Under the pieces are notes generated by a model. It searched no databases. It worked only from the letters and a program-made list of their open reading frames with translations, and was not told the DNA's origin. Below are positions 1 through 34,115 of a DNA stretch of 34,115 nt, one piece after another; the first letter of the stretch is position 1; every line of letters starts with the position of its first letter. The stretch is from an uncultured Opitutia bacterium. Its GTDB lineage: Bacteria; Verrucomicrobiota; Verrucomicrobiia; Opitutales; Opitutaceae. The translations under genes and the position numbers were made by a program. The stretch covers positions 1 to 34,115 of the forward strand of contig CAIPZZ010000205.1 of the NCBI GenBank assembly GCA_903869665.1, given 5' to 3'.

Positions 1-120
1 GGGAGTGGCCGCAGGCGCGGCGGCCGGAGTCGGCGCGGCCGGCTGGGCGGAGAGAGAGAGGGCAAAAGCGGCGGCGAGCAGGACGGTGGTGAGGCGGCGA
101 GAAGCGGAGTGCGGAGGCAT
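1..120 (-). CDS. N-terminus of an exported protein (partial)
   Basis: Reading leftward from an ATG at 120, forty codons run off the window edge. The visible part has a basic N-terminus (SRR), a hydrophobic stretch (TVLLAAAFALSLS) and an AQ signal-peptidase-like site, followed by an Ala/Pro-rich linker. This is a clear Sec signal peptide. Nothing of the mature domain is visible, so no function is given. It lies downstream of the reductase, porin and cytochrome genes on the same strand and could be another periplasmic part of that locus, but 258 bases separate it from the reductase. Codon use is like its neighbours. Confidence 0.6.
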   Translation of the reverse strand, partial: MPPHSASRRLTTVLLAAAFALSLSAQPAAPTPAAAPAATP

Positions 121-339
121 GGCGGGGAGGGATATGGGAGGGACGCGGAGACGCGGGGAGGGGGAGACAGGGAGAACGAGCGGAGTTTGGGCAGGGAGCG
201 GGCGGGCGCGAGGGAAAGATTTTTTTGGGGCGGCGGCTGGTGAGGGCAAACGAGCCTGCAGTTTCCGCCTCTTTACAGGGGAGGATTCCACAGGGGGCGT
301 TGGCGGGCTGTGTGGGGGAGGCCGCACGCGCCAACTGGC

Positions 340-359
340 CCGTGTCCGGAAGGACACGG
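340..359 (-). terminator. Hairpin after the reductase gene; also matches the LexA-box pattern
   Basis: A perfect 8-bp inverted repeat, CCGTGTCC / GGACACGG, with a GGAA loop, begins about 20 bases past the stop of the reductase gene in its direction of transcription. No T-run follows on that strand, so it is a poor rho-independent terminator. The core also reads TGTCC-N4-GGACA (343-356), the same pattern as the putative LexA operator at 25086-25099, so it may instead be a protein-binding site upstream of the gene starting at 120. Apart from this hairpin, bases 121-378 show no feature I can support. Confidence 0.35.
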
Positions 360-378
360 CCTAGAGCCGGGGACGCGG

Positions 379-1638
379 TCAGGCGTCGAGCACGAGGTCG
401 CCCGCCGGGAGAGCGACGCAGGCAAGGCAGGTGCCGGGCTCGGGTTTGCTGCCGGGCTCCTGGGGATAGCTTACCTGGCCGCTGCGGATGGCGGTGACGC
501 AAGTGCCGCACTGGCCGGCGCAACAGCCGGAGGCGATGGCGACGCCCTGCGCGGTGGCGAACTCGAGGAGGTTGGCGGCGGCGCGATCCCACTCGACGGT
601 CTTGCCGGACTTACCGAAGGTGATTTTGGCGGCGGGCGCGGCTGAACCGGCGGCGGCGGCGGGCGGCGCGGCCTTTTTGACGCTGGCAGGGCCGAAGGCC
701 TCAAAATGCACGCGGTCGTCGGGCACGCCCCACGCGGCGAGCCCCTTGGTGACGGACTCCATCATGGGGCCGGGGCCGCACATGAAGAAATCGTAGTTAC
801 TGGAGGGCAGGAGCTGGCGGAAGAGGTCCACGCTCACACGGCCCGCGTGCTGGTAATCCACACCCAGGCGATCCTGCTCGGTGGGGTTGGAGTAGCAGAC
901 GTGGAGGCGGATGTTGTCGTGCTTGGCGGCAAGCGCGGCGACGTGCTCCCGCATGATGTGTTCGCCGCCGTGGCGCACCCCGTAGAACCACCAGATCTCG
1001 CGTTTGGAGCCGAGGGCCAGCAGCTCGTTGAGCATGCTGAGGCACGGCGTGATGCCGACGCCACCCGAGATCAGCACGACGGGAAACTCTTTGGCCGTAT
1101 CGAGGTAAAAGTGACCTCCCGGGGCCTTCACATCGAGGATGGTGCCCTCATGGATGTGGTCGTGGAAGAAATTGGAGGCGAGGCCGACGGGGTGCTCGGG
1201 CTTGGACGGCGGACAGCGCTTGATGGTGACACGGTAGTGATCCGGGTTCACAGCATCGCTGAGGCTGTAGCAGCGGATGGTCTTTTTTTTCTGGCCGGGG
1301 ATTTCCAGCTCGAAGGTCAGGTATTGGCCGGGCTTGAAAGGCGGGAGCGGCTTCTTGTCATGCGGGGCGAGGTAAAAGGAGCAGGCATCGCCGGCGTCGG
1401 GCACCTTTTTGGCGACGGAAAATTTGCGGACGCCGTTCCAAGGGGCGGAGTTTTCAGCGGCCTGGCGCTGCGTGCGGCGGGCGGCGTCCAGCCGCGTGAG
1501 CAGGAGCTCGCGGCCGACGGCGTCGGCGTGGACCTGCGAGCGGAGCAGCCGCATCTGGCCGGCCAAAAGGGCGACGAGCTGGCCGGCGACCAGAGCAACG
1601 AGGAGGGCACCACCAAGCAGGAGAATATTTTGCAACAT
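379..1638 (-). CDS. Membrane-anchored FAD/NAD(P)H oxidoreductase with C-terminal [2Fe-2S] ferredoxin domain
   Basis: A 419-residue flavin reductase of the ferredoxin-NADP+ reductase superfamily. Residues 5-27 form one hydrophobic anchor, followed by a basic, probably helical linker. The FAD-binding domain (about 65-180) carries RCYSLSD at 122-128, the R-x-Y-S flavin motif. The NAD(P)-binding domain has GGVGITP at 192-198 and CGPGPMM at 287-293. The C-terminal domain (about 337-419) is a plant-type ferredoxin with C-x4-C-x2-C at 372/377/380 and a fourth Cys at 404 or 407. The architecture resembles Hcr or the reductase parts of oxygenases and Na+-NQR subunit F. Its N-terminal anchor and position after a porin and a multiheme cytochrome (12 bases from the porin stop) suggest it feeds electrons from NAD(P)H into that chain. 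The acceptor is inferred, not seen. Confidence 0.88.
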   Translation of the reverse strand: MLQNILLLGGALLVALVAGQLVALLAGQMRLLRSQVHADAVGRELLLTRLDAARRTQRQAAENSAPWNGVRKFSVAKKVPDAGDACSFYLAPHDKKPLPPFKPGQYLTFELEIPGQKKKTIRCYSLSDAVNPDHYRVTIKRCPPSKPEHPVGLASNFFHDHIHEGTILDVKAPGGHFYLDTAKEFPVVLISGGVGITPCLSMLNELLALGSKREIWWFYGVRHGGEHIMREHVAALAAKHDNIRLHVCYSNPTEQDRLGVDYQHAGRVSVDLFRQLLPSSNYDFFMCGPGPMMESVTKGLAAWGVPDDRVHFEAFGPASVKKAAPPAAAAGSAAPAAKITFGKSGKTVEWDRAAANLLEFATAQGVAIASGCCAGQCGTCVTAIRSGQVSYPQEPGSKPEPGTCLACVALPAGDLVLDA

Positions 1639-1650
1639 AGCGGGAAAAAA

Positions 1651-3123
1651 TCAGAACTTGCGGCGCAGCTCAACGCGAACGCCGGCGAGATCGGGCAGGT
1701 GGGAGCGGAAGCCGGCGACGGCATCGGCGCGCAGGATCCAGGCGTGGTTGAGCGGAAGCTGCCAGCGGACGCCAAGGCCCCACTGGGGGCCGGGGGCGGT
1801 GCGCTCGGCGGGATTGCCAAAAGTGCCGAGGGCGGCGGCCTCGAGCACGAGCTGCTGGTGGAGATCAAACAGATACTCGACGCCAAGGGCGGCACCGGCG
1901 GTGTTGTGCCCGGTGTCGTCGAGCCGGGGAAAACCGGTGAGGCCGTCGGTCTCGAACACGATGCCGGTGTTAAGCAGCACGCCGCCGGCATTGGCCGCGC
2001 GGGCGAGCGACTGCGGGCGGTGGAAGCCGGCCCAGCCGTTGAGGTAGGGGACGAGCGTGGAGGGCAGGGAGGTGACGAGACTGTTCTCAACCAGCACCAG
2101 CACGCCGTCGGCGGTGCGCGCGCCGGCGGCGGGATTCTGGCCGAAGTTCCAGATCACGCGCACGCTGTTCGCGATGCGGTCGAAATAGCGGCGGGTGAAC
2201 GCGGCGGAGACATTGTGGTAGCCCAAGTCGCGCGACGCGCCCGTGCCTTCCACATAACCGTAGCCGAACTCCCAGTAGCCGCCCGTGGCCTCGATGAACG
2301 CAGTCGCGCCAAACACGTTTCCCTGGTGGTCGCCACGCAGCGCGGGCGTCGTCAGCTGGTCGAAGCCGGCGAAGAAGGTCACGTCCATGTTGGTGATCTG
2401 GAGCGCGGCGTTGTTACGGGCGGGAAGCGTGAAGGCGAGGCCGACGAAGGCATCCTGCATCCACACGCCGTTTTGAAAGAGCAACGGGATCAGACCGGCG
2501 GTGAAGGGAAGATCGAGGTGGTTTTCGCGCCCGGTGAATCCGGCGGCGAGACGGCCGAGGTCGCCCTCGAAGAACAGCGCGTCGGGCGTGAGGTCGAATT
2601 CGGTGTTGCTGGCGCGCGGGCGGTCGCCGCCGAACTCGGTGAAGGTGCCATGCGCGCGGTCCTCGAGCGGGGTGAAGAAGTAGTGGATGCGCTCGGTCGC
2701 AGTGAGCTTCAGGTCGAGGTCCAAGTTGAGCTTGGCGGCCGCGACCGCCTTTTCGGTCGCGCCGTTGTTATTCCACGCGACGGCGGTGCGGAGGTCGCCG
2801 TAAAAGAGGAGCTGCGGAAAGAGCAGGTTTTTCTCGCCGAGCAAATTGAGGCCGGGCTGGAACTGACCGGGGCCGTAAAGCTCGCGGCCGAGCTCAAGCA
2901 GCGGGCGGGCGGTGGGGTTGAGGTGCTTCGCGCCGTAGATGTCGAGCTGGCGCTGGAAGTCGTAAGGCTGGGTGTTGACGGGGTCCGGCGTGAAGGCGGG
3001 CTGGAACGCGCCGGCCGGCACGGGCGTGGCGCGCGGGTCCATGCGGACGGGCGCGGAGTCGGCGGCGAACGCGCGGGCGGCGGCGGCCAGCACGAGGAGC
3101 AGGAGGGGGCGGCGCGGGGTCAT
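1651..3123 (-). CDS. Outer-membrane beta-barrel (porin-like) protein
   Basis: A 490-residue exported protein: the signal peptide is residues 1-20 (LLLLVLAAAARAFA-A), and the rest is rich in alternating aromatic and polar strands (for example GYWEFGYGYVEG, VRVIWNFGQ, WGLGVRWQLPL). It ends in Lys-Phe, and a C-terminal Phe is typical of barrels recognised by BamA. No heme or metal motif is present. Its ATG lies one base after the stop of the pentaheme cytochrome, so the two are certainly co-transcribed. In known porin-cytochrome systems (MtrAB, Pcc) a barrel sheathes a multiheme cytochrome. This gene is in the right place for such a role, but I do not recognise a named family and sequence similarity to MtrB is not claimed. 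Confidence 0.72.
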   Translation of the reverse strand: MTPRRPLLLLVLAAAARAFAADSAPVRMDPRATPVPAGAFQPAFTPDPVNTQPYDFQRQLDIYGAKHLNPTARPLLELGRELYGPGQFQPGLNLLGEKNLLFPQLLFYGDLRTAVAWNNNGATEKAVAAAKLNLDLDLKLTATERIHYFFTPLEDRAHGTFTEFGGDRPRASNTEFDLTPDALFFEGDLGRLAAGFTGRENHLDLPFTAGLIPLLFQNGVWMQDAFVGLAFTLPARNNAALQITNMDVTFFAGFDQLTTPALRGDHQGNVFGATAFIEATGGYWEFGYGYVEGTGASRDLGYHNVSAAFTRRYFDRIANSVRVIWNFGQNPAAGARTADGVLVLVENSLVTSLPSTLVPYLNGWAGFHRPQSLARAANAGGVLLNTGIVFETDGLTGFPRLDDTGHNTAGAALGVEYLFDLHQQLVLEAAALGTFGNPAERTAPGPQWGLGVRWQLPLNHAWILRADAVAGFRSHLPDLAGVRVELRRKF

Positions 3124-3124
3124 G

Positions 3125-4981
3125 TCATTTAGCGGCGGGCGCGACGGTGAACTCGGCGGTGGTCTCGTGCAAGTTGACCATCCACTCGTTCATGGCCTGA
3201 TTCATCTCCGGCGTGGCGCCGATGAAGTCCATGAAATAGATCGGCTCGGCGCGGCTGCGCAGGCGGACGGAGAGGCGGTAGCGCCCGGGCGTTTTGAGCG
3301 CGGCAGCGGGGATGGTGTAGCGGGCGTCGCGCTGCGAGAGCGGCGGCAGGCTGCGGCCCTCCATGCGGACAAAAGGCGGGTGGTTAAGCACACTGGTCGG
3401 CTGGCTGGCGGGACGGATGAAGGGGAGCTGGTCAATATCGAGGTTGATCGGCAGATACATCTCCCGGTCGGTGCCCTTGACGTTGGTCGTGAGAAACTTG
3501 GTCTGGAGGTTGAAAAGCTGCCCGTCAACGGGGAGCCGGCCCTCGCGCACATCGCGCGAATGGAGGTCGGCCATGTCGCCACGGCTGTCCACATAGCCGG
3601 ACTCCCAGACGTTTTTACCGGCGGGGTCGAAGAGGGCGACGTTCAGCCAGATCTCCGGCTGCGCGCCGAGCGAACCGGAGGGGAGGTTGTGGCCGGAGTT
3701 GGTGTTTTTGAGCGTGTAGGCCACCTGCAGCGCGCGGCCGGCGACGGGGTCGGACTGGAAAAACGGGCCGTCGAGGTGCGAACCGTTGTGCATGACGGCC
3801 TCGCGGAGCTTGCGCTTATCCTCCAACATCCGCAGGTTTTCGTCCACGATCTCCCGCGCGTCGGCCCGGTCCTCGGGCACCTCCCACTCCGGGGGAAATT
3901 TGTAGGCGGACGGAGTAGCGGAGACTTTTTTCTCGAACTCACTCGTGCCCCAGCCGGCGCGGTAGTCAAACTTGAGCCACGTCTGGATGGAGAATTTTTT
4001 CGCCTGCGGGTGATGGGGGAAGATGCCCGGATGCACGATCGGGTAGCCGGGGCCGTAAAAGGCGTGGTTGTGGTGCTCGCGGCCGGCGTTGACCGGGAGG
4101 CCGCCGATGATGGCGGCCGGCGCGGTCGTGTAGCCTTCGGCGCGGCCGGGGGTTTTGCCCATGTGGCATTCCTGGCAGTTCACGCCTTGGGCGGCGGCGG
4201 GCGAGGCGCGGAATTGGTCCCAGACGACCTCGAGCTTGATGCCGGGATGCACGGCGACCTGGTGGCAGGAAACGCAGAACTCGGAGGTCTTGATGGTCTT
4301 AAACTCGAGGGCGGAGTTGTGGATCAACTGCCCGGGGCCGGGGTCCGACTCCTTGAGCTTGACGTGAAACGTGTCCTTCTGGCCGACCACCATCGCCACG
4401 CCGTCGCCGCTGAAGCCGCCACGGACCGGCTGGGTGAGGTCGCCCGGCTCGATGCGGCGCTCGCCATTGACCTTAGTGTATTGCTCCTGCACGCGGTGGC
4501 ACGTCACACAGGTGATGCCCTCGCGCGAAACCTCCGTGCGCTGCCAAATGGGCAGGTCGCGCTTCTCGCCGAGCGTCGTGCCCACGGCGGCGTGGCACCG
4601 CATGCAAAAGTAGCCGAGGGTGCCCTGCGAGAGGTCGTTGATCTTCTGCTCGAACTTGTGAAACACCGGCGAGACCGAGGCGTAGGCGTGGTTGGAGGAG
4701 CGCCACTCGTCGTAGATCTGCTTGTGGCAGGCGGCGCACTCGGACGCGCTAGGGAAGTTGCTCTTGGCGAACGCCGCGACGTGCGGATCCACGGGGTTCA
4801 CCGGCTGGGGCTTCGGCGGCGGGAGTGCGGGAGCGGCCGGGCGCGGCTGCACGGGCGGCGCCCCGCCACCGAGCAGATCGTCACCGCCGAGCAGGTCGTC
4901 CGAGCTCGGAGCTGCGGCGCGTGTCGCGGACGCGAGCAGACCCAGCAAGCCGAGGGAAAGGGCGAAAAATTGCGGCCTCAT
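3125..4981 (-). CDS. Pentaheme c-type cytochrome, cytochrome c554-like
   Basis: A 618-residue protein with a signal peptide (residues 1-24, cleavage near ATRAAA). Five CXXCH motifs start at residues 82, 126, 158, 236 and 269; further His residues after them could be distal ligands. The spacing and the CAACH...W..SNHAYA segment resemble the cytochrome c554 family. Residues beyond about 400 form a heme-free beta-rich domain (GHNLPSG, then several strands) of unknown role. Just after the signal peptide a duplicated acidic-hydrophobic motif, DDLLGGDDLLGG (28-39), precedes a Pro/Ala-rich tether (41-62). The same motif occurs in the decaheme cytochrome of the divergent operon. It is the first gene of the leftward operon and overlaps no other. 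A periplasmic electron carrier or reductase; the substrate is unknown. Confidence 0.85.
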   Translation of the reverse strand: MRPQFFALSLGLLGLLASATRAAAPSSDDLLGGDDLLGGGAPPVQPRPAAPALPPPKPQPVNPVDPHVAAFAKSNFPSASECAACHKQIYDEWRSSNHAYASVSPVFHKFEQKINDLSQGTLGYFCMRCHAAVGTTLGEKRDLPIWQRTEVSREGITCVTCHRVQEQYTKVNGERRIEPGDLTQPVRGGFSGDGVAMVVGQKDTFHVKLKESDPGPGQLIHNSALEFKTIKTSEFCVSCHQVAVHPGIKLEVVWDQFRASPAAAQGVNCQECHMGKTPGRAEGYTTAPAAIIGGLPVNAGREHHNHAFYGPGYPIVHPGIFPHHPQAKKFSIQTWLKFDYRAGWGTSEFEKKVSATPSAYKFPPEWEVPEDRADAREIVDENLRMLEDKRKLREAVMHNGSHLDGPFFQSDPVAGRALQVAYTLKNTNSGHNLPSGSLGAQPEIWLNVALFDPAGKNVWESGYVDSRGDMADLHSRDVREGRLPVDGQLFNLQTKFLTTNVKGTDREMYLPINLDIDQLPFIRPASQPTSVLNHPPFVRMEGRSLPPLSQRDARYTIPAAALKTPGRYRLSVRLRSRAEPIYFMDFIGATPEMNQAMNEWMVNLHETTAEFTVAPAAK

Positions 4982-5114
4982 GCGCGGAACACTTGCAATC
5001 AGCGGGCGTCCGCCGGCAAGCCATTTTTATTCAGGTCGAGCAGAAGAAGCGAAAAAGGCGTTGCCAGCCGCGCGTGGATTGCCCCATGCAAGGATTCGCA
5101 CAATTATCCCAACC
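4982..5114. promoter_or_regulatory. Divergent promoter region of the cytochrome operons
   Basis: These 133 bases separate the starts of two opposite cytochrome operons and must hold both promoters. Rightward, TTGCCC (5079-5084) and CAATTA (5101-5106) with a 16-base spacer are a weak sigma70-type match. This lies very close to the start codon and would give a short leader. The -35-like element overlaps a small palindrome, TTGC-N5-GCAA (5079-5091), a possible operator. Leftward, only an AT-rich patch (TGAATAAAAAT on the minus strand, near 5026-5036) stands out. No FNR- or CRP-type site was found. Confidence 0.4.
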
Positions 5115-6101
5115 ATGCCACGCCACGCACCACGGTTCCTCGTTTCCGCCCTTTTCCTCGTCCTCGGCTGCCCGGTTTTCGCGCAGCTCGATCCCGCGAA
5201 GATCACCGGCCCGGAGACGTGCACCAACTGTCACAAGCTCGAGGGCGCGGCCTGGCAGGAGATGAAGCACGCGAAGACCTTTGAGGAGCTGCACCGCCGG
5301 CCGGCGGCGCGGGAGATCGCCGGCAAGCTCGGCATCGCCAACATCAAGAACGAAAGCACCTGCGTGCAGTGCCACTACACCTCGATGGGACCGGTGGGCG
5401 CGGTCAAGGTTGTGGCCGGGGTTTCCTGCGAGCTCTGTCACGGCGCGGGGGCCGACTGGGCCAAGACCCACAATGTGAAGGAAAATCCGAACCGTATCGC
5501 CGACGCCGAGAAGCTCGGCTTCATCCCGCCCGCCAATATCTACAAGCTCGCCTCCAATTGTTACCAGTGCCACACGGTGCCGAACGAGAAGCTCGTCAAC
5601 ACCGGCGGCCATCAGGTGGGCAGCGCTCTGGAGCTGCTGGCTTGGAGCCAAGGCGAGGTGCGCCACCATTTCCTCGGTGGCAAGACCAACGCCGAGGCCA
5701 CCCCGGAGCGCAAACGTCTCCTCTTCTTGGTTGGCCGCGTCGTGGATCTGGAGTTCAGCCTGCGCGGCATCGCCAGCGCGGTGGAGCAGGGCAATTTCGT
5801 TAAAGGCATGAACGCTCGCATCAACCTCGCGAAAGCCGAGCTACAGAAGATCGCGGACAAGCTGCCCGACGGCCCCGCGAAGACCGACGTCCTCGCCGTG
5901 ATCGCCGCCGCCGTCCGACCCGCCGCCGCGGCGGACGGGACCGGACTCAAGATCACCAACAAAGACGCGGTGCTCGCCGGGGCCAAGACCATCTCCGACC
6001 TCGGCCAAAAAATGAGCTCCACCTACAAGGGCGCCGATCTGGCCGCGCTGGATCCCCTGCTGCCGACTACCGTCCAGGGCACGCCTTTCACCGCGCCCTG
6101 A
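5115..6101 (+). CDS. Tetraheme c-type cytochrome, cytochrome c554-like
   Basis: A 328-residue periplasmic protein. The ATG at 5115 gives a good signal peptide (hydrophobic LVSALFLVLGCPVFA, cleavage before QLD); upstream in-frame codons have no such sense. Four CXXCH motifs start at residues 36, 83, 105 and 149. The segment CTNCHKLEGAAW...MKH is the usual c554-type first-heme motif with a distal His candidate. After about residue 190 there is a long, heme-free, charged helical region (residues 190-328), which is unusual for c554 proteins and may mediate docking. It is the first gene of a four-gene rightward operon, 39 bases ahead of the cNMP/ferredoxin gene. Probably a soluble electron shuttle; partners are inferred from the neighbourhood. 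Confidence 0.85.
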   Translation: MPRHAPRFLVSALFLVLGCPVFAQLDPAKITGPETCTNCHKLEGAAWQEMKHAKTFEELHRRPAAREIAGKLGIANIKNESTCVQCHYTSMGPVGAVKVVAGVSCELCHGAGADWAKTHNVKENPNRIADAEKLGFIPPANIYKLASNCYQCHTVPNEKLVNTGGHQVGSALELLAWSQGEVRHHFLGGKTNAEATPERKRLLFLVGRVVDLEFSLRGIASAVEQGNFVKGMNARINLAKAELQKIADKLPDGPAKTDVLAVIAAAVRPAAAADGTGLKITNKDAVLAGAKTISDLGQKMSSTYKGADLAALDPLLPTTVQGTPFTAP

Positions 6102-6140
6102 GGGCGTCATTGCCCCCGTCCCGGCGGCACCTTTTCACTC

Positions 6141-7886
6141 ATGGCCGAGCCTATCGCGACCGTCTCGCGCCCACAGCGTTGGGACGTGCCCTTTGACGAG
6201 CGGATGGACGCCGCGGCGGTCGATCGGATTCTCGGCATCGCACCCTTTAGCCGCATTGACGCGGCGGAGTTTCCCCGCAGCACACCGCTGCGCGACATTC
6301 TGCTCAATGACACGAGCCTGCGCTCGTTCCGCAAGGGCGAGGTGATCGTGCGCGAGGGCGACTACGGCAACTCGGCTTTCTTCATCATCAGCGGTGCCGT
6401 GAAGGTCACGCTCGGCAAGGACGCCATCCCGGCCGTCCTGCTCGGCCGCCGCGAGACCCGCCAGAAAGGCTGGTTCGAGACCGTCGCCCAGCTCTGGCGC
6501 AACCCGGAGTATCCCGAGGTGCGCGACACTGCGCGCTATGCCGCGGCGCGCGCGCCCAAAGCGCGGGGTGAGACCACGGCCACCTTCGGCCGCCAAGCCA
6601 GCGCGGCGGCCCAGAATGCCGTCTTCCTCTCCGACGTCCCGGCCGTGTTGAAAGGCGGCACGGCCACGCTCGGCGCCGGTCTCTTCTTCGGCGAGATCGC
6701 CGCCCTCGGCCGCTCGCCCCGCACCGCCACCATCTTTGCCGACGAGCCGAGCGAGCTGCTCGAGATCCGCTGGCAAGGCCTGCGCGAGCTCCGGCTGCGC
6801 GCGCCCGAGATCAAGCGGTTCATTGACGCCAATTACCGCAAATACTCCCTCGAGAACCACCTCCGCGAAACCGAGTATTTCAAGGATCTGCCCCCCGAGG
6901 AGCTCCGCCTGGTCGCGGACCAGACCCGCTTCGAGACCTATGGGGCCTTCGACTGGCACACCGACTACAAGAAACACCGCGACACCGACCCCGTCGAGCG
7001 CCTCCGCGGCGAGCCCGTCATCGCCGAGGAGGGCCAATATGCCAACGGCCTCATCCTGATCCGCGCCGGGTTCGCTCGCCTGAGTCAGAAATACAACCAT
7101 GGTGAGCGCACCGTCAGCTACCTCGCCCGCGGACAAATGTTTGGCTTCGCCGAGCTCGCGCACAACTGGCGCGCCAAAGAGAGCGTCCCCTTCCGCAACA
7201 CCCTCCGCGCGCTGGGTTATGTGGACGTGCTGGTGATCCCCAGCCATGTCGTCGAGCGGCACATCCTGCCCCGAATTCCGCCCGCCGACCTGCCGACGGT
7301 CCTACCCGCCACCACCGAGGCCGATTCCCCGCTGACCCAGACACCGGGCCGGCTCCCCACTGACTTCGTCGAGTTTTTGGTGGACAACCGCTTCATCAAC
7401 GGTCGCGCCGCGATGCTGATTGACCTCGACCGCTGCACCCGGTGCGACGACTGCGTCCGCGCGTGTGCCGCCGGTCACGAGCACAATCCCCGTTTCGTCC
7501 GCCACGGCCAGCAGCTCGGCTCGCACCTCGTCGCCACCGCCTGCATGCACTGCCTTGATCCGGTCTGCATGATCGGCTGCCCCACCGGGGCCATCTCGCG
7601 CGACGCCGCCGGCGGTCAGGTCGTCATCAACGATACCACCTGCATCGGCTGCGCCACCTGCGCCAATAGCTGCCCCTACCACAACATCCAGATGGTCGAG
7701 CTGCGCAATGCGCACGGTGACCTGCTCCTCGACCGGGAAAACCGGCCCGTGACCAAGGCCGCCAAGTGCGATCTCTGCCTCGAGCAGCCCGCCGGCCCCG
7801 CGTGTGTCCGCGCCTGCCCGCATGACGCACTCGCCCGCCTCAACATCCGCGACACCGACACCCTCGCCGCATGGCTGCAACGCTGA
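6141..7886 (+). CDS. Cyclic-nucleotide-binding-type domains fused to a four-[4Fe-4S] ferredoxin
   Basis: A 581-residue protein without signal peptide or membrane segment, hence cytoplasmic. The first cNMP-binding (Crp-like) domain spans about 58-230, with REGDYGNSAFFIISGAVKV and, after a 75-residue insertion, FFGEIAALGRSPRTATI (182-198). That is a canonical phosphate-binding cassette with Gly-Glu and Arg-Thr. A second, more degenerate cNMP-type domain covers about 245-375. Residues 425-575 carry sixteen Cys in four groups (432/435/438/442, 468/471/476/480, 501/504/507/511, 543/546/555/559), as in HybA, NrfC and DmsB electron-transfer subunits, so four cubane clusters are expected. No DNA-binding helix-turn-helix follows the sensor domains. 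Its stop overlaps the cytochrome b start by 16 bases. Likely the cytoplasmic electron-transfer subunit of a membrane complex, possibly ligand-gated. Confidence 0.87.
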   Translation: MAEPIATVSRPQRWDVPFDERMDAAAVDRILGIAPFSRIDAAEFPRSTPLRDILLNDTSLRSFRKGEVIVREGDYGNSAFFIISGAVKVTLGKDAIPAVLLGRRETRQKGWFETVAQLWRNPEYPEVRDTARYAAARAPKARGETTATFGRQASAAAQNAVFLSDVPAVLKGGTATLGAGLFFGEIAALGRSPRTATIFADEPSELLEIRWQGLRELRLRAPEIKRFIDANYRKYSLENHLRETEYFKDLPPEELRLVADQTRFETYGAFDWHTDYKKHRDTDPVERLRGEPVIAEEGQYANGLILIRAGFARLSQKYNHGERTVSYLARGQMFGFAELAHNWRAKESVPFRNTLRALGYVDVLVIPSHVVERHILPRIPPADLPTVLPATTEADSPLTQTPGRLPTDFVEFLVDNRFINGRAAMLIDLDRCTRCDDCVRACAAGHEHNPRFVRHGQQLGSHLVATACMHCLDPVCMIGCPTGAISRDAAGGQVVINDTTCIGCATCANSCPYHNIQMVELRNAHGDLLLDRENRPVTKAAKCDLCLEQPAGPACVRACPHDALARLNIRDTDTLAAWLQR

Positions 7887-8710
7887 CCCGCTCCGCCCGC
7901 CGCCGACTCTGGCTCCGCGCCGGCCTGCTCGCCGCCGCTTGCGTGCTCGCGTGGAGGTGGCACCACGATCTCGCCATCGCGCTGCGCCCCACGTCCGTCA
8001 CCACCGGCCTCGCCCTGCTCGGGCTCTGTGTCGCACTCGGCCTGTTCAACGCCCGCAAAAAGCTGCCTTTTCTGCCGCTGCTCCGCGCCGCCATCTGGAC
8101 GCAAGTCCACGTCTATGCCGGCTGGTTCGCAGTCTTCCTGTTCCTCCTCCACACCGGCTTCCGCGCTCCCACCGGCGCGTTTGAGACGCTGCTCTACACC
8201 GTCTTCGCCCTCGTCGCGCTCAGTGGTGTGTTCGGACTCTGGCTGTCGCGCACCCTGCCCTCCCGCCTGACGATGCACGGGGAGAACGTCATCTACGAGC
8301 GCATCCCCGCCTTGCGCGCGAAACTCCAGCGCGAGGCCGAGGCGCTAGTGCTCCGCAGTGTGGAGGAGACGCGCTCTTCCACCATCGCTGACTTTTACAC
8401 CGCCCGACTAAAGGGCTATTTCGACCGGCCGCGCGACAGCTTGCATCATCTCCTTCGCTCGGGCTCACCGCTCAAGTCCGTCCTCTCCGAGGTCCGCCTG
8501 CTCGAGCGCTACACCAATGAGCGTGAGCGGGCGATCCTCACCGAGCTCACCGCCTGCCTCCGCGCGAAGGAGAACCTCGATTTCCAGCGCGCCGGCCAGG
8601 GCCTCCTGAAATATTGGCTCTTCGTTCACATTCCCATCACCGCCAGCCTGCTGCTGCTCGGTGCGCTCCACGGCCTGCTGGTCCTCTATTACATCGGAGG
8701 CCCCCGCTGA
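7871..8710 (+). CDS. Membrane di-heme cytochrome b subunit
   Basis: A 279-residue integral membrane protein with about five membrane segments (14-31, 43-59, 73-98, 106-127, 246-274) and a charged soluble loop (130-240). Two helices each carry a pair of His fourteen residues apart: H80 and H94 (TQVHVYAGW ... LLHTGF), and H253 and H267 (FVHIPITASL ... LHGLLV). That spacing is the hallmark of two stacked b hemes coordinated between two helices, as in quinol- or ferric-reductase-type cytochromes b. The start ATG lies inside the end of the ferredoxin gene, so the two are translationally coupled. The decaheme gene follows after 6 bases. Probably carries electrons between the cytoplasmic Fe-S subunit or the quinone pool and the periplasmic hemes. 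No named family was recognised. Confidence 0.75.
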   Translation: MAATLTRSARRRLWLRAGLLAAACVLAWRWHHDLAIALRPTSVTTGLALLGLCVALGLFNARKKLPFLPLLRAAIWTQVHVYAGWFAVFLFLLHTGFRAPTGAFETLLYTVFALVALSGVFGLWLSRTLPSRLTMHGENVIYERIPALRAKLQREAEALVLRSVEETRSSTIADFYTARLKGYFDRPRDSLHHLLRSGSPLKSVLSEVRLLERYTNERERAILTELTACLRAKENLDFQRAGQGLLKYWLFVHIPITASLLLLGALHGLLVLYYIGGPR

Positions 8711-8716
8711 ACCGCC

Positions 8717-10921
8717 ATGAAACGCCTCCAGCCCTTTGATTTCAAGTCGAGCCCTTACGAGCGCCCTAACCAAGACTGGGTGTGCGGCCGCAAGGACTGT
8801 GGCGAAAGTTGCGTGCCCGGCCCCGACGCCCGCGGCCATTGCCGGGCCGCCCCCGAGTGCCGCCCCCGGAAGGACGGCGACCGCTGGTTCTGCACCCGCT
8901 CCGATGCCCACGGCGGCAAATGTCCTGACGGCCCTCGCCCCGACGGCTCCTGCTGCCGCCCGGTGCCACCCTGTGTCCCGCGCCGCAGCGTTCGCGCCCG
9001 GCGCGGCCTGGCGGTCATGCTCGTTACCGCGCTCACTCTGGGCGGCATTCTTCTCGCTCTAGGGCTTGGCTCTGGCGGTAGCTCCGGCAGCGGCTCCGGC
9101 GGTGGCGAGGCGTTTTTTAACCCCGGGCCCCTCTCCGCCCCGCACGCCGCCGGCACGGCCAACTGCGCCCTTTGCCACAGCGCCGCCGCCCCCTCCGGCT
9201 CGCTCGCCACCGCCGCCGGCCCACACACGGATTCCCAGCTCTGCGTCAACTGTCACCAATTCGGCCACAGCGCGACCGAGCCGCACAGCCTCCCCCGCGC
9301 GACCCTCACCAGCCTGACCAAGGAGGCGATGGCCGCCACCAACAGCACCCGCGCCGCGCACGCGGCCCCGGCCGACCTCGCCTGCGCCGCCTGTCACCAG
9401 GAGCACCATGGCCGCGAGGCCGTTCTCACTCAGCTCCCCAACGCCAGTTGCCAGACCTGCCACACCCGCCAGTTTGAGGGCTTCGCCGACGGCCATCCTG
9501 ACTTCGGCCGCTATCCTTACACCCGCCGCACGCGTCTCGAATTCGACCACGCCGCGCACATTTCCACCCATTTCCCTGCCGCCACCAAGCAAGGCCGGGC
9601 CGCCCCCGCCCAGTGCAACGACTGTCACACCACCGGCCCGGACAACCGGTTGATGCTCACCCGCAGCTTTGAGGCCGCCTGCGCTTCCTGCCACCTCGAC
9701 GCCATCACCAAACCCGGCCAGAAGGGCTTGGCGGTTCTCGGCATCCCCGGCCTCGACAAGAAATCGCTCGATGCCAAGACCCCCGGGGTCGGCCAATGGC
9801 CCGCCGACGCCGACGGCGAGATCACTCCCTTTCTCCGCTATTTGCTCGCGCAGGAGCCGCAGGCTGCCACCGCGCTCGCCACCCTCAAGGGCACCGACCT
9901 CACTAATCTTGCCAACGCCACCCCGGAAACGGTCGCTGCCGCCACGCAGCTTGCTTGGTCCCTCAAGGAACTCGTCGCCGATCTCCTCGCCGGTGGGCAC
10001 GCTGCCCTGCAAAAGCGCCTCGGTTCCGCCGCGCCCGCCGCCTTCGGCCAGCTTCCGGCCGAAAGTCTCCGCGTCTTCACCAGCCCCGACTGGTGGCCCG
10101 ACTTGCTGACCGAGGTCGCCGACCATCGCGCCGGCCGGCCGCCGGCCAAGCCGGCTCCGCCTCCGACCGTCGCACCTCCCGCCTCACCTCCGCCGCCTCC
10201 CGCCAGCCAAAATCTGCTCGGCGACGACCTCCTCGGTGACGCACCCAAGCCCACCTCTCCGGCTGTCTCGCGCCCCGCCGCCACAGATGATCTGCTCGGT
10301 GGCGACGACCTCCTCGCCGCGCCCACCCCTCCAAAGCCGCCCGCCGCGCCCAAATCCGCCGCGCCCATCGCCCCTGAGAAATGGGCCGCGGCCGGCGGCT
10401 GGCACGTCTCCGCCCCCGACTATACCCTCCGCTACAAACCCTCCGGCCACGCTGACACTTTCCTGAAGGTTTGGCTCGATCTCACCGCCGCCGACCCGGC
10501 CGCGCGCCCGGTCTTCGCACAAATCGCCGCCGCCAGCGCATGCGTGAAATGCCACAGCACCGACGCCGCGCCCGCGCCGTCCGCCGCGTTGCTCGTGCAA
10601 TGGCGGGCCGACGCGCCCGCGCCCCAGCTCCACACCTTCACCAAGTTCTCCCACGGCACCCATTTCAGCCTGCTCGACGCCAAGGCCTGCCAGACCTGCC
10701 ACCAGCTCGCCCCGTCCTCGCCCGCCTATGCCGCCTCTTTCCGGGACAACCACGACCCCGCCAAGTTTGCCAGCAGCTTCCAGCCCCTCAGCCTAGCCAC
10801 CTGCGCTCAGTGCCATCAGGAGCGCGGCGCAGGCACGAGCTGCCTGCTCTGCCACAACTACCACGTCGGCGAGATTGCCCCCGTGCCCGTTCGTAGCCTC
10901 CTCCACCCCGCGTCCCGCTAG
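8717..10921 (+). CDS. Membrane-anchored decaheme c-type cytochrome with cytoplasmic Cys-rich domain
   Basis: A 734-residue protein. Residues 21-86 hold ten Cys in two tandem copies of a roughly 30-residue module (W-x-C...C...GP..G-x-C...P-x-C). A basic stretch (RRSVRARRG) and one membrane helix (97-117) then place the rest in the periplasm, with a Gly/Ser spacer (118-130). Ten CXXCH motifs follow: six in an N-terminal block (starting 150, 176, 223, 245, 300, 322) and four in a C-terminal block (609, 658, 696, 709). A heme-free helical stretch and a Pro/Ala-rich linker separate the blocks. The linker (475-550) contains LLGDDLLGD and DDLLGGDDLL, matching a motif in the pentaheme protein. The first block resembles cytochrome c3/c7-type proteins. 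It is the last gene of the operon. Role inferred: inner-membrane-to-periplasm electron transfer. Confidence 0.85.
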   Translation: MKRLQPFDFKSSPYERPNQDWVCGRKDCGESCVPGPDARGHCRAAPECRPRKDGDRWFCTRSDAHGGKCPDGPRPDGSCCRPVPPCVPRRSVRARRGLAVMLVTALTLGGILLALGLGSGGSSGSGSGGGEAFFNPGPLSAPHAAGTANCALCHSAAAPSGSLATAAGPHTDSQLCVNCHQFGHSATEPHSLPRATLTSLTKEAMAATNSTRAAHAAPADLACAACHQEHHGREAVLTQLPNASCQTCHTRQFEGFADGHPDFGRYPYTRRTRLEFDHAAHISTHFPAATKQGRAAPAQCNDCHTTGPDNRLMLTRSFEAACASCHLDAITKPGQKGLAVLGIPGLDKKSLDAKTPGVGQWPADADGEITPFLRYLLAQEPQAATALATLKGTDLTNLANATPETVAAATQLAWSLKELVADLLAGGHAALQKRLGSAAPAAFGQLPAESLRVFTSPDWWPDLLTEVADHRAGRPPAKPAPPPTVAPPASPPPPPASQNLLGDDLLGDAPKPTSPAVSRPAATDDLLGGDDLLAAPTPPKPPAAPKSAAPIAPEKWAAAGGWHVSAPDYTLRYKPSGHADTFLKVWLDLTAADPAARPVFAQIAAASACVKCHSTDAAPAPSAALLVQWRADAPAPQLHTFTKFSHGTHFSLLDAKACQTCHQLAPSSPAYAASFRDNHDPAKFASSFQPLSLATCAQCHQERGAGTSCLLCHNYHVGEIAPVPVRSLLHPASR

Positions 10922-11057
10922 GGCTTTTCCCTGCGGGTAACCTTGCGCGGCTCCGGCTCTGGCGCGCATCGTCTGTTACAAGGCGGACTGAGCCACTCCT
11001 CGCGCATTTCCCGCATTGCGCCCGGCAGCGGTTCCGTTTCCCTGCACGTTCCCACCG

Positions 11058-13901
11058 ATGAGCGGACGACTCCAGAACCACGCGCGCACGCGCCTCGACT
11101 TCGAGGCCGACGCGCCCGCCGCCCAACGCCTCGCGGCGTGCAAGACCTTCCTGCGCCTGGAGAGCGCGATGATCCGCATGCGGCACGAGGCGGGCGAGCC
11201 GGGCCGCGCCGTCGCCAAGGCGCGCGCCGACATGGTGGACGCGCTGTTGGCGCGGCTGTTTGACCACGCGATGGCGGGCTACGCACGCCAGCACGGCGAG
11301 CCGCCGGCGGCGGTGGCGCTGCTGGCGCTCGGCGGCTACGGGCGCGCGGAGCTGGCGCCGTTCAGCGACATTGACATCATGTTTCTCTTCCCGGCCAAGG
11401 CGAAGCCGGCCGCGATCCAGCCGCTCCAGCAGCACCTGATCAACGAGGTGCTCTACCCGCTCTGGGATTGCGGGCTGAAGGTGGGCCACTCGACGCGCAC
11501 GGTCGAGGAGGCGTTTGCCGAGGCACGGAAGGACATCCAAACCAAGACCGGCCTGCTGGAGGCGCGGCGCGTAGCCGGCTCCGCGCCACTGTTCGAGGGT
11601 TTCGCGGCGGCCTACCGCACCTTTTACACGACGGAGAAACCGCTCGACTACATCGGCGCGCGCCTCACGGACCAAGCCGACCGGCGCACGAAGCACGGCA
11701 ACACGGTCTTCCTCCAGGAGCCGGACATCAAGAACGGCGTGGGCGGCCTGCGGGATTTCCAGAACGCGGTGTGGATGGCGCGGGTGAAGTTCGGCGTGGA
11801 CGGCCTGGGCGAGCTGGCGGACCAAAATTACCTCCGGCGCGGCGAGCTCCGGGACTTCCAGCGCGCCTACGACTTTCTGCTGCGCGTCCGCAATGAGCTG
11901 CATTTTCTCAGCAAGCGCCCCACCGACCTGCTCGACTTGGAGACCCAGCCCAAGGTCGCCGCCGGCCTCGGCTATGCGCACCGGAACGCGCTCGGCCGGG
12001 TCGAGCAGTTCATGCACGACTATTACCACGCGGCGGCGGCCATCTACCGCATCTCGAAGATCGCCGAGAACCGCCTCGCGCTCGCGGCGCGGCCGGCCGG
12101 CGGCGGGGAGGGCGGCTTCTCGTTCCGCGCGCTCGTGCGGGCCGGGCGCTTCCAGAAAACGCAGCGGGTGGACGGCTTTGTCCTGCGCGGACAGGAGCTG
12201 GGCGCCGAGGACGCCGGCGTGTTCGCGGCCGATCCGGTGCGGCTCGTGCGCGTGTTCCGCCACTGCCAGCAGCTCCGGGTGCAGCCCGACTTCGCGCTCC
12301 AGACGCTCATCCGCGACTCGCTGCCGCTGCTCAACCGCAAAGCCGCCCAGTCGGCCGACGCGTGCGTGAGCTTCCGCGCCATCCTCGACGAGGCCGGCGC
12401 GGTCTTCCCCACGCTCAACCTCATGCACGAGCTGGGCGTGCTTGGGCGCTTCATCCCAGAGTTCCGTGCGCTCACCTGCCTCGTGCAGCACGAGTTCTAC
12501 CACCGCTACACGGCCGATATCCACACGCTCAACACCATCCGCGAACTCGATCAAATCTTCACCTCGGCCGATCCGGTGAGCCAGAAATACCGCGCCACCC
12601 TGCACGAGACCGCCCGCCCCACCCTGCTCTACCTCACGCTCCTGCTCCACGACATCGGCAAGGCCCGCGGCATCCAAGGCCACGCCGAGAGCGGCGTCGA
12701 AATCGCCCGGCCCTTCCTCGCCCGGCTCGGCGTGGACGCGGCGGAGACCGAGACCATCGTGTTTCTCATCAAAAATCATCTCATCATGGCACGCTTCTGG
12801 CAGAAGCGCGACGTGGATGACCCAGCCACCGCCACCGCCTTTGCCGCACTCGTGCCCGACGCCGAGCGCCTGCGCTTCCTCTACGTCCACACGTATTGCG
12901 ACGCGCGCGGCACCGCCGCCGGCCTGTGGAACGGCTACAAGGACACCCTTCACACCAGCCTTTATCGCGCCACCCTTGAACAGCTGACCCACGGCGCGGA
13001 TGCCGCCACCCGTCAGACCCAACGCCTCCAGATGCTCCAGCAGGACCTCATCGCCCAAAAAGTCCCCGGCGTCAGCTCGGAGGAGGTCTCCGCGCACTTC
13101 CACCTCCTGCCTGAGCGCTACTTCGTCCAGACCGACCCCGGTGAGATCGCCCTGCATCTCCGCATGGTCAACCACCTGCTCACCTCCATCACCGCCGCCG
13201 AGTCCGTCGGCTCGCTCAAGCCCGTCATCAAGTGGCACGACGACCTTAACCGCTCGCTCACCGTCGTCCACATCGTCACCTGGGACCGCGCCGGCCTCTT
13301 CTATAAGCTCGCCGGCGCCTTTGCCGTCGCTGGCCTCTCCATTCTCGGCGCGCGCATCGTCACCCGCAGCGACCACATCGCGATTGACACCTTTCATGTC
13401 ATTGATCCCGCGCGCGGCGGCGTCGTCCAAAACGCCCGGGTGCAGGAGAGCTTTGCCCACGCGGTGGACGACGCCCTCGTGGGCCAGGGTGACCTTTACC
13501 CGGCCATCGTCGAGCAGGCGAAGAAACACGCCGCCAGCCGCCTGTTCTCCACGGCGGCCGAGGGCGGCATCCACACCGCGTCGTTTCCGCCCACCGTGGA
13601 CGTTTATCACGAGCTTTCGATGCAGCGCACCATCGTCGAGATCCAGGCGCGCGACGAGATCGGCCTGCTCTTCCGCCTGGCGAAAACCATTTCCGACCAC
13701 GGCTACGACATCACCTTCGCCCGGATCGGCACCGAGCGCGGCGTGGCGATTGACACTTTCTACATCGAGGACGCCAGCCACCAGACCGCAGCCGACAACA
13801 CCCGCCTGCACGCCCTGCGCGACGCCCTACAGGAGATCATCGCGCCCAAGCCTGTAGCCGGGCCCATCGCCGAGCCGATGCCGGCGCTTGCCGCCGGTTG
13901 A
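11058..13901 (+). CDS. glnD: [Protein-PII] uridylyltransferase / uridylyl-removing enzyme
   Basis: A 947-residue bifunctional nitrogen sensor that uridylylates PII under low glutamine and removes UMP under high glutamine. Domain order is typical: nucleotidyltransferase with GGYGRAEL (92-99) and the metal-binding SDIDIMF (103-109), then a PII-UTase helical region, an HD hydrolase domain with LLLHDIGKARG (about 527-537), and two C-terminal ACT domains (starting near 735 and 858) that sense glutamine. The length is slightly above the usual 850-900. ATG 11058 was preferred to an in-frame ATG at 11016 because homologous sequence begins only near the later one; neither has a strong Shine-Dalgarno. 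It is 136 bases after the decaheme gene and appears to be a separate unit. It ends 14 bases before the convergent DUF4178 gene, with no obvious terminator. Confidence 0.95.
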   Translation: MSGRLQNHARTRLDFEADAPAAQRLAACKTFLRLESAMIRMRHEAGEPGRAVAKARADMVDALLARLFDHAMAGYARQHGEPPAAVALLALGGYGRAELAPFSDIDIMFLFPAKAKPAAIQPLQQHLINEVLYPLWDCGLKVGHSTRTVEEAFAEARKDIQTKTGLLEARRVAGSAPLFEGFAAAYRTFYTTEKPLDYIGARLTDQADRRTKHGNTVFLQEPDIKNGVGGLRDFQNAVWMARVKFGVDGLGELADQNYLRRGELRDFQRAYDFLLRVRNELHFLSKRPTDLLDLETQPKVAAGLGYAHRNALGRVEQFMHDYYHAAAAIYRISKIAENRLALAARPAGGGEGGFSFRALVRAGRFQKTQRVDGFVLRGQELGAEDAGVFAADPVRLVRVFRHCQQLRVQPDFALQTLIRDSLPLLNRKAAQSADACVSFRAILDEAGAVFPTLNLMHELGVLGRFIPEFRALTCLVQHEFYHRYTADIHTLNTIRELDQIFTSADPVSQKYRATLHETARPTLLYLTLLLHDIGKARGIQGHAESGVEIARPFLARLGVDAAETETIVFLIKNHLIMARFWQKRDVDDPATATAFAALVPDAERLRFLYVHTYCDARGTAAGLWNGYKDTLHTSLYRATLEQLTHGADAATRQTQRLQMLQQDLIAQKVPGVSSEEVSAHFHLLPERYFVQTDPGEIALHLRMVNHLLTSITAAESVGSLKPVIKWHDDLNRSLTVVHIVTWDRAGLFYKLAGAFAVAGLSILGARIVTRSDHIAIDTFHVIDPARGGVVQNARVQESFAHAVDDALVGQGDLYPAIVEQAKKHAASRLFSTAAEGGIHTASFPPTVDVYHELSMQRTIVEIQARDEIGLLFRLAKTISDHGYDITFARIGTERGVAIDTFYIEDASHQTAADNTRLHALRDALQEIIAPKPVAGPIAEPMPALAAG

Positions 13902-13915
13902 GCCGCGTCCGCTTT

Positions 13916-15109
13916 TCAGTCACCAGGCTGGAACGCGGTGAACACTTCTTTTTCGGACACGGCCCGGCCCCGCTCCAGCGTGAGTGTCGTTTCGTTCCAC
14001 CGAACGAGCAGGGTCTCCTCTCTGTCCCGCGCGACAAAGCCGTAAAACTCCTGGTCTCCGAAGGCGCGCAGATCGGCGACGCGACCCTCCGCCGAGACAG
14101 TGCCGCACAAGAACAGCCCACGCACGACAAAGCCCGCCTTGCCCGTCGGTTCGCCGAGCGACACCGGCTCGCCCACGCGCTTGGCGGCGGCGCGGAATGG
14201 CGTGAGGTCCGCCGGCGCGCCGGCGGGCGTAAGCAGCCGCCAGTCGTGCGAGTCGCCGTCGAACGCCTGCACCAGCCGGGCGCGCGCGCCGTCGTCCGCC
14301 TCCAGCTCGTATTCGTGGCGCTCGAACCGGCCGCCCACGCCCGCGACCTCGACCACCGCGTGACCGGCGACGGTGTAGGCGATGACCCCGAGCATACCGT
14401 GTGCGCCGAGCGCAAGCCGCAACGCGGGCGCGGCCAGCTTGGCGGCCGGGGCGACGGTGGGCGGCTCGCCTTCCTGCCAGGCTTGGTAAAACACGACCCC
14501 AACAAACAGCGCCGCGCCGACGATCACCGCAATCTTCAGCCCTGACGATTGCGCGAAGGAGTTGAAGCCCTTGATTCCCGAATAGACCGAATCTGCGCTC
14601 GGCAGTCCGAACGCCTTGGCCACCCGGTAGCTGGTGATGCCACCACCTTTGTAGAACTCGATCTCGCCGCCGGTCCAGCTCGCCACGGTCATGCGGTTGT
14701 AACGGGTGTTGTCGGCGTTCCAATAGTTCGCCATGTCGCCCGGCTCGACGCCCTCCGGCGCGGTGCCCTCGACCTCGACCACCCGTGACTGCCCCACGAG
14801 CGTCACCCGCGCGTCCTCGCCGTCGAGGCTCACGGTGTCGCCGACCTTCTTCGCCGCCGCCTCGGCCGCGGTCATCGCGCGTAGCGGCTCGAAGAGTTGG
14901 AAAACTTTCCATTCCGGCCCGTCCTCCCCTTCCTCGAACACGAGCGTCAGTGAGGCTCCGTAGCCGCCCACGAGGTTGAACTCGTTCCAATAATAGGTCT
15001 CCCCGTCCACGCGGGTGCTGAACACCACGCGGCCGGCGACCGTGTAGCGGCGGCCGTCGAGCTCGCCCGTCAGTCCGACGCGGAGTGAGGTGGGGTTACG
15101 GATGCTCAT
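13916..15109 (-). CDS. DUF4178-type protein with central membrane segment
   Basis: A 397-residue protein of the DUF4178 type. The N-terminal half (to about 200) has the family-like pattern YYWNEFNLV ... GGYGASLTLVFEEGE ... WKVFQL. One hydrophobic segment follows (about 210-228, IAVIVGAALFVGVVFY). The C-terminal half repeats similar strand-rich features (HEYELEADDGARARLVQAF), suggesting a second divergent copy of the fold. The ATG at 15109 overlaps the stop of the upstream ligase gene as ATGA, which fixes the start and implies translational coupling. DUF4178 genes are known to sit beside glutathionylspermidine-synthase-like and DUF350 genes, as here, but their biochemical role is not established. 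Confidence 0.8.
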   Translation of the reverse strand: MSIRNPTSLRVGLTGELDGRRYTVAGRVVFSTRVDGETYYWNEFNLVGGYGASLTLVFEEGEDGPEWKVFQLFEPLRAMTAAEAAAKKVGDTVSLDGEDARVTLVGQSRVVEVEGTAPEGVEPGDMANYWNADNTRYNRMTVASWTGGEIEFYKGGGITSYRVAKAFGLPSADSVYSGIKGFNSFAQSSGLKIAVIVGAALFVGVVFYQAWQEGEPPTVAPAAKLAAPALRLALGAHGMLGVIAYTVAGHAVVEVAGVGGRFERHEYELEADDGARARLVQAFDGDSHDWRLLTPAGAPADLTPFRAAAKRVGEPVSLGEPTGKAGFVVRGLFLCGTVSAEGRVADLRAFGDQEFYGFVARDREETLLVRWNETTLTLERGRAVSEKEVFTAFQPGD

Positions 15110-16230
15110 GGCTGGAAAAAATGCGGCACGAAACGGCTCAGGTTGCCGGTGATGCGGCACGTGTCCTCGCGGAGGCCGAGGCCCGCCGGCTCGTGATCCA
15201 CCACCCACACGCCGCACACGGGATGGTTGCCCTCGAAATCCGCCAGCTCCGCCATCGCCTGATACACGAAGCCCTCCGCGCCGTAGCCGCCCTCAGTCTG
15301 CTCGATGGCGACACCGCCCTCGACGAGCGTGACGTTGGCGCCCTCGCGGCCGAGCTTGGGCTTGCGGACGTGGCGTGGGCCGAGCGGCACCGGCGTGTCG
15401 TGCGCGGCGAGCAGGTTGGGGTGGCCGGGAAACAGCTCCCAGAGCACCGGTAGCAGGCCCTTGTTGCTCAGCAGCATCTTCCACGCGGGCTCGATCCACT
15501 GCACCGGGTCGCGCGCGAGGTGTGCGGCGAACTCCTCGCGCCATAGCCACTCCCACGGGTAGAGCTTGAAGCAGCGGGCGATCCGCTCGCCGGCCAGGTC
15601 CACAAAAATCTCCCGCCGCCGGTCCCAGCCGAGGTCGTCCACAAACACCTCGCGCGTGACCACGCCCGCCTGCTCAGCGGTGTCGCGCAGGTAGCGCAGG
15701 GTCTGCGCGTCCTCATCGTGCTCCTGCACGCCGCTGAAGTGAACCGTCGCGCCCGCCCAACGCTGCCACGCCTCGATGAGACGCTCGTGGATGGAGTTAA
15801 ACTGGTCGGCGGCGGGGCGCGTTTCCTGCAGCCAAAACCACTGCGCGACGGCGGCCTCGACGAGAGCGGTGGGCGTGTCGGCGTTGTATTCGAGCAGCTT
15901 CGGCTCGCCACGCCCGTCAAACGCCAGGTCGAAGCGCCCGTAGAGGGAAAAATCGTCGCGCTCCCACGAGCGCAGGATCGCCGGCACGGCGGCCTCGGGG
16001 ATGGCGAGCCGGTCCCACCAGTTGTTTTTGATCACCGCCTCGGCCGCCTCGATGCAGAGATAATGCAGCGCGTGCGCGGCGCGCTCGAGTTTGTCCACTT
16101 CGGCGGCGGTCAGCTCGTAGCACGCCGACTCGTCCCAATACGGGCCGTGCTCGTGGGAGTGGTAGGTGAGGCCGATCTCCTCGGCCTTGGCCCGCCAGTC
16201 GGGCCGGGGTTGGCAATGGTGGCGGTGCAT
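15106..16230 (-). CDS. Glutathionylspermidine synthase-like ATP-grasp ligase
   Basis: A 374-residue protein of the glutathionylspermidine synthase preATP-grasp/ATP-grasp family. Recognisable segments are PKLLEYNADTPTALVEAA (the E-x-N-D nucleotide/Mg2+ region), LLSNKGLLPVLWELFPGHPNLL and RKPKLGREGANVTL, then a glycine-rich loop (GGYGAEGFVYQ). The family forms amide bonds between a carboxylate and an amine such as spermidine. These stand-alone bacterial members lack the N-terminal amidase domain of the E. coli enzyme, and their true substrate is not known. The start is set by the TGATG overlap with the upstream lipoprotein stop; upstream in-frame Met codons would run into that gene. It lies within the DUF350 - lipoprotein - ligase - DUF4178 operon. 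Confidence 0.88.
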   Translation of the reverse strand: MHRHHCQPRPDWRAKAEEIGLTYHSHEHGPYWDESACYELTAAEVDKLERAAHALHYLCIEAAEAVIKNNWWDRLAIPEAAVPAILRSWERDDFSLYGRFDLAFDGRGEPKLLEYNADTPTALVEAAVAQWFWLQETRPAADQFNSIHERLIEAWQRWAGATVHFSGVQEHDEDAQTLRYLRDTAEQAGVVTREVFVDDLGWDRRREIFVDLAGERIARCFKLYPWEWLWREEFAAHLARDPVQWIEPAWKMLLSNKGLLPVLWELFPGHPNLLAAHDTPVPLGPRHVRKPKLGREGANVTLVEGGVAIEQTEGGYGAEGFVYQAMAELADFEGNHPVCGVWVVDHEPAGLGLREDTCRITGNLSRFVPHFFQP

Positions 16231-16598
16231 CAGGACCAGACGTGTGAGCCGCTGGAGTAACCGGTGCGGCCAAAACCGCCGCGCGAGATGTCGGTGCGCG
16301 CGGCCTCGGCCTTGGCGGCCGCCTCGGCGGTGGGCGAGGAGACATTGATGATACTCTGAAACGGCGCGGGCCCCCACTGGCCGCCGTAATAATATTGGCC
16401 GTGCACCTGATCGCGGGAGTTGTAGGGCAGCGGATAGAACGCGTGAAACGGCGCGTGATAATAACCCACGCCCGGCACCTGAAAGTCGTTGGGATAGACG
16501 CTCTCCGGGCTCACACGGACCGGCCGCGCGCAGCCGGCCAGCGCGCCGGCGGCGGCGCCGCCCGCGAGCACAAGCCGAATGCTGGCGCTGCGTTTCAC
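16230..16598 (-). CDS. Small lipoprotein of the ligase/DUF350 operon
   Basis: A 122-residue lipoprotein starting at a GTG. The signal peptide ends in LAG-C (Cys 23), a good lipobox, and the residue after Cys is Ala, which in proteobacterial rules favours outer-membrane sorting. The mature part is short, Tyr/Pro/His-rich (VGYYHAPFHAFYPLPY ... GQYYYGGQW) and ends in a Gly/Ser-rich tail. No known domain was recognised. The gene begins 10 bases after the DUF350 stop and its own stop overlaps the ligase start by one base, so it is an integral operon member. It may be the envelope substrate or partner of the ligase; that is inference from position only. Confidence 0.72.
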   Translation of the reverse strand: MKRSASIRLVLAGGAAAGALAGCARPVRVSPESVYPNDFQVPGVGYYHAPFHAFYPLPYNSRDQVHGQYYYGGQWGPAPFQSIINVSSPTAEAAAKAEAARTDISRGGFGRTGYSSGSHVWS

Positions 16599-16608
16599 GG
16601 CGCGCGCC

Positions 16609-16935
16609 TCAGCCCGCGATGGCCGCCGCGATGATGTGGCACACGCCGAGGATGACCGCGGCGGCGACGATGGCGGCGGCCACGTTGCGGTGCTCGACGA
16701 TCTCGCGGTTGAGGTCGCCGGGGGTGCATCGGTCGAACAGCTTGTAGCCGACGATCGCGAGCACGATGCCGGCGAGGGCGAACACGGCGGTGTAGGCCAT
16801 CGCCTGGCCGAGCGACTGCGCGTGCCAGCCGGAGGCGGCGGGCGCGGTGGCCGGAACGACGGCCTGGGCAGCGGTTTCGGCGGCGCGCAGCGCGGCGGGC
16901 AGGCCGGACAGGAGGAGCAACAGGATTTTTTTCAT
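16609..16935 (-). CDS. DUF350 family membrane protein
   Basis: A 108-residue protein with an N-terminal signal-like segment (MKKILLLLLSGLPAALRA) and two membrane helices (about 47-63 and 86-106). These flank the DUF350 signature YKLFDRCTPGDLNREIVEHRN (64-84). DUF350 proteins commonly have two such units; this one has a single unit. ATG 16935 was chosen because it gives the signal-like start; upstream codons in the same frame are part of a duplicated leader region. It is the first gene of the operon with the lipoprotein, ATP-grasp ligase and DUF4178 protein. Its leader and first codons are copied 1.2 kb upstream (18147-18273). Confidence 0.83.
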   Translation of the reverse strand: MKKILLLLLSGLPAALRAAETAAQAVVPATAPAASGWHAQSLGQAMAYTAVFALAGIVLAIVGYKLFDRCTPGDLNREIVEHRNVAAAIVAAAVILGVCHIIAAAIAG

Positions 16936-17036
16936 GGGGCGGAGAGGTAGGATACGCCGGCGACGCTGCCACCCACGCCCGCCCGCTGTCAACGGCCCGG
17001 CCGGTGGAAGCGCGCGGAAATTTTCCAAGGCGGGGC
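16909..17036. repeat. Direct repeat copy 1 (DUF350 leader and first codons)
   Basis: About 127 bp that includes the first nine codons or so of the DUF350 gene and about 100 bp of its upstream region. It is close to 90 percent identical by eye to 18147-18273 in the same orientation, with one small indel. The shared core includes CCGCTGTCAACGGCCCGGCC and GGTGGAAGC. It presumably carries the promoter of the DUF350 operon. The two copies bracket the AT-rich gene at 17078-17869. Confidence 0.88.
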
Positions 17037-17077
17037 TCGGAGGTCATCCCAACTCGCGGACCATTTGAACAACACGC

Positions 17078-17869
17078 CTACTTGCGGCGGAGGAGACGCC
17101 AGCCGAGGGCGAAAGCGACGAGGGTCGCGGCGGCGAGGAGCAGCCATTTGATCGCAGGCGATGAATCGGAAGGTGAAGGGCTATGCATTGCCGAGACGGG
17201 TTGCGTGCCCTTAGCGGCGGACGGTTGGGCTGAAGCGCCCGGGAGGATTTCCGCCCATGTCTTGGCCGTCTTCGCCTTACCGGCCAATGCGTCTTCAATA
17301 TGTTTGTCGATTACTTTACCAGCCTCCGCGCGGGACACGCCGTGGGCCAAGGCATCTTCCAGCAACGTGGTAGCGTATTCCAGTGAAGCTGGCAGTAGCG
17401 GCTTTTCTTGAAAAACAGGCGCGGTCGGCACACTAATCCCTGCCTTAGTGAGAGCGGCTTGGATTTTACTCTCATCGCCCCAACTTGAGTCAAAGCTTCC
17501 GTTTGCCAGACGAAGTTCTATATAGCGCCCTAGAGCCGACCGTCTGTCCTCGTGGATAGGATATGCGCTCATGGCGATAATTTCGCCTTCCGCAATCATG
17601 CCGGATTCACGCCATGTTGGGCGGGCCGAAAAAAAATAGATTATATGATCAGAAAGAGGGTTAAAAAGATCGCTGTATTTTCCCATATCGTGGATGATTT
17701 CCGGATCGTTTATAGTAGAAGGCAACTGGCCATTACGCTGTTGAGCATAATGTTGGAGCGCTGACCGGAAAGTAGACGTTAGAGCATCGCGCAGCGTCAC
17801 GGCAGAATCGGAGCGAATCGAGCCACAAAAACAATATAATGTTAATAGAGATATTAGAATTTTTTTCAT
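17078..17869 (-). CDS. Hypothetical exported protein with C-terminal membrane anchor, AT-rich
   Basis: A 263-residue protein of no recognised family. It has a signal peptide (MKKILISLLTLYCFCGSIRS), a mixed helical domain (25-205), a Ser/Pro-rich linker (205-235) and a C-terminal membrane helix (WLLLAAATLVAFALGWRLL) followed by RRK, an arrangement of a periplasmic domain tethered to the inner membrane. The N-terminal two-thirds uses AT-rich codons: the stretch 17620-17870 is visibly far below the GC content of the window, while the C-terminal third is normal. It lies between two direct repeats and starts with the same MKKIL as the DUF350 protein. Both facts suggest recent acquisition or a swap behind a duplicated leader. 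The function is unknown. Confidence 0.68.
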   Translation of the reverse strand: MKKILISLLTLYCFCGSIRSDSAVTLRDALTSTFRSALQHYAQQRNGQLPSTINDPEIIHDMGKYSDLFNPLSDHIIYFFSARPTWRESGMIAEGEIIAMSAYPIHEDRRSALGRYIELRLANGSFDSSWGDESKIQAALTKAGISVPTAPVFQEKPLLPASLEYATTLLEDALAHGVSRAEAGKVIDKHIEDALAGKAKTAKTWAEILPGASAQPSAAKGTQPVSAMHSPSPSDSSPAIKWLLLAAATLVAFALGWRLLRRK

Positions 17870-17876
17870 TTTAATG

Positions 17877-18173
17877 TCACCAACCCCATTTTAGCACACG
17901 CCGAAATCTGGCGGACCTATAAGGGGTCATGTGTGAACTCTCGACAAGGCGGCGGCGAAGCCCCGCGTGCCGGCCCCGCTGCACAGCCGGAAACGCCGCC
18001 CATATCGCGTCACGCTGCCCGGCACCCCCATCTGCAGCCGCGCCGCCGCCGAAGCGGGCCAACGCCTCCAGCAGACTAGCCTCAAACGACTCCGCCGAGC
18101 CCCGGACCCGCGAAAAGATTCTGCCGGCAGTGGCTGCGGCTGATCCCAGGAGGAGCAACAGGATTTTTTTCAT
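17877..18173 (-). pseudogene. Remnant open frame behind duplicated DUF350 leader
   Basis: The second copy of the direct repeat contains the same ATG and first codons as the DUF350 gene (MKKILLLLL). The frame stays open for 98 codons but quickly becomes an Arg/Ala-rich sequence (SRVRGSAESFEASLLEALARFGG...) without DUF350 features, and its end (TPYRSARFRRVLKWGW) looks like translated intergenic DNA. I read it as a leader duplicate whose original body was lost or replaced. A genuine 98-residue exported peptide cannot be excluded. The remaining bases of the 17870-18354 gap hold only the repeat and GC-rich sequence without clear signals. Confidence 0.4.
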
Positions 18174-18273
18174 GGGGCTGGGAGGAACGATGCGCCGGCA
18201 ACGCTGCCATCCGCGCCCGCCCGCTGTCAACGGCCCGGCCGGTGGAAGCACGCGGAAATTTCCCACGCGGGGC
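18147..18273. repeat. Direct repeat copy 2
   Basis: Second copy of the 127-bp segment at 16909-17036, same orientation, with scattered substitutions. It includes the ribosome-binding region and start codon (ATG at 18173, minus strand) of a truncated frame. The distance between copies is 1238 bp and the interval holds one AT-rich gene. Confidence 0.88.
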
Positions 18274-18354
18274 GGCGACGTCCCCACGCGCCGGCGTTGC
18301 CATTTGCGCGCCGCGTGGTTGAACAGCGCGGCGGATTGCCCGCCACCATCCACT

Positions 18355-19287
18355 TTGAGCCCGCCAGCCTCGACTCCTTCCCGCGCCGCGCTCGTCGCCG
18401 CCTTTGCCACCATCTACATCGTGTGGGGCTCGACCTATCTCGCCATCCGCGTGGCGGTGGGGGCCATGCCGCCGTTTGTCATGGCGGGCACACGCTTCGT
18501 GCTGGCGGGTGCACTGCTGCTGGCGTGGCTGCGACTGCGGGGCGCGGCGCGGCCGACGGCGCGGCAGTGGCGCGACCACGCGATCACGGGGTTCTTTCTG
18601 CTGCTGGGCGGCAACGGCCTCGTGGCGTGGGCGGAGCAGACCGTGCCCTCGGGCGTGACCGCGCTGGTGATCGGCGTGACGCCGCTGTTCATGGCGCTGG
18701 CCGAGTGGGCCGCGCCGGGCGGGCGGCGGCCGGGCGCGGGGACGCTGGGCGCGATGGCGCTCGGGCTGGGCGGGGTGGCGTGGCTCGCCGCGCCGTGGGA
18801 GAAGGTAGGTGGCGGCGGCCTGCCCCTCGGGGGCACGCTCGCGCTGCTGGCGGCGGGCGCGCTCTGGGCGACCGGCTCGATCCACTCGCGGCACGTCCGC
18901 AGCGGCGCGGACACCATGACAGGCGCGGGGCTGCAGATGCTCACCGGCGGCGCGATGCAGCTCGTGGCGGCGGCGGTGCTGGGAGAGTTCCAGGAGTTTC
19001 ACCCGGCGGCGGTGGGCGCGGCGGGGTGGACGGCGTTTTTTTACCTCGTGATCTTCGGCTCGCTTGTGGGGTTCTCGACTTTCTCGTGGCTCATCCGGCA
19101 CAGCCGGCCGGCGCTGGTGGCGACTTACGCGTGGGTCAACCCGGTCGTCGCCGTGTGGCTGGGCTGGCAGTTCCAGGACGAGCGGGTCACGCCGCGCACG
19201 CTCGCGGCGGCGGCGGTCATCGTCGCGGCCGTGGTGCTGGTGACGCTCCAAAAAAGCCCGCCGCCGCCCGCCCGTGCGGAGAGCTGA
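18355..19287 (+). CDS. EamA-type transporter (drug/metabolite transporter superfamily)
   Basis: A membrane protein of about 310 residues with ten predicted helices arranged as two EamA repeats. The first begins AFATIYIVWGSTYLAIRVAVG, typical of the YedA/RhaT-like branch, with GTRFVLAGALLLAW next. The second repeat starts near LLAAGALWATGSIHSRH and ends ATYAWVNPVVAVWLGW, a highly conserved EamA segment. It probably exports small metabolites; the substrate cannot be read from sequence. No ATG lies at the expected place: TTG at 18355 gives the usual short N-terminus, with TTG at 18319 or 18304 as alternatives, and none has a strong ribosome-binding site. It is transcribed away from the leftward genes, and its promoter should lie in or beside direct-repeat copy 2. 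Confidence 0.85.
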   Translation: MSPPASTPSRAALVAAFATIYIVWGSTYLAIRVAVGAMPPFVMAGTRFVLAGALLLAWLRLRGAARPTARQWRDHAITGFFLLLGGNGLVAWAEQTVPSGVTALVIGVTPLFMALAEWAAPGGRRPGAGTLGAMALGLGGVAWLAAPWEKVGGGGLPLGGTLALLAAGALWATGSIHSRHVRSGADTMTGAGLQMLTGGAMQLVAAAVLGEFQEFHPAAVGAAGWTAFFYLVIFGSLVGFSTFSWLIRHSRPALVATYAWVNPVVAVWLGWQFQDERVTPRTLAAAAVIVAAVVLVTLQKSPPPPARAES

Positions 19288-19329
19288 GATTTTATCCGTC
19301 GGCGCGGCGCGGCCCGATCCGCGAACAAA

Positions 19330-19500
19330 TCACTTCTCGCGTTTCAGCCAGCGCCGGAGCCGGCGATACCAGCGGTAGCCGCTGAAGTCGGGCAGGATAA
19401 AGTCGCCGAAGCTCTCGATGGCGCGCACGGACTTGCCCACGCCGCGCACGACCGCGTCCTCTAGGCGAAGATTGGGGGCGTGGCCGCCGTCGGAGAACAC
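19330..19500 (-). CDS. Possible small protein, 56 residues, or remnant of a larger gene
   Basis: In the 349-base gap between the transporter and the glycosidase the minus strand has a protein-like end: acidic/hydrophobic then strongly basic (SFGDFILPDFSGYRWYRRLRRWLKREK at the C-terminus, of which the basic tail WYRRLRRWLKREK is most striking). A GTG at 19500 is the only nearby start. The frame stays open upstream into the glycosidase gene on the other strand, so truncation by rearrangement is as likely as a genuine small gene. The family was not recognised. The rest of the gap shows nothing further. Confidence 0.3.
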   Translation of the reverse strand: MFSDGGHAPNLRLEDAVVRGVGKSVRAIESFGDFILPDFSGYRWYRRLRRWLKREK

Positions 19501-19636
19501 CGGCTCTCTCCCTCGACCCGTCGAGCCTGAAGCCCGACCTGCGCCGGCCTCCGCCCAAGCACTCTCCGCCCCGCTTCCTCGCGGCTTGCCTTGGCTGGGC
19601 GCATCGTGTCTTTTCGCGCCCCCTCTCCCCTTCCCC

Positions 19637-22246
19637 ATGCGCCATCCCCGCTCGCTCGCCCTGCTCCTTTCCCTCACGGCCCTGACCGTCCCCGCTCTGC
19701 GCGCGCAGGGCGATCGCCGCGGCGGTCCCGCCGCTTCGGCTGATAGCGCGACCGCCATCCCCGTCATCACCGAACCCGCCATCTACCAAGACGCCTCCCA
19801 GCCCGTCGAGAAACGCGTCGCCGATCTCATCCGCCGCATGTCGCTCCAAGAAAAGGCGCGCCAGCTCGGCGACACCGCCCCCGCCATCGAGCGCCTCGGC
19901 GTGCCGAAATACGGCTGGTGGAACGAGGCCCTCCACGGCGTCGCCCGCGCCGACACCGCCACCGTTTTCCCGCAGGCCATCGGCAACGCCGCCACCTGGG
20001 ACCCCGCGCTCATCAAAGCCATGGGCGACGTGATCGCCGTCGAGGGCCGCGCCAAATACAACGACTCCATGGCGAAGAACGGCGGCACCGCGCGCTACTA
20101 CGGCCTCACCTACTGGTCGCCCAACATCAATATTTTCCGCGACCCGCGCTGGGGCCGCGGCCAGGAGACCTACGGCGAAGATCCCTTTCTCACCGCGCGC
20201 ATGGGCGTCGCGTTCATCCAAGGCGTGCAAGGCGACGACCCCACCTACTACAAGGCCCTCGCCGCCGCCAAGCACTACGCCGTCCACAGCGGCCCCGAGC
20301 CCAGCCGCCACACCGACGACATCCACCCCAGCGAGGTGGATTTTTATGACACCTATCTCCCGCACTTCGAGGCCGCCGTGCGCGAAGGCAAAGTCGGCTG
20401 CGTGATGGGCGCCTACAACAGCGTCTACGGCGCCTCCGCCACCGGCAGCAAGCTGCTCCTCACCGATCTCCTCCGCACCAAGTGGGGCTTCCAAGGCTAT
20501 GTCGTCTCCGACTGCGATTCCATCGCCGACATCTACCGCAAGCCCCCGCAGGGCCACGCCCTCGTGGCCACCGCCGAGGAGGCCGCCGCCATCGCGCTGC
20601 TCGCCGGCGCCGATCTCAACTGCGACTTCGGCCGCGGCGGGCCCTTCAGCGTGCTCCCCAGCGCCGTCGCCAAAGGCCTCGTCACTGAGGCCGATGTGGA
20701 CCGCGCGCTCACCCGCGTGTTCACCTACCGCTTCAAGCTCGGCATGTTCGACCCGCCCGAGAAAGTCCCCTTCTCCAAATACACTCTCGCCGACCTCAAC
20801 ACCCCCGCGCACTCCGCGCTCTCGTTGCAGGCCGCCCGCGAGTCCATCGTGCTCCTGAAAAACACCGGCGTCCTCCCCCTCGACCCCGCCAAGCTGAAAC
20901 GCGTCGCCGTCATCGGCCCCAACGCCACCTCCGTGCCCGCGCTGCTCGGCAATTACAACGGCGTCCCCACCGCCCCCGTCACCATTCTCGACGGCATCCG
21001 CGCCGCGCTCGGCACCGGCGTCGAAGTCACCACCACCCAAGGAGTCCCCTATGTCACCGGCTACGGCCAGCGCGCCGCCCCGCGCGGCGGCCGCGGCGCG
21101 CGCGGCGGCGCCCCGGCGTTTCCCGCCGTGCCCCAGTTGCGCACCGACCTCGGCCTCACCGCAGAGCAGGTGACAAAAATTCAGCCCATGGTGGACGCCA
21201 TTGCCCGCATCCAAGCCGAGAACAACGCCGACCAAGTCCAGGCCGATGAGCTCCGCAACCAGCAGCTCACCGCGATCAATGCCGTCCTCACCGAGGCCCA
21301 GCGCGCGCTCCTCTCCACCGTGCTCGCCGGCGGCACTGTCACCCCGCCCTCCGGGCCCGGCACCCCCGAGTTCGCCGCCGCCGTCGAGCTCGCGCGCAAT
21401 GCCGACGCCGTCATCTACGTCGGCGGGCTCATCGCCGCCGGCGCCAGCGGCGGCTCGAACAACGCTCCCGGCCTCGAAGGCGAGGAAACCCAGACGCCCT
21501 ACGACGGCTTCCTCGGCGGCGACCGCACCAAAATCGAGCTTCCCGCGGTGCAGACCGAGCTCTTGAAAGCCCTGCAAGCCACCGGCAAGCCCGTCATCTT
21601 CGTCAATTGCAGCGGCAGCGCCATGGCCATGCCCTGGGAAGCCGCCAACCTCCCCGCCATCGTGCAAGCCTGGTATCCCGGCCAGAACGGCGGCACCGCC
21701 GTCGCCGACATCCTCTTCGGCAAAACCAACCCCTCCGGCCGCCTCCCCGTCACCTTCTACGCCTCCACCGCCGAGCTGCCCGACTTCAAGGATTACAGCA
21801 TGAAGAACCGCACCTACCGCTTCTTCACCGGCAAGCCCGCCTTCGCGTTCGGCCACGGCCTGAGCTACACGAAATTCACCTACACCAACGCCAAGGCCGC
21901 CGCCCCCACCGTCACCAGCGACAGCACCATCAAAGTCAGCGTGGACGTGACCAACACCGGCACCCGCGACGGCGACGAAGTCGTGCAGATCTACGCCAAG
22001 GAGACCGGCCTCAACGACCCCGCTCGTCCCCAGAATTCGCTCGTCGGCTTCCAGCGCGTCACCCTCGCCAAGGGCCAAAAAAAGACGATCGAGATCGCCA
22101 TCCCCGTCTCCGCGCTCCGCCACTGGGACACCGCGAAGCAAGACTACGTCGTGGACTCCGCCGCCTACGAGCTGCTCATCGGCGCAGCCAGCGACGACAT
22201 CCGCCAGACCGTGGCCTTCCGCGTCGCCGCCGGCCCCGGCGCGTGA
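19637..22246 (+). CDS. Exported GH3 glycoside hydrolase (beta-glucosidase/beta-xylosidase type) with helical insertion
   Basis: An 869-residue secreted enzyme: signal peptide 1-23 (LALLLSLTALTVPALRA-Q). The GH3 N-terminal domain (about 48-370) contains KYGWWNEALHG (91-101), WSPNINIFRDPRWGRGQETYGEDP (160-183, substrate pocket) and GYVVSDCDSI (287-296), with Asp 292 the likely nucleophile. The alpha/beta sandwich domain (about 395-745) has GLEGEE (612-617), the acid/base candidate region, and a C-terminal fibronectin-III-like domain (about 760-865) follows. The best resemblance is to bacterial xylosidase/arabinosidase-type GH3. Residues 478-575 are an Arg/Gly-rich hinge plus a helical LTxxQ-like segment (LGLTAEQ at 505-511, VLTEAQ at 550-555) inserted between strands of the second domain, where PA14 domains sit in relatives. 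No neighbouring sugar genes, so the substrate is open. Confidence 0.92.
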   Translation: MRHPRSLALLLSLTALTVPALRAQGDRRGGPAASADSATAIPVITEPAIYQDASQPVEKRVADLIRRMSLQEKARQLGDTAPAIERLGVPKYGWWNEALHGVARADTATVFPQAIGNAATWDPALIKAMGDVIAVEGRAKYNDSMAKNGGTARYYGLTYWSPNINIFRDPRWGRGQETYGEDPFLTARMGVAFIQGVQGDDPTYYKALAAAKHYAVHSGPEPSRHTDDIHPSEVDFYDTYLPHFEAAVREGKVGCVMGAYNSVYGASATGSKLLLTDLLRTKWGFQGYVVSDCDSIADIYRKPPQGHALVATAEEAAAIALLAGADLNCDFGRGGPFSVLPSAVAKGLVTEADVDRALTRVFTYRFKLGMFDPPEKVPFSKYTLADLNTPAHSALSLQAARESIVLLKNTGVLPLDPAKLKRVAVIGPNATSVPALLGNYNGVPTAPVTILDGIRAALGTGVEVTTTQGVPYVTGYGQRAAPRGGRGARGGAPAFPAVPQLRTDLGLTAEQVTKIQPMVDAIARIQAENNADQVQADELRNQQLTAINAVLTEAQRALLSTVLAGGTVTPPSGPGTPEFAAAVELARNADAVIYVGGLIAAGASGGSNNAPGLEGEETQTPYDGFLGGDRTKIELPAVQTELLKALQATGKPVIFVNCSGSAMAMPWEAANLPAIVQAWYPGQNGGTAVADILFGKTNPSGRLPVTFYASTAELPDFKDYSMKNRTYRFFTGKPAFAFGHGLSYTKFTYTNAKAAAPTVTSDSTIKVSVDVTNTGTRDGDEVVQIYAKETGLNDPARPQNSLVGFQRVTLAKGQKKTIEIAIPVSALRHWDTAKQDYVVDSAAYELLIGAASDDIRQTVAFRVAAGPGA

Positions 22247-22331
22247 GCGTTTGAGGTGGAGCGCGACGTCCCGGGGCGCTCGGCTTGGAACTGGAGGGCG
22301 GGGTCGCCGAACCCCGCCGATTTGCTCTTCC

Positions 22332-22467
22332 GTCCTCTGTCCTCCGTCCTCCGTTCTCCGTCCCTGCCTCCGATCGCCCACGGCCTTGGCTCTTCGCCCG
22401 AACGTTGAACGTTCAATTTTGAATATTGGACTTTGCCCCCCGCTCCCGACCTTCGACCTTGGACTAT
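22332..22467. repeat. Patch of degenerate heptanucleotide tandem repeats
   Basis: Three runs with a 7-base period lie in the 257-base gap after the glycosidase. They are five units like GTCCTCC at 22332-22366; GAACGTT, GAACGTT, CAATTTT, GAATATT, GGACTTT at 22400-22434; and CGACCTT, CGACCTT, GGACTAT at 22447-22467. The second run contains the perfect palindrome TTGAACGTTCAA (22405-22416). The sequence is pyrimidine-rich on the plus strand and unlike coding sequence here. Confidence 0.75.
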
Positions 22468-22503
22468 CAGGCCTTCGACGGTTCATGGTGAACTCTGGCG
22501 TTT

Positions 22504-23571
22504 TCATGGTTTGATTAGGTTTGATTGGGTTTGATTTACCTCGGGCGGGATTTCGTGGCTGGGTTCAACCACAGGCGACTGGGCGGGAGCCGCCTCCGGT
22601 CGTGGCGTGATTTTTTCCATGCTTGTTTTAGCTTGTTTTTGCTTGTTTCGGCCGGACTTTCTCCGCGCCGGCTCGGCCTTCTTATCCTCCGCGATACTCC
22701 GCAAGACCCGGTGCCGCTCCGCTTCGGGCAGGCTGAAATAATACTCACAATCGTCCCGCAGGATCGCCCGCAGCGCGGGCGGCATGGCCTCGCTGGCCTT
22801 CCGCATTTTCTCGTCCATTTGGCGACGCTCGGCCAACCGCACCCAGCTTTTCCGCCGTGCAACCTCCACCCAGTCCCGGAAAATCTGGTCCACCTCGGCG
22901 TAACCCTTCAAAATCTTGGTGAGCCCATCCGGGATGGGCTCGCCCGCCTCGCGGAGCTTTTTCTCACGGGCCGCGAAAGTGTCATAGACCTCCTTCAGCT
23001 TGCGGATCCGGCGGAGACGGTCGGGATCCACCGCCTCAAACTCCTCCTCCGCCAGCGCCCGCAGCTCCGCCACCCTCGCTTTCTCCTTCGCATCGGCGCG
23101 GTCCTCCAGCGTCAGCTTCAGCCGCTGTGCGGCCTGGTTGCTGCGGCGCAGCCGGGCCAGCTCGCACGCGACCCCCAGGATGGCACGGGTTTTCTCCGGC
23201 CCTTCGGCCCCGGCTTCGGCGTCGCGCAGCACGCGTGCCAGCGCCAGCGCCAGATGCGGCTCGATCCGCTCCGCCAGCGCGTCCGCGCCGGCCGCACCTT
23301 GGATGGCCTTCGCCTCCTCGGTCAGCGTGCGCGCAAAGGCCAGCTCCTGCTGCAGCCGCTGCCAGCGCGCGAACCCCGCCTGCCGCCAGTTGGACAAGTT
23401 CTGCTGCTTGATCGGCTCGCCGCCGAATTTTTCCTGCAGCACCGCCTGCACCTCCGGCAGGGTGTTGAGCCATCGCAGCAGCAATGGGCCCGCCTCGCCG
23501 TCTTCCATTCGGCGGCAAAGCGCCTCCCGGATGTCGGCTGGCAGGCTGTCAATTTTGCCCGGCTGACCCAT
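22504..23571 (-). CDS. Phage terminase small subunit-like (DUF3486-type) DNA-binding protein
   Basis: A 355-residue, highly charged, helical protein. Its N-terminus (IDSLPADIREALCRRM ... LLRWLNTLPEVQAVL ... PIKQQNLSNWRQAGF, residues 7-67) resembles the helix-turn-helix start of Mu-like terminase small subunits (DUF3486). Long stretches after residue 70 look like coiled coil (about 140-235). The tail (305-355) is Lys/Pro-rich and disordered, and its last codons are formed by a 10-bp repeat. It starts 7 bases after the methyltransferase stop, so it belongs to the lexA - methyltransferase cassette. No large terminase, portal or capsid gene is nearby, so a packaging role is doubtful; a DNA-binding partner of the methyltransferase or a domesticated phage protein are alternatives. 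Confidence 0.55.
   Translation of the reverse strand: MGQPGKIDSLPADIREALCRRMEDGEAGPLLLRWLNTLPEVQAVLQEKFGGEPIKQQNLSNWRQAGFARWQRLQQELAFARTLTEEAKAIQGAAGADALAERIEPHLALALARVLRDAEAGAEGPEKTRAILGVACELARLRRSNQAAQRLKLTLEDRADAKEKARVAELRALAEEEFEAVDPDRLRRIRKLKEVYDTFAAREKKLREAGEPIPDGLTKILKGYAEVDQIFRDWVEVARRKSWVRLAERRQMDEKMRKASEAMPPALRAILRDDCEYYFSLPEAERHRVLRSIAEDKKAEPARRKSGRNKQKQAKTSMEKITPRPEAAPAQSPVVEPSHEIPPEVNQTQSNLIKP
22509..22538. repeat. Three 10-bp tandem repeats at a gene end
   Basis: GTTTGATTAG, GTTTGATTGG and GTTTGATTTA follow each other without gaps. On the minus strand they encode the last residues (NQTQSNLIKP) of the terminase-like protein and the sequence leading into its stop. Confidence 0.8.
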
Positions 23572-23577
23572 CTGGTG

Positions 23578-24432
23578 TCACTGTCCGGCCGGCGCGGATT
23601 GGGCGGCGAGGCGGGCTTGTTTCTCCCAGATGCCCGCCCGGGTGGGCTCGCCACGTTGCCGATCAATGACCGTGATACACGGGTAGGCCGAAACCTCGCT
23701 CAAGAACGGCTGCGTATGCTCAAGGTTGAGGTAGTATCGGACGTGAAAATCCCGGGCGATCAACCGCCGGAGACCGGCCCCGTAAAGATTTTTGGCAAAC
23801 CGGTTGGCGCAGATATAGGCAAGGCAGCCATTAGGTGAGAGCAAGCGCAGGCCGTTTTCAAAAAATGCCACATAAAGGTCGGCTCGATCGGTGCAGGTCG
23901 GAAATAACTCCCGGTAGCGGCCAAGCACTTTGGGGGGCAGCTCTTCAATTCGCACATAGGGCGGATTTCCCACCACCCAATCAAATGTCTCCGGCCAGCT
24001 CGTGAGCAGAAAATCGGCATGGCGAATCCATGACTCGGCGAGCACCTGCGCGCGGGCGAAGGGACAGCCTTCGCCATTCAGCAGCGCCACCGCCTGCTCA
24101 CGGGCCAAAGCGACAAATCCACTGTTAAGATCGCACGCCGTCAGCGACTGGGCCAGAACGTCATCCTCCCAGTCCACCGTGCCTTGATGCGTGCGTTCCG
24201 ACTTGAGAAGCCGCCGGATAATCTCCGCCAGAAATGCCCCGTCGCCGCAACTCGGCTCCAATAGACGCCGCTCCGCCAGCCGGCCGCCTGCTGGGATGTA
24301 GCCGGCCAAATCCAAAATGAGCGACGTCACCTCCGGTTTGGTGAAGATGGCCCCAACCGGTTCGGACGGTTCGCAGCCTTCCCAGACATCCATCCAACTG
24401 TTTTCAACCATCTTGAGCCGCGATCGTGTCAA
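23578..24432 (-). CDS. N6-adenine DNA methyltransferase, short (Eco57I/TaqI-like)
   Basis: A 284-residue amino-methyltransferase. Motif X/N-terminal GAIFTKPEVTSLIL (27-40), the SAM-binding motif I LLEPSCGDGAFL (57-68), an acidic motif TACDLNSGF (98-106) and the catalytic motif IV DWVVGNPPYVR (151-161) are all intact. NPPY marks N6-adenine (or N4-cytosine) methylation. Relatives such as M.TaqI (about 420 residues) or Eco57I-type enzymes carry a C-terminal target-recognition domain; this protein stops soon after the catalytic fold (SAYPCITVIDRQRG). It either uses a partner for recognition or is truncated. It is 31 bases after lexA and 7 bases before the terminase-like gene. No restriction endonuclease is visible. 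The start could also be Met 8 or Met 14. Confidence 0.82.
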   Translation of the reverse strand: MTRSRLKMVENSWMDVWEGCEPSEPVGAIFTKPEVTSLILDLAGYIPAGGRLAERRLLEPSCGDGAFLAEIIRRLLKSERTHQGTVDWEDDVLAQSLTACDLNSGFVALAREQAVALLNGEGCPFARAQVLAESWIRHADFLLTSWPETFDWVVGNPPYVRIEELPPKVLGRYRELFPTCTDRADLYVAFFENGLRLLSPNGCLAYICANRFAKNLYGAGLRRLIARDFHVRYYLNLEHTQPFLSEVSAYPCITVIDRQRGEPTRAGIWEKQARLAAQSAPAGQ

Positions 24433-24463
24433 AGATTCCCGTTCAATAAAGTAGATTGGCGGC

Positions 24464-25075
24464 TCAGCGTTGGCCGCAGCCGATCAGCCCGACGAGGACC
24501 CCTTGGATGGTGAGGCTTTCAAGGGGAATGAGGTCGCGGTAGCGCGGGTTTTCTGCGCGGAGGAAGGTGCGCCGGCCCTCGCGGACCATCCGCTTGAGGG
24601 TCGAGGCGCCGTCAATCAGCGCGGCCACAATCTGGCCGGGCCGGGCCTCGTCCGGCCGGAGCAGGGCGATGTCTCCGTCGGCAATCTGCGCGTCTATCAT
24701 GGAATCGCCCCGGACATGCAGGGCGAACAGCCCGCGGGTGGAGCGGAGCCGAAAGAGGCTGGGATCAATTCGGATGGTCTCGTCGGCTTGCGTCGCGGCG
24801 TCGGCGGGCAGGCCGGCGGGGATGGTGCCATAGACGGCGATCGTGAAGAGATGATCCTGCACCTCCTTCACCTTGGCGGCCCAACTGCGGCCGTCACCGG
24901 TGTCGGTAACGAGGCCTTTGCGGGCGAGGGCCTGCACGTGCTTGCGGGCGGCGTTGTGCGAGGCGAAGCCGAACTCCTCGCAAATCTCCCGCAGGGAGGG
25001 CGGTCGGGTGTGGTTTTTTTGGTGGCGAACCATGAAGGCCAGCACGGCCTCCTGCGCCTCGGTCAAGGTGTCCAT
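24464..25075 (-). CDS. lexA: LexA-type SOS repressor
   Basis: A 203-residue repressor of the LexA/S24 family. The N-terminal winged helix (1-65) matches LexA: LTEAQEAVLAFMVRH, then PPSLREICEEFGFASHNAARKHVQAL as the recognition region. The autocleavage bond is probably Ala 87-Gly 88 (GTIPAGLP). The catalytic Ser is 125 (RGDSMID) and the Lys 161 (STLKRM), so self-cleavage on RecA filaments is expected. ATG 25075 gives the standard N-terminus; the frame is open 35 codons further but that part is unlike LexA and crosses the operator. A TGTCC-N4-GGACA palindrome lies just upstream, indicating autoregulation. It heads a cassette with a DNA methyltransferase and a terminase-like protein, not the usual imuB/dnaE2 or recA partners, so it may be an accessory LexA. 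Confidence 0.9.
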   Translation of the reverse strand: MDTLTEAQEAVLAFMVRHQKNHTRPPSLREICEEFGFASHNAARKHVQALARKGLVTDTGDGRSWAAKVKEVQDHLFTIAVYGTIPAGLPADAATQADETIRIDPSLFRLRSTRGLFALHVRGDSMIDAQIADGDIALLRPDEARPGQIVAALIDGASTLKRMVREGRRTFLRAENPRYRDLIPLESLTIQGVLVGLIGCGQR

Positions 25076-25083
25076 CTGGTCAC

Positions 25084-25101
25084 GGTGTCCGGTTGGACAC
25101 C
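25084..25101 (-). promoter_or_regulatory. Putative LexA operator of the lexA cassette
   Basis: GGTGTCC and GGACACC are perfect inverted 7-mers around a GGTT spacer, 9 to 26 bases upstream of the lexA start. The core TGTCC-N4-GGACA differs at one base per half from the TGTTC-N4-GAACA motif that I recall being reported for Verrucomicrobia LexA. Its position over the start region fits repression. Confidence 0.72.
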
Positions 25102-25235
25102 TCGCGTCAAGACCGAATTGGACCGTGGGCCGTTTGCAGTTCTCTCTCCGGGCCAGTCTGCACTCGGCGGCACGGGACAAATCTTGGAGGATCAGATCTT
25201 AAGTTTTGCAGTGAGACGGTCAAAACAGCGGATGG

Positions 25236-25889
25236 TCATTCGGACCGACTCCCGGGCAGCAAGCTTCGGATCCCCGCGATTTTTGCTTTCAGCTCACGGG
25301 TGATCTCCGCCTCGTCCTGATCTTTTTTGCTCGAGCTGCTCAAAATATAATCCAGCCGCTCGATCGTCCCCTTGAGCGCCTGCTCAAACTCCCGCCGGGC
25401 GCGCTCAATGGCATCCGGCGGGCCGCCGACCTGCAGCCGCTCTTTGACCACCCGCGCCGCGTCATACAGTAGATTCAAATGCTGCTTCAGTTGGCTGCGG
25501 CTCCTGAAATACGGATTGGTGTCGTATTGGTCGCGCAACGCGCCGATCAAATCCTGCGTGTAGGCCACCGCCATTGCGGCATCAGGAAAACCCGCCGCCG
25601 GCAAGGCGGGCAAATGGTCGAAAGGAACCAGTTTCCTCGTCTTCGGCCCCGTTGGGCCCGGCAAGGTCTCCCTTCCTCCCGGCGCATCCCGCCCCGCCGG
25701 TCGCGTCGTTGCGATGCTGGTGCTGGCCTCCATGCCGGCAACACTTGACCCGGTCTGGGCCGTGGTGAAATGCGCCACCAGCCAGACCACACCGGCCGAC
25801 GCGAGCAGCGCGCACCCCGACATGAAAGCGACCATTTTCCCGGCGGAGGGCAGAGGACGCTGCGGGAGATTGGGGGCCGGGGTGGTCAT
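25236..25889 (-). CDS. Hypothetical protein with N-terminal membrane anchor
   Basis: A 217-residue protein of unknown family. One membrane helix (about 18-40, MVAFMSGCALLASAGVVWLVAHF) follows a short Pro-rich cytoplasmic tail, then a low-complexity linker (43-90) and a helical, charged domain (100-217; QDLIGALRDQY, SQLKQHLNLLYDAARVVKERL, REFEQALKGTIERL), so most of it should be periplasmic. It ends about 160 bases before lexA starts, with the LexA operator between. The upstream gap (25890-26335) carries a dispersed palindromic repeat. Size and helical style resemble the two exported proteins at 26336-27543, but no sequence similarity was evident. Confidence 0.6.
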   Translation of the reverse strand: MTTPAPNLPQRPLPSAGKMVAFMSGCALLASAGVVWLVAHFTTAQTGSSVAGMEASTSIATTRPAGRDAPGGRETLPGPTGPKTRKLVPFDHLPALPAAGFPDAAMAVAYTQDLIGALRDQYDTNPYFRSRSQLKQHLNLLYDAARVVKERLQVGGPPDAIERARREFEQALKGTIERLDYILSSSSKKDQDEAEITRELKAKIAGIRSLLPGSRSE

Positions 25890-26074
25890 AACAACTGAGG
25901 TTCACTCAGGCAATCCACCGACGGAATCTTTGTCGAGCCGATGTCATCCCAGCTACTACCCGGATCGGCCTGCCGGCGGTCTGCCTGTCCCGAGGAGCCG
26001 AGGAGGAATTTTAAATCGAAGGCGCAGAGAAACAAAGACGCTAGTGGGGTTTAAAACCTAGTGTGGCCGAATCG

Positions 26075-26189
26075 TGTCATGGCGAGCAGCGCAGCGACGA
26101 GGCCATCCAGCCCCTCGACTGGGCTCGGGACCGTGAGCTGGTTGAAGTGCTGGATCGCCACGGCGCGCTGCGCGCAGCTCGCGATGACA
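26075..26189. repeat. Dispersed palindromic element, copy A
   Basis: A 115-bp element with inverted ends TGTCATGGCGAG and CTCGCGATGACA (one mismatch), an inner motif GCGCAGCGACGAGGCCATCCAG and its counterpart CTGGATCGCCACGGCGCGCTGCGC. Copies B (31578-31705) and C (33790-33904) share the ends and the inner ATCC/GGAT arms. Copy A also shares its left flank (TTTAAAACCTAGTGTGGCC, 26050-26068) with copy C in inverted orientation. It lies in the 446-base gap 25890-26335, where nothing else was recognised. The structure fits a non-coding REP/MITE-type element; no transposase is nearby. Confidence 0.85.
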
Positions 26190-26335
26190 GAGGCTGGGCC
26201 GGCGGCTGCACTTGAGCTTAAACCGCTCGTATGGTCAGACGGGAGGGCACTGCGCCCCCACACCCGGCGACGAAGTCGCAGGCGCGCGTTTTCATCCCCG
26301 CGTGCTCTCTGCGGCCCAACCCGGCCCGGCCGTGA

Positions 26336-26854
26336 TCAGATGGTCGTGCTGGATATGACCTTGGCGTAGGCATCCTGCGTGCGGGTCCAAGCCTGGCCGA
26401 CCCGCTCCTTCCGCTGCGCCCAGCTCTCGGGGCTTCCTTGGCCTAGCTCCAAGCCCATGGCGTGCAGGTAAGACCGGGCGCTTTCCATCTCCCTCATCGC
26501 AAAATCCCAGTCCTGGGTGTGGGCGGAACCCGACAAAGTGGCGCGCTTGGCCGTGAGCTCGGCGATCTGGCCGGCCACCTTGTTTTCCAACCGCCCGAGC
26601 CCCGTGAAGAACTGTTCTCGACGGTCATAGCCATAGTCACTGATGTCGGTCCATTGTGCGGAGGCGAAACTGGCGCCGATCGCATCCCGTCCGGCGGGGG
26701 CCGGAAGAGAATCCGCTGGCATGGTCCCCACCCCGTTCCCGCCCGCTGGCGAAGGAGCCGGTGCCATCTTGCCGTTTTCGGCGCAGCCAGCGGTGGAGAA
26801 GAGGCCCAGGCCGAAGACGGCGAGGGCCAGAATGGTTAAACGATGAGTTTTCAT
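26336..26854 (-). CDS. Hypothetical lipoprotein
   Basis: A 172-residue lipoprotein. Signal peptide MKTHRLTILALAVFGLGLFSTAG-C has a usable lipobox (TAG-C, Cys 24), and the next residues AENG are not an inner-membrane retention signal. A Pro/Ala-rich spacer (30-55) leads to a helical domain with heptad-like regularity (FFTGLGRLENKVAGQIAELTAKRATL, then MREMESARSYLHAMGLELG), suggesting a coiled-coil or helical bundle. ATG 26854 was chosen because it starts the signal peptide; the frame is open far upstream but overlaps the next gene. It follows the 27543-26881 gene by 26 bases and is probably co-transcribed. Family not recognised. Confidence 0.7.
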   Translation of the reverse strand: MKTHRLTILALAVFGLGLFSTAGCAENGKMAPAPSPAGGNGVGTMPADSLPAPAGRDAIGASFASAQWTDISDYGYDRREQFFTGLGRLENKVAGQIAELTAKRATLSGSAHTQDWDFAMREMESARSYLHAMGLELGQGSPESWAQRKERVGQAWTRTQDAYAKVISSTTI

Positions 26855-26880
26855 GGGGTGACAAAACCAAGCGAAAAAAC

Positions 26881-27543
26881 TCAAGGCTGCGGGGTGCCCG
26901 ACGTGGGCGGCGCGAGCATGGCTTCGGCCTCGGCCACGGCCTGAACATAGGACTGATAATCGGCAGCGAGCTTGTCCCGCGCCGCATTCCATGTGTTCTC
27001 GGTGCTTTGGCGCGCATTGGCAAGGCTTCCCAGCAGCACGTTTTCGCTGGCCTGCATGGCGGTGTTCGCCGCCTCGCTGCGGCGGCGATCCTCGTCCTTG
27101 ATCCCCGGGGCCGGGCCGGGCCGCTCCGCCATGCCGCGATGGCAGGCTTGGACTAGGCTTTCCATCTGGGTGAGCACGCCAAGACGAGTGACGGTGGTGG
27201 CGCGGCCCAGATCGCGGGTGACGGCCACGCGGTCCAAGGATGCGGCCAGGCTCCCGGTCCGGCGTGGACCCTGACCCGTGCCCGGAGCCGGCGGCGGAGC
27301 CATCGGCGGTGGCACAATCCGCACGGGAGTCGGCACGCTGGATGGCGCCGAATTCCACGGCAGCGGCGTCACCGGCCCGGCGGCCGGCGGCGGGCGCGGC
27401 GGCGGAACGGGGGCGGGCGACTCACTGCCCGGCAACTGGCCCGTGCCAGACAAAAAGGTGATGAGTGCCGCCAGGGCGAGAGGGCGAACCTGACGTTTAT
27501 CGTGGAGTGTTTTCCTACGCTGGCTGATTGGGCGGTGGTGCAT
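26881..27543 (-). CDS. Hypothetical exported Pro-rich/helical protein
   Basis: A 220-residue protein of unknown family. A basic N-terminus precedes a hydrophobic signal-like stretch (VRPLALAALITFLSG, about 19-33). Residues 40-95 are extremely Pro-rich (VPPPRPPP, VPPPMAPPPAP) and probably span the periplasm or peptidoglycan. The C-terminal part (100-210) is helical and Ala/Gln-rich (MESLVQACHRGM, AANTAMQASENVLLGSLANARQSTENTW). The start at 27543 is the furthest ATG; the real start could be inside, closer to the signal peptide. It is transcribed together with the downstream lipoprotein and divergently from ppk. Confidence 0.58.
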   Translation of the reverse strand: MHHRPISQRRKTLHDKRQVRPLALAALITFLSGTGQLPGSESPAPVPPPRPPPAAGPVTPLPWNSAPSSVPTPVRIVPPPMAPPPAPGTGQGPRRTGSLAASLDRVAVTRDLGRATTVTRLGVLTQMESLVQACHRGMAERPGPAPGIKDEDRRRSEAANTAMQASENVLLGSLANARQSTENTWNAARDKLAADYQSYVQAVAEAEAMLAPPTSGTPQP

Positions 27544-27698
27544 GGACGCAACCTACGCTCTCCGCGCCCTGGCTGCCATGGGGTCTTGCCCGCGTGGCGG
27601 AGGGTTGTTTTCGGATGGAGCCGTGCCCGTCTGCACCTCCCCATCGAGCCCATCCGGCGGACGGGAGTAGGGGTTGCGTTTTGAGGTTTTGTTTTTTC

Positions 27699-27708
27699 GG
27701 GGGGGGGG
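27699..27708. repeat. Homopolymeric G10 tract
   Basis: Ten consecutive G lie in the 294-base divergent region between the exported-protein gene and ppk, next to a T-rich stretch. Such tracts are slippage-prone and could vary promoter spacing, but they are also error-prone in assemblies. Apart from this tract and the Pho-box candidate, nothing else was seen in 27544-27837. Confidence 0.7.
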
Positions 27709-27763
27709 ATTGCCGGCCTCGTCTCCGCCTAGCGCAAACCAACCGCCGCGGCCCTTCCGCATT

Positions 27764-27781
27764 GTGACAAGACGGTGACAG
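27764..27781 (-). promoter_or_regulatory. Possible Pho box between ppk and the divergent gene
   Basis: Read on the minus strand, CTGTCAC-CGTC-TTGTCAC gives two 7-bp repeats eleven bases apart, which matches the PhoB site layout (CTGTCAT-N4-CTGTCAT). It ends 56 bases before the ppk start codon. Orientation is opposite to ppk, which weakens the case. Polyphosphate kinase is a common Pho-regulon member. Confidence 0.4.
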
Positions 27782-27837
27782 CCCCACAAACTGCTCGTTT
27801 TGCCAACGCCGGGCGGTAGCCTGCCGCCCTCTTCCGC

Positions 27838-30051
27838 ATGGCCGCCAAACGCACCGTCTCCGCCGCCCACGTTCCGCCGCCGGCCGCCGCCGGCCAGAGC
27901 GGCGCGGACGACCGTGTGCTCATCCCCGAGCCACGCGCGCAGCCGGTCGTCCCGCCGGCCAAGCCGGAGCGCGCGGCGTATTTCAACCGCGAGCTTTCCT
28001 GGCTCGCCTTCAACCGCCGCGTGCTCGAGCAGGCGCAGAGCGACCGGCATCCGCTGCTGGAGCGCGTCCGCTTCCTCGCCATCTTCAGCTCCAACCTCGA
28101 CGAGTTTTTTGAGATCCGCGTCGCCGGCCTCATCCAGCAGGCGGACGAGGGCGCGGCCGGAGAGCCGGGCCTCGACGGTCTCGGCGCGCGCGAGCAGCTC
28201 CGGCGCATCCACTCGGTCGTCGCCTCGCTCGTCGAGGACCAATACCGCTGCTGGCACACGCAGCTCATGCCCGCGCTCGCCCGGGAGGGGATCGTGATCA
28301 AGGGCGCGAAGGAGCTAACCGCCGCCGAGCTGGGCTGGGTGGAGGGCTATTTCCGCGAGCAGGTCTATCCGGTGCTCACGCCGCTCGCGCTCGACGCGTC
28401 GCACCCGTTTCCCCAGCTCGGCAACAAGACGCTCAACATCGTCGTCGCGCTCGGCGAGATGGGCGGACGCGCGGCGAGCGGCGGTCAGGTCGCGCTGCTG
28501 CCCGTGCCGCGCATCCTGCCGCGCCTTGTGCGGATCGAGCCGGGCGCGGCCGGGCCACAGCGGTTCATCTTTCTCACCGACATCGTCAAGCTTTGCGCCG
28601 GCGCGCTCTTCCCGGGCTACCGGGTGCGGAGCGCGCACGCCTTCCGTGTCACCCGCAACAGCGACCTCTACATTGACGAGGAGGAGGCCGAAAACCTCCT
28701 GAAGCGCATCGAAGACGAGCTGCGCAACCGCCGCCGCGGCGCCGCCGTGCGCCTGGAGATTGAGGACGGCGTGGACGACGCCATCTTCGCCACGCTCTGC
28801 GGGCACCTCGCGCTCTCGCACGAATACGTCTTCCGCCTCGCCGGCCCGCTCAACCTCCTCCGCGTGCTGAGTCTCGCCGAGATAGATCGGCCCGAGCTGA
28901 AATACCCGCCGTTCACGCCCGCCGCCGTCTCCGCGCTGCGCGAGCCGGAGCACATCTTCGAGACGCTGCGTGAACGCGATGTGCTGCTGCACCACCCCTA
29001 CGACTCGTTCCAGCCGGTGGTGGATTTTGTCGAGCAGGCCGCGCGCGACCCGCAGGTCTTCGCCCTCAAGCAAACACTTTACCGCACCAGCGGCGACTCG
29101 CCCATCGTCCGCGCGCTCATCGAGGCCTCGCGCAACGGCAAACAGGTCACCGCGCTCGTCGAGCTGAAAGCCCGTTTCGACGAGGCGAACAACATCCAGT
29201 GGGCCAAGCAGCTGGAGGAGGCCGGCGTCCATGTCGTTTACGGTCTCGTCGGCCACAAGACCCACTGCAAGTGCTCGCTCGTCGTCCGCCGCGAGGAGCG
29301 CGGCCTGCGCCACTACGCGCACCTCGGCACCGGCAACTACAACCCCCGCACGGCGCGCCTCTACACCGACCTGAGCCTGTTCACCGCCCGCGAGGATCTC
29401 ACTGCCGACGCCGCGCAGCTCTTCAACACCCTCACCGGCTACAACCGCGCGCCCGAATTCCGCCGCCTGCTGGTCGCGCCCTTCAACCTGCACCAGCGCC
29501 TCATCGAGCTCATCGCCCGCGAGGCCGAAAACGCCGCCGCCGGCCGCCCGGCACGCATCATGGCCAAGATGAACTCCCTCGTGGACAAGGCCGTGATTGA
29601 CGCCCTCTACGCCGCCTCGCAGGCCGGCGTGCAGATTGACCTCATCGTGCGTGGCATCTGCTGCCTCGTGCCCGGCGTGCGCGGGCTGAGCGACCACATC
29701 CGCGTGCGCTCCATCGTCGGACGTTTCCTGGAGCATGCGCGCGCCTTCTGGTTCGAAAATCACGGCGGCGAGAACGGCCCGCTCATCTACGCCGGCAGCG
29801 CCGACTGGATGCCGCGCAATTTTTTCCGCCGCGTCGAGGTCGTTTTCCCCGTGGACGACCCCGCCCTGCGCCGCTTTGTGACGGACGAGCTGTTCGGCAT
29901 GGAGCTAGCGGACACGGAAAACGCCCGCGAGCTGCACGCCGATGGCGGCTACCTGCCTGTGGCGCGGGCGGAAGGCGCGCCAGCGTTTTCGGCGCAAAGC
30001 TACTTCATCGCCGCCGCCCAGCAACGCGCTCAGGCTAGTATGGAAATTTAG
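27838..30051 (+). CDS. ppk1: Polyphosphate kinase 1
   Basis: A 737-residue PPK1, which reversibly transfers the gamma phosphate of ATP onto polyphosphate. After a 40-residue Pro/Ala-rich extension the N domain begins AYFNRELSWLAFNRRVLEQA. SSNLDEFFEIRVAGL and LDASHPFPQLGNKTLNIV are conserved, and the two PLD-like catalytic domains follow. HYAHLGTGNYNPRTARLYTDL (His 495 in HLGTGNYNP, the phosphohistidine candidate), KQTLYRTSGDSPIVRAL and ALVELKARFDEANNIQWAKQLEEAG are all intact. The protein ends with the usual C2 domain (GLSDHIRVRSIVGRFLEHAR, the second conserved His). It stands alone, with no ppx nearby, and converges with the YdeI-like gene. The ATG at 27838 is preceded by only a weak ribosome-binding site. 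Confidence 0.96.
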   Translation: MAAKRTVSAAHVPPPAAAGQSGADDRVLIPEPRAQPVVPPAKPERAAYFNRELSWLAFNRRVLEQAQSDRHPLLERVRFLAIFSSNLDEFFEIRVAGLIQQADEGAAGEPGLDGLGAREQLRRIHSVVASLVEDQYRCWHTQLMPALAREGIVIKGAKELTAAELGWVEGYFREQVYPVLTPLALDASHPFPQLGNKTLNIVVALGEMGGRAASGGQVALLPVPRILPRLVRIEPGAAGPQRFIFLTDIVKLCAGALFPGYRVRSAHAFRVTRNSDLYIDEEEAENLLKRIEDELRNRRRGAAVRLEIEDGVDDAIFATLCGHLALSHEYVFRLAGPLNLLRVLSLAEIDRPELKYPPFTPAAVSALREPEHIFETLRERDVLLHHPYDSFQPVVDFVEQAARDPQVFALKQTLYRTSGDSPIVRALIEASRNGKQVTALVELKARFDEANNIQWAKQLEEAGVHVVYGLVGHKTHCKCSLVVRREERGLRHYAHLGTGNYNPRTARLYTDLSLFTAREDLTADAAQLFNTLTGYNRAPEFRRLLVAPFNLHQRLIELIAREAENAAAGRPARIMAKMNSLVDKAVIDALYAASQAGVQIDLIVRGICCLVPGVRGLSDHIRVRSIVGRFLEHARAFWFENHGGENGPLIYAGSADWMPRNFFRRVEVVFPVDDPALRRFVTDELFGMELADTENARELHADGGYLPVARAEGAPAFSAQSYFIAAAQQRAQASMEI

Positions 30052-30075
30052 CGCATCTTCGCGACACATCTCACT

Positions 30076-30621
30076 TCATTCCGCCTGTTGGCTAAGCGAA
30101 CCGGTCTCCGCGAGCCGTTCGATAAAAATCCAGTAACGGCGGGCGCGCACCTCGGGGCTTTTCGCCTGCTCAATGTAGCGCACGACTTGCCGGCGCATCG
30201 CCAGGCTGTGTTTTCCCCAGCGCGCGGCGAGCACCGGTCGGGCCTGAAACTCCTCCCGCATCGCTTCCGGCAACTCCGGCTCGCGCGAGGCGGTGTCGGG
30301 CGCGAGCGCAAACGTCACCGTGTCGCCCGTGTCCACGCCGGCGGCACGCAGTAGCTCGACCTTGAACGCCAGCCGCCACTTTCCGCGCTTGCCCGGCAGC
30401 AGCGTCACCCGGTCAAGGTCCCCGTTGAAATGCAGCCACGCATTCAGCCCGCGCGCGGTGCCCCTACCGAGGTGCTTCACGGCCGCGCGCGGCACATCCG
30501 CCCAGCGCACCAGCGCGATGCGGTAAAGCCGGGCCGTGTGCTGCGGCGTGCCGGCGGGCAACCGTAGCGCAGGCTTCCAGCCTGCCTCCCTGCCGGTGGT
30601 CGCTTTGCTGACATTTCTCAC
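30076..30621 (-). CDS. YdeI/OmdA-like protein with DUF1905-type domain
   Basis: A protein of up to 181 residues. The middle (about 50-105) fits DUF1905: WLHFNGDLDRVTLLPGKRGKWRLAFKVELLRAAGVDTGDTVTFAL. The C-terminus (about 110-175) fits the bacteriocin-protection/OmdA domain: PEAMREEFQARPVLAARWGKHSLAMRRQVVRYIEQAKSPEVRARR. Its role is not well established; family names refer to envelope stress in enterics. A GTG at 30621 overlaps the upstream esterase stop as GTGA and is in frame, suggesting coupling, but the first 25 residues then come from a palindromic repeat (AGWKPALR). TTG 30561 is an alternative start just beyond it. Convergent with ppk1, 24 bases apart. Confidence 0.72.
   Translation of the reverse strand: MRNVSKATTGREAGWKPALRLPAGTPQHTARLYRIALVRWADVPRAAVKHLGRGTARGLNAWLHFNGDLDRVTLLPGKRGKWRLAFKVELLRAAGVDTGDTVTFALAPDTASREPELPEAMREEFQARPVLAARWGKHSLAMRRQVVRYIEQAKSPEVRARRYWIFIERLAETGSLSQQAE
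30569..30585. repeat. Short palindromic repeat GCAGGCT-TCC-AGCCTGC
   Basis: A perfect 7-bp inverted repeat around TCC. On the minus strand it reads GCAGGCTGGAAGCCTGCGCTAC with its flank, a word I recall as a frequent intergenic element in Verrucomicrobia and Planctomycetes genomes. Here it falls inside the N-terminal codons of the YdeI-like frame. Confidence 0.6.
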
Positions 30622-31583
30622 GGTTTGTCCAACAGCCCGCGCCGCCGCAGCCAGTCTTCCATCCGGCGCGGCCACTCGCCGGGGCCGCCCATCGGCGAGA
30701 GCAGGCCGTGGCTGTGGCCGCCCGTCTCGTAGAGGTGCAGCTCCGCCGGCACCCCGGCGCGGCGCAGCGCGGTGTAAAACGCGAGCGAGTTCTCCACCGG
30801 CACCACGTCGTCGTCCTGCGCGTGGGCGAGGAAAAACGGCGGCGCGCCCGGCGCGACTTGGCACTCCACCGACCAAAAAGCCGCCAGCTCCGGCGTCGCC
30901 GCCGGGCCGAGCAGCGCGTCGCGCGAGCCGGCGTGCATGAACGGCTCCGCCATCGTGATGACCGGATAGACCAGCGCCGCAAAATCCGGCCGCGCGTTGA
31001 CCGCATCCATGGCCACGCCGGTTTGCCCGAGCGGATGCGCGGGCAGCAGCGCGGCGCACGCCGCGAGATGCCCGCCAGCGGAGAAACCCAGAGCGCCCAC
31101 GCGGTCGGCGCGCACACCGAACCCCGCCGCCCCCGCGCGCACGGTGCGGAGGGCGCGGAGCACGTCCTGCAACGGCGCGGGCTGGCCGTATTCGACGAGG
31201 CGGGACTTGAGGACAAACGCGGACACGCCGAGCGAGTTGAGCCAGCGCGCGACCAGCTCGCCGTCGTTCACCACTGCCAGCCGCACATAGCCGCCGCCGG
31301 GGCAGACGATGGCGGCGGTGCCGTTGGCGCGGCCGGGCGGCGCGGGCCAGCACGCGAGCGTGGGCCGGTGGATGTTGGTGACACGCGTCTCCTCGACGAT
31401 GCGCTCTGGGCCGCCATCGGGCTTGAGGCCTGGCACGCCCTCGGGCCAGAGTTCGAGCACGCGGGCCGGGGCGGACGGAATGTCGGGCGGGAAGACGGGA
31501 GGCCAAGTCACGGCCGAATTTGTGCGGCCGCCGGTTTGGCCCGTCAAGCTACCGTAGCACGCGGTAGTGGCCCAGTCTGTCAT
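30618..31583 (-). CDS. Alpha/beta hydrolase, esterase/acetyl-xylan-esterase-like
   Basis: A serine hydrolase of about 321 residues resembling BD-FAE/Axe-type carbohydrate esterases. LELWPEGVPGL opens the family-like region, and IVCPGGGYVRLA carries the oxyanion-hole GGG. The nucleophile elbow is GFSAGGHLA (Ser 168 from the chosen start), the acid is in HAQDDDVVP (Asp 257 or 258) and the base in ETGGHSHG (His 290). The family removes acyl groups from xylan or similar polymers, which would fit the GH3 enzyme in this window, though the two are far apart. ATG 31583 lies within the edge of palindromic element B; a GTG at 31511 may be the true start, and no convincing signal peptide is seen from either. 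The stop overlaps the YdeI-like GTG. Confidence 0.82.
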   Translation of the reverse strand: MTDWATTACYGSLTGQTGGRTNSAVTWPPVFPPDIPSAPARVLELWPEGVPGLKPDGGPERIVEETRVTNIHRPTLACWPAPPGRANGTAAIVCPGGGYVRLAVVNDGELVARWLNSLGVSAFVLKSRLVEYGQPAPLQDVLRALRTVRAGAAGFGVRADRVGALGFSAGGHLAACAALLPAHPLGQTGVAMDAVNARPDFAALVYPVITMAEPFMHAGSRDALLGPAATPELAAFWSVECQVAPGAPPFFLAHAQDDDVVPVENSLAFYTALRRAGVPAELHLYETGGHSHGLLSPMGGPGEWPRRMEDWLRRRGLLDKP

Positions 31584-31705
31584 TGCGAGGAGCAACAGCG
31601 ACGAAGCAATCCATGTGAAATCCTTGCTGGATCGCCACGCCCGGCCTCTCGACAGGCTCAAGGCCCTGAGCTTGTCGAACGGGCTGCGCGGGACTCGCGA
31701 TGACA
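31578..31705. repeat. Dispersed palindromic element, copy B
   Basis: A 128-bp element with ends TGTCATTGCGAG and CTCGCGATGACA, inner arms AGCGACGAAGCAATCCA and GGATCGCCACGC, and a second hairpin TCGACAGGCTCAAGGCC / CTGAGCTTGTCGA. It sits in the divergent gap between the esterase and deformylase genes and keeps frames open on both strands, which artificially extends both reading frames. Confidence 0.85.
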
Positions 31706-31773
31706 AGCCAACCTGTGCCACACATCGTCATTTCCGCCTTTCCGCCGCGCCAGCTTTCCCCCTTGCTCCCCCC

Positions 31774-32346
31774 ATGCCCGCGCCGCTGCCCATCGTCCGC
31801 TACAACGACCCCGTGCTCCGCAAGGTTGGCGCACGCGTCGCCAAGTTCGACGCCGCCCTCGCCGCGCTCGCCGACGACATGGTCGCCACCATGCACGCCG
31901 CCGAGGGCATCGGCCTCGCCGCGCAGCAGATCGGCCGCGCGCTCCAGCTCTGCGTCGTGGACCTGCGCGAGGCGAAGCGCGATTTCACCTGGGAGCTCGA
32001 TGGTGCGAAACCCCCGCTGGAGCTTTTCATGCCGTTCGCGCTCGCGAACCCAGCCGTGACCGCGCTGCCCTCGGACGAGACGTTTTACGAGGAGGGCTGC
32101 CTGTCGTTCCCCGGCATCCGCGGCGACGTGGCGCGGCCCGACGCGGTGCGCGTCGAGTTTCGGGACCTGGCGGGCGTGCCACACACGCTCGTTTGCACCG
32201 GGCTGCTCGCGCGCTGCATCCAACACGAGGCCGACCATCTCAACGGCGTGCTCTTCATTGACCGCATGGACAAAAAAACGCGCGCGACGATTGACGACGC
32301 GGTCAAAACGCTGGCCAAAGAAACCCGCGTCGCGGCCAAAGCCTGA
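31774..32346 (+). CDS. def: Peptide deformylase
   Basis: A 190-residue peptide deformylase that removes the formyl group from nascent peptides. All three signature motifs are intact: GIGLAAQQIG (45-54), EGCLSFPG (107-114, metal ligand Cys 109) and QHEADHLNG (150-158, ligands His 151 and His 155, catalytic Glu 152). ATG 31774 gives the standard start (PIVRYNDPVLRK); the frame is open further upstream only because of palindromic element B. No methionyl-tRNA formyltransferase (fmt) gene follows; instead a nucleotidyltransferase pair lies 83 bases downstream. Confidence 0.95.
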   Translation: MPAPLPIVRYNDPVLRKVGARVAKFDAALAALADDMVATMHAAEGIGLAAQQIGRALQLCVVDLREAKRDFTWELDGAKPPLELFMPFALANPAVTALPSDETFYEEGCLSFPGIRGDVARPDAVRVEFRDLAGVPHTLVCTGLLARCIQHEADHLNGVLFIDRMDKKTRATIDDAVKTLAKETRVAAKA

Positions 32347-32429
32347 GCCGCGTGAGCAACGCCGCCCGGACGCCGCACGCCAAAGGAAAGCTTGCCCCGC
32401 GCGCCCATCCGCCCGACCTTCCTGCCACA

Positions 32430-32633
32430 ATGAACCTCACCACGCTGGACCGTTCAGTCGTCTCAATCGGCGGCCTCGGCGACGAACCCGACGATCTCGC
32501 ATTCTGGCGCGCGCAGCCCCCGGAGGACCGGCTGGCAGGCATCGAGTTTCTACGACGGCAATTTTACCCGCATGGAAAAGCTCGACCCGAATTTCGCCGA
32601 GTTCTTGAGACTGCTGAACTCCCACGGGGTTGA
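32430..32633 (+). CDS. Small partner of nucleotidyltransferase (antitoxin-like)
   Basis: A 67-residue protein. LDRSVVSIG near the N-terminus followed by DDLAFWRAQPPEDRLAGIEFLRRQFY matches the style of short proteins often encoded directly before MNT/DUF6036-like nucleotidyltransferases (DRSVV ... S/P-x-ER-L). It overlaps the nucleotidyltransferase gene by 62 bases in another frame, an unusually long overlap, and the two are surely co-translated. By analogy with HEPN/MNT-type pairs a regulatory or antitoxin-like role is possible, but which partner is toxic is not known. The frame could start at a GTG at 32352; ATG 32430 fits the family better. Confidence 0.7.
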   Translation: MNLTTLDRSVVSIGGLGDEPDDLAFWRAQPPEDRLAGIEFLRRQFYPHGKARPEFRRVLETAELPRG

Positions 32634-33039
32634 GTATCTCGTGATCGGCGGCTACGCAGTCGGCTACCACGGCTTTGTCCGGGCGACCGGCGATCTAGAC
32701 GTGTGGGTCGGCCGCACCGAGCAGAACGCCGGGGCGCTGGTGGCCGCCTTCCGCGATTTCGGCCTCGGCCTTCCGCAGCTGACCAAGGAGCTGTTCATGG
32801 AGGAGGGAAAGATCGTGCGGGTCGGCGTGCCGCCGCTGCGGCTGGAGGTGTTCAACCGCATCTCCGGCGTCGGCTTCGCCGAGTGCCACGCGGCCCGCGC
32901 CGAGGCGACGATTGACGGCCTGCGCGTGCCGTTCATTGACTTGGCCAGCCTGCTGAAAAACAAATCCGCCAGCGGACGGCCAAAGGATCTCGCCGACATT
33001 GACGCGCTCACCCACCGGCCGGATCCGCCCGCCGGCTGA
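32572..33039 (+). CDS. Nucleotidyltransferase, DUF6036/MNT-like
   Basis: A 155-residue protein of the minimal nucleotidyltransferase fold. LNSHGVEYLVIGGYAVGYHGF contains the Gly-Gly motif (26-27) and RATGDLDVWV holds the metal-binding D-x-D (Asp 41, Asp 43). The next segments LPQLTKELFMEEGKIVRVGVPPLRLEVFNRISG and FIDLASLLKNKSASGRPKDLADIDAL are typical of this family, the last resembling AbiEii-type and DUF6036 proteins. Such enzymes can transfer nucleotides to tRNA or proteins, and several serve in toxin-antitoxin systems. It overlaps the small upstream gene and is 10 bases before the adenosyltransferase start. Confidence 0.82.
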   Translation: MEKLDPNFAEFLRLLNSHGVEYLVIGGYAVGYHGFVRATGDLDVWVGRTEQNAGALVAAFRDFGLGLPQLTKELFMEEGKIVRVGVPPLRLEVFNRISGVGFAECHAARAEATIDGLRVPFIDLASLLKNKSASGRPKDLADIDALTHRPDPPAG

Positions 33040-33049
33040 TACCATCCCC

Positions 33050-33580
33050 ATGACCCGCTCCATTGCCACCCGCACCGGCGACGACGGCACCACCGCGCTG
33101 CTCTACGGCCAGCGCGTGCCGAAGGATCATCCGCAGATCGAGGCGGTCGGCGCGTTCGACGAACTCAACGCCACGCTCGGCGCCGCCAAGGCCGCCGACG
33201 CCGACCCGAACCGCCGCGCGGCGCTGGAGCACATGCAGCGCGACCTCGTCGCGCTCATGGGCGAGCTCGCTTGCGCCGAGACGGACGCGGCGCGTTATCT
33301 CGAGAGCAAGTTTACGAAAATCTCCGACGCCGATCTCACCCGGCTCGACGACGTCGTGGCCGCGCTGGAGGCGCGCGGGCTGAAGTTCGATGGCTGGGCC
33401 ACGCCCGGCGCAAACCCGCGTGCCGCCGCGCTCGACGTGGCGCGTGCCACCGCCCGCCGCGCCGAGCGCCGGCTCGTCGCGCTGGGCGCGCACGGCCGCC
33501 ACGCGCGCCCGCTGCTCCTCCGCTACACCAACCGCCTCGCCGACGTGCTCTGGCTGCTCGCGCGCGAAGCGGAGTCGTAA
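33050..33580 (+). CDS. Corrinoid (cob(I)alamin) adenosyltransferase, PduO type
   Basis: A 176-residue PduO-type adenosyltransferase that moves the 5'-deoxyadenosyl group of ATP to cobalt of cob(I)alamin or cob(I)yrinic acid diamide. The ATP-binding N-terminus TRTGDDGTTALLYGQRVPKDHP, the helix VGAFDELNATLGAAK, and the C-terminal RRAERRL ... RYTNRLADVLWLLAR are all characteristic. The length is normal. ATG 33050 starts the conserved T-R-T-G-D segment. Short spacing to the nucleotidyltransferase suggests one transcript, without functional link. No cobalamin riboswitch or other corrinoid gene is visible. Confidence 0.92.
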   Translation: MTRSIATRTGDDGTTALLYGQRVPKDHPQIEAVGAFDELNATLGAAKAADADPNRRAALEHMQRDLVALMGELACAETDAARYLESKFTKISDADLTRLDDVVAALEARGLKFDGWATPGANPRAAALDVARATARRAERRLVALGAHGRHARPLLLRYTNRLADVLWLLAREAES

Positions 33581-33789
33581 CAAAATCCGGCGGGGTTGTC
33601 GCGCCCCGCCAGGCACATGGCCAAGACCGCTGGCATTCGGTGCGTCAGCTGCGTTCTGAGCGGGCGTGAATTGGCTGATGCGCACGCCGGGGACGTCCCG
33701 CTCCACCCTCGTCGGCGAGAAACAGACAGCGGCCGCGTGATTCCGGCTAGAGCAGTTTACGTTGAAGTGTAGCCGCCTGCCCCGCTTTT

Positions 33790-33904
33790 TGTCATCGCGA
33801 GGTGCGCGCAGCGCGCCGTGGCGATCCAGCCGTTCGACGGGCTCAAGGACCCGAGCCCGGCCGAGGGGCTGGATGGCTTTGTCGCTGCGCTTCTCGCCAT
33901 GACA
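33790..33904. repeat. Dispersed palindromic element, copy C
   Basis: A 115-bp copy with ends TGTCATCGCGAG and CTCGCCATGACA, in the opposite orientation to copy A. Its right flank (ACGATACGGCCACACTATGG, to about 33930) mirrors the left flank of copy A, so A and C are longer relatives of each other than B. It lies in the 488-base gap 33581-34068, where apart from this element and the terminator I see no gene. Confidence 0.85.
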
Positions 33905-34012
33905 CGATACGGCCACACTATGGTTTAAACCGCGCTAAACCTACTGTGCGACCGCTGATGCGTCCGCCAGATTGAAAAGCTCAGTCGCATAACCCGGCAA
34001 GATTTCGGCAAC

Positions 34013-34044
34013 AAAAAAGCCAGCCGCAAGTGAGCGGCTGGCTT
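34013..34044 (-). terminator. Intrinsic terminator of the gene entering from the right
   Basis: On the minus strand a 10-bp perfect stem AGCCAGCCGC / GCGGCTGGCT with a 6-base loop is followed by a run of six T. It lies 25 bases after the stop codon at 34069-34071. It is a textbook rho-independent terminator and the only strong one in the window. Confidence 0.92.
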
Positions 34045-34068
34045 GAAAATTTACGGGGAGTATTTGGT

Positions 34069-34115
34069 TCAGCCTCTTCCGCCGCCACCGCCGGAGCGAG
34101 CGCCGCCACCACCAC
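34069..34115 (-). CDS. Gly-rich C-terminus of a leftward gene (partial; possibly an RNA-binding protein)
   Basis: Only the last 15 codons are visible: GGGGARSGGGGGRG then stop. Gly/Arg/Ser-rich tails of this kind are typical of bacterial RRM-type RNA-binding proteins of the cold-inducible class, which are small single-gene units with strong terminators, as here. Other Gly-rich proteins, such as single-stranded DNA-binding proteins, end similarly, so the function is a guess. The frame and stop are supported by the perfectly placed terminator 25 bases downstream. Confidence 0.6.
   Translation of the reverse strand, partial: GGGGARSGGGGGRG

Follow-up and report, generated by a model that had tools for sequence, protein, structure and literature searches.

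Seven genes on a contig of an uncultured Opitutia bacterium (CAIPZZ010000205.1) form a set that recurs in at least seven phyla and that, at a probability we would put near 0.6, encodes conserved machinery for exporting electrons across the cell envelope, a reading drawn from the anatomy and conservation of its proteins. The gene set appears to be previously undescribed among the open-access papers searched, and no paper there describes its homologues as a known respiratory complex, an outcome that an earlier note on this DNA had allowed for. In the proposed system NAD(P)H would reduce an anchored FAD/[2Fe-2S] reductase (P0001), which would pass electrons to a cytoplasmic protein with four [4Fe-4S] clusters (P0005), from there to the two b hemes of a cytochrome b (P0006), and so across the membrane to a TM-anchored decaheme cytochrome (P0007). 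A tetraheme cytochrome (P0004) would then ferry electrons from P0007 to an outer-membrane module, here an ExtKL-like pentaheme cytochrome (P0003) and the OprD-type porin (P0002) that goes with it, and the external acceptor would be reduced either in the periplasm, after import via the porin, or at the barrel. The inner-membrane half of this route, from NAD(P)H to the periplasmic hemes, appears well supported, while the outer-membrane half is ambiguous: the barrel may house a wire, but it is no less likely that the porin lets in a soluble acceptor which the pentaheme reduces in the periplasm.

Locus layout and the inner-membrane half

All seven open reading frames are intact between positions 379 and 10921, as the earlier note had reported, with three on the minus strand and four on the plus strand:

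379..1638, minus strand: P0001, reductase (Pfam domains, predicted TM 5-23)
1651..3123, minus strand: P0002, predicted barrel (AlphaFold2, Foldseek)
3125..4981, minus strand: P0003, pentaheme cytochrome c (5 CXXCH, profile matches)
4982..5114, no strand: divergent intergenic region, 133 bases
5115..6101, plus strand: P0004, tetraheme c554-type cytochrome (PF13435, conserved His)
6141..7886, plus strand: P0005, cNMP + 4x[4Fe-4S] protein (Pfam, conservation)
7871..8710, plus strand: P0006, di-heme cytochrome b (four invariant His, AlphaFold2)
8717..10921, plus strand: P0007, decaheme cytochrome c (10 CXXCH, conserved Cys, TM)

The start of P0006 overlaps the end of P0005 by 16 bases. A search of the divergent region for a sigma-70 consensus or a terminator found none, and no Rfam families or tRNAs were found within the window, by which we mean the whole 34,115-nt stretch analysed. 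The window holds 20 CXXCH DNA motifs, against an expectation of 1.24 and a maximum of 3 in 100 shuffles, and 19 of them lie inside the seven genes. Motif counting confirms the 5, 4 and 10 first reported for P0003, P0004 and P0007, and the His pairs and Cys groups noticed at the same time are invariant or nearly so across 54-84 homologues. Acidic DDLLGG repeats occur in the linkers of both P0003 and P0007. The source genome also carries c-type cytochrome assembly genes and three heme-copper oxidase homologues.

P0001 is an NAD(P)H:FAD:[2Fe-2S] reductase that matches the Pfam families NAD_binding_1, FAD_binding_6 and Fer2, all at cut-off, and has a single predicted N-terminal TM anchor (residues 5-23). 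Its reductase half resembles flavohaemoglobin, the best solved relative being flavohemoprotein 3ozu (E 2.2e-51), to which a plant-type Fer2 domain has been added. P0005, predicted to be cytoplasmic with no TM helix, had been described as a four-cluster ferredoxin; its four Cys quartets bear this out, the 16 Cys being conserved at 96-100% in 84 sequences, but the description overlooked two cNMP-binding (CRP-like) domains fused to the DmsB/HydN-like 4x[4Fe-4S] domain. These domains are recognised by PF00027 at 94.1 bits (cut-off 27.5), alongside matches to Fer4 families, and contain a phosphate-binding cassette, FGEiAAL.R.pRTAT, of which FGE...R(T)A is conserved in the 84 sequences.

P0006, the di-heme cytochrome b, has five helices and two His pairs, H80-x13-H94 and H253-x13-H267, and all four His are invariant in 54/54 sequences. 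It was modelled by AlphaFold2 with a pLDDT of 92.9, and a large helical loop is predicted, from charge, to lie on the cytoplasmic side. No solved relative emerged: Pfam gave nothing beyond a weak DUF4405 match, with the ferric-reductase family unmatched, the PDB sequence search returned nothing credible, and the best of the fold-search hits (Z 11.6 at rmsd 8.8) was, like the others, a commonplace helical bundle and no clear relative. The arrangement shares a principle with NADPH oxidase and ferric reductase, in which an NAD(P)H-FAD domain feeds two b hemes held between a pair of helices that each carry H-x13-H; unlike in those enzymes, the subunits here are separate, FeS clusters are interposed and there is no ferric-reductase Pfam match.

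P0007 carries 10 CXXCH motifs and is membrane-anchored via a TM helix at 97-115, preceded by an 8-Cys two-repeat domain that the earlier note had overlooked. The Cys of this domain (23, 32, 42, 48, 59, 69, 79 and 86) are conserved at 96% of 77 sequences, and the domain is predicted to be cytoplasmic, five Arg/Lys flanking the helix before it and none after. It may be an extra metal centre or a docking site; alternatively, it could be disulfide-bonded or zinc-binding. A PDB sequence search with P0007 gave nothing credible. P0004 is a periplasmic tetraheme cytochrome of the c554 type (PF13435, 57 bits) with four conserved His outside the CXXCH motifs, at 53, 120, 167 and 185.

Since no quinone or proton-pumping subunit is present, outward flow would cost both NAD(P)H and membrane potential, and redox balancing, acceptor scavenging or detoxification is therefore a likelier role than energy-conserving respiration. 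Chains of multiheme cytochromes can in principle run either way, and many relatives are, by their titles, groundwater or redox-zone MAGs, so that external donors, for example Fe(II) or reduced sulfur, might instead feed the hemes and reduce NAD(P)+. We consider such inward flow improbable, as electrons would have to move against the membrane potential via the b hemes and then climb to NAD(P)H, and no subunit that could couple energy to this is apparent. P0001, moreover, has its nearest kin among flavohaemoglobin reductases that oxidise NAD(P)H.

Conservation of the gene set across phyla

Searching genome neighbourhoods for the seven-gene set, as had been proposed, revealed synteny across seven phyla, so the set is not confined to the source genome. 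Among 83 loci with a P0005 homologue, BLAST identified the cytochrome b in 81, the decaheme in 78, the reductase in 77 and the tetraheme in 66. The FeS and cytochrome b genes are same-strand neighbours at 70 loci (median gap -16), as are the cytochrome b and decaheme genes at 67 (median gap -4), the pentaheme and barrel genes at 25, and the barrel and reductase genes at 22. Overlaps between core genes are frequent. The prevailing order is pentaheme-barrel-reductase-tetraheme-FeS-cytochrome b-decaheme, and this single order is found in Planctomycetota, Latescibacterota, Zixibacteria, SAR324, Nitrospinota, Alphaproteobacteria and Verrucomicrobiota.

The two modules are also found apart. Several complete genomes have the core with pentaheme and barrel absent, most Verrucomicrobiota genomes carrying P0005 are without P0003, and at one locus (L091) the pentaheme-barrel pair is accompanied by the reductase alone, in a genome without P0005 at E 1e-10. 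The pair stands without the core at two further loci (L092, L093). We count these pairs, the L091 arrangement and the P0005-bearing Verrucomicrobiota genomes without P0003 against an export system. Such separate occurrences might suggest that the pentaheme and barrel are unrelated to the core and were joined to it by chance in the source genome. This is very improbable and largely refuted by synteny, given that seven phyla keep one order and that P0005 (16 genomes) and P0003 (7 genomes) occur together in 4 genomes among 388 (hypergeometric p 6e-5, or 9e-4 once the source genome itself is left out).

In seven loci from verrucomicrobial relatives, which we refer to as type II, the same core is found with a large putative barrel (C10) and a 10-heme LVIVD protein, and the small barrel is never present. 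The large barrel, which at locus L084 is encoded at 14282-16702, has no Pfam, NCBIfam or PDB match. The presence of this module on the same core favours envelope-crossing transfer.

The outer-membrane module and its relatives

The earlier note had proposed an electron conduit by analogy with porin-cytochrome systems. The analysis supports one functional set, kept in order across phyla, whose parts predict a route for electrons from NAD(P)H via FeS clusters and transmembrane b hemes to c hemes in the periplasm. It does not support the barrel as a cytochrome-holding conduit, P0002 being predicted instead to be an OprD/Occ/MOMP-type porin rather than an MtrB-like one. The AlphaFold2 model, of medium confidence (pLDDT 77.5), has about 18 strands and a C-terminal Phe, and resembles known structures of that type (Foldseek, 5ldt at E 1.4e-11; VIA, Z 27 to OccK7). 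No match was found in any of 25 barrel homologues with Pfam at E 0.01, leaving the MtrB/PioB family unmatched, and P0002 had no NCBIfam match and nothing credible in a PDB sequence search. The barrel of MtrB, with 26 strands, is wide enough to hold a cytochrome, a width that the P0002 model does not reach.

P0003 has a signal peptide, a C554-like start, a GHxxPxG beta domain and a DDLLGG linker, as a periplasmic pentaheme cytochrome, and is a distant relative of Thermochromatium tepidum cytochrome c552 and of Geobacter ExtKL/MccSep. The heme and GHxxPxG beta domains of c552 (5ze8, E 1.7e-14) align with P0003, although at 435 aa c552 falls about 180 residues short of the 618 of P0003, and the family is collinear with MccSep (9wt8, E 2.8e-4). 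The ExtKL model NF040886 matches 23/23 pentaheme family members, all below cut-off (best E 1.5e-14); P0003 scores 26.9 bits against a cut-off of 250 and is thus related, not a member. The position of the MccSep selenocysteine, in the GHxxPxG-U loop, is occupied by Phe in 17 and Ser in 10 of 27 pentahemes, and with selenocysteine absent an ExtKL-type selenite reductase is not supported. The earlier view that no terminal reductase is visible is also questionable: given its kinship with ExtKL/MccSep, for which there is a link to selenite reduction (PMC5877670), the pentaheme might be the terminal enzyme.

The porin may import a small soluble acceptor, such as an oxyanion or small organic acid, for reduction by the pentaheme with no outer-membrane wire, a reading to which we give a little less than even odds. 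The substrate-type porin fold, the c552/MccSep architecture and the pairs lacking a core all agree with it, as does the Geobacter porin ExtI, required for selenite and tellurite reduction and not for Fe(III) citrate (PMC5877670). Against it stand the absence of selenocysteine in all 27 pentahemes, conserved His that suffice for bis-His ligation of all five hemes, as would fit a carrier, and the large barrel and LVIVD protein of the type II loci.

Those same type II loci, and the obligate neighbourhood of pentaheme and barrel genes, would fit a pentaheme that inserts in or docks on the barrel and delivers electrons to solid Fe(III), Mn(IV) or humics. We regard this as doubtful, the predicted strand number falling below that of MtrB, the window encoding no surface lipoprotein cytochrome, and a lipobox being absent from all pentahemes. 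In favour of such a conduit, a different and novel porin-multiheme cytochrome cluster, in Trout Bog Verrucomicrobia and Opitutus terrae, has been proposed for EET to humics (He et al. 2017; PMC5615132); it shares phylum, porin and multiheme cytochromes with the present locus, and its porin has at least 20 TM strands and an 8-heme partner, against about 18 strands and five hemes here.

As in MtrCAB/Pcc systems, a barrel gene adjoins a multiheme cytochrome gene, and an inner-membrane cytochrome and a periplasmic carrier are present; in contrast to them, the input is NAD(P)H rather than quinol and no protein belongs to MtrB_PioB, MtrA/DmsE, MtrC or CymA/NapC. The earlier impression that nothing resembles MtrA/B/C, CymA or NrfH holds in that no protein reaches the family cut-offs. 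Membership of MtrB/PioB, MtrA, CymA and NrfH was rejected on scores under cut-off or no match: for MtrA/DmsE TIGR03508 (cut-off 192.2), P0003 scores 27.6 bits, P0004 22.6 and P0007 has no match; the pentaheme scores 23.7 bits with Cytochrom_NNT (cut-off 24.1); and the NrfH model (cut-off 134.2) gives 23.5 bits for the pentaheme and 19.2 for the tetraheme.

Geobacter extHIJKLMNOPQS offers a strikingly parallel parts list (PMC5877670): cytochromes with 5, 10 and 4 hemes, a cytochrome b, an FeS protein and a porin. Unlike it, the present locus lacks selenocysteine, a rhodanese lipoprotein and a Rieske/cytochrome b, and its cytochrome b, which is of another kind, would be fed by an NAD(P)H reductase together with a 4x[4Fe-4S] protein that bears cNMP domains. 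The ExtO/ExtP models gave no match for P0006, and none for P0005 among the matches listed.

A possible second-messenger input and wider significance

The cyclic-nucleotide-binding domains, whose ligand binding is predicted, probably gate or tune P0005. A more speculative proposal is a valve in which cAMP or a relative binds P0005 directly and so switches on or off the NAD(P)H-driven export of electrons to acceptors outside the cell; we think it less likely than not. No description of a cNMP-domain FeS protein together with multiheme cytochromes was found in the open-access papers searched, and the only precedent noticed is the hydrogenase subunit HoxI, which has a cNMP-type domain (PMC12319191). 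Such a valve, if true, would place a trans-envelope redox chain in at least seven phyla under allosteric second-messenger control.

If the export reading is right, the locus would represent a widespread quinone-free drain of NAD(P)H electrons in Verrucomicrobiota, Planctomycetota, marine Alphaproteobacteria and several uncultured phyla. How these groups handle electrons anaerobically or outside the cell has so far been poorly explained. The core would also be a new point of entry at the inner membrane, combining with at least two kinds of outer-membrane module, and its fusion of a second-messenger domain to an electron-transfer subunit is one that can be put to the test. The whole set is present in Hwanghaeella grinnelliae, which the genome collection lists as a strain, and the system may thus be testable in culture.

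Gene content and conservation of the locus

Seven intact genes lie between positions 379 and 10921, in two divergent blocks with 133 bases between them:

379-1638, minus strand: P0001, NAD(P)H:FAD:[2Fe-2S] reductase
1651-3123, minus strand: P0002, barrel
3125-4981, minus strand: P0003, pentaheme cytochrome
5115-6101, plus strand: P0004, tetraheme cytochrome
6141-7886, plus strand: P0005, FeS protein with cNMP domains
7871-8710, plus strand: P0006, cytochrome b
8717-10921, plus strand: P0007, decaheme cytochrome

Open reading frames and a motif count confirm the earlier note's seven complete genes, with 5, 4 and 10 CXXCH codon motifs in P0003, P0004 and P0007; against these 19, the whole window holds 20, where chance would give 1.24. 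Pfam and NCBIfam assign FAD, NAD(P)-binding and plant-type [2Fe-2S] domains to P0001, whose reductase half has flavohaemoglobin as its closest relative, a cytochrome c554 domain to the start of both P0003 and P0004, and doubled-CXXCH and cytochrome c7/c3 domains to P0007; P0006 and P0002 reached no curated family of either database at cut-off.

Elsewhere in the window, a gene block (22504-25900) looks phage- or mobile-like, to judge by eye from translations only, and so do two of its members:

23578-24432, minus strand: N6-methyltransferase-like ORF
24464-25180, minus strand: LexA-like repressor ORF

A dispersed repeat in direct and inverted copies, 74-85% alike, flanks a deformylase-like gene (31625-31706 and 33789-33871).

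A P0005 profile scan of 84,980 species genomes gave 362 relatives, and the loci of the best 80 were read together with four same-order loci. A P0005 homologue is co-encoded with the cytochrome b in 81 of 83 loci, the decaheme in 78, the reductase in 77 and a tetraheme relative in 66, some matches among these last being at 26-30% and representing a divergent triheme relative. The FeS and cytochrome b genes are adjacent in 70 loci (median gap -16 bases) and the cytochrome b and decaheme genes in 67 (-4 bases), and translational coupling is therefore itself conserved. The most complete arrangement, pentaheme-barrel-reductase-tetraheme-FeS-cytochrome b-decaheme on a single strand, is found in Planctomycetota, Latescibacterota, Zixibacteria, SAR324, Nitrospinota and Alphaproteobacteria, while the window's relatives divide the full set between two divergent blocks. 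The neighbourhood search proposed earlier, across Verrucomicrobiota and other phyla, found the set recurring with its order mostly kept. Phyla are mostly coherent in the P0005 tree, which nests the window among Opitutae relatives (84% identity); MAG names need to be treated with care. Of 388 Verrucomicrobiota genomes, 16 have P0005, 7 have P0003 and 4 have the two together, which is above chance (p 6e-5, or 9e-4 leaving out the window's own genome).

Inner-membrane and outer-membrane components

The earlier description of P0005 as a four-cluster ferredoxin holds for its four cysteine quartets, formed by 16 near-invariant cysteines of DmsB/HydN type in the last 150 residues, but it is not a plain ferredoxin, since cNMP-binding domains (PF00027, 94 bits), absent from the earlier note, lie within its first 400 residues. 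The phosphate-binding cassette FGEiAAL.R.pRTAT is conserved across 84 relatives; an E...LRA version persists in the second domain. P0006 has five helices with invariant H80-x13-H94 and H253-x13-H267 pairs (54 sequences); AlphaFold2 models it with confidence (pLDDT 92.9), showing a long helical loop, predicted to be cytoplasmic by the positive-inside rule, and no clear relative was found among solved structures.

N-terminal to its single TM helix, P0007 carries eight conserved cysteines in two repeats, likewise not mentioned in the earlier note. There are five Arg/Lys ahead of the helix and none behind it, and the same rule therefore predicts a cytoplasmic position for this domain, though the cytochrome is periplasmic. 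The repeat, W.CG....G..C..GP...G.C.....C.P, occurs twice in residues 1-90 (8717-8990), a domain without a Pfam match.

The AlphaFold2 model of P0002, built with 25 homologues, shows a barrel with some 18 strands (pLDDT 77.5); MtrB has 26. Its nearest solved folds are Campylobacter MOMP and the Pseudomonas Occ/OprD channels (Foldseek E 1.4e-11; VIA Z 27, 2.9 angstrom over 322 residues), which are substrate channels, and the likeness in fold gives no function.

With the pentaheme profile, matches were obtained to cytochrome c552 of T. tepidum (5ze8, E 1.7e-14) and to MccSep, a Geobacter selenoprotein (9wt8, E 2.8e-4), all three having c554-like hemes, NapC-like last hemes and a GHxxPxG beta domain in that order. 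MccSep would, by name, length and selenocysteine, be Geobacter ExtKL, the model of which is matched by all 23 pentaheme family members (P0003 with 26.9 of 250 bits). The MccSep selenocysteine directly follows GHxxPDG, a place taken by Phe or Ser in 27 of 27 pentahemes. The seven conserved non-CXXCH histidines suffice as ligands for five bis-His hemes. On these grounds the pentaheme is a relative of a selenite-reduction-linked cytochrome without its key residue, and would serve as a carrier or else as a different kind of reductase.

The unrelated pentaheme and decaheme both carry an acidic DDLLGG repeat, differing in codons, in Pro-rich linkers (4866-4900, minus strand; 10223-10320, plus strand). 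Homologous linkers from other phyla have as many as 10 copies, and none of the other protein families selected from these loci has the repeat more than once; it is possibly a shared docking motif.

Modular arrangements and known systems

Tree and neighbourhoods distinguish two arrangements. In type I the tetraheme goes with a long decaheme of 637-1059 aa, in many cases alongside the pentaheme-barrel pair. In type II, found in Verrucomicrobiota, the decaheme is short (547-612 aa) and accompanied by a divergent triheme c554 relative. Eleven type II loci, none with the small barrel, encode a protein of ~650-900 aa without heme motifs, complete copies of which end in an aromatic residue, a putative large barrel; in seven loci it precedes a 10-heme protein of ~1300 aa that contains LVIVD repeats and shows a weak match to ExtM. 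The pentaheme-barrel pair also occurs alone or with the reductase only, and a small number of complete genomes from the same family (e.g. G080, G211) have the core without any P0003 relative. Because the two types differ and the pair is separable, reductase, FeS protein, cytochrome b and decaheme form an inner-membrane core combined with different outer-membrane modules.

Four type II loci (L046, L073, L082, L083) come from MAGs named Klebsiella pneumoniae and Akkermansia muciniphila but group with Verrucomicrobiota subdivision 3 sequences, so that these names are probably wrong. Two further loci, L094 and L095, hold a more distant trio, possibly a third branch: a 31% FeS-cNMP protein, a cytochrome b lengthened by a Pro-rich insert and a decaheme of 473-488 aa that lacks the 8-Cys domain; neither reductase nor barrel was found nearby. 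Genome G210 has a split second FeS-cNMP gene and, next to an intact barrel, a second pentaheme copy in two ORFs (L097, G210:C1, ~363.9-365.3 kb), with an internal stop in the genome search.

The nearest known system is the Geobacter ext cluster, with 5-, 10-, 4- and 12-heme cytochromes, a porin, a Rieske protein and a cytochrome b (PMC5877670, PMC6148476); the parts lists are notably parallel, but homology is confined to the pentaheme and the inner-membrane module differs. Loss of ExtI impairs selenite and tellurite reduction and leaves Fe(III) citrate reduction unaffected (PMC5877670). The bog Verrucomicrobia porin-MHC cluster of He et al. 2017 (at least 20 strands, 8 hemes; PMC5615132) is another such set. 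The open papers searched yielded no description of the present set, itself weak evidence of novelty.

Proposed electron chain

From the observed presence, intactness, conservation, order and cofactor motifs of the genes, we infer a chain in its steps, direction, gating and acceptor. Electrons would pass from NAD(P)H through FAD and [2Fe-2S] within P0001 to the four [4Fe-4S] clusters of P0005, where the cNMP domains may act as a gate, then across P0006 from the cytoplasmic-side to the periplasmic-side b heme, and on through decaheme, tetraheme and pentaheme to an acceptor encountered in or through the porin P0002. Of the conduit proposed in the earlier note, the conserved electron chain is upheld by synteny and motifs; the wire through the outer membrane is unproven and perhaps wrong.

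With three heme-copper oxidase homologues, the source organism can probably respire oxygen. Since no part of the locus handles quinone or pumps protons, and electrons moving outward run with the membrane potential, its expected role is redox balancing, scavenging or detoxification rather than energy-conserving respiration. It would be a system of a known kind, trans-envelope multiheme electron transfer, whose interest lies mainly in the unprecedented inner-membrane module with its cNMP domains.

Follow-up and report, generated by a model that had tools for sequence, protein, structure and literature searches.

What is a ferredoxin that carries cyclic nucleotide-binding (CNB) domains doing among multiheme cytochrome genes? 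The question is raised by a 34,115-nucleotide stretch of DNA from an uncultured Opitutia bacterium (contig CAIPZZ010000205.1; hereafter, the window). An initial annotation of one of its genes had described sensor domains fused to a 4x[4Fe-4S] ferredoxin, with no DNA-binding domain, and had proposed an electron-transfer subunit that might be gated by cAMP, a cyclic dinucleotide, or another ligand.

Domain searches agree with the proposed architecture. The 581-residue protein (hereafter, CNB-ferredoxin) matches the cNMP_binding profile (Pfam accession PF00027; 5.2e-27, 94.1 bits against a curated cut-off of 27.5) in three stretches rather than two because an insertion of ~75 residues interrupts the first CNB domain (CNB1). 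Fer4_7, Fer4_10, Fer4_11, Fer4_9, and other Pfam profiles score above cut-off within residues 424-564. The N-terminal half matches the CNB domains of PKG, PKA, and bacterial channels (for PKG and PKA also by phmmer), and among PDB entries the ferredoxin half is best matched by HycB3 from the hydrogen-dependent CO2 reductase (4.5e-17). Cysteines number exactly 16 (432/435/438/442, 468/471/476/480, 501/504/507/511, and 543/546/555/559), which suggests a cofactor content of four [4Fe-4S] clusters. Together with a conserved gene set, these features support an electron-transfer subunit with a probable sensor half. Inspection by eye revealed neither a signal peptide nor a twin-arginine motif, and the protein is probably cytoplasmic. 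A Pfam scan found no helix-turn-helix or other DNA-binding domain anywhere in the protein, and the combination of this absence with a ferredoxin C-terminus rules out a Crp/Fnr transcription factor.

Table 1. Features of the CNB-ferredoxin locus, in window coordinates.
Feature	Position	Strand	Basis
NAD(P)H-type flavoprotein reductase	379..1638	-	Pfam
Putative outer-membrane beta-barrel, signal-like N-terminus, C-terminal Phe, Cys-free	1651..3123	-	no Pfam match
Pentaheme c-type cytochrome adjoining the barrel-like gene	3125..4981	-	5 CxxCH; Pfam Cytochrome_C554
Tetraheme c-type cytochrome, Cytochrome_C554, first of the plus-strand group	5115..6101	+	4 CxxCH; Pfam 3.2e-15
CNB-CNB-ferredoxin gene	6141..7886	+	ATG-to-stop ORF, 581 aa
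CNB1, first half (about residues 58-98)	6312..6434	+	Pfam cNMP_binding; phmmer to PKG/PKA
Insertion in CNB1 (about residues 99-173)	6435..6659	+	alignments; pLDDT mostly <50
CNB1, second half, with canonical phosphate-binding cassette FGEIAALGRSPRTAT	6660..6830	+	alignment, structural match
CNB2 (about residues 250-380; Pfam stretch around 290-372)	6888..7280	+	Pfam, model, alignment
4x[4Fe-4S] ferredoxin domain, HydN/HycB/DmsB type, 16 Cys	7404..7850	+	Pfam, Cys count
Cytochrome b-like membrane protein; H80, H94, H253, H267 conserved	7871..8710	+	alignment
Decaheme c-type cytochrome	8717..10921	+	10 CxxCH; Pfam Cytochrome_C7; alignment

The fusion recurs well beyond this genome. Full-length orthologues are present in all five congeners (78-84% identity), and identity beyond the genus is about 44-55%. 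A scan of one genome per species yielded 13 loci from Opitutae/Verrucomicrobiota, Planctomycetota, a Mariprofundus MAG, and another proteobacterial MAG, and whole-genome searches were positive in 16 of the 387 genomes sampled across the phylum. We aligned a set of 33 loci from Verrucomicrobiota, Planctomycetota, and Proteobacteria, the last including the Mariprofundus MAG and Sphingobium. All 16 cysteine columns are complete in 32 of these 33 relatives, the remaining one being truncated by the end of its contig. Because congeners and distant relatives alike retain both cassette and cysteines, CNB-ferredoxin is a genuine fusion and not a chance product. Among the weak ferredoxin matches in relatives (L011-L020), those examined (L013, L018, and L033-L035, which cover three others) were rejected as family members: they encode a CNB-less ferredoxin plus a membrane domain. 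Genome G168 contains a degraded second copy in two frames with a truncated cytochrome b (L078, 8117-9857, minus strand) besides a separate full-length copy.

Sphingobium plasmids carry a diverged version, among them pMSHV of Sphingobium herbicidovorans MH, a culturable laboratory strain. At locus L049, a single chain comprises a pyridine-nucleotide oxidoreductase, two CNB domains, and the ferredoxin, and is followed by cytochrome b and a decaheme gene with ten CxxCH motifs. The N-terminus of this ten-CxxCH protein is FHA-like, by a weak Pfam match below cut-off, and the protein may resemble a 10-heme forkhead-associated cytochrome listed in a Gallionellaceae pangenome paper (PMC10734462).

The genes around CNB-ferredoxin form two divergent groups, transcribed in the order pentaheme, barrel-like, reductase on the minus strand and tetraheme, CNB-ferredoxin, cytochrome b, decaheme on the plus strand. 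A scan of the 133 bases between them found no sigma-70 promoter or terminator. Within the plus-strand group, 39 nt separate the tetraheme gene from CNB-ferredoxin, the last 16 nt of which also belong to the cytochrome b gene, and the decaheme gene follows after a 6-base gap. Cytochrome b and decaheme genes had been suggested as constant neighbors, and this holds wherever the contig reaches, save for one broken copy. The cytochrome b gene follows CNB-ferredoxin in 32 of 32 readable loci (one of them a fragment, at the degraded G168 copy), and its four conserved histidines would fit two b hemes. The decaheme gene follows in 31 of 32 readable loci (it is split in one of these, and in two the contig ends within it). 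In most members its product begins with two 5-Cys repeats (W-C-G...C..GP...G.C...C.P; window 8717-8990) followed by one hydrophobic segment; the repeats, which may bind a metal or an Fe-S cluster on the side facing the cytoplasm, are absent in L048, and a Pirellulaceae member has lost their cysteines.

The reductase consists of an N-terminal hydrophobic segment, FAD_binding_6, NAD_binding_1, and a C-terminal [2Fe-2S] Fer2 domain. A homologue is encoded near CNB-ferredoxin in 26 of 33 loci; none was recognized at the diverged loci L079 and L080, at L025, or next to the broken L078 copy. The putative barrel gene adjoins the pentaheme gene in several loci, and the two are candidates for a porin-cytochrome conduit through the outer membrane (Mtr/PCC-like), in which a beta-barrel would embed a multiheme cytochrome, although the barrel-like product matches no Pfam profile. 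This pair was not seen in several Opitutaceae, where a ten-CxxCH protein of 1,100-1,300 residues is encoded nearby (L027 15802-19701, L028 1-3641, L070 1-3313, L071 8062-12000, L076 15528-19454); the L027 protein, the only one scanned, contains LVIVD repeats. Elsewhere in the window, minus-strand frames of 1,071 and 355 codons (19292-22507 and 22504-23571) have no Pfam match at 1e-5.

Both Pfam and the alignment agree with the initial annotation that CNB1 has a canonical phosphate-binding cassette and that the second domain (CNB2) is degenerate. The CNB1 motif GEIAALGRSPRTA can be aligned, with no gaps, to the cassettes of CNB domains of known structure and has the canonical F-G-E-x-A...P-R-x-A form. 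F183, G184, E185, and R194 are invariant in all 32 sequences that cover the cassette, and P193 is conserved in 31 of them, against a background in which only 9 of 93 CNB1 columns reach at least 97% identity. In known CNB domains, the Glu and Arg that correspond to E185 and R194 contact the ribose and phosphate. The residue after R194 is Thr or Ser in most sequences; Thr at this position, as in PKG, accompanies a preference for cGMP, and Ser is found in cAMP-accepting bacterial sites, so the sequence cannot name the CNB1 ligand. The CNB2 cassette is non-canonical throughout the core family, with a lengthened loop and a shifted Glu, and canonical only in the outgroups L079, L080, and L049, which suggests that two working pockets may be ancestral.

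A further question is whether CNB1 could hold a nucleotide. An AF2 model of CNB-ferredoxin built on a 13-sequence alignment has an overall pLDDT of 66, with the CNB cores as its confident parts and low confidence in the insertion, where it places one or two short helices, and in much of the ferredoxin. CNB1 modelled alone superposes on the cGMP-bound MlotiK1 channel domain (Z 14.4, rmsd 2.3 over 124 residues), and CNB2 on PKG CNB-B (Z about 15, rmsd 2.3) and likewise on PKA (Z about 15). The match of CNB1 to nucleotide-bound domains thus shows a fold that allows a nucleotide pocket, and the refuting outcome named in the initial annotation, a first pocket unable to accommodate a nucleotide, did not appear; but the cassette loop falls below pLDDT 50 and the model is therefore no proof of such a pocket. 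Superposition of the whole protein on tandem PKA and PKG subunits gives an rmsd of 11-16, so the model does not fix how CNB1 and CNB2 are placed relative to each other.

The protein can be compared with several known systems. The initial annotation considered control of this kind unusual; it is indeed rare, but a described relative exists in the Bact_Pyrredox group, which combines tandem CNB domains with an N-terminal pyridine nucleotide-disulphide oxidoreductase and in whose description the word 'ferredoxin' is absent from the main text (Kannan et al., 2007; PMC2246266). Tandem CNB domains, a canonical cassette, pyridine-nucleotide redox coupling, and the lack of a DNA-binding domain are common to both. 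The window reductase differs in being a separate gene product that is ferredoxin-reductase/flavohemoglobin-like and has a [2Fe-2S] domain, and the window CNB domains differ in the CNB1 insertion and the non-canonical CNB2. The fused Pyr_redox domain that is the hallmark of Bact_Pyrredox is absent from the window protein and present in Sphingobium L049 (Pfam), where the cassette GEVGLISGRRRGSTVRA is near the printed Bact_Pyrredox consensus GEMGLISGRRRGATVRA and the ferredoxin resembles that of the window protein. CNB-ferredoxin lacks the defining fused reductase yet follows the same logic, and Bact_Pyrredox is the nearest described group.

The ferredoxin half shares its 16 cysteines in four motifs with the HydN, HycB, NrfC, and DmsB subunits. 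CNB-ferredoxin differs from these in about 420 additional N-terminal residues that carry the two CNB domains and in its partners, which are cytochrome b and a decaheme rather than NrfD/DmsC or a molybdoenzyme. Neither the HydN equivalog (NF007658; 62 bits against a cut-off of 260) nor the NrfC equivalog (TIGR03149; 43.6 against 377.6) applies among NCBIfam models, and an NrfCD-type quinone-linked module was rejected because a Pfam scan of six neighboring genes found no NrfD (PF03916) partner. On the sensor side, PKA regulatory subunits and PKG have the tandem arrangement, fold, and cassette type in common with the window protein, whose CNB domains are instead attached to a redox domain and not a kinase and whose CNB1 contains the insertion. 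The CNB-lysine acetyltransferases (Rv0998 of Mycobacterium tuberculosis and its M. smegmatis relative), a structural match to CNB1 (Z about 13), likewise place a bacterial CNB domain on an output that does not bind DNA, which is an acetyltransferase there and a ferredoxin here. We found no description of the CNB-ferredoxin fusion or its gene set in open-licence full texts, which is weak evidence of absence.

How, then, might the sensor and redox halves work together? In Sphingobium the reductase is fused ahead of the CNB-CNB-ferredoxin; the separate window reductase would most simply fill the same place, and the CNB block would then sit between electron entry and the ferredoxin. Drawing also on the conserved cassette and gene neighborhood, both of which strengthen this reading, we propose, with about even confidence, a path from NAD(P)H through the flavoprotein, CNB-ferredoxin, and cytochrome b to the decaheme that is gated by a 3',5'-cyclic mononucleotide in CNB1; we infer the identity and binding of the ligand, the path and direction of the electrons, and the gating. 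CNB-ferredoxin would act as the hub, on the cytoplasmic side, of an electron-transfer complex in the inner membrane, its four [4Fe-4S] clusters accepting NAD(P)H electrons from the neighboring FAD/[2Fe-2S] reductase and passing them to the diheme cytochrome b. From there they would reach the membrane-anchored decaheme and then periplasmic, perhaps outer-membrane, cytochromes, though flow may run in reverse in some hosts. The CNB1 ligand would most likely be cAMP or cGMP from class III cyclases. Once the ligand is bound, the CNB1-insertion-CNB2 block between reductase and ferredoxin would alter the docking or geometry of these two, and movement of this block could connect or disconnect electron entry and the ferredoxin, with the second messenger thereby switching or tuning electron flow directly.

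Several other readings of the CNB domains deserve consideration. They could be scaffolds that join reductase, ferredoxin, and cytochrome b and have lost ligand sensing, which we judge rather unlikely: CNB2 is conserved though the core family has lost its canonical cassette, meaning that at least one CNB fold is retained without a classical pocket, but the invariance of E185 and R194 would be hard to explain in a purely structural CNB1. It is unlikely, too, that what the cyclic nucleotide governs is not electron flow but whether the complex assembles, attaches to the membrane, or stays stable. The insertion in CNB1 is partly conserved (G102, E126, D165) and could serve as an attachment or docking site, whereas sequence cannot separate control of assembly from gating.

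The sensor half might alternatively answer to a different ligand, such as a nucleoside, heme or NO as in DNR- or CooA-type proteins, or a cyclic dinucleotide. CNB folds can bind ligands besides cyclic mononucleotides, and the structural neighbors of the model include DNR and the inosine- and guanosine-binding PKA subunits of trypanosomes. Yet the Glu...Arg cassette, invariant in CNB1, is to our knowledge lacking in DNR/FNR-type proteins; the genus has class III cyclases, and GGDEF occurs in the window genome at a single locus, in two pieces in different frames. We therefore regard a different ligand as quite improbable. The cyclic dinucleotide put forward by the initial annotation appears to be the least likely candidate, because CNB1 bears the cassette of 3',5'-cyclic mononucleotide sites.

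A cyclic mononucleotide gate implies a source of the ligand. Two matches to class III cyclases were found in each of the six genomes of the genus; in the window genome, both of those examined retain, as judged by eye, the paired Asp residues and the Asn/Arg pair that catalysis should require. Class III cyclases were found in 29 of 30 carrier genomes checked (none in G168), but also in 14 of 18 relatives without the CNB-ferredoxin gene. Cyclase presence thus failed to discriminate carriers and provides permissive evidence only.

Bacterial cAMP is known chiefly as a transcriptional signal that acts through CRP. If the proposed gating is correct, a cyclic nucleotide would control respiration or electron export rapidly and at the post-translational level, bypassing gene expression. 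More tentatively, at somewhat less than even confidence, the locus may represent a widespread and undescribed module of respiration whose NAD(P)H-to-multiheme path is gated directly by a cyclic mononucleotide through the tandem CNB domains of an Fe-S subunit, and in which this subunit is the sole CNB-type receptor of some hosts. The module occurs in several phyla, its outgroups have two canonical pockets, and congener G002, at 98% completeness, has CNB-ferredoxin as its sole PF00027 gene alongside two class III cyclases.

The receptors are more informative than the cyclases. No Crp-sized CNB protein was found in the genus. The window genome has two further CNB proteins, both named from sequence by eye. 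In one, a SulP/STAS-like transporter (L081 1396-3090, minus strand, contig C129; L091 and L092 are of the same kind), the CNB domain is C-terminal. The transporter has a canonical-looking cassette (GEMGFYSGAPRSADI) and would be another direct CNB target outside transcription. The other, on contig C7, is an NDH-2-like NADH dehydrogenase (L085 199-1764) with a degenerate C-terminal CNB domain. Along with G002, these cases show that CNB domains in the genus are carried mainly by transport and redox proteins.

CNB domains have been joined to respiratory machinery a second time, independently of CNB-ferredoxin, in other members of the family and in one member of the genus (L031, genome G003), which counts in favor of the proposed gating. 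Here a canonical CNB domain is inserted in an NrfD-type membrane subunit (L030 7490-9238, plus strand; L031 586-2313, minus strand; L032 2835-4583, plus strand), with the cassettes FGEVSALTGTPRVAT, FGEISALNGTPRTAT, and FGEISALNGTPRMAT, respectively, and the genes adjoin those for a 4Fe-4S ferredoxin subunit and a four-CxxCH cytochrome.
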